Of a stretch of DNA of 34,035 bases, positions 1 through 34,035 are shown piece after piece. Position 1 is the first letter of the stretch, and each line of letters begins with the position of its first letter. Origin of the DNA: a virus; IMG/VR virus record IMGVR_UViG_3300020428_000042, positions 1 to 34,035 of that record. One strand, given 5' to 3'. The position numbers and the translations under genes were made by a program. Below the pieces are notes generated by a model that saw only the letters and a program-made list of their open reading frames with translations, searched no databases and was not told the DNA's origin.

Positions 1-113
1 CAAGGATCTATGGTTGTCTCTGTTCAGCAGAGAAATTACGTCCTGTAAGTCTAATGTAGTCAGGTGAAGCACCTCTTGACCTTGCTGTTTTTTTATTCCA
101 CGGAGTAAATCCA
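1..113. other. left edge, no gene that can be assigned
   Basis: All three forward frames are open from the edge but close within 70 bases (stops ending at 48, 59 and 67), so the tail of an upstream gene may lie here; the frame cannot be chosen. A small hairpin (AGGTG-AAG-CACCT, about 63-75) is followed after a gap by a T-run at 88-94. It may be a weak terminator for the upstream gene. The GGAG at 102-105 is the likely ribosome binding site of the next gene. Confidence 0.4.
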
Positions 114-341
114 ATGTCCCAAATTGAACGTGACATAGCATTTTGTATTGATGAATGTGACATGTCAAATGAAGAGATAGGTGATATGCTCCGAGCATGT
201 GAACGACTTGGAGGTATTGCTGTTGAATACTTCTGCGAAGAGTTTATTTTTATCACAGATGAACCTGACGACATCGCTAGGTTACATGATGATGAGTATC
301 TAAACATCGCAGAATTTAATGCACTTCACTGGGAGCAGTAA
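114..341 (+). CDS. small acidic cyanophage protein, unknown function
   Basis: This 75-residue protein opens with MSQIERDIAFCIDECDMSNE and is rich in Asp and Glu. No catalytic motif, signal peptide or membrane segment is visible. Residues about 17-35 (SNEEIGDMLRACERLGGIAV) read as a short helical hairpin, and the C-terminal half alternates acidic and aromatic residues. The ATG is preceded by GGAGTAA about 7 bases upstream, which supports this start. It ends two bases before the next gene, so the two are probably co-transcribed. The type, a tiny acidic protein in a same-strand cluster, is typical of early genes in T4-like cyanophages. I do not recognise a function. Confidence 0.75.
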   Translation: MSQIERDIAFCIDECDMSNEEIGDMLRACERLGGIAVEYFCEEFIFITDEPDDIARLHDDEYLNIAEFNALHWEQ

Positions 342-343
342 TT

Positions 344-526
344 ATGACAACATACCAACAACAACAGTATGCTGAATTGCATCCACAACCACTCTCAAGG
401 TACGAGCAATTCCAAGAATGGTTAAATGAGTGTCCTGTACAAATTGAAGAGTACACGGATAACTCAGACCATGCTATAGTAAGATTTGACCTTCCATTCC
501 AACCTGATGATTGCCATGAATCTTAA
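344..526 (+). CDS. small hypothetical protein, Gln-rich N-terminus
   Basis: A 60-residue protein begins MTTYQQQQYAELHPQPLS and carries a compact block RYEQFQEWLNECPVQIEEY, then an acidic tail with a likely beta strand (HAIVRF). No known domain is recognised. The start lies two bases after the previous stop. Its last 11 bases overlap the start of the next gene, suggesting translational coupling. The 'YEQFQEWLNECPV' block resembles small cyanophage proteins in which a short helix precedes a beta strand; this is family-level intuition, not a functional call. Confidence 0.7.
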   Translation: MTTYQQQQYAELHPQPLSRYEQFQEWLNECPVQIEEYTDNSDHAIVRFDLPFQPDDCHES

Positions 527-704
527 ATTAACCAAACAACAGGTTGAAGACATCCTTGATAGTTATCAATGGATAGTAGATGAATCAGAGGATGATCCTA
601 ATCTTAAGGATGATCCACTATACAAGATCTACTTCGATATTAAGGCACAATTTAATAATGACCCTAGTATCAAAACTTTTGCAGTACAATGGAGCAACGA
701 CTAA
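516..704 (+). CDS. small hypothetical protein (LKLTKQQVEDIL type)
   Basis: A 62-residue acidic protein starts MNLKLTKQQVEDILDSYQWI and ends in an aromatic-rich strand (KTFAVQWSND). The frame extends upstream to an ATG at 507 and a TTG at 486. I chose ATG 516 because it gives a natural N-terminus (NLKLTKQQ) and an 11-base overlap with the upstream gene; 507 is the main alternative. Residues 5-20 should form an amphipathic helix. The stop overlaps the next start by one base (TAATG). The type is common in cyanophages; function unknown. Confidence 0.7.
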   Translation: MNLKLTKQQVEDILDSYQWIVDESEDDPNLKDDPLYKIYFDIKAQFNNDPSIKTFAVQWSND

Positions 705-862
705 TGCCAATCATCAATCAAAACGATTACGAACTAATCGAAGAAGCACTAACTGACTTGTCTAACAAGTACAACAACACATTGATCAATAGGCAAATTG
801 GTCGTCTTCTTGCTCACCTAGATAATGAACCAGAAGTAACACACAGTTTTACGGAAGTTTAA
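704..862 (+). CDS. small hypothetical protein, 52 residues
   Basis: The ATG shares its A with the upstream TAA stop (TAATG at 702-706), so translation is probably coupled. The product (MPIINQNDYELIEEALTDLS... ending HSFTEV) is mostly helical, with a basic central stretch (NRQIGRLLAHL). It lacks cysteines and membrane segments. No domain is recognised. It fits the run of tiny co-directional genes from 114 to 1429. Confidence rests on start/stop coupling and phage-like codon use, since the ORF is short. Confidence 0.65.
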   Translation: MPIINQNDYELIEEALTDLSNKYNNTLINRQIGRLLAHLDNEPEVTHSFTEV

Positions 863-864
863 TC

Positions 865-1236
865 ATGGACTTATTTAAATTAGAAGGCAAGTTAGATGCT
901 ATCAATCGTAGATTAGATAACATCGAAGAACAACTCAGTGCTTCACGTCTACCATCATACACAGGTAGTAGAGAAGCAGACCATATCTTAGAGGTTGCAT
1001 ATTCTAATAATGAATCAATTGCTGAAGTTGCTAAGAGATTACGCAAGAGAGTAAAATCTAAGGTAGGTAAAGATTTAGATAAGTTAGATGATATTGTTGA
1101 TAGATCCTCCGAGTCTGCGGTGACGAGGGGCGAAAGCGATTTTTTTAACAGTCTATCAGAAGGTAGAGACACAGCAGGAGATGGTTACAATGAGTGGAAG
1201 TTATCAAAAGGAGAATGTGACAGAGATGGAATCTAA
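865..1236 (+). CDS. coiled-coil hypothetical protein
   Basis: A 123-residue protein opens MDLFKLEGKLDAINRRLDNI, a heptad-like coiled coil over residues 1-26. A second basic helix follows (AEVAKRLRKRVKSKVGKDLD, about 54-73), and then a low-complexity polar tail. The gene starts two bases after the upstream stop, with GGAAG about 11 bases before the ATG. The last part of the gene is unusual: a G+C-richer patch around 1110-1140 ends in a run of seven T (1140-1146), and the terminal codons overlap the next gene in the +1 frame. The basic helix and coiled coil suggest oligomerisation or nucleic-acid contact, but this is inference. Confidence 0.7.
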   Translation: MDLFKLEGKLDAINRRLDNIEEQLSASRLPSYTGSREADHILEVAYSNNESIAEVAKRLRKRVKSKVGKDLDKLDDIVDRSSESAVTRGESDFFNSLSEGRDTAGDGYNEWKLSKGECDRDGI

Positions 1237-1429
1237 GGACTTACAACTCAGACAAGAGTGTATGAAGTTGTTGCAAAAGTATCTGCCACAACATCAGAAG
1301 GAAGTGTATGAGTTCTCCCATGATTGGATATCAAAGGGTAACACAGATACTACATGGTTGGAAGAGGACTTCCTTAAGTATGTGAATGACATTGAGAAGT
1401 GGAGGAAGTTAGCGTCAAAAGTTCACTGA
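1190..1429 (+). CDS. small helical hypothetical protein
   Basis: A 79-residue product (from MSGSYQKENVTEMESKDLQL) is rich in Lys, Glu and Gln, with a helical block RQECMKLLQKYLPQHQKEVY and a tail ending KWRKLASKVH. Three starts are possible: ATG 1181, ATG 1190 and ATG 1226. I prefer 1190 because AGGAG at 1176-1180 lies nine bases upstream; 1226 has a second AAGGAG further back. Any of them overlaps the upstream gene (by 47 bases at 1190). No domain is recognised. A 139-base gap with a consensus promoter follows, so this is probably the last gene of its transcription unit. Confidence 0.65.
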   Translation: MSGSYQKENVTEMESKDLQLRQECMKLLQKYLPQHQKEVYEFSHDWISKGNTDTTWLEEDFLKYVNDIEKWRKLASKVH

Positions 1430-1495
1430 TTATACATAGCATGTATGGTTTTTGCAGATACTCTATAATATATCTTAGAGACCAGACATTTTAAT

Positions 1496-1523
1496 TTGAC
1501 AATGGGTAGATAGAGAGTATAAT
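1496..1523 (+). promoter_or_regulatory. consensus sigma70 early promoter
   Basis: TTGACA (1496-1501), a 16-base spacer and TATAAT (1518-1523) match both consensus hexamers exactly. The expected start is near 1530, about 40 bases before ATG 1569. A partial dyad with its own TATAAT (CTCTATAATATATCTTAGAG, 1461-1480) lies just upstream and could be an operator or a second, weaker -10. It fits an early promoter read by the host polymerase. Confidence 0.8.
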
Positions 1524-1568
1524 ATACTGAGTGGGTATGAGACTTTGAACAGAGACAAATCAGAGGTA

Positions 1569-1832
1569 ATGCGTCTAATGTCCAAAGAAGATTTGGATAG
1601 AATCATTGCACTGGTTGAGAAGGAATACAAGGATAACCCAGATGAATGGGATTACTTGTTAGATTATCTCACAAAAACAAAGAGTTGCTATGGTGGAGGG
1701 ACACTCTCAGCAGTGTCATGGTCAGGAGCAATATGTGTTCAGAGTCATAGAGCAACATTCAGTGGATGGTTGCCATACAAAGGACACAATTATGATAGTT
1801 CATTCACAAAGGTAGAAGACCATGATGATTGA
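1569..1832 (+). CDS. hypothetical protein with Gly/Ser-rich C-terminal half
   Basis: An 87-residue protein starts MRLMSKEDLDRIIALVEKEY with an N-terminal acidic helix. The distinct C-terminal half carries CYGGGTLSAVSWSGAICVQS and ends in a Tyr/Trp-rich region (GWLPYKGHNYDSS). ATG 1569 is preceded by AGAGGTA and lies downstream of the consensus promoter. A TTG at 1545 in the same frame would add eight residues and is less likely. Glycine runs and aromatics suggest a small beta-sheet domain, but no family is recognised. The stop overlaps the next start by 11 bases. It begins the 1569-3179 unit. Confidence 0.7.
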   Translation: MRLMSKEDLDRIIALVEKEYKDNPDEWDYLLDYLTKTKSCYGGGTLSAVSWSGAICVQSHRATFSGWLPYKGHNYDSSFTKVEDHDD

Positions 1833-2151
1833 CAAGGTACTACAGTACTTCAAAAACTTTAGTAATCAGAACATTGAAGCATTAGCAGAGTCATTCTCTG
1901 AAGATATTCATTTGTGTGATTGGAACATTGATGTAGAAGGTAAGGAGAATGTCATCAATGCTATTAAAGACATTTACAATAGTGTAGATAGAATCACAGT
2001 TAAACCAGTATATTTTTATAGTAATGATGTAAACTGGTTTGCATGTGAGATTATCATAGTAATAGGTGAGGATACCACACTAGAGGTGGTTGATGTTATT
2101 CATATAAATGATAAAGGACTCATTGAATCAATTAAGGCATATAAAAGATGA
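1822..2151 (+). CDS. NTF2/SnoaL-like small protein
   Basis: A 109-residue protein has the order typical of the NTF2-like alpha+beta cone: an N-terminal helix (VLQYFKNFSNQNIEALAESF), the 'F-[ST]-E-D-[IV]-x-L-x-D' turn, a GKENVINAIKDIY helix, then alternating strands ending VVDVIHINDKGLIESIKAYK. The closing strand pair '[VI]x[FI]NDxGxI' is characteristic of SnoaL-like proteins. This is a fold call; the pocket is not conserved enough to name a ligand. ATG 1825 is a near-equivalent start. The gene overlaps both neighbours (11 and 4 bases), and the next gene appears to carry a related domain. Confidence 0.75.
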   Translation: MMIDKVLQYFKNFSNQNIEALAESFSEDIHLCDWNIDVEGKENVINAIKDIYNSVDRITVKPVYFYSNDVNWFACEIIIVIGEDTTLEVVDVIHINDKGLIESIKAYKR

Positions 2152-2837
2152 CTAATTCAGCAACACCAGAAGGATTTAATTCACAGTCAGATGAATTACC
2201 CACTAACATTGACCAAGCAGGTGGAATTAATCTTGACACATGGCAAGCAACTAAAGAGACAAAAACAGCAGTTGGATCAAGAAGATCGCCAGGTTTAATG
2301 GAACCACATGATAGTGATAGTGAAGACTTTAATACAATAAACATCAATCAGGTAGGATCAGAACCAGTACCAAGAGAGGTAATGGTAACATATCATAATC
2401 CCCAAGAGATTATACCACACATCATTGATAGTTTTAATAGAGGACTAATCGGAACTATTGGATCATATACAGATGATATGTGTAGTAGTAAAGATTGGAA
2501 TGGAAGTATTACTAATGAGAAGGCAGCAGTACTTAATAGAATCATGGAAGATCTTATTGAGTTTAGAAGATGTGAGTTACACCAAAAAGGAGAGGTAGAA
2601 GAAGTAATTGACAATGTATATAAAGTTGATCTTACATTCATTGGATTGACCAAAGCAATATACATACCAGCAATGAATAATTTAACAGAAGCAAAGGTTA
2701 TTGAAGAGGATAGAACATATGTCTTTACCTTTAATGATGAAGGTGAACTAATCACTAATATTCAACGTAAGAGGAGTAATCAAAGAGATGGTGATCAAAA
2801 GTATGAATGGAATTTTGTGAGGTTAATGAGAGGATGA
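2148..2837 (+). CDS. disordered N-terminus fused to a second NTF2-like domain
   Basis: A 229-residue protein has a polar, low-complexity N-terminus (about residues 1-78) followed by about 120 residues that parallel the preceding protein. Corresponding blocks are DSFNRGLIGTIGSYTDDM against the neighbour's 'NFSNQNIEALAESFSEDI', a NEKAAVLNRIMEDLIEF helix against 'GKENVINAIKDIY', and YVFTFNDEGELITNIQRKR against 'VDVIHINDKGLIESIKAYKR'. That suggests tandem duplication and divergence of an NTF2-like fold. The C-terminal tail (about 210-229) is polar. ATGA overlaps with both neighbours support coupled translation. The assignment is by eye; function is unknown. Confidence 0.7.
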   Translation: MTNSATPEGFNSQSDELPTNIDQAGGINLDTWQATKETKTAVGSRRSPGLMEPHDSDSEDFNTININQVGSEPVPREVMVTYHNPQEIIPHIIDSFNRGLIGTIGSYTDDMCSSKDWNGSITNEKAAVLNRIMEDLIEFRRCELHQKGEVEEVIDNVYKVDLTFIGLTKAIYIPAMNNLTEAKVIEEDRTYVFTFNDEGELITNIQRKRSNQRDGDQKYEWNFVRLMRG

Positions 2838-3031
2838 AGAATAGAACTAAACTCTTTATTATACTAGCAATTACTGGTTGGATAAGAGTATTAATTATAG
2901 CAGTACCAATAGCATTTGCATGGATAGGAATTAACGGAACTAATGAAGTTATTAAAGAAACAAACAGTGATAAATCTAATGTTCTTACAGGGGATTTACA
3001 TAGCATTAATACTGGGATTAGTAATGAATAA
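2834..3031 (+). CDS. small single-pass membrane protein
   Basis: A 65-residue protein starts MKNRTKLFIILAITGWIRVL. It has a short basic N-terminus and a long hydrophobic stretch, about residues 6-33, long enough for one membrane span or a tight hairpin. A polar tail follows (NEVIKETNSDKSN...). The positive-inside rule predicts a cytoplasmic N-terminus. The start is ATG 2834, overlapping the upstream stop (ATGA), with AGAGG just before it; a GTG-type start at 2807 in the same frame is less likely. Holin-like, superinfection-exclusion or inner-membrane roles are all possible, but nothing in the sequence chooses between them. Confidence 0.7.
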   Translation: MKNRTKLFIILAITGWIRVLIIAVPIAFAWIGINGTNEVIKETNSDKSNVLTGDLHSINTGISNE

Positions 3032-3047
3032 CTGTAGGTGATATAAC

Positions 3048-3179
3048 ATGCTAGTACCATTACAAAGTAGGTGGAATAAAGGCATAGATCTTATACACAT
3101 AGACCTACGAAGTTTAGAAGAATTACAGGAGTCAATAGAGAGACAGATTAAATTCAAACGGTATCCGTTGTTACCATAA
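3048..3179 (+). CDS. tiny hypothetical protein, 43 residues
   Basis: An ATG at 3048, preceded by GTAGGTGAT, opens a 43-residue frame: MLVPLQSRWNKGIDLIHIDL, then a Glu/Gln/Arg-rich helix (LEELQESIERQIKF) and a KRYPLLP tail. The length is marginal, but the ribosome binding site, same-strand context and 16-base gap to the previous gene favour a real gene. It ends the 1569-3179 unit. No function is suggested. Confidence 0.55.
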   Translation: MLVPLQSRWNKGIDLIHIDLRSLEELQESIERQIKFKRYPLLP

Positions 3180-3568
3180 TTCATTTAATTTACATTTTAA
3201 ATGGTATTTTAAATATAAAAGTGTGTTTTATCTTCTTATTGACAGTCATTCTCAGGATACTACCCTTGTGTACCTTTTTAACCCTCTGATACCTAGTGAT
3301 CTTAGGCAGCGTATTATAACACGAGACCTCGAAAAAAGCAAGGGATCGCAAAGAAAAAATACATAAAAGGTCAGGAAATCTCGACGAGATCTCACGAGGG
3401 CAAATCAATCATTATATCACATCTCGTCGAGTTATGTCAAGTCACATCTCGACTAGTATATCACATCATATATCATACTATAAATCATGCATAAATCTCG
3501 ACCAGATGTGTGTGCGTATTCATGTCAAGATCAATCTTATTATATTGTAACATTTGCGTGTCATTGTG

Positions 3569-3576
3569 TATAAATA
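3569..3576 (+). promoter_or_regulatory. late promoter motif TATAAATA
   Basis: TATAAATA is an exact match to the T4 late promoter core and fits the NATAAATA form described for cyanophages. It lies 85 bases before ATG 3661, with a sigma70 promoter in between, so the 3661 unit may also be read late. In AT-rich DNA an 8-base match can be chance. Confidence 0.45.
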
Positions 3577-3607
3577 CACACACATCTCGAATAACTGCAC
3601 ACACCCG

Positions 3608-3643
3608 TTGCGTGTACTCATATCATATGCTATAATAAGAGTA
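3608..3643 (+). promoter_or_regulatory. sigma70 promoter with GAGTA downstream box
   Basis: TTGCGT (3608-3613), a 17-base spacer and TATAAT (3631-3636) with an extended -10 TGC. GAGTA follows at 3639-3643, and the start codon at 3661 is 22 bases after the G. This is the best -35 among the GAGTA-type promoters of the window. Confidence 0.75.
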
Positions 3644-3660
3644 ATCTCGCCACCAATCCC

Positions 3661-3819
3661 ATGTACCAGAAGAATCACATTAGGATAACGCTTGACTTAG
3701 AAGTCATGGAAGACTTTGAACCAAGGCAGATAAACTGGGATAAAATCTTCGATCTTCACTCTGGTGAGACTTGTGAAGCATATGTGGAAGAATTGGACAC
3801 GGCAGAGATAGTCTGGTAG
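3661..3819 (+). CDS. small acidic hypothetical protein, 52 residues
   Basis: The frame starts MYQKNHIRITLDLEVMEDFE and continues with PRQINWDKIFDLHSGETCEA and a YVEEL tail. The 'LEVMEDFxPRQINWxKIF' segment is a recognisable pattern among small cyanophage proteins, with beta strand then helix predicted. No catalytic motif is present. A strong promoter directly upstream and a leader of about 20 bases support a real single-gene unit. A possible hairpin CCACA-AA-TGTGG follows at 3843-3854 but lacks a T-run, so it is not called a terminator. Confidence 0.7.
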   Translation: MYQKNHIRITLDLEVMEDFEPRQINWDKIFDLHSGETCEAYVEELDTAEIVW

Positions 3820-3943
3820 TAAATATACACAAACAGATCCCTCCACAAATGTGGATGGTATCCGAACGCCCATTATAACATAACTTTACGCTCTGGCATA
3901 ATGTCTTATGACACTTATGTAATTGGTGAGGGTGTAACATTTT

Positions 3944-3993
3944 ACACGTAAACGTGTTACCACATATTATTACAGTTTGTTACGATGTGGTAA
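3944..3993. promoter_or_regulatory. two overlapping inverted repeats upstream of the 4023 promoter
   Basis: ACACGT (3944-3949) and ACGTGT (3952-3957) form a palindrome with two central A. TTACCACAT (3957-3965) and ATGTGGTAA (3985-3993) form a perfect 9-base inverted repeat with a 19-base centre. They overlap by one base and lie 30-80 bases upstream of the -10 at 4023, where operators commonly sit. The rest of the 3820-4054 gap holds no gene. Confidence 0.5.
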
Positions 3994-4022
3994 TATTTGC
4001 ATGCTTATACATTCCCATGCAT

Positions 4023-4037
4023 TATAATAAGCGAGTA
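4023..4037 (+). promoter_or_regulatory. GAGTA-type early promoter
   Basis: TATAAT (4023-4028), four bases, then GAGTA (4033-4037); ATG 4055 is 22 bases after the G. No -35 stands at 17 bases; a TTGCAT at 3997-4002 would need a 20-base spacer. Confidence 0.65.
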
Positions 4038-4054
4038 CCTACAAAATTGAATCT

Positions 4055-4471
4055 ATGGGAACCCGTTCCAGAATTGGTCTTCAATTAGAAGACGGAAGTG
4101 TACTATCAGTATACCACCATTGGGATGGATACCCTTCAGGGTTAGGCAAAAAACTTGTTAAGGATTACAACTCCAAAGACAAGATTGCAGAACTCATCGA
4201 CGGGGGCGACATGTCCTCATGCATGAGTACTCACAATTGGGATATGAAGGAGTGCGAAGAGCACGTCCAATATTATTCTTTACGTGGTGAGAATTGCCCA
4301 CCTGAACATCATGAGACGGTTGATCAATTTTTAAATTGGCAAACCGATGGTGAATATGCATACCTCTGGCGTAACAACCAATGGGATGCATGGGAGACAG
4401 AGAATTGGAATTCCTACAGGGAGGACAATCCTAAACCCAACATTCAAAACAGAGTAGCAATTCCTACGTAA
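4055..4471 (+). CDS. 'MGTRSRIG' phage family protein, unknown function
   Basis: A 138-residue protein begins MGTRSRIGLQLEDGSVLSVY, continuing HHWDGYPSGLGKKLVKDY. This N-terminal signature (MGTRSRIGx(3)EDGSVxSxYxHWDGYPSxxG) is shared by a broad phage and cyanophage family that has no established function to my knowledge. The conserved His, Trp, Asp and Gly near residues 21-28 could bind a ligand or metal. The C-terminal half is rich in Trp and acidic residues (QWDAWETENWNSY). It is a stand-alone unit between a GAGTA-type promoter and a strong terminator, so it is probably expressed early and on its own. Start and length look complete. Confidence 0.85.
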   Translation: MGTRSRIGLQLEDGSVLSVYHHWDGYPSGLGKKLVKDYNSKDKIAELIDGGDMSSCMSTHNWDMKECEEHVQYYSLRGENCPPEHHETVDQFLNWQTDGEYAYLWRNNQWDAWETENWNSYREDNPKPNIQNRVAIPT

Positions 4472-4493
4472 CGAATTGTATCAATCTCATCAT

Positions 4494-4517
4494 AGCACCC
4501 TTCGGGGTGCTTTTTTT
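4494..4517 (+). terminator. rho-independent terminator, TTCG loop
   Basis: AGCACCC, loop TTCG, GGGTGCT and a T-run through 4517. A stable UUCG tetraloop hairpin ends the 4055 gene unit. Confidence 0.9.
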
Positions 4518-4518
4518 A

Positions 4519-4536
4519 TGTTATCATGTAGGAGTA
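4519..4536 (+). promoter_or_regulatory. GAGTA-type promoter abutting a terminator
   Basis: Extended -10 TGT followed by TATCAT (4522-4527), four bases, then GAGTA (4532-4536); ATG 4553 is 21 bases after the G. The -35 zone is occupied by the terminator hairpin. Confidence 0.6.
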
Positions 4537-4552
4537 ACATACAATTCAACAC

Positions 4553-4720
4553 ATGGAAGAATTAAATGTTGCTAAGGTAATGATCAACTGGGCAAACATC
4601 CAAAAGCATTTACCAGATGAGAAGAAGGCAATGGATGCCTTTTTTGATGAAGTCGAACTTGAGGCAGCACGTCTTGAGATCACCTGTGATTACTACATGA
4701 GGGAGTTTTGTGTAACATGA
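4553..4720 (+). CDS. small helical acidic protein, first of a four-gene coupled unit
   Basis: A 55-residue frame reads MEELNVAKVMINWANIQKHL, then PDEKKAMDAFFDEVELEAAR and a C-terminal LEITCDYYMREFCVT. It is almost entirely helix-compatible and acidic, with two Cys in the last third. It is the first gene behind the 4522 promoter, and its TGA overlaps the next ATG (ATGA at 4717-4720). No family is recognised. Confidence 0.7.
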   Translation: MEELNVAKVMINWANIQKHLPDEKKAMDAFFDEVELEAARLEITCDYYMREFCVT

Positions 4721-4848
4721 ACACCTATGAGATCACATGGGATGAGCAGTATCAATTAATTAAATTATATGATCTGCTCAGAGACAATGGTATGATTGAA
4801 GATCTACCCCCTGAGATTACCACATTCTTTGAGAGGTTAATGTCATGA
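4717..4848 (+). CDS. tiny hypothetical protein, 43 residues
   Basis: It starts in an ATGA overlap and ends in another. The sequence is MNTYEITWDEQYQLIKLYDL followed by LRDNGMIEDLPPEITTFFER and LMS, probably two helices separated by an acidic turn. Length alone would not prove it; overlap on both sides and shared direction do most of the work. Function unknown. Confidence 0.6.
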   Translation: MNTYEITWDEQYQLIKLYDLLRDNGMIEDLPPEITTFFERLMS

Positions 4849-5012
4849 ATCAAATGGATGCGATTGACTTCTTAGGTGAAGTATACGCAGATTATGTTGT
4901 AAAACATAGACTGCCAATGGTATCAGCGGATGAGCAGGATTTTTTACCTGAACATGATGCTTGGTTACGTAATTTTAGCAAATTATGGGACTACGCACAA
5001 GAGATATCATGA
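4845..5012 (+). CDS. small hypothetical protein, 55 residues
   Basis: It starts MNQMDAIDFLGEVYADYVVK with ATGA overlaps at both ends. A helical, aromatic-rich C-terminus follows (AWLRNFSKLWDYAQEIS). No cysteine motif, membrane segment or known domain is seen. As the third of four coupled genes it is likely made in a fixed ratio to its neighbours. Confidence 0.65.
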   Translation: MNQMDAIDFLGEVYADYVVKHRLPMVSADEQDFLPEHDAWLRNFSKLWDYAQEIS

Positions 5013-5200
5013 TTAACTCTGAAGAATTTGGCATGACATTCTGGTTCAATGATGAACAGGATTTATGCTACTGCCCCACTTTTACTAGTGGTGAACCCGA
5101 CTTCGACAACACAGGATATGTTGAGGAGTGGGATGACTGGTCGGAAGTCCCTCATGCGGAACTGATCCGCATCATACAACGATTAGTTGCAAAATGTTAA
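5009..5200 (+). CDS. small acidic protein with CxC motif
   Basis: A 63-residue protein starts MINSEEFGMTFWFNDEQDLC, contains a C-Y-C pair near residues 20-22, and has an acidic, Trp-rich centre (VEEWDDWSEVPHAELIRIIQ). The C-terminal helix ends LVAKC. I chose ATG 5009 because it gives the ATGA overlap with the upstream gene; an ATG at 4985 in the same frame adds eight residues and is possible. It is the last gene of the four-gene unit, with a terminator 11 bases after its stop. The CxC and final Cys could bind metal, but there is no complete known motif. Confidence 0.7.
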   Translation: MINSEEFGMTFWFNDEQDLCYCPTFTSGEPDFDNTGYVEEWDDWSEVPHAELIRIIQRLVAKC

Positions 5201-5210
5201 GTCTTTATTA

Positions 5211-5235
5211 AATCCTCCGCAAGGGGGATTTTTTT
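5211..5235 (+). terminator. rho-independent terminator, GCAA loop
   Basis: AATCCTCC, loop GCAA, GGGGGATT (one G-T pair) and a T-run to 5235. It ends the four-gene unit 4553-5200. Confidence 0.9.
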
Positions 5236-5239
5236 ATTG

Positions 5240-5254
5240 TATAATACGGGAGTA
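5240..5254 (+). promoter_or_regulatory. GAGTA-type promoter abutting a terminator
   Basis: TATAAT (5240-5245), four bases, GAGTA (5250-5254); ATG 5275 is 25 bases after the G. The -10 begins five bases after the terminator T-run; no -35 is visible. Confidence 0.65.
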
Positions 5255-5274
5255 CACACGAGGCAACGTCTTCA

Positions 5275-5412
5275 ATGACTTACAAACTCACAGATGCAGA
5301 AGATGCCATCCTCGTAGAATGTTTATCATTCGTTCAGGACATGGGTATCCCCGATCATTTAGATCAAGACGCATTTGATTCATTATGGGAGAAGGTTTTT
5401 GCCACAGACTAA
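5275..5412 (+). CDS. tiny acidic protein, 45 residues
   Basis: The frame reads MTYKLTDAEDAILVECLSFV, then QDMGIPDHLDQDAFDSLWEK and VFATD. It is helical, acidic and has one Cys. It lies behind a GAGTA-type promoter with a leader of about 20 bases and is followed by a G+C hairpin (5427-5445). The 'DQDAFDSLWEKVF' end resembles short cyanophage proteins, but no function is known to me. Confidence 0.65.
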   Translation: MTYKLTDAEDAILVECLSFVQDMGIPDHLDQDAFDSLWEKVFATD

Positions 5413-5426
5413 ACCTCAATCCAAAA

Positions 5427-5445
5427 CCCCTCCGATCAGGAGGGG
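5427..5445 (+). terminator. strong hairpin, possible terminator lacking a T-run
   Basis: CCCCTCC, loop GATCA, GGAGGGG. The seven-base stem is as strong as the other terminators here, but the next bases are ACAATCTCC rather than T. It may be a weak terminator or an mRNA end-stabilising hairpin. Confidence 0.45.
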
Positions 5446-5469
5446 ACAATCTCCCCTTAATGATATCTA

Positions 5470-5640
5470 ATGGAACTGCAATTTACGTGCATCATTGAAT
5501 GTGCTCCCGATGATCCCGTCAACCCACATCATTTATGTGATGAGATTCAATCTTACTTAGACTCAGTGCCAGATAATACAGCACAGGTCACCAAGTATAG
5601 ATTGGAGAAGGATAACCACATCAGTTATTATCCATCATGA
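5470..5640 (+). CDS. small hypothetical protein, 56 residues
   Basis: It starts MELQFTCIIECAPDDPVNPH and continues HLCDEIQSYLDSVPDN, ending in TKYRLEKDNHISYYPS. A predicted beta-alpha-beta order with strands QFTCIIE and KYRLEK resembles a half-ferredoxin-like fold; three Cys are spread and do not form a cluster. The stop overlaps the next start (ATGA). No clear promoter was seen in the 57 bases upstream, so it may be read through from the 5275 unit. Confidence 0.65.
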   Translation: MELQFTCIIECAPDDPVNPHHLCDEIQSYLDSVPDNTAQVTKYRLEKDNHISYYPS

Positions 5641-5783
5641 AGACTACTTACGTAATCGAAGATGGGCAACTATCAATCAAAGATGATGGAGTTGACTGGT
5701 GTGATTATGATCCAACAATGGGTGCATCAGATGATCAATTAACTCGACTATGTGATGCTATTCTAGCATATCATCTCGACTAG
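5637..5783 (+). CDS. tiny acidic protein whose end lies in a repeat element
   Basis: A 48-residue protein starts MKTTYVIEDGQLSIKDDGVD and continues WCDYDPTMGASDDQLTRLCD. Its last codons (AYHLD and the TAG stop) are supplied by the ATCTCGACTAG repeat that starts at 5773. Thus the repeat has either been placed into the 3' end of the gene or been co-opted as its terminus. The 'YVIEDGxLSIKDDGxDW' strand-turn-strand pattern suggests a small beta structure. Function unknown. Confidence 0.65.
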   Translation: MKTTYVIEDGQLSIKDDGVDWCDYDPTMGASDDQLTRLCDAILAYHLD

Positions 5784-5838
5784 TATATCATTTGATCTCG
5801 ACTAACCAATCATTAAAAGATCATTAAATCTCGACTAT
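5772..5838 (+). repeat. cluster B of ATCTCGAC elements
   Basis: Three copies begin at 5773, 5795 and 5828 (ATCTCGACTA each time). The first belongs to a 19-base block identical to 3445-3463. The last one forms the left arm of the terminator at 5832-5862. The cluster bridges the end of one gene and the promoter of the next. Confidence 0.75.
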
Positions 5839-5862
5839 CATATCATGTGATAGTCGTTTTTT
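5832..5862 (+). terminator. rho-independent terminator built on a repeat copy
   Basis: CGACTATCA, loop TATCATG, TGATAGTCG and six T (5857-5862). The left arm is the third element of repeat cluster B. Confidence 0.85.
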
Positions 5863-5863
5863 A

Positions 5864-5872
5864 TGGTATAAT
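5864..5872 (+). promoter_or_regulatory. extended -10 promoter
   Basis: TGG followed by TATAAT (5867-5872) directly after a terminator T-run. It lacks the GAGTA box of its relatives and drives a much longer leader, about 120 bases, before ATG 6001. Confidence 0.65.
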
Positions 5873-5879
5873 ATAAATG

Positions 5880-6000
5880 TAGAGACGCAAGGCATGGGTG
5901 AGAACCAATTCGGTAATACCGTGGAAATCTCTTTAAGTCGAACCTCTTGTACTCATTGCGAGTTTTGAAGACTCTACACCCAAACTATCACGGAGGTCGC
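5880..6000 (+). ncRNA. candidate structured 5' leader
   Basis: The long leader of the 6001 gene can fold. GAGA (5900-5903) pairs with TCTC (5928-5931), CCA (5905-5907) with TGG (5922-5924) and CGGT (5911-5914) with ACCG (5918-5921). An alternative pairing is CGCAA (5886-5890) with TTGCG (5956-5960) plus TGAG (5899-5902) with CTCA (5952-5955), which excludes the first stem. GAGT...ACTC forms another hairpin near 5960-5975. GGAGG close to 5995 is the ribosome binding site. I recognise no known riboswitch class. Confidence 0.35.
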
Positions 6001-6252
6001 ATGACTGAATCACAACTCGACCCCTATGTGTTTGAATCCGTTGCGGATCAATACACAGAGATAATATTGGATGGTATGGATTGGAAGACAATGTATCAGT
6101 ATTGCTATGATAGCATGATGGACTTCCACATGAGAGATTGTTCACAAATTGAATTAAAAGAATTGGTTGACAATTACGATGATGAGTTATGGGACGAATT
6201 GGTTGACAATGCAGAATATGAAGGTAGCAAAGATGCTGCATCTTATACCTAG
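6001..6252 (+). CDS. acidic hypothetical protein, 83 residues
   Basis: It starts MTESQLDPYVFESVADQYTE and is strongly acidic (runs DNYDDELWDELVDN and MMDFHMRDCSQIELKEL). The ATG at 6001 is chosen because GGAGG lies just upstream; the frame extends to a TTG at 5947 without a ribosome site. No domain is recognised. The charge pattern and helices suggest a DNA-mimic-like or protein-inhibitor type of small phage protein, but this is only inference. It has its own promoter, a long possibly structured leader and a following 221-base gap. Confidence 0.7.
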   Translation: MTESQLDPYVFESVADQYTEIILDGMDWKTMYQYCYDSMMDFHMRDCSQIELKELVDNYDDELWDELVDNAEYEGSKDAASYT

Positions 6253-6473
6253 TACAAAATTACTTTTGACTAGATATAGGGGGCAGGTTAGGGGTTCGTT
6301 TTAAATAACCCACTATAAAACCGTTTAGGCGGTCATCCGTGCCTCATCATTCCAATTCGCACACTGTCACATTAGGGGTTGCGAACATAGTAAAAAGATG
6401 CAATAATAGTATTAACAAGTGGGGGTTAGGCATCCCACTCAAAAAACCTAATTGTTCTAAAAACATTTTTATT
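6253..6473. other. 221-base gap without a supportable gene
   Basis: No convincing ORF was found. TTAGGGGTT occurs twice (6288-6296, 6372-6380), and an imperfect hairpin AGTGGG...CCCACT spans 6418-6439. A short ACCG...CGGT hairpin sits near 6319-6334. No terminator with a T-run and no clear -35/-10 pair was seen. A GTG at 6339 in frame with the next gene would give a 45-residue extension, judged unlikely. Confidence 0.45.
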
Positions 6474-6692
6474 ATGTTCCCTACAATCACTAGCACTGCA
6501 ATTGAATCAATCAACGCAGGTGCAAAAGCAGATCAAGTTGAAGTCACTTTTACTGGTGGCAAATCTTACACCTACGGTGTAAATGACCTAACCGCATTTG
6601 CGACTGAAGTCACAAGACTTGTGAACGCTAAAGAATCAATTGGTTCTTATGTAAACAAATCTATCAGAAGTGGTTTACTAACTTCCGTTTAG
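6474..6692 (+). CDS. KTSC-like small protein
   Basis: A 72-residue protein starts MFPTITSTAIESINAGAKAD. Its order matches the KTSC type: an N-terminal S-x-A-I strand, a central 'xVxFxGGxxYxYxV' hairpin (VEVTFTGGKSYTYGV) and a C-terminal helix ending SIGSYVNKSIRSGLL. KTSC domains are short, found in phages and bacteria, and proposed to bind nucleic acid or act with lysyl-tRNA synthetase-like domains; the role here is not shown. I start at ATG 6474 because the conserved pattern begins there. A GAAA-loop terminator follows at 6702. Confidence 0.75.
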   Translation: MFPTITSTAIESINAGAKADQVEVTFTGGKSYTYGVNDLTAFATEVTRLVNAKESIGSYVNKSIRSGLLTSV

Positions 6693-6701
6693 GTTTACAA
6701 T

Positions 6702-6730
6702 ATGAGAGAGAGAAATCTCTCTCATTTTTT
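6702..6730 (+). terminator. rho-independent terminator, GAAA loop
   Basis: ATGAGAGAGA (6702-6711), loop GAAA, TCTCTCTCAT (6716-6725) and a T-run to 6730. It ends the KTSC-like gene unit. Confidence 0.9.
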
Positions 6731-6751
6731 ATTATTCTTGAGGTGCTTTTT

Positions 6752-6901
6752 ATGAACGCTTTAACACCTGAGATTTACCAATCTCTATTTGACGTTAAAG
6801 GCGATGATACCGAACTATTCGGAATCTCACTTGACGAGTCAGCACCACGGGAAAACATAACACCCCAACAATGGCGTGATTATGATGAACTGATAGATTA
6901 A
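6752..6901 (+). CDS. tiny acidic protein, 49 residues
   Basis: The frame is MNALTPEIYQSLFDVKGDDT, then ELFGISLDESAPRENITPQQ and WRDYDELID. A good ribosome site (GAGGTG, 6740-6745) lies upstream. It is acidic and partly helical, with no motif. No promoter was recognised after the 6702 terminator, so expression may depend on read-through. Confidence 0.65.
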   Translation: MNALTPEIYQSLFDVKGDDTELFGISLDESAPRENITPQQWRDYDELID

Positions 6902-6933
6902 TTCTATCACACCGTAAACTTGCATTTTTTAAA

Positions 6934-7026
6934 ATGACATTTGATGTAATGATTGATTTGTTGGCAGAATGTGAAAATGGTCATGAACTATTAATCACAC
7001 TTGACGCTATCGTATCACAAGACTAA
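6934..7026 (+). CDS. very small hypothetical protein, 30 residues
   Basis: A 30-residue frame reads MTFDVMIDLLAECENGHELL then ITLDAIVSQD. The only support is codon pattern, same strand, and a proper terminator 18 bases after its stop, which would otherwise serve the 6752 gene from a distance. 'AECENGHELLxxLDAIV' looks like a helical hairpin seen in short cyanophage proteins. No ribosome site is evident. Confidence 0.45.
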   Translation: MTFDVMIDLLAECENGHELLITLDAIVSQD

Positions 7027-7043
7027 TTACAACAAAATATTAC

Positions 7044-7067
7044 AATGCCCCTAACGGGGCATTTTTT
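7044..7067 (+). terminator. rho-independent terminator, TAAC loop
   Basis: AATGCCCC (7044-7051), loop TAAC, GGGGCATT (7056-7063) and a T-run to 7067. Confidence 0.9.
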
Positions 7068-7068
7068 A

Positions 7069-7086
7069 TGCAATAATAATTGAGTA
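7069..7086 (+). promoter_or_regulatory. GAGTA-type promoter abutting a terminator
   Basis: Extended -10 TGC, AATAAT (7072-7077), four bases, GAGTA (7082-7086); ATG 7103 is 21 bases after the G. The -10 is weaker than in the sister promoters. Confidence 0.6.
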
Positions 7087-7102
7087 CACCCGCATCTGAT
7101 CA

Positions 7103-7345
7103 ATGCCTGTAACCAAGTCTAAGACCCGTAAAGTGATTGCTAAAACCGTCAAGGTTAATCGCAAACCACGCAAACCAACTGGTAAGATAATTACATTATC
7201 ACAGTATGGGACGGATCTTAAAAGACGACTTGATATTCACAACTATGAATTTTATATGTTCATAGAGGATATCAAAAAAGGAATAAATGCCATTATTCCT
7301 TATGTTGAATCAATACAAACTCAGTATAAGAGATTTGTAAAATAA
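7103..7345 (+). CDS. small protein with strongly basic N-terminal tail
   Basis: An 80-residue protein starts MPVTKSKTRKVIAKTVKVNR and stays Lys/Arg/Pro-rich to about residue 30 (KPRKPTGK). A helical domain follows (TDLKRRLDIHNYEFYMFIED ... AIIPYVESIQTQYKRFVK). The basic, probably flexible tail suggests binding to DNA, RNA or ribosomes, as for histone-like tails, but no specific family is recognised. The gene is a single unit between a GAGTA promoter and a strong terminator. Confidence 0.7.
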   Translation: MPVTKSKTRKVIAKTVKVNRKPRKPTGKIITLSQYGTDLKRRLDIHNYEFYMFIEDIKKGINAIIPYVESIQTQYKRFVK

Positions 7346-7350
7346 TTGTA

Positions 7351-7377
7351 AAGACCCCGTTAAGGGGTCTTTTTTTT
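7351..7377 (+). terminator. rho-independent terminator
   Basis: AAGACCCC (7351-7358), loop GTTAA, GGGGTCTT (7364-7371) and a T-run to 7377. Confidence 0.9.
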
Positions 7378-7409
7378 ATTACAATAATGTTAAGATGCCT
7401 TTTTAGCGG

Positions 7410-7437
7410 TTGAAAGGTATATGTGAAATGGTATTAT
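7410..7437 (+). promoter_or_regulatory. sigma70 promoter with extended -10
   Basis: TTGAAA (7410-7415), a 16-base spacer and TATTAT (7432-7437), with TGG directly before the -10. It drives the 7459 gene with a very short leader and lacks GAGTA. Confidence 0.65.
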
Positions 7438-7458
7438 ATTAATAGTTAAGCAATACAA

Positions 7459-8079
7459 ATGACTCAGCACATTGATTCTATAATCGCTATGTACTTTAGT
7501 TCATCTAAGGTAGATAGAGTCAAAGGCAAAAGTTGGTATTCAAACGCTTATTCTATCGCTTGCACTTTAGGTAAGAAATACAACTGCACTTCCAATACTG
7601 CAAGTGCTATTATCTCTGCTTTAAGTCCTAGCAACAAATGGAATAGAAATGTTGAAGATGCCGAAATGATGCTTAGGGCAAACGCTTACGATCTTGATTT
7701 AAACGAGTGCAAACCTAGCACTTATGGAAATCAAAAGTTAAAAGCAATTGCGATTATTGAAGGAAACGTTAGTGATGACGAAACCCTTAAAGGGATTCTA
7801 AACGGGCAAAAGACAAAATCGTTTTATGCCAACATTAGCACTAACGGGAAAACTGACGATTGCACTATTGATGGTCATTCCTACAACGTATGGAATGGCA
7901 CTGTTACTAACCTAAACGACGTTCCTGGAATGACACCTAAAACCTATAGGATGATACAGGACGATTACAGGACGGCAGCAAAAATCATTAGTGAGATTGA
8001 AGGCGAAACTCTCAAGGCATCCGAAATTCAAGCGATCACATGGGTTGCCTACCGTCGGATACATAAAAACCTTATATAA
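7459..8079 (+). CDS. helix-hairpin-helix DNA glycosylase-like phage protein (DUF7178 type)
   Basis: A 206-residue protein has the pattern ALSPSNKWNRN (54-64), a GQKTKSFYANI block (116-126), TIDGHSYNVW (136-145) and a closing helix ASEIQAITWVAYRR (187-200). This order, 'ALSPxxxWxxN', 'KxxxFYxNI', 'TIDgHxxNxW', is that of a phage/actinobacterial family (I believe DUF7178) resembling the helix-hairpin-helix GPD core of DNA glycosylases. In true glycosylases a catalytic Asp follows the hairpin; D138 in TIDGH is the natural candidate. A base-excision or base-modification role is therefore plausible but not shown. It is the largest gene of the small-gene region, a single unit with its own promoter and terminator. 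Confidence 0.65.
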   Translation: MTQHIDSIIAMYFSSSKVDRVKGKSWYSNAYSIACTLGKKYNCTSNTASAIISALSPSNKWNRNVEDAEMMLRANAYDLDLNECKPSTYGNQKLKAIAIIEGNVSDDETLKGILNGQKTKSFYANISTNGKTDDCTIDGHSYNVWNGTVTNLNDVPGMTPKTYRMIQDDYRTAAKIISEIEGETLKASEIQAITWVAYRRIHKNLI

Positions 8080-8103
8080 CTAAATGTTACGATAAGGCAT
8101 CAT

Positions 8104-8124
8104 CCCCCACTAAGGGGGTTTTTT
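8104..8124 (+). terminator. rho-independent terminator
   Basis: CCCCC (8104-8108), loop ACTAA, GGGGG (8114-8118) and six T (8119-8124). Confidence 0.85.
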
Positions 8125-8130
8125 ATTGAC

Positions 8131-8145
8131 TATAATAAAAGAGTA
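8131..8145 (+). promoter_or_regulatory. GAGTA-type promoter abutting a terminator
   Basis: TATAAT (8131-8136), four bases, GAGTA (8141-8145); ATG 8166 is 25 bases after the G. TTGAC sits at 8126-8130 just before the -10, too close to be a -35. Confidence 0.65.
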
Positions 8146-8165
8146 AACACACAACATGGGACGCT

Positions 8166-8414
8166 ATGTTATCATCACTCATTCGCTGCAAAATTCGATC
8201 AGGTCTAATCAAACATGGTCAACTAACTTGTAGCGATTTAGTTCGCACTATGGGATTAGACCCCGCTCGTCATAAAGGCACAATCCACGGATTTATGCTA
8301 GACCTTGAGAGAGCAGGAGTTCTAAACGCTACTAAGAAAAATGGTAAGCGTCACCTCTGGTCAATTCGTCAAATCAGAAAAAGAGATCGTATCGCTTCTC
8401 TGGTTATGGCATAA
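8166..8414 (+). CDS. small winged helix-turn-helix-like protein
   Basis: An 82-residue basic protein starts MLSSLIRCKIRSGLIKHGQL. A helix TCSDLVRTMGLD, a helix KGTIHGFMLDLERAGVL and a basic wing-like hairpin (NATKKNGKRHLWSI) follow in the order expected for winged-helix DNA-binding domains. The tail (RQIRKRDRIASL) is also basic. It is probably a transcriptional regulator or other DNA-binding protein; a target cannot be read from sequence. An ATG at 8156 opens only a 25-codon frame in another phase and is rejected. The gene has its own promoter and terminator. Confidence 0.7.
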   Translation: MLSSLIRCKIRSGLIKHGQLTCSDLVRTMGLDPARHKGTIHGFMLDLERAGVLNATKKNGKRHLWSIRQIRKRDRIASLVMA

Positions 8415-8432
8415 GCACGAAGAGTGCATCCG

Positions 8433-8459
8433 ACCCCGCCGCAAGGTGGGGTTTTTTTT
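8433..8459 (+). terminator. rho-independent terminator, GCAA loop
   Basis: ACCCCGCC, loop GCAA, GGTGGGGT (one G-T pair) and eight T (8452-8459). A small GCAC...GTGC hairpin precedes it. It closes the early small-gene region. Confidence 0.9.
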
Positions 8460-8696
8460 ATGCGTCGAAATACAGTAGGCGTTGCCGTTCGTTATGTCTA
8501 CCCCTATTCGTTATAGTCATTCGTGATAACAATGCCTACTCGACAGTTCGTATTTGACAGTGATTTATAGGCGTGTGCCGATTAGCGAAGCGGCCGTGCG
8601 AAATAAAAAACGATAGAGACCCTAACCTACAAAAGTCAATATCGAGTGTATGATATAATAGAAAAATTCCGCAGAAAAAATCCCCCCAAAAGGGTC
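8460..8696. other. non-coding region with short repeats between early and late modules
   Basis: All frames of length are closed (best 18 codons at 8460). The stretch is richer in G+C than its surroundings. TTCGTTAT occurs at 8488 and 8507, with variants TTCGTGAT (8520) and TTCGTATT (8547). TAGGCGTTGCCG (8477-8488) recurs as TAGGCGTGTGCCG (8568-8580), and GCCTAC lies inverted between them (8534-8539). GCCG...CGGC forms a hairpin near 8577-8594. TTGACA (8554-8559) has no matching -10. A TATAATA near 8654 may be a promoter. Confidence 0.5.
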
Positions 8697-8704
8697 GATA
8701 AATA
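8697..8704 (+). promoter_or_regulatory. late promoter motif GATAAATA
   Basis: GATAAATA matches the cyanophage NATAAATA late consensus and lies 35 bases before ATG 8739, a suitable distance. It is the first late-type site at the entry to the structural module. Confidence 0.6.
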
Positions 8705-8738
8705 CTTGTGCTTAAATAAGCGTTTTTGTTACTTACTC

Positions 8739-8912
8739 ATGACCGAAAAAATCTACCATATCTACGACGAAGAAACATGTATCGCCCCCTGTGTGTCTGA
8801 AGAGACATTCCATAAACACTGGGAGGAAAAAATTAAAGACAATCCAGATAAGTTAGATTATGAAGAACTCGATAATGAAGTAGATAAAGAACTTACAGAA
8901 GGATCTTATTGA
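8739..8912 (+). CDS. small cyanophage protein of the IYHIY type
   Basis: A 57-residue acidic protein starts MTEKIYHIYDEETCIAPCVS and continues with EETFHKHWEEKI and an acidic helix. The 'IYHIYxxxxCI...LSEEEFxxxWE' pattern is familiar from short cyanophage proteins; its role is unknown. ATG 8739 is chosen because it follows the GATAAATA late motif and starts the conserved block; a GTG at 8646 would add 31 residues. Two Cys (14, 18) lie four apart. The last bases of the gene hold the -35 of a consensus promoter for the glycosyltransferase-like gene. Confidence 0.7.
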   Translation: MTEKIYHIYDEETCIAPCVSEETFHKHWEEKIKDNPDKLDYEELDNEVDKELTEGSY

Positions 8913-8937
8913 CAAACACTATTATTACAAGTATAAT
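8909..8937 (+). promoter_or_regulatory. perfect consensus sigma70 promoter
   Basis: TTGACA (8909-8914), exactly 17 bases, TATAAT (8932-8937). It overlaps the TGA stop of the upstream gene (8910-8912) and lies 22 bases before ATG 8959. The match and spacing are ideal, so strong transcription by unmodified host polymerase is expected. Confidence 0.8.
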
Positions 8938-8958
8938 TGATCTACATTACCAAAGGTT

Positions 8959-9744
8959 ATGGCAAAGGGATTTACGGTGAAAGCTGCTGCACCTAAGAAG
9001 AAAGAAGCAGATTGGAATTACGACGAGATTAAAGAAAGAATGAGAGGTAAGGCAATAGTCTTCTGCTTACCAGGTAGAGGATGTTCTTATGTGTTCATGA
9101 AGAACTTCGTACAACTCTGTTTTGACTTAGTTCAAAATCAGATGAGTATCCAGATCTCACAAGACTATTCATCTATGGTTAACTTTGCAAGATGCAAAGT
9201 ATTAGGAGCAAACGTATTACGTGGTCCTAAGCAGATACCTTGGGATGGTAAACTTAAGTATGACTATCAGTTATGGATTGATAGTGACATAGTATTCAAC
9301 ACAGAGAAGTTCTGGCAGTTATGTGATCTAGCAGTTCCTGGTCCAGATTCTGAAGGTAACCCTAAAGATGAGAGAGAAATTGCTGCTGGATGGTATGCCA
9401 CTGAAGATGGACACACTACCTCAGTTGCTCACTGGTTAGATGAAGATGACTTCCGTAAGAACGGTGGAGTTATGAATCATGAGACTGTAGAGTCTATGAG
9501 TAAGAGACGCAAACCTTTTACTGTCGATTACACAGGATTTGGTTGGGTTCTTATTCGTAAGGGTGTTTTTGAACGTCTCGAATATCCTTGGTTTGCTCCT
9601 AAGATGCAAGTCTTTGAGTCTGGTAAAGTACAAGACATGTGTGGCGAAGATGTCTCATTCTGTCTAGATGCCAAAGAAGCAGACGTTGAGACTTGGTGCG
9701 ATCCTCGTATCAGAGTCGGTCACGAGAAGATGCGAGTTATCTAA
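8959..9744 (+). CDS. GT-A-like glycosyltransferase
   Basis: A 261-residue protein starts MAKGFTVKAAAPKKKEADWN. It has a strand KAIVFCLPG (31-39), QISQDYSSMVNFARCKVLG (65-83), and LWIDSDIVF (105-113), whose D-S-D is the DXD-like metal and nucleotide-sugar site of GT-A enzymes. Further blocks are YTGFGWVLIRKGVFERL (191-207), typical of acceptor-side loops, and GEDVSFCLDAKEADVETW (229-246) with a late VGHEK (253-257), where the His could be a metal ligand. Cyanophages often carry such a gene beside the baseplate genes. The sugar and acceptor are unknown; a structural protein, host surface polymer or modified DNA base are possible. It is led by a perfect sigma70 promoter and ends in a TAATG overlap with the next gene. 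Confidence 0.75.
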   Translation: MAKGFTVKAAAPKKKEADWNYDEIKERMRGKAIVFCLPGRGCSYVFMKNFVQLCFDLVQNQMSIQISQDYSSMVNFARCKVLGANVLRGPKQIPWDGKLKYDYQLWIDSDIVFNTEKFWQLCDLAVPGPDSEGNPKDEREIAAGWYATEDGHTTSVAHWLDEDDFRKNGGVMNHETVESMSKRRKPFTVDYTGFGWVLIRKGVFERLEYPWFAPKMQVFESGKVQDMCGEDVSFCLDAKEADVETWCDPRIRVGHEKMRVI

Positions 9745-9914
9745 TGTCTTACGGAACCCTTTATAACCTTTATTATAATGGTGAGGTACTTTATCAGTGT
9801 CTCACCGAAGAGGAACTGGGTGAAGTTATACAAGATTATGCTGACCGCTTTTTCTCGGATAAAGATAATAATATTGACCCTGACAAAATTGATGTACAAC
9901 CACAACGGAGATAG
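9744..9914 (+). CDS. small acidic protein, 56 residues
   Basis: It starts MSYGTLYNLYYNGEVLYQCL with a TAATG overlap, and continues with TEEELGEVIQDYADRFFSDK. A strand-turn-strand opening and an acidic helix with '[LM]TEEEL' resemble short cyanophage proteins near the baseplate genes. Translational coupling to the glycosyltransferase-like gene is expected. The same frame could begin earlier at 9693, inside the upstream gene, but the overlap start is preferred. No motif or function is known to me. Confidence 0.7.
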   Translation: MSYGTLYNLYYNGEVLYQCLTEEELGEVIQDYADRFFSDKDNNIDPDKIDVQPQRR

Positions 9915-9916
9915 TA

Positions 9917-10069
9917 ATGCCCGTCAGAACTAAAACAGGAAACTTTGGATCTGTAACTGTATCAGAGACCACCCCCAAAAAAACTCGACAAGGAAGAGGC
10001 AAACATACAAAATATGCCGCAACCTCTCGAAATAGTGCCAAAAAAAGATACAAAGGACAAGGAAAATGA
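9917..10069 (+). CDS. small very basic protein, conserved type in cyanophages
   Basis: A 50-residue protein starts MPVRTKTGNFGSVTVSETTP and continues KKTRQGRGKHTKYAATSRNS and AKKRYKGQGK. It is rich in Lys, Arg, Gly, Ser and Thr with almost no hydrophobic core, as in disordered nucleic-acid binding peptides. 'KTGNFGSVxxSExxPKKTRQGRxKxTKYxATSRNSAKKxYxGQGK' is a pattern I recognise as recurrent in cyanophages beside the baseplate genes. DNA packaging, neck or baseplate roles are all possible. It follows the upstream stop by two bases and overlaps the next gene (ATGA). Confidence 0.75.
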   Translation: MPVRTKTGNFGSVTVSETTPKKTRQGRGKHTKYAATSRNSAKKRYKGQGK

Positions 10070-10260
10070 ACGTCGCAGACTTAATCGCCGCAATCCCTCG
10101 TTTTCCAGATGAATATAAAGACATGCGGAGAGGAGAACTATCTAAAAGACAGATAGAACTTCTTGATGGTGCAGAGATTAAGTCACATGAAGGAATGATA
10201 TATGGTCAAATGTATGCTGATTGGAAAGTAAAGAAGGGTTTTGAAGATGCGAATGAATGA
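10066..10260 (+). CDS. small hypothetical protein, 64 residues
   Basis: It starts MNVADLIAAIPRFPDEYKDM in an ATGA overlap and is mainly helical and charged, with a C-terminal GMIYGQMYADWKVKKGF. The first helix (VADLIAAIPRFP) could pack into a small helical bundle. The type is common upstream of baseplate genes in T4-like cyanophages. Overlap with the next gene is eight bases. Function unknown. Confidence 0.7.
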   Translation: MNVADLIAAIPRFPDEYKDMRRGELSKRQIELLDGAEIKSHEGMIYGQMYADWKVKKGFEDANE

Positions 10261-10420
10261 TCAGACCAAATTAATGTACGCCCTAGAGCATATAGATCAC
10301 CTCTATGACCTAATAGAGGATAATTATTGGGAAGAGTATCTCTACGACAATATAAGAAGTATGGAGGTTGTTTTAGAGGCACAATTAGACGAAATAAATA
10401 AAAAGAAATTCCGAAGATAA
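10253..10420 (+). CDS. small helical hypothetical protein, 55 residues
   Basis: The frame reads MNDQTKLMYALEHIDHLYDL, then IEDNYWEEYLYDNIRSMEVV and LEAQLDEINKKKFRR. It is almost entirely helical and acidic with a basic end, so a small coiled coil is likely. ATG 10253 overlaps the upstream gene by eight bases. Its 3' end contains two NATAAATA motifs (10393-10400 and 10416-10423). Confidence 0.65.
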   Translation: MNDQTKLMYALEHIDHLYDLIEDNYWEEYLYDNIRSMEVVLEAQLDEINKKKFRR

Positions 10421-10423
10421 ATA
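10416..10423 (+). promoter_or_regulatory. late promoter motif GATAAATA
   Basis: GATAAATA overlaps the stop of the 10253 gene and lies 24 bases before ATG 10447. A second NATAAATA (10393-10400) is a further 23 bases upstream. This is a good place for the promoter of the baseplate genes. Confidence 0.6.
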
Positions 10424-10446
10424 TATACGGCATACGTCCTTGAAAT

Positions 10447-10644
10447 ATGGATACCTGGCATAATCCTGGTTACTTTAAAAGGAATAATGGAGGCAAATTA
10501 GTGGAAGTTGACAATAGGACTCTGATTACAGAGACTGACTCGGATCATCAGTTAGAAAAAATTGCTAAACGCAATGTAAATCTACCCAAAGAAGAACTAT
10601 ACGATCCTTCTGTGGAAATAACTGATTGGGAAGTGACTAAATAG
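10447..10644 (+). CDS. small hypothetical protein before gp25
   Basis: A 65-residue protein starts MDTWHNPGYFKRNNGGKLVE and continues with VDNRTLITETDSDHQLEKIA and NLPKEELYDPSVEITDWEV. No cysteine or membrane segment is present. The Pro/Asn/Gly-rich start and alternating polarity suggest an extended or beta structure. It is the first gene after the 10416 late motif and precedes gp25 by 29 bases, so it may be a baseplate-associated or assembly protein, but this is inference from position only. Confidence 0.65.
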   Translation: MDTWHNPGYFKRNNGGKLVEVDNRTLITETDSDHQLEKIAKRNVNLPKEELYDPSVEITDWEVTK

Positions 10645-10673
10645 ATATTAAATAATAGTATTAAATAAATATC

Positions 10674-11075
10674 ATGCCCTTAGAGCGATCCAGCATTGGA
10701 TTTAAGGACATTAGTTTGTCTTTAAAGCGTAATCCACTCACAAAGGACATTTTAGTTCTTAAAAATGAGAATGCTATAGCTCGTTCTGTGCAAAATCTTG
10801 TTCTTACCCTTCAAGGTGAGAAAATGTTCGATCCAGATCTTGGATGTGCAGTAAACAGACTACTATTTGAGAATGTAGATATGTTTACAGCAGATAATCT
10901 AAGAAGAGAGATTGAATCTGTCATTGAGAACTACGAACCTAGGGTAGACATTGATACAATCACTGTAGAACCTGATTTTGAAGGTAATGCAATGGATGTA
11001 AAAATAGTATACGTGATAATTGGGATAAATGCTTCACCTCAGCAGTTATCTTTTGTCTTATTACCGACACGATAG
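10674..11075 (+). CDS. gp25: baseplate wedge / sheath initiator gp25
   Basis: The 133-residue product matches the GPW/gp25 family in length (T4 gp25 is 132) and pattern: an early ISLSLKRNPLTKDIL, then the conserved core IARSVQNLVLTLQGEKMFDPDLGCAVNRLLFE (about 35-66), and strands leading to FVLLPTR. gp25-type proteins sit at the top of the baseplate wedge and nucleate sheath polymerisation. No catalytic lysozyme residues are expected in gp25. The gene begins the wedge block and abuts gp6 with no gap. The NATAAATA at 10664-10671 is too close to ATG 10674 to serve it. Confidence 0.9.
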   Translation: MPLERSSIGFKDISLSLKRNPLTKDILVLKNENAIARSVQNLVLTLQGEKMFDPDLGCAVNRLLFENVDMFTADNLRREIESVIENYEPRVDIDTITVEPDFEGNAMDVKIVYVIIGINASPQQLSFVLLPTR

Positions 11076-12983
11076 ATGGCATTAGTAAACTTTTCTAATT
11101 TAGATTTTGATCAGATAAAGACTCAAGTCAAGAGTTATCTGCGAACTAACAGTGACTTCACAGATTTTGACTTTGATGGGTCTAATTTCTCTATTTTATT
11201 AGATACGTTAGCATACAATACGTACATATCAGCGTATAATGCTAATATGTTGTCTAATGAGGTGTTTATTGATGGTGCTACTTTAAGAGAAAACGTTGTA
11301 TCTTTGGCAAGAAACGTTGGTTACATGCCTAGATCTAATGTAGCAGCAAAAGCAAAGATATCCTTCTTCATATCTACTAGTACTTTAACAAAAAACCCTA
11401 CTACAATCACTCTTAGGAAGGGTATTGTAGCAACAAGTGCTTCAAATTTTGGAAAACAAAGTTATACATTCTCAATTCCTGAAGATATTATAGTTCCAGT
11501 CTCTGGTGGTATTGCTACTTTTGATGCAATAGGTGTTTATGAGGGTATTTACCTAACAGAAACCTATACTTATAACAGTTTAAACAAAGATCAGAGGTTT
11601 ATTCTCAATAACACTAACATTGATACCTCTTTATTGAGAATTGAAGTAAGAGAATCTAAAGAAAGTTCAATAACTAGGAAGTATAAGTACGTAAACAATA
11701 TTAGTGAGTTAAACAATACTGATGATGTCTTCTTTTTGAATGAAATTGAAGACCAAAGGTATGAAATATTCTTTGGTGATGGTATTTTTGGAAGAAAATT
11801 GCAAGATGATAACTACATTATTGCCTCATATATTGTTACTGCATCTGAAGAAGCAAATGGAATATCAGAATTTACCTTTGTAGGTAGATTACACGATAAT
11901 GATGGTAATATAGTTAAGGTCTCATCACCTATTGTGACTGCAGATGAGTCTTCTGGTGGTGGTACTGCTATTGAAACTGTTGCTTCAGTTAAGAAATTTG
12001 CCCCTAGAGTCTATGCATCTCAAAATAGAGCAGTAACAGCAACAGACTATGAGACAATTTTACCCCAAATATTCCCTGAAACTGAATCAGTTGCTGTATT
12101 TGGTGGTGAAGAGTTAACTCCACCTAAGTTTGGTAAGGTTTATATCACTGTAAAACCTAGAAATGGTACATATTTACCAAATAATATTAAAGACAACCTA
12201 AAAATTGCTCTTAAGAAGTATGCAGTAGCAGGAATTCTTCCAGAATTTATTGATTTGAAGTACCTTTATGTTGAATATAACTCTTCTGTTTATTATAATG
12301 AGAATTTGGGTACTGCTCAACAGTTAAAAACAACAATAACTAACAATATTAACAAGTATTCTGCATCAACAGACCTAAACAAGTACGGTTCTAGGTTTAA
12401 ATATAGTAAATTCCTTAAGATGCTCGATGATTCTGATCGTGCAATTACCTCAAACATCACAATGGTTAATATGAGGAGGGACTTAAAGGTCTTGATTAAT
12501 GAAGTTGCTGAATATGAAATATGTTTTGGTAATGAATTCCATGTAAAAAATGCAGCAGGGTATAACTTTAAGACTTCTGGAGTGTCAGTTAGTGGTATAA
12601 CAGGTACTGTTTACTTTAGTGACATACCAGATCCAGATCTTTTAACAGGAACTGTAATTATCTTTAAGTTGGATGCTACACAAACACCTATAGTTGTACG
12701 TCAAAATGCAGGTAAAATTGACTATAAAAAAGGTGAGGTTACTATTAATGCACTAAATATTACTGCTACTACCAAGAAGGCATCTGGAGACCAAATAATT
12801 GAGGTCTCTGCAATTCCAAAGTCAAATGACATTATTGGAAAACAGGATTTATACTTACAATTAAGTTCATCATCATCAAGTATTACAATGGTATCAGACA
12901 CCATATCTTCTGGAGCGGAACTCTCAGGATCAGGATATATAGTATCATCTAGTTACACCGACGAAGAGTACGTAAGGCTGTAA
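11076..12983 (+). CDS. gp6: baseplate wedge protein gp6
   Basis: A 635-residue protein (T4 gp6 is 660) starts MALVNFSNLDFDQIKTQVKS. The N-terminal region (SYLRTNSDFTDFDFDGSN, then LLDTLAYNTYISAYNANML) is typical of cyanophage gp6 and gpJ-like wedge proteins. The block ATDYETILPQIFPETESVAV followed by FGKVYITVKPRNG (about residues 320-365) is the family's most recognisable stretch. gp6 forms the inner ring that links neighbouring wedges, contacting gp25, gp7 and gp53. It is adjacent to gp25 (no gap) and four bases before the giant gene, consistent with one late operon. Confidence 0.9.
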   Translation: MALVNFSNLDFDQIKTQVKSYLRTNSDFTDFDFDGSNFSILLDTLAYNTYISAYNANMLSNEVFIDGATLRENVVSLARNVGYMPRSNVAAKAKISFFISTSTLTKNPTTITLRKGIVATSASNFGKQSYTFSIPEDIIVPVSGGIATFDAIGVYEGIYLTETYTYNSLNKDQRFILNNTNIDTSLLRIEVRESKESSITRKYKYVNNISELNNTDDVFFLNEIEDQRYEIFFGDGIFGRKLQDDNYIIASYIVTASEEANGISEFTFVGRLHDNDGNIVKVSSPIVTADESSGGGTAIETVASVKKFAPRVYASQNRAVTATDYETILPQIFPETESVAVFGGEELTPPKFGKVYITVKPRNGTYLPNNIKDNLKIALKKYAVAGILPEFIDLKYLYVEYNSSVYYNENLGTAQQLKTTITNNINKYSASTDLNKYGSRFKYSKFLKMLDDSDRAITSNITMVNMRRDLKVLINEVAEYEICFGNEFHVKNAAGYNFKTSGVSVSGITGTVYFSDIPDPDLLTGTVIIFKLDATQTPIVVRQNAGKIDYKKGEVTINALNITATTKKASGDQIIEVSAIPKSNDIIGKQDLYLQLSSSSSSITMVSDTISSGAELSGSGYIVSSSYTDEEYVRL

Positions 12984-12987
12984 AGAT

Positions 12988-15900
12988 ATGCAAAAAAATA
13001 GAGTAAAAGCCCGCCATTTAGTACAGGATCATGTGCCTAATTTTGTTAGGGACAATTATCCAGAATTTCAAGACTTTCTTAGAACCTATTATAAGTCTGT
13101 AGAATCACCAGGTGGTGCTACCGATATACTTAATAATATTGATCAATATGTAAGATTAGAGAATTTATCAGAACTAGTATATTTTACAGATACTACTTCT
13201 GGTATTGGATTGTTTAATGATACAATAAATGTAAGTGACACTACAGGGTTTCCAGAAAAGCATGGTTTAATTCAAATTGATAGTGAAGTTATCAGTTATG
13301 AATCTAAAACTGCAACTACTTTTGTTGGTTGTGAGAGGGGTTTTAGTGGAATAACATCATACAAAGGTGAGTCTGATGATAGTTTAACCTTTAGTGATAC
13401 AGAAGTATCTGAACATGTTTCTGGATCAGTAACATATAATTTACATGCTCTATTCTTATTTGAGTTTTATAGGAAGTATAAAGCACAATATACACCAGGA
13501 TTTGAAGACATATCCTTCTTTGATGCAATTAATGAGAAAATTATAGTTTCTAGATTAAAAGATTTTTATGCTGCTAAAGGTGCTAGTTCTTCTTTTGATA
13601 TACTTTTTAAAATAATTTTTGGTGTTGATATATCTGTTGTTAAACCTAGAGACTTTTTAATACAACCATCCGATGCAGATTATAGAATTGTTAGAGATTT
13701 AGTTGTACAACCACTAGTTGGTGATCCTAATGATTTAATTAATAGGACTCTTTTTCAAGATGAAACTGATGTTATTCAAAAAGCAACAGGTTCTATTACT
13801 GCTGTAGAACAATTAATTAAAGACAATCAGGTTTACTATAGATTAAGTCTTGATTATAACCCAGATATTGAACTTTTTAAGTTTACTGTTCATCCCAAAA
13901 CACGACTTACTGAAGCAGTTGGTTTAGGACAAGATTTTATTGATGTTGACTCTACTACAAGTTTTCCTGAATCTGGAACTCTTCAAACTACAGTTGCTGG
14001 TGTTATATACGATATTCCCTATACTTCTAAGTCATCTACTCAGTTCTTTGGTCTAGTTGCTCCTGTTGCACTTGATAATTCTGCTAATATAACAACACCA
14101 GACTATGCATATGCTGTAGATAATGATGAAAATGATATAAGAGTTAAAATAACTGGTGTTCTTGGTGATTTAATCTATGATGCTGAGGCATCAAATTATT
14201 ATTCTCCAGGAGATCAGGTAGAGATTGTATCTTTGGGATATGACACTCAGGAACAGTTATATAAGAGTTGGATTTTAAATATTACTCCTGAATATGATGT
14301 TCAGGAAATAATACGATTAACCACTGCTATTAATGGTGCTGCACAGTATAGAATTACTACTTTTGATCCTCATGTATTCACTTTAGGTGATATTGGAACT
14401 TTAACTTCTAGTACGGGACAGGTTTATCAGGTAAGTGTCCTTGCTGTTAGTGATGAGAGAAAATTTGATGTTAATTTACCTGCAAATATTAATCTAAGTG
14501 AAACCTTTATCGTTAGAAGAGGAATTTCTAAGGTTTCTGCAACAAATCTTCCAGATTTGACAAAAGTATCTGCTAATATGCAGAATGTGTATACTCATGA
14601 GAATAATGCAGGTGGAAGAGATGCATATGTTGTATCTTCATCATTACCAGATTACTTTAATACTCCGATTGTACCAAAGGATCAATCTGTACTTTTTGGT
14701 GGATCATTTAATGGATTTGAATTAAATATAGGTTCTAATCCGTTTTATAGTGGTGATGCTGTTTGGTATAGTGCTAATAATAACATTCCACTCAATATAC
14801 CTGAAGGTCAATATTTCATTAAAAAAGTAAATGCAAGCACAATCAATCTTGCAACTAGTAAATCAAATATTGCAAATGGAATATTTGTAAGAGTTTTTGG
14901 TACAGTAACTAATAATAAATTTGAATTGATAGATTTTTATGGTAAATCTATCAAACCACAAAATATAGTTAGAAAATTTAGTAAACCTGAGGTCTCAGAT
15001 TCTTCAGAGGTTACAACTCCAGGTCAGACTGGAATGTTCCTTAATGGTGTAGAAGTATTAAACTATAAATCTAGTGATTTAGTTTATTATGGAGAACTTG
15101 ATGGTATTAATGTTGCTGCAGTTGGAGATTCTAATTATGATGTTATTAATCCACCATTACTTCACATTGAAGACCGTATAGGTGTTGGTGCAACTGGTGT
15201 CTGCAACCTTACTGGATCATTAAAAAGAATTGACATTATTGATAAGGGTTTTGACTATGTAACAGATCCAACTGTAACAATTTTTGGTGGTGAAGGTAAT
15301 GGTGCAGAAGCAAAATGTAATTTATCTAAAGTTACTCATAAAATATACTTTAATGCTGCATCACAATATACTGATGTAAATCTTACTAATAATACTATTG
15401 GTTTTAGTACATATCACAAATTAAGGGATCAAGAAGAAGTAATCTATAAGAATGAAGGACAATCTGCAATTGGTGGATTAGTAGATAAGTCAATTTATTT
15501 TGCTAATATAATTGATGATCGAACAATCAAACTTCATAATACTTATGAAAATGCTATTTCTGGTATAGGTACTGTTGATCTTACTTCAAATGGAGAAGGT
15601 CTTCAGTTTATTGAAGCATATAATAAAAAGAGTATAGTTTCTTCTATAGAAGTTGTTGAAGGTGGTACTGGATATCAGAATAAGACCTTATACTTTGGTC
15701 CAGAACAAGTTAATATAAACAATAATTGTCTTGAATTAAAAGATCACAATTATAAAGATAAGCAGACTGTAATATTCATAAATGAGGGTGGTTCATTCCC
15801 TGTAGGTGTTGCATCTACTACGCAGTGGATGGTAAAGGTTTTAGATAAGGATAATATTAGACTTGCAAGGAAAGTTAATGTTGGTACTGGTGAAAGTCTT

Positions 15901-18900
15901 AGTTCTGATCACTTCTATGTGAATAATAGATTCTTTGATTTTAGTGACAAAGGAACAGGTAATCACAAATTAACTTATACTCCAATTACAGTTACTGTTG
16001 ATGGTCCTATAGGTGTTAGTACATTTGCTGGTCAAGATTTTAGAACAAGAATAAGACCTTTATTCACAGGATATGTTGATTCAATATCATTAAGTGAAAG
16101 GGGTACTAATTATGGTGATAGTGAGGTTATGAACTATAACCGTCAACCAGTTATTACTTTGATTAATGGTAACTATGCTCAGTTAACACCTCTAGTATCT
16201 TCTGCTGGAGAAATTATTGACGTAGTTATTAATAATTTGGGAGAAGGATATAATTCAGTACCAACTATTGAGATTGATGGTGATGGATCTGGTGCAATCT
16301 TGACTCCTATTATTGTAGATGGCAAGGTAACTGCAGTTAAGATTATTAATAATGGATTTGGATATAAAAGAACTAATACTTACTTAAGAGTTGTTGAGAC
16401 TGGTAGTGGTGCTAAATTTGAAGCAAAAATTAAAACTTGGAATATTAACCTTGTTCAAAGACTGTTATTATCAGGACAGATAGCTGCTGATGATGGTGTT
16501 CTTGCATTAGGATTAGCATCAAACAAAGAAATTGAATATTGTCATGCATTCTCTCCAAGAGAATTACGTAGGAAATTACTTTCCACATCAGTTGATATAG
16601 ATGGAAGTACTCTTTTTAGAGCAGATATTTTTAATGAAACCAATACTACAAAATATCACTCACCTATTGTTGGTTGGGCATATGATGGACATCCAATTTA
16701 TGGTCCTTATGGATATGCTAATAGGGAAGGTGGTGCTGTAAGAAGACTTAATACTGGTTATGAATTAAGAGTTGATGTGTCTGGAATTAGACCTCCAAGT
16801 TATTCATCTGGTGTATTTGTAGAAGATTATGTCTTTATTGGTGGTGGGGACTTAGATCAGCACAATGGACGCTTCTGTAAGACCCCTGAATTCCCTAATG
16901 GTACATATGCTTACTTCTTGACGATTGACTCTGCTCAGGAGGTTGCAGGACCATTTGCGGGTTATCTAAAACCTGTATTCCCTTATGTTATTGGTCCAAC
17001 TTTTAAAGGTTCATCAAATCGTTATAACTTTAGTCAATTCTCTAGTTTAGACTTTGTTGATATTAATACTACTGATTGGACTAGGTATACCAGCAATTAT
17101 TCTATTAGAGGTAAAAACTCTAGATATTCTGGATTTATTCAACCTAACATATTCAGTGAAGGATTTACTGAGGTTGTCTCTACAAATGCAGGATCTGTTG
17201 ATTCACTTAATATTATTGCTCCAGGTGATAACTATGCTATTGGTGATAATATATTCTTCAATAATGAAGGAACAAGTGGATCTGGTGTATATGCTCGTAT
17301 AGAATCAATTCAAGGTAAAAAAGTTAATAATATTTTTTCTTCTGTATACGAAAATAGTCAAGTTCAGTTTACTCCTGTACTTGGTAAAGGTAGATATATT
17401 GGAATAGGATCTACTCCTCACAATTATAGTGGTGGTGATATTGTATCAATTCAGAATTTAAATATTTTAGCAACAGAGTTTGCTAAAACATACAGTGTTG
17501 GTATTGCAACTAATAGATTAACATTAGTATCTGATGTTCCTGCTTCAAGTGCTACTGGAATTACTACTTACATTAATGTTACTGGTACTTTAACATTTCC
17601 AACAATTGCTGTAGATGATATTTACGAATCAAAAGATGAGCAAGTTAGAATTTTAAGTATTGATTCCAAAAACTCTAGAATTAGAGTAAGAAGAAATATT
17701 ACTGGTTTAGCAACAGAAACGAGTCATTTATCTGGTGCTTTCTTAAATGAAAAACCAAGAAAGTTTACTATTAATACTGGTTATACAACAACTACTCAAT
17801 ATAAACTTGATCGTATTCTTTATTTTGAACCAGAAGAATCTGTTGGACTTATAAGTGAGAATTTAGTTTTATATTCTGATCCAGTATCTCTCAGTGCAAG
17901 TACTTGGGGTAAGACAGAAGTAGCTAATGGTATAGGAACAATCACTTATTATGCTGATAAGACTCCAGATGGCAATATTGCTGCTGCTAAGGTTGGAATT
18001 GCTACAACAGTATCTGCTACTGATACATTTGTATTAGAGAATGGTGTATTCTCACTTTCAGGTAATGTTCATACAGTATCTGCTTTCTTAAAAGGAGAAA
18101 ATGGTGGAGAAGAAGTATGGATGATTCTACGTGATACTGCTGTAAATGTTTACTATCATCAAAAGATAACTCTTGGTAGAGAATGGAGAAGATACAAGTT
18201 TACTGCTACAACTAATGCTAACCCACATAAAGTAGGGTTTGGTGCTAATGGAGTCGCTGTAGGGTCAGGAACGACTATTAGAGCAACATTGAATAGTACT
18301 CCAACATTCTATGTTTGTGGTGTACAGGTAGAACAAAGTGAATTTATGTCTCCTTATGTTCCAACATATGATACACAAATTTTAAGTTCTGCTAAAAAGG
18401 TTGGTAAAACATATTTACAAAATCCTGCTGCAAGTGTAGACAGTTTTACTCCTGTCCCAAATGCATTTTATATTCCAGGACATGGTTTATTAACTGGTGA
18501 GAAAATAATTTATAATGTTGGTGCTGGTGGTAGTGGTCCAGCAGTTAGTGTTGGTTCTACAAGTTATTGGTTAACTGATAATACAGAATTATATGCTGCT
18601 GTTTATAACGATGAATTTGTTGGTATATCAACTAATCAAATTGGTATTGGAACTACTGGAACCTTTGTTGGTGTTGGTACAGATGATGTTGGAGTTTTGA
18701 ATATTGATAGTTTTGGATCTGGAACTGAGCATAGCTTTAAAACAACATATAATGAAATAATTACTGGTGATATTATTAAGAAGACAGCAACTGTTGCTAC
18801 TGCTTCTACACATGGTTTAACTGATGGTGATATTGTTGATCTTAAAGTATTATCTGGAATTCAAACAACATTTGTTGTTAAGTATGATGATGGTAATAGA

Positions 18901-21900
18901 AGATTGCTTATAAACCCTGTTTCATTTGCATCTACTAATGTTAATGTAACAAACAATTCACTTTATATTCAAAATCATGGATTTAGAATGGGTGAGAAGG
19001 TTATCCATAACTCATCTACACCTGCTGGTGGATTAGTTGATTCTGCAATTTATTATATTGTTGTTATTGACGAAAATACCTTTAAATTATCCAATTTATT
19101 TTATGATGAATTAAGTTCAGATAAGGATATTTCAATTGTTGGTATAACCACTCAAGGAGATGGTAGATTAAGTCCAGTTAATCCAGAAATTCAAGCATTT
19201 AGAAATAATACTGTTATATTTGATTTGTCAGATAGTTCTTTGGCAAATAGTGGATTCCCTGCCTTTGAATTTGATATTTACACTGATAAATCATGTACAG
19301 ACCCATTTTTTACTGTAAATGAGAATGTAGGAATTACTAGTATTGTATTAGATTTCCAAGTTACTAAATCTGGTGTTATTGGACAACAAAATGCTAACTT
19401 GAGTTTAATTATTGATGATAAAACACCATCAAGTCTTTATTATAATGTAAAACCTCTTAAGAACGCTGGTGCGTCTGCATCTAAAGTTGAAGCATTTAGT
19501 GATGACTTTAATGTTCTTAATCCCAATAGATTAACTATTGTTGGTAGTAAGTTTGATTCTTATACAAGGATTACTGGAGTAACTACAAATACATTTGATT
19601 ATACTATAATAGAAACACCAGAAATAAGTTCTTACGATGCTACTCTTGGTGAGGCAGATCTCAAGTATAATACTACTTCAACATCTGCTCGTGGTCCTGT
19701 TGGTGATATATCATTAGATTCTAGTGGATCTGGTTATAAGAGATTACCTTATCTTGATAAGGTTGTTAGTGTTGCTGGAACTGGAGCACTATTCCTTCCT
19801 AGAAGTTCTACTATTGGACAATTAACAGAAGTTGTTTTAACTGATATTGGATTTGATTATCCTGCAGATAATACATTAAGACCTGCTGCTGCTTTACCTG
19901 CAACATATAAGATTGAACCTTTATCTAAGTTTGACCTTATTAGAGTTAAAGATCCTGGAACTAATTACTTCATAGCACCAGATATAGTTGTTGTTGATGG
20001 ATTTACTGGTCGTGTTAATACTGAAGCATTCTTAAGATATGATGTTGGTGATACTGAAGTAGAAATTGTTAGAAATACAACTGGTTTATATAATGTTACT
20101 CCAGTTTTGATGCCAGTTAATAATCCAAATGGTACAAGAATTGATAATATAGTATTTGATGCAAATACTGGTGATGTTGTAGTTTCATTTGCAGTAACAT
20201 TCACTAGTGTAGAAGATTATCCATATCAGACTGGTAAACGAGTAATTGTTGAAAATACTAATACTCAAACAGCATTTACTGGTAGAGGATATAACTCTTC
20301 TGCTTATGAATATAAACTATTCACGTTAACTGATGTAGATGCAAATATAGGCGGTGATTTCCCAACAATTACATATAATATTAAGGAAGATTTACTACCT
20401 GGAGAAGATCCTGGTGTATTTGATAGTTTTGATTCTTTTGGAACTGTAACTCCAGAAATATACTTCCCAGAATTTGAGGTATTCTTAGAAAAAGACAAAT
20501 TTAAAAAAGGTGAGTTTATTACTGCTCAAGATAACAATACTGGAGTGGTTCAAGAGTATGATGAGAAGAATGAGTTCCTAAAAGTTAGATCTAAGGATCA
20601 ATTTAACAAAGGTGATGTTATTATTGGGCAATCTTCACAAAACCAAGGTTTAATCTCATCTGTTGATGGTATTAGAGGTCAATATAAGATTAGTTCTAAT
20701 AGTATAACCAAAAAAGGTTGGAAGAAGGATACTGGTAAGTTAAATCAATTCTTCCAGAGAATGCATGATAATGAATATTATCAATACTTCTCATATTCTG
20801 TAAGATCTCCAATATCTCTTGAAAAATGGGATCATTTGGTAAGTAATCTAAATCATACTTCTGGATATAAAAAATTTGCTGAGTTAATAGCAGATTCTTA
20901 TGACCCATCAATAGTTGGAATGGGTACAGGTCAGGATCTTAATGCTTTTATTGCAGTCTCTGATTTAACAAGTATTGTTGATCTTAATACTATAAAGGAT
21001 TTTGATACTGCTAGAGAAAAAGCAATCACAGTAAGTAATAAATTAGTCTCTAATGAGATTCTTTTTGGATTACCATTTTTAGCAAAATATCAAGAATTTA
21101 TTGGTAATAGAGTTCTAGCTATTGATGATTTTAGTGTAGATTTTGATGGTGATAGGAGAGACTTTGGATTATTCTGTGACGGGTCTCCAATTTTTGAACA
21201 AACCTTTAATGGTAGTGATGATACTATTGTTGATGTAAGTGAGGAATCAGTTAATCTTGGTAATCATTACTTTGTATCAGGTGAAGAAATTGATTATATT
21301 CCACCTAATAATGACTTTGCAAATGCAATTGATATTGTTGCTACTGACTTTGGTCCTGGTATTGGAACTACTACTAAACTACCTGGATCATTCCATGTGG
21401 TTAAATTGGATAATCAAAGAATACAGGTTGCTGCATCTGCAACAGATTCTCTTAGATTTAATCCTGTAGTTGTTGGATTTAATTCTGTTGGTATTGGTAG
21501 CACTCATAGGTTTAGAGGAAAGTCTCCAAATAATAGATTATTGATAACTGTTAATGGAACAATACAGTCTCCAATTGTATCTACAGCAAATACTCTTGCT
21601 ATAGGTTCTGTAACGGTTGGTGTTGGTTCTACACAAATAGGTGTAAGTGGTATTACATCAATCTTCAGTGGTGATTTAGTCAAGGTAGAAGACGAAATAA
21701 TGCTTGTTGCTGGTGTTGACAAACCAAACAACTTATTAACCATTAGAAGAGGATGGATGGGTACTACAGATGCATCCCATTCTGGATTCTCAACTATTAC
21801 GAAATATACAGGTAATTACAATATTGTTAATAATGACATTCACTTCTCCGAAGGAATGTGGGGTGATATTCCAGTTGGACTTGGAACAACTGCTACTAGC

Positions 21901-24900
21901 AGCAATAATATTGATTATACAGGACTTACAACTAGCAGTAGATTTAGTGGTAGGGTATTCTTAAGATCTTCAATTAATGAAGCATTTACAACTAGTTTTG
22001 TAAAAGCATATAATGAAAACATTGTATTTGATGACTTATCAACTAAGTTTAATGGTATTACAACATCATTTATTCTTCAGGGTAATGGACAAGATATTAC
22101 TACACTTGATGCAGGAAATGCTATTATTTTAATAAATGATATCTTCCAAGGACCACAAAGATTAGGTAACCAAGTTACTACTATTCCTGGTGATTATAAG
22201 ATTGAAAAAACTAACGGTGATACACAAACTCTATTAGGATTTAATGGTGGAGTAAGTGATTATAGTAGTAATAATGACATTAATGTTAATAATATTCCAA
22301 GAGGTGGAATTATTGTTAGTGTTGGATCAACTGATGGATATGGGTTCCAACCATTAGTTGCTGCAGGTGGTACTGCTGTTGTATCAAGTGCTGGTACTAT
22401 TACTGCAGTTGCTATAGGTCTTACTGGATCTGGATATAGATCTGGATTGCAAACAGTTGGTGTTGCTATTCAAACTAGAAGTGTAGGAATAGCAAGTTAC
22501 ACTTATGTTGGTAATGCAACTGTAAATGGTGGACATGTTACAGATGTAGTTATTGACAAGATTGCAAGGTTCTACAAACCAAGAAATATCATTAATGTTG
22601 GATATAGTTCAATTACTGGAATAACCACTGTACAGACAACCCAGAAGCATGAATTGGGTCTTGGTGAAGAGATTACTATTGTTGGTGCAGCATTTACTTG
22701 TGATTACTATCCACCAATTAATATTAGTAATGCAATCTATAATAATACCACTGGTATTATGACTGTAACAACAGGAATTAGTTCTGTTAACGTTACTAAC
22801 TTTGTTTATACAAATACTACTGGTATTGGAACTATTACTACTGCAACTCCTCACGGAATTGTAAAACAGACTGCTATTGGTAGAACGTTTGCTTTAGCAG
22901 GTATTGCAATGACCTGCGTTGGTTATGGTCAAACATTTGCAGTACATAGTGCTCAATATGATCATACAACAGGTATTGCTACAATCTTTACTGTTGGTAA
23001 TCATGGTTTAACTGCTACTGATGATGTTAAACTAAGAGAGTTAAACTTTACATGTCCTGTTGGTGGTGCTGAAGGATATGGACAACAATTTGGTATTAAT
23101 AACTTTACGTATGATAATATTACTGGTTTATGTACTGTAACTACAGCAACATCCATTAGTGGTGTTATTGGAGTAGGTAGTGAAGTTAGGTTGGATAATA
23201 TTGGTCTTAACTGTGCATTTGGTAACTCAGTATATCCAGATGGATCTCAGGGATATACATTTACAGTACTCTCACAACCCGCATCAAATAACTTTACCTT
23301 TAATGCTGGTATTTCAACTCTGGCACACACATATGTGTCTGGTGGTACAGTTAATGCTGGTCTTACTACATCTATATTCCCAGATGGATCACAAGGATAT
23401 TCATTCAAAACAATTGGTGTAGCAGCAACATCATTTACTGCTAATGTTGGTGTATCAAGTATTAGACATACATGGAATGCAGGTGGTATTGTTCAAACTG
23501 GTATTACAACTGATATCTTCCCAGGAGATGCTCAAAACTCTCCAACTGGAGATACCTTCCAGCTTATATCTGCTCCAAACGCAAATACATTAGTCTTTAA
23601 TGCAGGAATATCTACTATTCCATCAACTTATGTAAGTGGTGGTAGTGTATTACTAGGTCATAAGATGAAAGTTGGTGCTGAGATTGCATTAACTGGTTTG
23701 GGAATGACTTGTGGTATGAGTACTGAAGTTCATACTTATCCACGTAATAGAGATACTATTACAGATACCTCTGTTGCAATTATTTCAGATGGTACAGAGC
23801 ATACAGTAAGTAATGCAGTATATAACCCAACAACGGGTATTATGACACTTACAAGTAATGGTCATGGATTCCATAATGGTGATAAGATTAAACTTGCTGA
23901 GAAGTCCTTAACCTTTACATGCGATAAAGATAATAATTTAACAACACACTCTTATCCTAGAAAATCAGATCCTCTTTATAATAGATGGGTTGGAATTGCT
24001 AATACAACTGTTAATACCTTTAAGATTCAGGTATTAGATTCAATTCCTTCTACTAATACAACAGCACATACATTTGTATCTGCAACTGCTAGTGGTTTAA
24101 CTCATAATACTGGTAATATTACTTTAAATGTTGGTCCTTCTGGTCCTAAGCATCAGTTTACTCATACATTTGATGGTACAGACACCTTTACACCTACTGC
24201 AGCAGCATACAACCCTAATACAGGTGTAATGACACTTACCATCGCTAATCATCCATTTAAGAATGGTGATTTTGTTGGAATTGCTCAAAGTGCATTAACC
24301 TTTACTTGTACTGCTGGTAGTGGTAATCATGCTTACCCAAGAGCAACTGATCCAATCTATGATAAGTGGATTGCAGTAACTAATATCACTACAGATACTT
24401 TTGATGTTCAAGTCTTAGATACTATTCCATCTACAAACGTTGGTGTTCATACTTTTGTATCTGCTACAACTGGTGGAATTAGTAGATCTGTTCTCCATAC
24501 TGGTGGTGTTTATAATCATCTATTTGTTGGGGCAGATAATAATTCAGTTAGTGTTGCTGGAACAAATACTAGATATACTCCAACTGATGCTCAATATACT
24601 GCTTCTAATGGATCTCTAGTATTGACAATTCCAGGTCATAATCTATCTGGTGCAGCAGCAACAACTGCAACAGCAGCGACTTATGATGGTTCTGTTGGTA
24701 TTATGACAGTTACTGTTCCTGGACATAGTATTGCTAATGGTGATTATGTTAAGTTTGTAGATGAAACATTCACATTTAAGTGTGAGTTGGATAGTTACGC
24801 TACAGATCATAAGTATCCAAGAGCAGCAGACCCAGCAGGAACAAATTGGTTAAAGGTATCTAATGTTGGTGCAGGTAAGTTTGAAGTTAATGTATTAGAA

Positions 24901-27900
24901 AGCATTCCATCTACAAATACTGGAATTCATAGTTTTGTCTCTGCTGCTTCTAACGGTATTTTACATGCTCAAAGCATGATTGGAATTGCAACAGAATCTA
25001 TTAAACTATCATGTGATATGGATGGTCATGGTAGTGAGCATGTTTATCCAAGAACAACTGACCCAATTTATACAAAGGATATTGGTGTTGCATCAACAAC
25101 TGCTAATACAGTTACTATTGATGTTGGTATATCAACTATTATTCCTTATGGTGTATCCAGTGCAACATATGATCCTGCATCTGGTAATTTAGTATTGGGT
25201 ATAGGTACACATACTCTTAATAAGGGAACAACTGTTAAAGTTGCTACTGGATCTTTAGTATTCACATGTTCTCAAGATAGTAATGCTACTAAGCATCGTT
25301 ATCCAAGAGCAGGTGATCCAACTTATGCTGGAACTACAGTATCAAGAATTAATTCAAATACTGAGTTTGAAATTAATGTTGGTGTTGCCAATGTTCCAAC
25401 TTATTATAAGTCTGGTGGATATATGGAAGAAATTATTCTTGCACCTAGAGCAAATAATAATTCTCCAACAGGTCAGGATGTCGCTTTTGATGGAACTGCA
25501 GTAACTAATATTATTGATGAATATACCTTTGAGTGTGATTCTGGTGCATCTCCTTACCCACATTTCTATAAGAGAGCAGGTGAAGTTACTCAAGATATAA
25601 AAGTTAGATTTGATTCACCTCTTGGATATGAAAACATTCCTCTACTTTATTCTGATGATTCTAAAGTAGGATTTGGAACAGGTGCTACTGCTGACATTCG
25701 AGTTAGTAATGTAAGTGGTGTAGCAGATTTTGAGATTACAGATTTTGGATATAATTACGGAACAGATGATATTCTAACTGTTGCTATTGGTGGTACTGTT
25801 GGTATTCCAACGTTTATTACTAAAACATCAAATGCAGTTAACCCAGTAGTCTCTGGTGGTCGTTATCCACATACATTTGTTGGTGCTGCAAGTAGTGCTG
25901 TTATAAGTGGTGGTGGATATGATCATACTTGGGTAAGTTCTCTTACTAATGGGGTATCAGTAACAGGTGTTGGAAACTTTACACCTACTGATGCAACTTA
26001 CAATCCAACAACGGGTGATATGGTTCTAACCATTGCGGGTCATCCATATACAACTAGTCAAACTGTTGGATTTACAACGGGTGCAATTACATTTAAATGT
26101 TTAATGGATGGTGATGCAACTCTTCATTCTTACCCAAGACCTGGTGATCCTGTTCTTGGATATGGTGTAACTGCAATTACGGCAAAAGATACAAATACTA
26201 TTACTGTTAATGTTGGTGCATCTACTACTGTTGGTTATTCTGTTGATAACGCTACATATAACGCTGAAACAGGTGAAATGGTACTTACGATCCCTAATCA
26301 TGGATTAAAGGGTTCTGAGGACTATACAGTGACCCATGCATTGTATAATGCTGGTACTGGTGGAATGACATTAACATTATCTGGTATTACAACACTTACT
26401 GCACTTAATGTTGGTGATAGAATTAAATTTGTAGATAATTCAATTAGCTTTACTTGTGCAATGGATGGTAATTCAACTGTTCATTCTTACCCAAGAGCAA
26501 CTGACCCTAGTAGCAATAAGTGGTTACCTGTTGTTGGTGTTGCTACTGATAATATTGAAGTATTAGTTGGTGCATCTGGCACTGTTTACCATACACCTGT
26601 TGGTGCTGAATATAATTCAACTACTGGATATATGACTCTTGCAATTGGAGAGCATGATCTTATAGGACCAAGTAATCACACAGTAACTAATGCCATATAT
26701 GACCCAATGGCGGGTATAATGACATGTACTGTTCCTTCACATGGATTCTCTAATGGTGATAGGGTTAAGTTTGAAGATGGATCAATATCATTCAGTTGTA
26801 ACTTTGGTAGTGGTGGTACTAAGTCTTATCCTCGTTCTGTAGGTACTGGTTCAACTATTACTGACCCAATTAGTGGTAAATTTATTGTTATCTCTGATGT
26901 TACTGATGATACTTTTAATGTTGGAGTTGGAACTGCTACTTTAGGTATAAACAATCCACATACCTTCGTCTCTGCTTATACAAATGGATTACAGAAGGCA
27001 GGAGAACCAGTATTGATTGCACCTAATAGTATTAACTTCCAGTGCTCTCAAGACAATTATGCAACTACTCACCAGTATCCTCGTGCAGGTACTGATCCTA
27101 TTGCTGGTGTTGGTACTCCTATTACTGGTGTAGGTGATACTACAATTACACTCTTTGTTGGTATTGGAACTGATTCTGATCATAGATTTGTTGCTGGACT
27201 AAGTAGTGCAACTAATGCAGTAAGATCAGGTGGTAACTATCCACATACATTTACATCTGCAACTTCAAATGGTCTTAAGAAGGCAGGTGAGTCTATTCGT
27301 TTAACTGAAGATTCTCTTACATTTAAATGTGAGATGGACGATTATGCAACCGAACATACTTATCCACGTTCAAATAAGAATAAGCATAGATTTGTAAGAA
27401 CTACTGCTGGATCTATTCTACCTAATGTAGGAACAGCACTTACACCAACTGCTGCAGATTATGATGGTAATACTGGTAATTTAATATTATCATTCCCAGA
27501 GCATAATTTAACAGCAGGTTCTAATACTGTTGGAATTGCAACAGGTGGTATCACATTTACTTGTGAGTTGGATGATCATCGTACAGAGCATGCTTATCCT
27601 AGAACAACTGATTTTGCACATAATGCAACTATAGGTATTGCTGCAACTACTTTAACAACTATTACAATTAATGTTGGTAAATCAGGTATTACTACCAGTG
27701 ATCCAATGTATAACAATGCAGTTTCTGTTGGATCAACAAGTTCTAATACAATAACATTGAATATTGGTAAAGCACCTGCAGAAAAGAGATTTAAAGTTGA
27801 AAATGCAACTTATGATGGATTTACTGGATGGATGACATTAACTGTAGGACAACATAGTTTACATACTGGAGAGATTGTTAGACTTGCTAACGAATCAATA

Positions 27901-29988
27901 CTCTTTAGTTGTTCTAGTGATAATTATGGTTCTATAAACCCATATCCAAGAAAAACTGATCCAATTTATGGTGGCGTTGGTATTGCATCTACAACTCCAA
28001 CAACAATTAGAATGAATGTTGGTGTTGCTCCTGTTGGTAAGAGATATGCACATACATTTGTTGGAATTGGATCTTATAAGGAATTCCAGTTAACTGTTGA
28101 TGAAACTTATGCATCTAAGTTCTCTGGTTGGAATGTTGGTGACTTCTTAGTTCTTGATGATATTACTGCATACTTTAATGGTGATAGAAGATTATTCCCA
28201 TTAGCACTTAATGGCGACAGAATCTCATTCTTTGCGAGAGCAAATGCTGGTATTAATTTACAATCTAATTTACTTGTATTTGTTAATGATGTTTTACAAA
28301 CACCTGGAGAAGGTTATACCTTTACTGGAGGTAGTACTCTTAGATTCACTGAAGCACCTAAGGGTGGTGTTGCAGGATTCACTACTACAGGTGATAAGTG
28401 TAAACTAATGATGTACACTGGTACTCAATCTATTGACGTTAAGACTGTTGATGTTCTTCCAACTGTTAAAGTTGGTGATGATGTACAACTTTATAGTGAT
28501 AGAGATGTAACCTTTAATCAAGAAGAACGTCTTGTAATGGATGTTAAGTCTGCAGATACTATTATAACAAATAACTATGCAGGTCAAGGTGTAACACCTG
28601 ATGAACTTCTTCAAAGACCAATTTCTTGGTCTAAGCAAGATATTGATAAAATTATTGACAATAAATTTATATCTAAGGATAGAGTTTACTATGAACCAAT
28701 TATTAATCCACAGTCAAATATACTTGAAAATGTTGGTGTAAATTCAACATCTGCATTTGTTTGGTCTGTAAGATCTCTATTTGATGATCCTAAGGAAGCA
28801 ATGTTGGTATTGGATAGTGAAAAGGTACAAATTTTAACACAAGAAGAAACTATTGATGCTACTGCAACTACAATTATTGGTAGTGGATCAGTTCAATCTG
28901 TTAATATTACTAGTGGTGGTATTGGTTATACTGCTGCACCAACAGTATCAATTCAAGCACCATTTAATGAAGTATTAAGTACCGATGCTGCTACTGCAAC
29001 TGCTTCTATAACTGCAGGAATAGTTACTACAATTACTGTTGGTAGTGGTGGAACGGGTTACCTTTATGGTCCTTTAACATCATTGGCAATTAGTCAGCAA
29101 GGTATAGGATTCCCATTCTTAGAAAATGGAACCAATACATTTGAAAATGCCAAGTTAAAATCTAAGACTGGAATGGGTAGAGGTGCTACTGCTAATATTG
29201 AAATTAATATTGTTAACTATCAAATTGGTTCAGTTGCAGTTGCTGAAGGTGGAACAGGTTATCAACCTGGTGATGTTTTGTATGTTGATACTTATGACAA
29301 TGTTGGATTAGGTACTACAAATAGAAGATGGGCATTATCACAAAATATGGAATTTACTGTTGGTGCTATTAGTGGTCCTGAAGTTCTGATTGCTCCTCCT
29401 ACAAGGAGAATTGAAGAGTCACCTAAGGCAACTTATGAAGGTGATTATGGAATAATTGTTGGTGTTGGTACAACTTCTATTGTAGGTGTTGCATCAACTG
29501 GTATAACATTTGATTTATATATACCTCAGAATTCTAAATTAAAGTCTGGATTCTCTTTAGTACAAAGTGGAATTCAAACTGGATACTTATTTAATATTAT
29601 AGGATCAGGTGTAAATGGTACGGTTACTACATTAAGAGGAGATAATTCTGTTCTAGGTATAGGAACTACATGTATGGATGCAACTTATGAAGTTGCAGAT
29701 TACTCTCATACTACTAGGTTCATCCCATCAGAGATAAGTGGTACTTCAGTTGGTATAGCAACAACAGTTACAACAGTTATTGCTAAGATCTCTAGTTTTG
29801 ATAATGTTGTTGGATTTGGAACTACATCATTCTATGGAAGTTACACTTGGGGTAAAGTGAACTTCACTGTTAGAATGTCTAATAAACAGGCATTTGAAGC
29901 AGTTCATGGAACCAGTCAATCTGGTATTGGAAGCAACCCTGTGGTTAAGCGGAAAAATCCACTTAAATATGACGGTTATATTACATAA
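12988..29988 (+). CDS. gp7: giant gp7-like baseplate wedge / adhesion protein, 5,666 residues
   Basis: Position between gp6 and gp8 makes this the gp7 counterpart, but it is over five times T4 gp7 (1,032). Seen in order: a conserved N-terminus (VPNFVRDNYPEFQDFLRTYY, 16-35); 'TTGFP...IDSEVISY...ERG' motifs near 84, 317 and 2890; G-x-GY-x-x-P loops scattered through the chain; a YHYH domain (about 1190-1330, WAYDGHPIYGPYGY and LDQHNGRFCKTPEFPNGTYA); a jelly-roll carbohydrate-binding-like domain (about 1620-1800, ending EWRRYKFTAT and VEQSEFMSPYVPT); 'FNG' modules near 2710, 3012 and 5050; repeats from about 3247, with 13 YPR modules and one degenerate between 3584 and 4986. The last 500 residues return to non-repeat sequence with GGTGY loops. 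Start and stop are clear and no frameshift was seen. The gp7 name is by synteny; receptor or glycan binding is inferred. Confidence 0.8.
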   Translation: MQKNRVKARHLVQDHVPNFVRDNYPEFQDFLRTYYKSVESPGGATDILNNIDQYVRLENLSELVYFTDTTSGIGLFNDTINVSDTTGFPEKHGLIQIDSEVISYESKTATTFVGCERGFSGITSYKGESDDSLTFSDTEVSEHVSGSVTYNLHALFLFEFYRKYKAQYTPGFEDISFFDAINEKIIVSRLKDFYAAKGASSSFDILFKIIFGVDISVVKPRDFLIQPSDADYRIVRDLVVQPLVGDPNDLINRTLFQDETDVIQKATGSITAVEQLIKDNQVYYRLSLDYNPDIELFKFTVHPKTRLTEAVGLGQDFIDVDSTTSFPESGTLQTTVAGVIYDIPYTSKSSTQFFGLVAPVALDNSANITTPDYAYAVDNDENDIRVKITGVLGDLIYDAEASNYYSPGDQVEIVSLGYDTQEQLYKSWILNITPEYDVQEIIRLTTAINGAAQYRITTFDPHVFTLGDIGTLTSSTGQVYQVSVLAVSDERKFDVNLPANINLSETFIVRRGISKVSATNLPDLTKVSANMQNVYTHENNAGGRDAYVVSSSLPDYFNTPIVPKDQSVLFGGSFNGFELNIGSNPFYSGDAVWYSANNNIPLNIPEGQYFIKKVNASTINLATSKSNIANGIFVRVFGTVTNNKFELIDFYGKSIKPQNIVRKFSKPEVSDSSEVTTPGQTGMFLNGVEVLNYKSSDLVYYGELDGINVAAVGDSNYDVINPPLLHIEDRIGVGATGVCNLTGSLKRIDIIDKGFDYVTDPTVTIFGGEGNGAEAKCNLSKVTHKIYFNAASQYTDVNLTNNTIGFSTYHKLRDQEEVIYKNEGQSAIGGLVDKSIYFANIIDDRTIKLHNTYENAISGIGTVDLTSNGEGLQFIEAYNKKSIVSSIEVVEGGTGYQNKTLYFGPEQVNINNNCLELKDHNYKDKQTVIFINEGGSFPVGVASTTQWMVKVLDKDNIRLARKVNVGTGESLSSDHFYVNNRFFDFSDKGTGNHKLTYTPITVTVDGPIGVSTFAGQDFRTRIRPLFTGYVDSISLSERGTNYGDSEVMNYNRQPVITLINGNYAQLTPLVSSAGEIIDVVINNLGEGYNSVPTIEIDGDGSGAILTPIIVDGKVTAVKIINNGFGYKRTNTYLRVVETGSGAKFEAKIKTWNINLVQRLLLSGQIAADDGVLALGLASNKEIEYCHAFSPRELRRKLLSTSVDIDGSTLFRADIFNETNTTKYHSPIVGWAYDGHPIYGPYGYANREGGAVRRLNTGYELRVDVSGIRPPSYSSGVFVEDYVFIGGGDLDQHNGRFCKTPEFPNGTYAYFLTIDSAQEVAGPFAGYLKPVFPYVIGPTFKGSSNRYNFSQFSSLDFVDINTTDWTRYTSNYSIRGKNSRYSGFIQPNIFSEGFTEVVSTNAGSVDSLNIIAPGDNYAIGDNIFFNNEGTSGSGVYARIESIQGKKVNNIFSSVYENSQVQFTPVLGKGRYIGIGSTPHNYSGGDIVSIQNLNILATEFAKTYSVGIATNRLTLVSDVPASSATGITTYINVTGTLTFPTIAVDDIYESKDEQVRILSIDSKNSRIRVRRNITGLATETSHLSGAFLNEKPRKFTINTGYTTTTQYKLDRILYFEPEESVGLISENLVLYSDPVSLSASTWGKTEVANGIGTITYYADKTPDGNIAAAKVGIATTVSATDTFVLENGVFSLSGNVHTVSAFLKGENGGEEVWMILRDTAVNVYYHQKITLGREWRRYKFTATTNANPHKVGFGANGVAVGSGTTIRATLNSTPTFYVCGVQVEQSEFMSPYVPTYDTQILSSAKKVGKTYLQNPAASVDSFTPVPNAFYIPGHGLLTGEKIIYNVGAGGSGPAVSVGSTSYWLTDNTELYAAVYNDEFVGISTNQIGIGTTGTFVGVGTDDVGVLNIDSFGSGTEHSFKTTYNEIITGDIIKKTATVATASTHGLTDGDIVDLKVLSGIQTTFVVKYDDGNRRLLINPVSFASTNVNVTNNSLYIQNHGFRMGEKVIHNSSTPAGGLVDSAIYYIVVIDENTFKLSNLFYDELSSDKDISIVGITTQGDGRLSPVNPEIQAFRNNTVIFDLSDSSLANSGFPAFEFDIYTDKSCTDPFFTVNENVGITSIVLDFQVTKSGVIGQQNANLSLIIDDKTPSSLYYNVKPLKNAGASASKVEAFSDDFNVLNPNRLTIVGSKFDSYTRITGVTTNTFDYTIIETPEISSYDATLGEADLKYNTTSTSARGPVGDISLDSSGSGYKRLPYLDKVVSVAGTGALFLPRSSTIGQLTEVVLTDIGFDYPADNTLRPAAALPATYKIEPLSKFDLIRVKDPGTNYFIAPDIVVVDGFTGRVNTEAFLRYDVGDTEVEIVRNTTGLYNVTPVLMPVNNPNGTRIDNIVFDANTGDVVVSFAVTFTSVEDYPYQTGKRVIVENTNTQTAFTGRGYNSSAYEYKLFTLTDVDANIGGDFPTITYNIKEDLLPGEDPGVFDSFDSFGTVTPEIYFPEFEVFLEKDKFKKGEFITAQDNNTGVVQEYDEKNEFLKVRSKDQFNKGDVIIGQSSQNQGLISSVDGIRGQYKISSNSITKKGWKKDTGKLNQFFQRMHDNEYYQYFSYSVRSPISLEKWDHLVSNLNHTSGYKKFAELIADSYDPSIVGMGTGQDLNAFIAVSDLTSIVDLNTIKDFDTAREKAITVSNKLVSNEILFGLPFLAKYQEFIGNRVLAIDDFSVDFDGDRRDFGLFCDGSPIFEQTFNGSDDTIVDVSEESVNLGNHYFVSGEEIDYIPPNNDFANAIDIVATDFGPGIGTTTKLPGSFHVVKLDNQRIQVAASATDSLRFNPVVVGFNSVGIGSTHRFRGKSPNNRLLITVNGTIQSPIVSTANTLAIGSVTVGVGSTQIGVSGITSIFSGDLVKVEDEIMLVAGVDKPNNLLTIRRGWMGTTDASHSGFSTITKYTGNYNIVNNDIHFSEGMWGDIPVGLGTTATSSNNIDYTGLTTSSRFSGRVFLRSSINEAFTTSFVKAYNENIVFDDLSTKFNGITTSFILQGNGQDITTLDAGNAIILINDIFQGPQRLGNQVTTIPGDYKIEKTNGDTQTLLGFNGGVSDYSSNNDINVNNIPRGGIIVSVGSTDGYGFQPLVAAGGTAVVSSAGTITAVAIGLTGSGYRSGLQTVGVAIQTRSVGIASYTYVGNATVNGGHVTDVVIDKIARFYKPRNIINVGYSSITGITTVQTTQKHELGLGEEITIVGAAFTCDYYPPINISNAIYNNTTGIMTVTTGISSVNVTNFVYTNTTGIGTITTATPHGIVKQTAIGRTFALAGIAMTCVGYGQTFAVHSAQYDHTTGIATIFTVGNHGLTATDDVKLRELNFTCPVGGAEGYGQQFGINNFTYDNITGLCTVTTATSISGVIGVGSEVRLDNIGLNCAFGNSVYPDGSQGYTFTVLSQPASNNFTFNAGISTLAHTYVSGGTVNAGLTTSIFPDGSQGYSFKTIGVAATSFTANVGVSSIRHTWNAGGIVQTGITTDIFPGDAQNSPTGDTFQLISAPNANTLVFNAGISTIPSTYVSGGSVLLGHKMKVGAEIALTGLGMTCGMSTEVHTYPRNRDTITDTSVAIISDGTEHTVSNAVYNPTTGIMTLTSNGHGFHNGDKIKLAEKSLTFTCDKDNNLTTHSYPRKSDPLYNRWVGIANTTVNTFKIQVLDSIPSTNTTAHTFVSATASGLTHNTGNITLNVGPSGPKHQFTHTFDGTDTFTPTAAAYNPNTGVMTLTIANHPFKNGDFVGIAQSALTFTCTAGSGNHAYPRATDPIYDKWIAVTNITTDTFDVQVLDTIPSTNVGVHTFVSATTGGISRSVLHTGGVYNHLFVGADNNSVSVAGTNTRYTPTDAQYTASNGSLVLTIPGHNLSGAAATTATAATYDGSVGIMTVTVPGHSIANGDYVKFVDETFTFKCELDSYATDHKYPRAADPAGTNWLKVSNVGAGKFEVNVLESIPSTNTGIHSFVSAASNGILHAQSMIGIATESIKLSCDMDGHGSEHVYPRTTDPIYTKDIGVASTTANTVTIDVGISTIIPYGVSSATYDPASGNLVLGIGTHTLNKGTTVKVATGSLVFTCSQDSNATKHRYPRAGDPTYAGTTVSRINSNTEFEINVGVANVPTYYKSGGYMEEIILAPRANNNSPTGQDVAFDGTAVTNIIDEYTFECDSGASPYPHFYKRAGEVTQDIKVRFDSPLGYENIPLLYSDDSKVGFGTGATADIRVSNVSGVADFEITDFGYNYGTDDILTVAIGGTVGIPTFITKTSNAVNPVVSGGRYPHTFVGAASSAVISGGGYDHTWVSSLTNGVSVTGVGNFTPTDATYNPTTGDMVLTIAGHPYTTSQTVGFTTGAITFKCLMDGDATLHSYPRPGDPVLGYGVTAITAKDTNTITVNVGASTTVGYSVDNATYNAETGEMVLTIPNHGLKGSEDYTVTHALYNAGTGGMTLTLSGITTLTALNVGDRIKFVDNSISFTCAMDGNSTVHSYPRATDPSSNKWLPVVGVATDNIEVLVGASGTVYHTPVGAEYNSTTGYMTLAIGEHDLIGPSNHTVTNAIYDPMAGIMTCTVPSHGFSNGDRVKFEDGSISFSCNFGSGGTKSYPRSVGTGSTITDPISGKFIVISDVTDDTFNVGVGTATLGINNPHTFVSAYTNGLQKAGEPVLIAPNSINFQCSQDNYATTHQYPRAGTDPIAGVGTPITGVGDTTITLFVGIGTDSDHRFVAGLSSATNAVRSGGNYPHTFTSATSNGLKKAGESIRLTEDSLTFKCEMDDYATEHTYPRSNKNKHRFVRTTAGSILPNVGTALTPTAADYDGNTGNLILSFPEHNLTAGSNTVGIATGGITFTCELDDHRTEHAYPRTTDFAHNATIGIAATTLTTITINVGKSGITTSDPMYNNAVSVGSTSSNTITLNIGKAPAEKRFKVENATYDGFTGWMTLTVGQHSLHTGEIVRLANESILFSCSSDNYGSINPYPRKTDPIYGGVGIASTTPTTIRMNVGVAPVGKRYAHTFVGIGSYKEFQLTVDETYASKFSGWNVGDFLVLDDITAYFNGDRRLFPLALNGDRISFFARANAGINLQSNLLVFVNDVLQTPGEGYTFTGGSTLRFTEAPKGGVAGFTTTGDKCKLMMYTGTQSIDVKTVDVLPTVKVGDDVQLYSDRDVTFNQEERLVMDVKSADTIITNNYAGQGVTPDELLQRPISWSKQDIDKIIDNKFISKDRVYYEPIINPQSNILENVGVNSTSAFVWSVRSLFDDPKEAMLVLDSEKVQILTQEETIDATATTIIGSGSVQSVNITSGGIGYTAAPTVSIQAPFNEVLSTDAATATASITAGIVTTITVGSGGTGYLYGPLTSLAISQQGIGFPFLENGTNTFENAKLKSKTGMGRGATANIEINIVNYQIGSVAVAEGGTGYQPGDVLYVDTYDNVGLGTTNRRWALSQNMEFTVGAISGPEVLIAPPTRRIEESPKATYEGDYGIIVGVGTTSIVGVASTGITFDLYIPQNSKLKSGFSLVQSGIQTGYLFNIIGSGVNGTVTTLRGDNSVLGIGTTCMDATYEVADYSHTTRFIPSEISGTSVGIATTVTTVIAKISSFDNVVGFGTTSFYGSYTWGKVNFTVRMSNKQAFEAVHGTSQSGIGSNPVVKRKNPLKYDGYIT
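22730..23700 (+). repeat. protein-level subrepeats: TTGI and FPDGSQGY units
   Basis: Within the giant protein (about residues 3247-3570) a strand-turn unit 'Y[ND]xTTGIxT[VI]TT' recurs at least four times (for example IYNNTTGIMTVTTG, VYTNTTGIGTITTA). It is followed by about three units opening with FPDGSQGY or FPGDAQ and containing 'N[AV]GISTxxHTYVSGG'. These units lead directly into the YPR array. Confidence 0.7.
23700..28080 (+). repeat. YPR repeat array, 14 modules
   Basis: Units share the order 'xYNxxTGxMTLTIxxHxF', 'NGDxVKxxxxSxTFxC', 'MDxxxTxHxYPRxxDP' and often 'VxxSIPSTN..HTFVSAT'. The YPR tyrosine falls at residues 3584, 3656, 3783, 3943, 4020, 4105, 4382, 4501, 4614, 4697, 4792, 4870 and 4986, with a degenerate FYKRAG copy at 4192. 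Spacing is 72-160 residues, except for one 277-residue interval that contains the degenerate copy. Full and half units mix, which suggests duplication and internal loss. Confidence 0.8.
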
Positions 29989-29994
29989 TAAATA
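29987..29994 (+). promoter_or_regulatory. late promoter motif AATAAATA
   Basis: AATAAATA overlaps the end of the giant gene and lies 28 bases before the gp8 start, matching NATAAATA. It would give gp8 and the next gene their own late transcript after a 17 kb gene. Confidence 0.6.
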
Positions 29995-30021
29995 AAACAT
30001 AGCAAAACCTTATACTCGAAA

Positions 30022-31605
30022 ATGGCTGCGATTATAACTGATCAGTTGAGAATCAAGAATGCAAGGTCTTTTATAGACAAAATTCGATCATCAACAGATT
30101 CATTTTATACCTTTATTGGTCTCCCTAACGCTACGGAGAATAAAGCGGATTGGGATACAAGTCCTCCTGCTCCGAGAGATTGTTTCGATGACGAGCATTT
30201 TTATTGGGATACGATGATCGCAATGAAAAAGATCTCTGCGGATGACATTAGACCTGTTGTTCGTAAATTGTCTTGGGCATCAGCAACCATTTATGACATG
30301 TATAGGCATGATGTTAATAGAAATAATTTATCAGATTCATCAAATAAAACCAGTTTATATTCATCTAACTTCTATATTGTAAACAGCGAATTTCGAGTAT
30401 ACGTCTGTTTAAATAATGGTATAGATCCAGAAAACCCAAATGGTAAACCATCTTTGGATGAACCAAAATTCACTGATTTAGAACCTCGTGTTGCTGGTAC
30501 TTCTGGTGATGGATATGTTTGGAAGTATCTTTACACTATTAGTCCTAGTGATATTATTAAGTTTGACTCTCTTAACTTTATTCCTCTTCCTGTAGATTGG
30601 GAGACTAATGCTGATTTTACACCTATAAGGAATAATGCAAAAACTAGTGGTCAAATAAAAGTTGCTACTATTGCTAATAGAGGATTCTTAGTTGGTCCTG
30701 CTAACACAACATATACAAGAGTTCCAATTAAAGGTGATGGAACTGGTGCAGAATGTACGATTGTTATCAATAACGACTCTAAAGTAGAATCAATTACCAT
30801 TTCAAATGGTGGTAGTGGATATACCTATGGTTCTGTTGATTTAGTTGGAGGTAATGTTCCTGTTGGTAGTACAACTCCAATATTCAATGTTATAGTTCCA
30901 CCTCAAGGTGGACATGGTTATGACATCTATAAAGAATTGGGAGCATCCAATGTTTTGATATTCTCAAGAATTGAAAATGACGATTCAAACCCAGATTTTG
31001 TTACAGGAACAAAAGTTGCTAGAATTGGAATTGTTGAAAATCCACAGGCATTTGAATCTACTTCTATCATTACTGATGACAGAGCAAGCGCACTTCAAGG
31101 AATTGTATTGAAGGGTTTATCTCCTAATGATGATGATTACAAGACAACAACTTTTTCAAATAATAGTTACGTTACACAACAAGTTGGAACGGGGCAAACT
31201 GCTGTTGGAAGAGTTGTATCATATGATAAAACTACTGGTGTTCTTAGGTATTGGCAGGATAGATCTTTAGTTGGATTTAATACTGATGGTACTAAAAAAG
31301 CAGATCCTACATATGGGTTTAATCTTAATAAATTTACTGGAGAACCAGTAGCTGGTGGAGAACTTAAAATTACAGGTGGTACAAAAGACTTATACATAGA
31401 TTCAGGATTCGGATCAGCTGCAAATCCTGGTATAAGTACTGTAATAAATAATAGAACATATTATTTGGGACAGACCTTTATCAAGGGTGTTGCTAACCCT
31501 GAGGTAGAAAAATACACTGGTACGGTGCTCTACGTTGATAACAGACCTTCTATTACAAGATCTGCTAACCAGCGAGAAGATATTAAGGTTATTTTGCAAT
31601 TCTAA
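30022..31605 (+). CDS. gp8: baseplate wedge protein gp8
   Basis: The start (MAAIITDQLRIKNARSFIDK) and the following blocks STDSFYTFIGLPNATENKAD, DDEHFYWDTMIAMKKI and SWASATIYDMYRHDVN are the standard cyanophage gp8 signature, as is GTSGDGYVWKYLYTISPSDI near residues 160-180. gp8 is a two-domain protein on the outer wedge that contacts gp7 and gp10. It is 527 residues against 334 in T4. Extra sequence includes a G-x-GY loop unit (SITISNGGSGYTYGSVDLVG) like those in the giant neighbour, which suggests shared domain spread. The tail KYTGTVLYVDNRPSITRSAN is also conserved in this family. Confidence 0.9.
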   Translation: MAAIITDQLRIKNARSFIDKIRSSTDSFYTFIGLPNATENKADWDTSPPAPRDCFDDEHFYWDTMIAMKKISADDIRPVVRKLSWASATIYDMYRHDVNRNNLSDSSNKTSLYSSNFYIVNSEFRVYVCLNNGIDPENPNGKPSLDEPKFTDLEPRVAGTSGDGYVWKYLYTISPSDIIKFDSLNFIPLPVDWETNADFTPIRNNAKTSGQIKVATIANRGFLVGPANTTYTRVPIKGDGTGAECTIVINNDSKVESITISNGGSGYTYGSVDLVGGNVPVGSTTPIFNVIVPPQGGHGYDIYKELGASNVLIFSRIENDDSNPDFVTGTKVARIGIVENPQAFESTSIITDDRASALQGIVLKGLSPNDDDYKTTTFSNNSYVTQQVGTGQTAVGRVVSYDKTTGVLRYWQDRSLVGFNTDGTKKADPTYGFNLNKFTGEPVAGGELKITGGTKDLYIDSGFGSAANPGISTVINNRTYYLGQTFIKGVANPEVEKYTGTVLYVDNRPSITRSANQREDIKVILQF

Positions 31606-31622
31606 GGTAATACAAGACAATT

Positions 31623-34035
31623 ATGGCACAAGAAATTAATCTCAATGTATCGCCTTATTTTGACGACTTTGATGTAAATAAGGATTTTTATAAGGTATTA
31701 TTTAAACCAGGATTGCCAATTCAGGCAAGAGAATTAACTACCTTACAGTCTATTCTCCAGAATCAGGTTGAGCAAGTTGGTACTCACTTGTTTAAGGAAG
31801 GATCTTGTGTAATTCCAGGGCAAATTAACTATAATAATACACTTTTCACTGTTGAAGTTGAGACTACATTTTTAGGTATTGATATTAAAAAGTATTGGGA
31901 TGTTTTAATTAATGAGGTAGTTAGAGGTTCAAATTCTGGTGTAAAAGCTAAGATTGTTCATGCAATGAGCAATGAGTCTGAAAGAGGTTATGTTACATTA
32001 ATAGTTTCTTATCTTGGACAAGGAGTTAATGATAAAGAGGAATTTGATGATGATGAAACTTTATTACTTGATCAAAATATTGTAGAAGAAACTAATAATA
32101 TATCATTACAAGCAGGACAAGGATGTGCTAAAACTGCTCCTTCAAACGCTTCAAGTATTGGATCTGCCGTATTCCTATCTGAAGGTGTTTATTTTTTAAG
32201 AGGAACTTTTGTAAGAGTTCAAGATCAAACATTAATATTAGATGCACGTAGCGATACACCAACATATAGAGTTGGATTGCAAATAACTGAAAGGGTTATA
32301 TCTTCAAGTGAGGATACATCTCTTACTGATAACGCAAAAGGTTTTAATAACTTTGCTGCTCCTGGTGCTGATAGACTACAGGTAACAGCAAGATTAGTTA
32401 AAAAGTCATTAGATTCTGAAAAGAATGAGAACTTCGTTGAATTAATGATTGTCCGTGGTGGATCAATATCTCATATTGATGATAAAATTAAGTATAATGA
32501 ACTTGGAGAAGAATTAGCAAGACGTACATATAGTCATACTGGTGATTTTTATGTAAAACCATTTCAAATTGCAGCAAAAGAGTCTTTAAATGATAAGCAA
32601 GGAAATAATGGTGTATTTAATGCAAATCAATTAACATATAGTAATAACACTCCAAGTAAAGATTTAGGAACCTATAAGATATCTCCAGGTAAAGCATTTA
32701 TCAAAGGATTTGAAGTTCCTGTAAGAAATGTTGTATATCTTGATTTTGAAAAGACAAGAACAAAGAAAACTTTAAAGGATCAAGCAGTAAACTACTTTAC
32801 TGGTCCGACTTTAACTGTTAATAGGGCATATGGTGCTCCAAGAATTGGATTTACTACAACTTCAAATATTAGTCTTAGAGATTCCAGAATTGGTGCAGTA
32901 GGTCATGTAGCTGCTGGTAAAGAGATTGGTGTTGCAAGAGTTTATGATTATGCACTAGAATCTGGATCATATTCTGCAGCAATACCAGCAACAAACGAAT
33001 GGGATGCTACTTTATACGATATACAAACATATACAGAACTTACAGTAAACCAAGCAGTAACTTTATCTTTACCAACATTTATTAAGGGTAAAGCAAGTGG
33101 TGCTACTGCTCACTTAAGATTTGCTACTACAACTGGTATTGTTACTGCATATAACTCAGTTGGTTCATTCACTCCAGGTGAAAAACTAATATTCAATGGT
33201 ATTGATGACAATCGAATTGCTATTGGTGTAACTGCATATTCAATATCAGATGTAAAATCTATTAATAGTTCAGTTGGTGTTGGTACATATAACGCTGATA
33301 TTAAGAATTCTGGTAAAGTTAATTTTGGATCATGTCAAATTGCTCCTAAAATTGGTACAGCACCTGGTTTATCTACGGTTACAAGTACAGGTATTTCATT
33401 CTTCCAGAAGATAAAGAAGGGTGATCTTGTATCTTATACTAATCCAGCAGTTAATACTGGTGCATCTCCAGTTAGATCTTTTGCTATTGTTGATTCTGTT
33501 GTCAATGCTGATGCAATTAGAATTGCTGGTATTACCACTGTAGGTGGTATTTGTGATGGTGGATTACCTACAGCACAAACAAACGTAACAGATTTCCAAT
33601 TAATTGGTGCTAAGTTCCAAACTTCTGCTGACAACACCTTATATACACCTCTACCTAAGAAGTGGATCTCAGATGTTGATGTAACAGAGTCATCTATTAC
33701 AATCAGGAAGGAATATGATGTAACTATTACTGCTAATGCTACTAATACAGTTCAGTCTGGTCAGAATGAAACATTCTTACCTTATGATGAAGAACGTTAC
33801 ATATTGGTAAATGATGCTGGTGTTACTGAAGAATTAACTGCAGATAAACTTCGTTTTACTAATGGTGGTAGAGAATTAAGGGTATTTGGATTATCTGCTA
33901 CTGCTGGATCTGCAAGATTAGTTGCAACACTATCTAAGATTAATATTAAAAATAAGGTTAAAAATAAGGTTAGAACTAATTCTATTATTGTTGATAAATC
34001 CAAATTAGTAACTTCTGGTATTGGAACAACTACTT
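31623..34035 (+). CDS. DUF4815 virion structural protein, partial at right edge
   Basis: At least 804 codons run to the window edge with no stop, so the gene is truncated here. It opens MAQEINLNVSPYFDDFDVNK and then KPGLPIQARELTTLQSILQN, the classic N-terminus of DUF4815 proteins, which are virion structural proteins of marine T4-like phages. EGVYFLRGTFVRVQDQTL and 'GELAxRTYxxxGDFYVKPF' style blocks follow (GEELARRTYSHTGDFYVKPF), then Gly/Thr/Val-rich beta sequence. Near the edge, KNKVKNKV is encoded by a direct repeat of AAAAATAAGGTT. It is 17 bases after gp8 and probably co-transcribed. Location on the outer baseplate or fibre is inferred. Confidence 0.85.
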   Translation, partial: MAQEINLNVSPYFDDFDVNKDFYKVLFKPGLPIQARELTTLQSILQNQVEQVGTHLFKEGSCVIPGQINYNNTLFTVEVETTFLGIDIKKYWDVLINEVVRGSNSGVKAKIVHAMSNESERGYVTLIVSYLGQGVNDKEEFDDDETLLLDQNIVEETNNISLQAGQGCAKTAPSNASSIGSAVFLSEGVYFLRGTFVRVQDQTLILDARSDTPTYRVGLQITERVISSSEDTSLTDNAKGFNNFAAPGADRLQVTARLVKKSLDSEKNENFVELMIVRGGSISHIDDKIKYNELGEELARRTYSHTGDFYVKPFQIAAKESLNDKQGNNGVFNANQLTYSNNTPSKDLGTYKISPGKAFIKGFEVPVRNVVYLDFEKTRTKKTLKDQAVNYFTGPTLTVNRAYGAPRIGFTTTSNISLRDSRIGAVGHVAAGKEIGVARVYDYALESGSYSAAIPATNEWDATLYDIQTYTELTVNQAVTLSLPTFIKGKASGATAHLRFATTTGIVTAYNSVGSFTPGEKLIFNGIDDNRIAIGVTAYSISDVKSINSSVGVGTYNADIKNSGKVNFGSCQIAPKIGTAPGLSTVTSTGISFFQKIKKGDLVSYTNPAVNTGASPVRSFAIVDSVVNADAIRIAGITTVGGICDGGLPTAQTNVTDFQLIGAKFQTSADNTLYTPLPKKWISDVDVTESSITIRKEYDVTITANATNTVQSGQNETFLPYDEERYILVNDAGVTEELTADKLRFTNGGRELRVFGLSATAGSARLVATLSKINIKNKVKNKVRTNSIIVDKSKLVTSGIGTTT

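Follow-up and report, generated by a model that had tools for sequence, protein, structure and literature searches.

Two clusters of a short repeated sequence in the window (the whole 34,035-base stretch of DNA that was analyzed, a viral fragment of a T4-like cyanophage) are, judging by their sequence, probably arrays of 13-bp operators that serve an early-type operon and are bound by a phage-encoded protein, the best candidate for which is a small protein of the AbrB/MazE fold. The window carries gp25-like (10674) and gp6-like (11076) baseplate genes, near which its gene order agrees with that of T4-like cyanophages, e.g., S-SM2 and Bellamy, and both clusters sit in the variable small-gene block immediately upstream of gp25. 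An Rfam search of the window gave no match, and with BLASTN the clusters had only chance matches to phage records.

The repeat, ATCTCGAC, makes up the left arm of a palindrome of 13 bp, ATCTCGWCGAGAT. As the original prediction had it, nine copies fall in two places: six exact copies, all on the plus strand (starting at 3378, 3446, 3495, 5773, 5795, and 5828), and three copies with one mismatch in cluster 1 (ATCTCGTC at 3421, ATCTCGAA at 3584, and ATCTCGCC at 3644). A 19-base block, CATCTCGACTAGTATATCA, is likewise exactly shared by the two clusters, at 3445-3463 and 5772-5790. When the whole window was counted, exact ATCTCGAC was found nowhere in the 34,035 bases outside the two clusters, and simulating the window with a first-order Markov model gave an expectation of 0.26 copies versus the six observed; among 200 runs the maximum was two copies, with never more than one within 150 bp. 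One-mismatch copies were modestly enriched as a class across the window (24 vs. 14 expected). The AT-rich placement that had been claimed for both clusters held for cluster 2 (31% G+C) but not for cluster 1 (37%), the window as a whole being at 35%, and the supposed gap location fails for the first site of cluster 2, which holds the last codons and stop of an open reading frame at 5637-5783. Among the window's sites only one, at 3378-3390, is a perfect palindrome (ATCTCGACGAGAT); in most of them the left arm is kept and the right arm lost (ATCTCGACTAGTA, ATCTCGACTAACC, and ATCTCGACTATCA). The features of both clusters are collected in Table 1.

Table 1. Sites, promoter-like elements, and genes in and near the two clusters of the window; L007, L008, and L014 are close relatives.
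Feature	Position	Strand	Sequence and remarks
Operator 1	3378..3390	.	Perfect palindrome ATCTCGACGAGAT; conserved in L007 and L014
Sigma-70 promoter-like site	3411..3440	-	TTGACA-18-TATAAT, 12/12 matches; operator 2 in spacer; consensus match only
Operator 2	3421..3433	.	Near-palindrome ATCTCGTCGAGTT; in spacer of leftward promoter-like site 3440-3411
Operator 3	3446..3458	+	ATCTCGACTAGTA; degenerate right arm
Operator 4	3495..3507	+	ATCTCGACCAGAT; within block TCTCGACCAGATGTGTGT, conserved in L007 and L014
Weak copy	3584..3596	+	ATCTCGAATAACT; not conserved in relatives
Rightward promoter-like site	3608..3636	+	TTGCGT-17-TATAAT, before gene B; consensus match only
Weak copy	3644..3651	+	ATCTCGCC; close to expected transcription start; not conserved
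Gene B	3661..3819	+	PHROG 12516, unknown function; conserved small gene 3' of array in cyanophages
Cluster 2 site 1	5773..5785	+	ATCTCGACTAGTA; overlaps stop codon of ORF 5637-5783
Cluster 2 site 2	5795..5807	+	ATCTCGACTAACC
Cluster 2 site 3	5828..5840	+	ATCTCGACTATCA; doubles as left arm of terminator hairpin
Intrinsic-terminator-like hairpin	5832..5862	+	CGACTATCATATCATGTGATAGTCG plus T run; z -4.8 in window
Extended -10	5862..5872	+	TATGGTATAAT, without good -35; directly 3' of terminator; consensus match only
Winged-helix-like small protein	8166..8414	+	Weak match to Pfam Penicillinase_R; possible regulator in the window's lineage

Retention of the clusters was examined in close relatives, and all three have them at the corresponding positions, with variation among more distant relatives. 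L007 and L014 carry both clusters at the same places as the window, and L008 carries cluster 2 at the same place, its contig beginning downstream of cluster 1. In these relatives the sites are conserved islands amid otherwise diverged spacers, and in L007 cluster 2 has been retained despite a different upstream gene. The terminator-like hairpin at 5832..5862 is present in L007 and L008 and missing in L014; its left arm comes from site 3 of cluster 2 in all three sequences that have it (the window, L007, and L008).

Arrays of the palindrome were found in ~90 viral loci and in the isolates S-SRM01, S-T4, and S-SKS1, with up to 14 copies per record and in one region each. The pattern TCTCGWCGAGAN{3,10}TATAAT matched at least 120 stretches of viral contigs versus 47 in all for a control pattern with reversed core, and 78 of 118 test loci among the matches listed had three or more CTCGWCGAG within 400 bp, while none of the control loci had three of the control word. 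In S-SRM01, all 11 copies of CTCGWCGAG in the 240-kb genome lie within 85.57-91.0 kb, and the other operator records are likewise locus-restricted, with the reversed control word near zero. Some arrays contain tandemly duplicated units, e.g., at 70117-70385 of G004. Such duplication in certain arrays would fit a short mobile or repetitive element that has multiplied locally, as was one of the original suggestions; however, the copies are undispersed in the genomes searched (the 11 of S-SRM01 occupy 5.5 kb), different copies have unrelated flanks, and site positions are fixed relative to promoters, which makes this the most improbable of the explanations considered.

The fixed relation to promoters was evident across the family. 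Typically, one copy of the palindrome lies between the -35 and -10 elements of a sigma-70 promoter and another ~20 bp downstream. Among the matches listed there were 71 distinct array promoters, of which 62 have a gap of 6 or 7 between palindrome and TATAAT, and in 50 of the 71 a second site begins 16-22 bp past TATAAT; the preferred -35/-10 spacer is 17 bp, with TTGACA and TTGCAA most frequent as -35 hexamers. In the window itself, an operator overlaps a promoter only at the leftward promoter-like site. A consensus drawn from 173 sites in 37 array representatives has the half-site aAATCTCG flanking a central A or T, the inner bases being set by the search pattern and the outer A and T being free. 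Distances between neighboring sites peak at 21-22, 31-32, and 41-43 bp, i.e., at approximately whole turns of the helix, and the Rayleigh z for a 10.5-bp period was 12.7 in the 37 representatives (80% identity). At 75% identity (21 representatives) z fell to 3.4 (p 0.03), and shared ancestry therefore accounts for part of the phasing signal; these graded thresholds were used for phasing, single-linkage grouping having merged nearly all arrays and been uninformative. Downstream of the promoter, a small acidic gene A usually begins at ~+30 and is followed by gene B (PHROG 12516); in S-SRM01, two sites lie inside gene A. Gene B occupies the same map position in S-SM2, Bellamy, SynMITS9220M01, and S-SCSM1, from which arrays are absent.

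It had also been proposed that the clusters are iterons of a replication origin. Spacings of about two and three helical turns are compatible with binding by an initiator too, and cyanophage Syn9 is predicted to have one theta origin (PMC2984593). However, the cumulative GC skew of S-SRM01 shows no turn at the arrays, arrays are absent from the co-linear genomes of S-SM2, Bellamy, and SynMITS9220M01, the locus showed no replication initiator gene and has none annotated nearby, and the fixed -35/-10 geometry indicates transcription. We therefore regard iterons or initiator boxes as very unlikely.

The suggestion of binding sites for a phage regulator, on the other hand, is supported by palindromic full sites, a fixed sigma-70 promoter geometry, and roughly helical spacing, by restriction to one phage locus with no clustering in the host genome, and by the linkage of an AbrB-fold protein in most carriers. 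Under the operator reading, ATCTCGWCGAGAT and the forms with a degenerate right arm would control the early-type small-gene operon upstream of gp25/gp6. Since one operator lies in the promoter spacer and another at ~+20, a bound protein would be expected to block host RNA polymerase, and further copies at about whole helical turns would permit cooperative binding. The sites at a second promoter and terminator 2-3 kb downstream would be co-controlled, and the AbrB-like product of a same-strand downstream gene could provide negative feedback on the operon. What the sequences themselves show are the arrays, their geometry, phasing, and conservation, the co-occurrence with the AbrB-like gene, and the predicted fold of its product; binding by this protein, a repressive effect, and early expression of the operon are our inferences. 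The phage itself is the most likely source of the binder.

A host transcription factor acting on an operator that the phage has copied from its host is an unlikely alternative. Sites for the host factor NtcA have been reported in cyanomyoviruses (PMC3037559), yet Synechococcus WH7803 and four other Synechococcus/Cyanobium genomes contain 0-4 scattered, unclustered copies, about as many as of the control word (host query made with Bellamy psbA). In WH7803, on which S-T4 and S-SKS1 grow, there are two scattered TCTCGWCGAGA versus three control words, which makes a host regulon on this site unlikely, and other phages of WH7803 (S-SCSM1 and one S-CAM7 isolate) are without arrays. The NtcA and Pho boxes resemble the present sites in being transcription-factor sites at cyanophage promoters (PMC3037559), but these host-factor motifs (GTAN8TAC and CTTAN7CTTA) are unrelated in sequence to ATCTCGWCGAGAT.

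The candidate phage regulator was singled out by subtracting the gene content of non-operator isolates from that of operator isolates, followed by profile search. It is a protein of 56-59 aa that matched PHROG 661 in 34 of 34 members; Pfam MazE_antitoxin (PF04014) gave weak matches in 18 of the 34 (best E 6.2e-6), members tested singly falling below the curated cut-off. An AlphaFold monomer model, built from viral-contig sequences only, had a pLDDT of 86 and the beta-beta-alpha-beta-beta pattern of the swapped-hairpin fold, and its top matches among solved structures were AbrB, MazE, SpoVT, and VapB, with match probabilities near 1 and, for this 57-aa protein, weak Foldseek E-values (>=0.04). 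Relative to the operator promoter, the gene is on the same strand and 2.8-6.7 kb further downstream, apart from a single case at 9.9 kb; three cases that seemed to be upstream proved to be miscalled direction. Among records of at least 25 kb, 18 of the 23 with operators carry the gene, versus 1 of 25 others (Fisher p 9e-8), although neither the co-occurrence nor the Fisher value counts as an independent test, given the common ancestry of linked genes. It is also found in 12 of the 15 loci that have at least 7 kb of downstream sequence. Two of the five array records without the gene (G007 and G013) apparently end too soon downstream to show whether it is there, and G001 (172 kb) has arrays with both the AbrB-like and winged-helix proteins absent. 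Conversely, Sf-CH8 has the AbrB-like protein and no array.

Considering that co-occurrence can arise from linkage alone, the AbrB-like gene might be a passenger and another phage protein, either the winged-helix protein or a small HTH protein, might bind the operators. In the window's lineage the winged-helix protein alone was found as a candidate, it was found only in operator-bearing lineages and records, and an HTH-like protein is encoded 0.8 kb downstream of the array in G001. Against this, most operator records, the three isolates among them, have no winged-helix protein, whereas the AbrB-like gene is in 18 of 23, and relatives of G001's HTH-like protein turned up in just two other loci examined, one of which (L087) is arrayless. 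We consider this reading doubtful, while giving it appreciably more weight than host, origin, or mobile-element explanations. As a universal regulator, the winged-helix protein was ruled out by its absence from most operator records; it also occurs in a few array records that carry the AbrB-like gene.

The AbrB-like protein remains our preferred binder in the family at large, and the window's own lineage stands apart from it. The gene was not found in the window, the L011 record (18.5 kb), or the L014 record (50 kb). In this lineage the right arms of the sites have also decayed. We read the lineage as a derived state in which the arrays were kept and the sites appear to have become one-sided; its binder may be encoded elsewhere, have been replaced (perhaps by the winged-helix protein), or have been lost.

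In the OL/OR repressor arrays of phage lambda, several palindromic sites are present, one of them between the -35 and -10 elements of a sigma-70 promoter. The cyanophage arrays are similar in having a spacer site with others up- and downstream at about whole helical turns, and the window region has leftward and rightward promoter-like sites. Unlike those of lambda, they occur in T4-like cyanophages, have up to eight sites per array, and have had no CI/Cro-type HTH repressor identified; S-SRM01 has been reported to be lytic (PMC8557907). The candidate resembles the AbrB/MazE (SpoVT-AbrB) swapped-hairpin regulators (among them MazE on its own promoter and the AbrB-like C68 of virus-plasmid pSSVx) in its strand pattern, weak profile matches, and best fold matches. 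It differs from those systems in having an operator sequence of its own and a gene that is distant from the operators rather than directly behind them, and no MazF-like toxin partner was noticed. AbrB-domain factors have been noted in a small number of phages by a survey of jumbo phages (PMC7824862).

Published descriptions of cyanomyoviruses include early promoters of sigma-70-like type, late promoters, and NtcA sites (PMC2984593, PMC3037559). These phages reportedly have no motA, asi, alt, or modA (PMC2984593), and how T4-like cyanophages time their transcription with MotA, AsiA, and Alt missing has yet to be settled (PMC2984593). The proposed scheme would share with the middle mode of T4 (MotA/AsiA) the adjustment of a sigma-70 promoter by a phage protein in the course of infection; MotA, however, activates, replacing -35 contacts at the MotA box, whereas the geometry of the cyanophage arrays suggests repression. 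A tentative extension, which we think less likely to be right than wrong, is that in T4-like cyanophages without MotA/AsiA/Alt an AbrB-fold autoregulator on phased early-promoter arrays times the takeover genes, and that the window's lineage has shifted to one-sided, same-direction sites and another binder. Isolates that can be grown on the laboratory strain Synechococcus WH7803 offer a defined operator together with a candidate regulator, which makes one answer to the timing question directly testable; it would also supply functions for PHROG 661 and for a gene neighborhood now annotated as hypothetical. We found no published description of these operator arrays in the open-access literature, although an earlier description is possible, and the S-SRM01 paper mentions neither promoter nor palindrome (PMC8557907). 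An occurrence of TCTCGTCGAGA in PMC5349666 lies within the predicted terminator of an unrelated phage and was set aside as coincidence.

Different genes lie immediately 5' of cluster 2 of the probable 13-bp operators in the window (ORF 5637-5783) and in its close relative L007 (3814-4014). Since this neighbour is not the same while the cluster is retained in both, cluster 2 marks a recombination edge. In S-SRM01, gene A, the small acidic gene (locus L232, 7061-7198), contains two in-frame operators that code for Asp-Leu-Asp-Glu (GATCTCGACGAG); therefore, its protein sequence may be shaped by these internal DNA sites.

Near cluster 1, a second leftward promoter-like site and a noncoding block, both found again 5' of gene B (PHROG 12516) in array-bearing and array-less cyanophages, could possibly give rise to a small or antisense RNA. 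The G001 record, with an HTH-like protein near its array, is without the AbrB-like gene, the candidate regulator.

Promoter-like, noncoding and HTH-like features near the arrays
Feature	Position	Strand	Remark
Second leftward promoter-like site, TTGCTT-17-TATAAT	window 3313-3341	-	promoter-like sequence
Noncoding block with GATCTTAG and GGATACTACCC	window 3255-3300		
HTH-like protein, 99 aa	L322 12844-13143 (G001)		0.8 kb 3' of array

The first 51 bases of the window (1-51) are identical to Prochlorococcus phage P-SSM2 55982-56032, which is unannotated there. Immediately 3' of the gp6-like baseplate gene, a single open frame of 5,666 codons (12988-29988) contains repetitive sequence.
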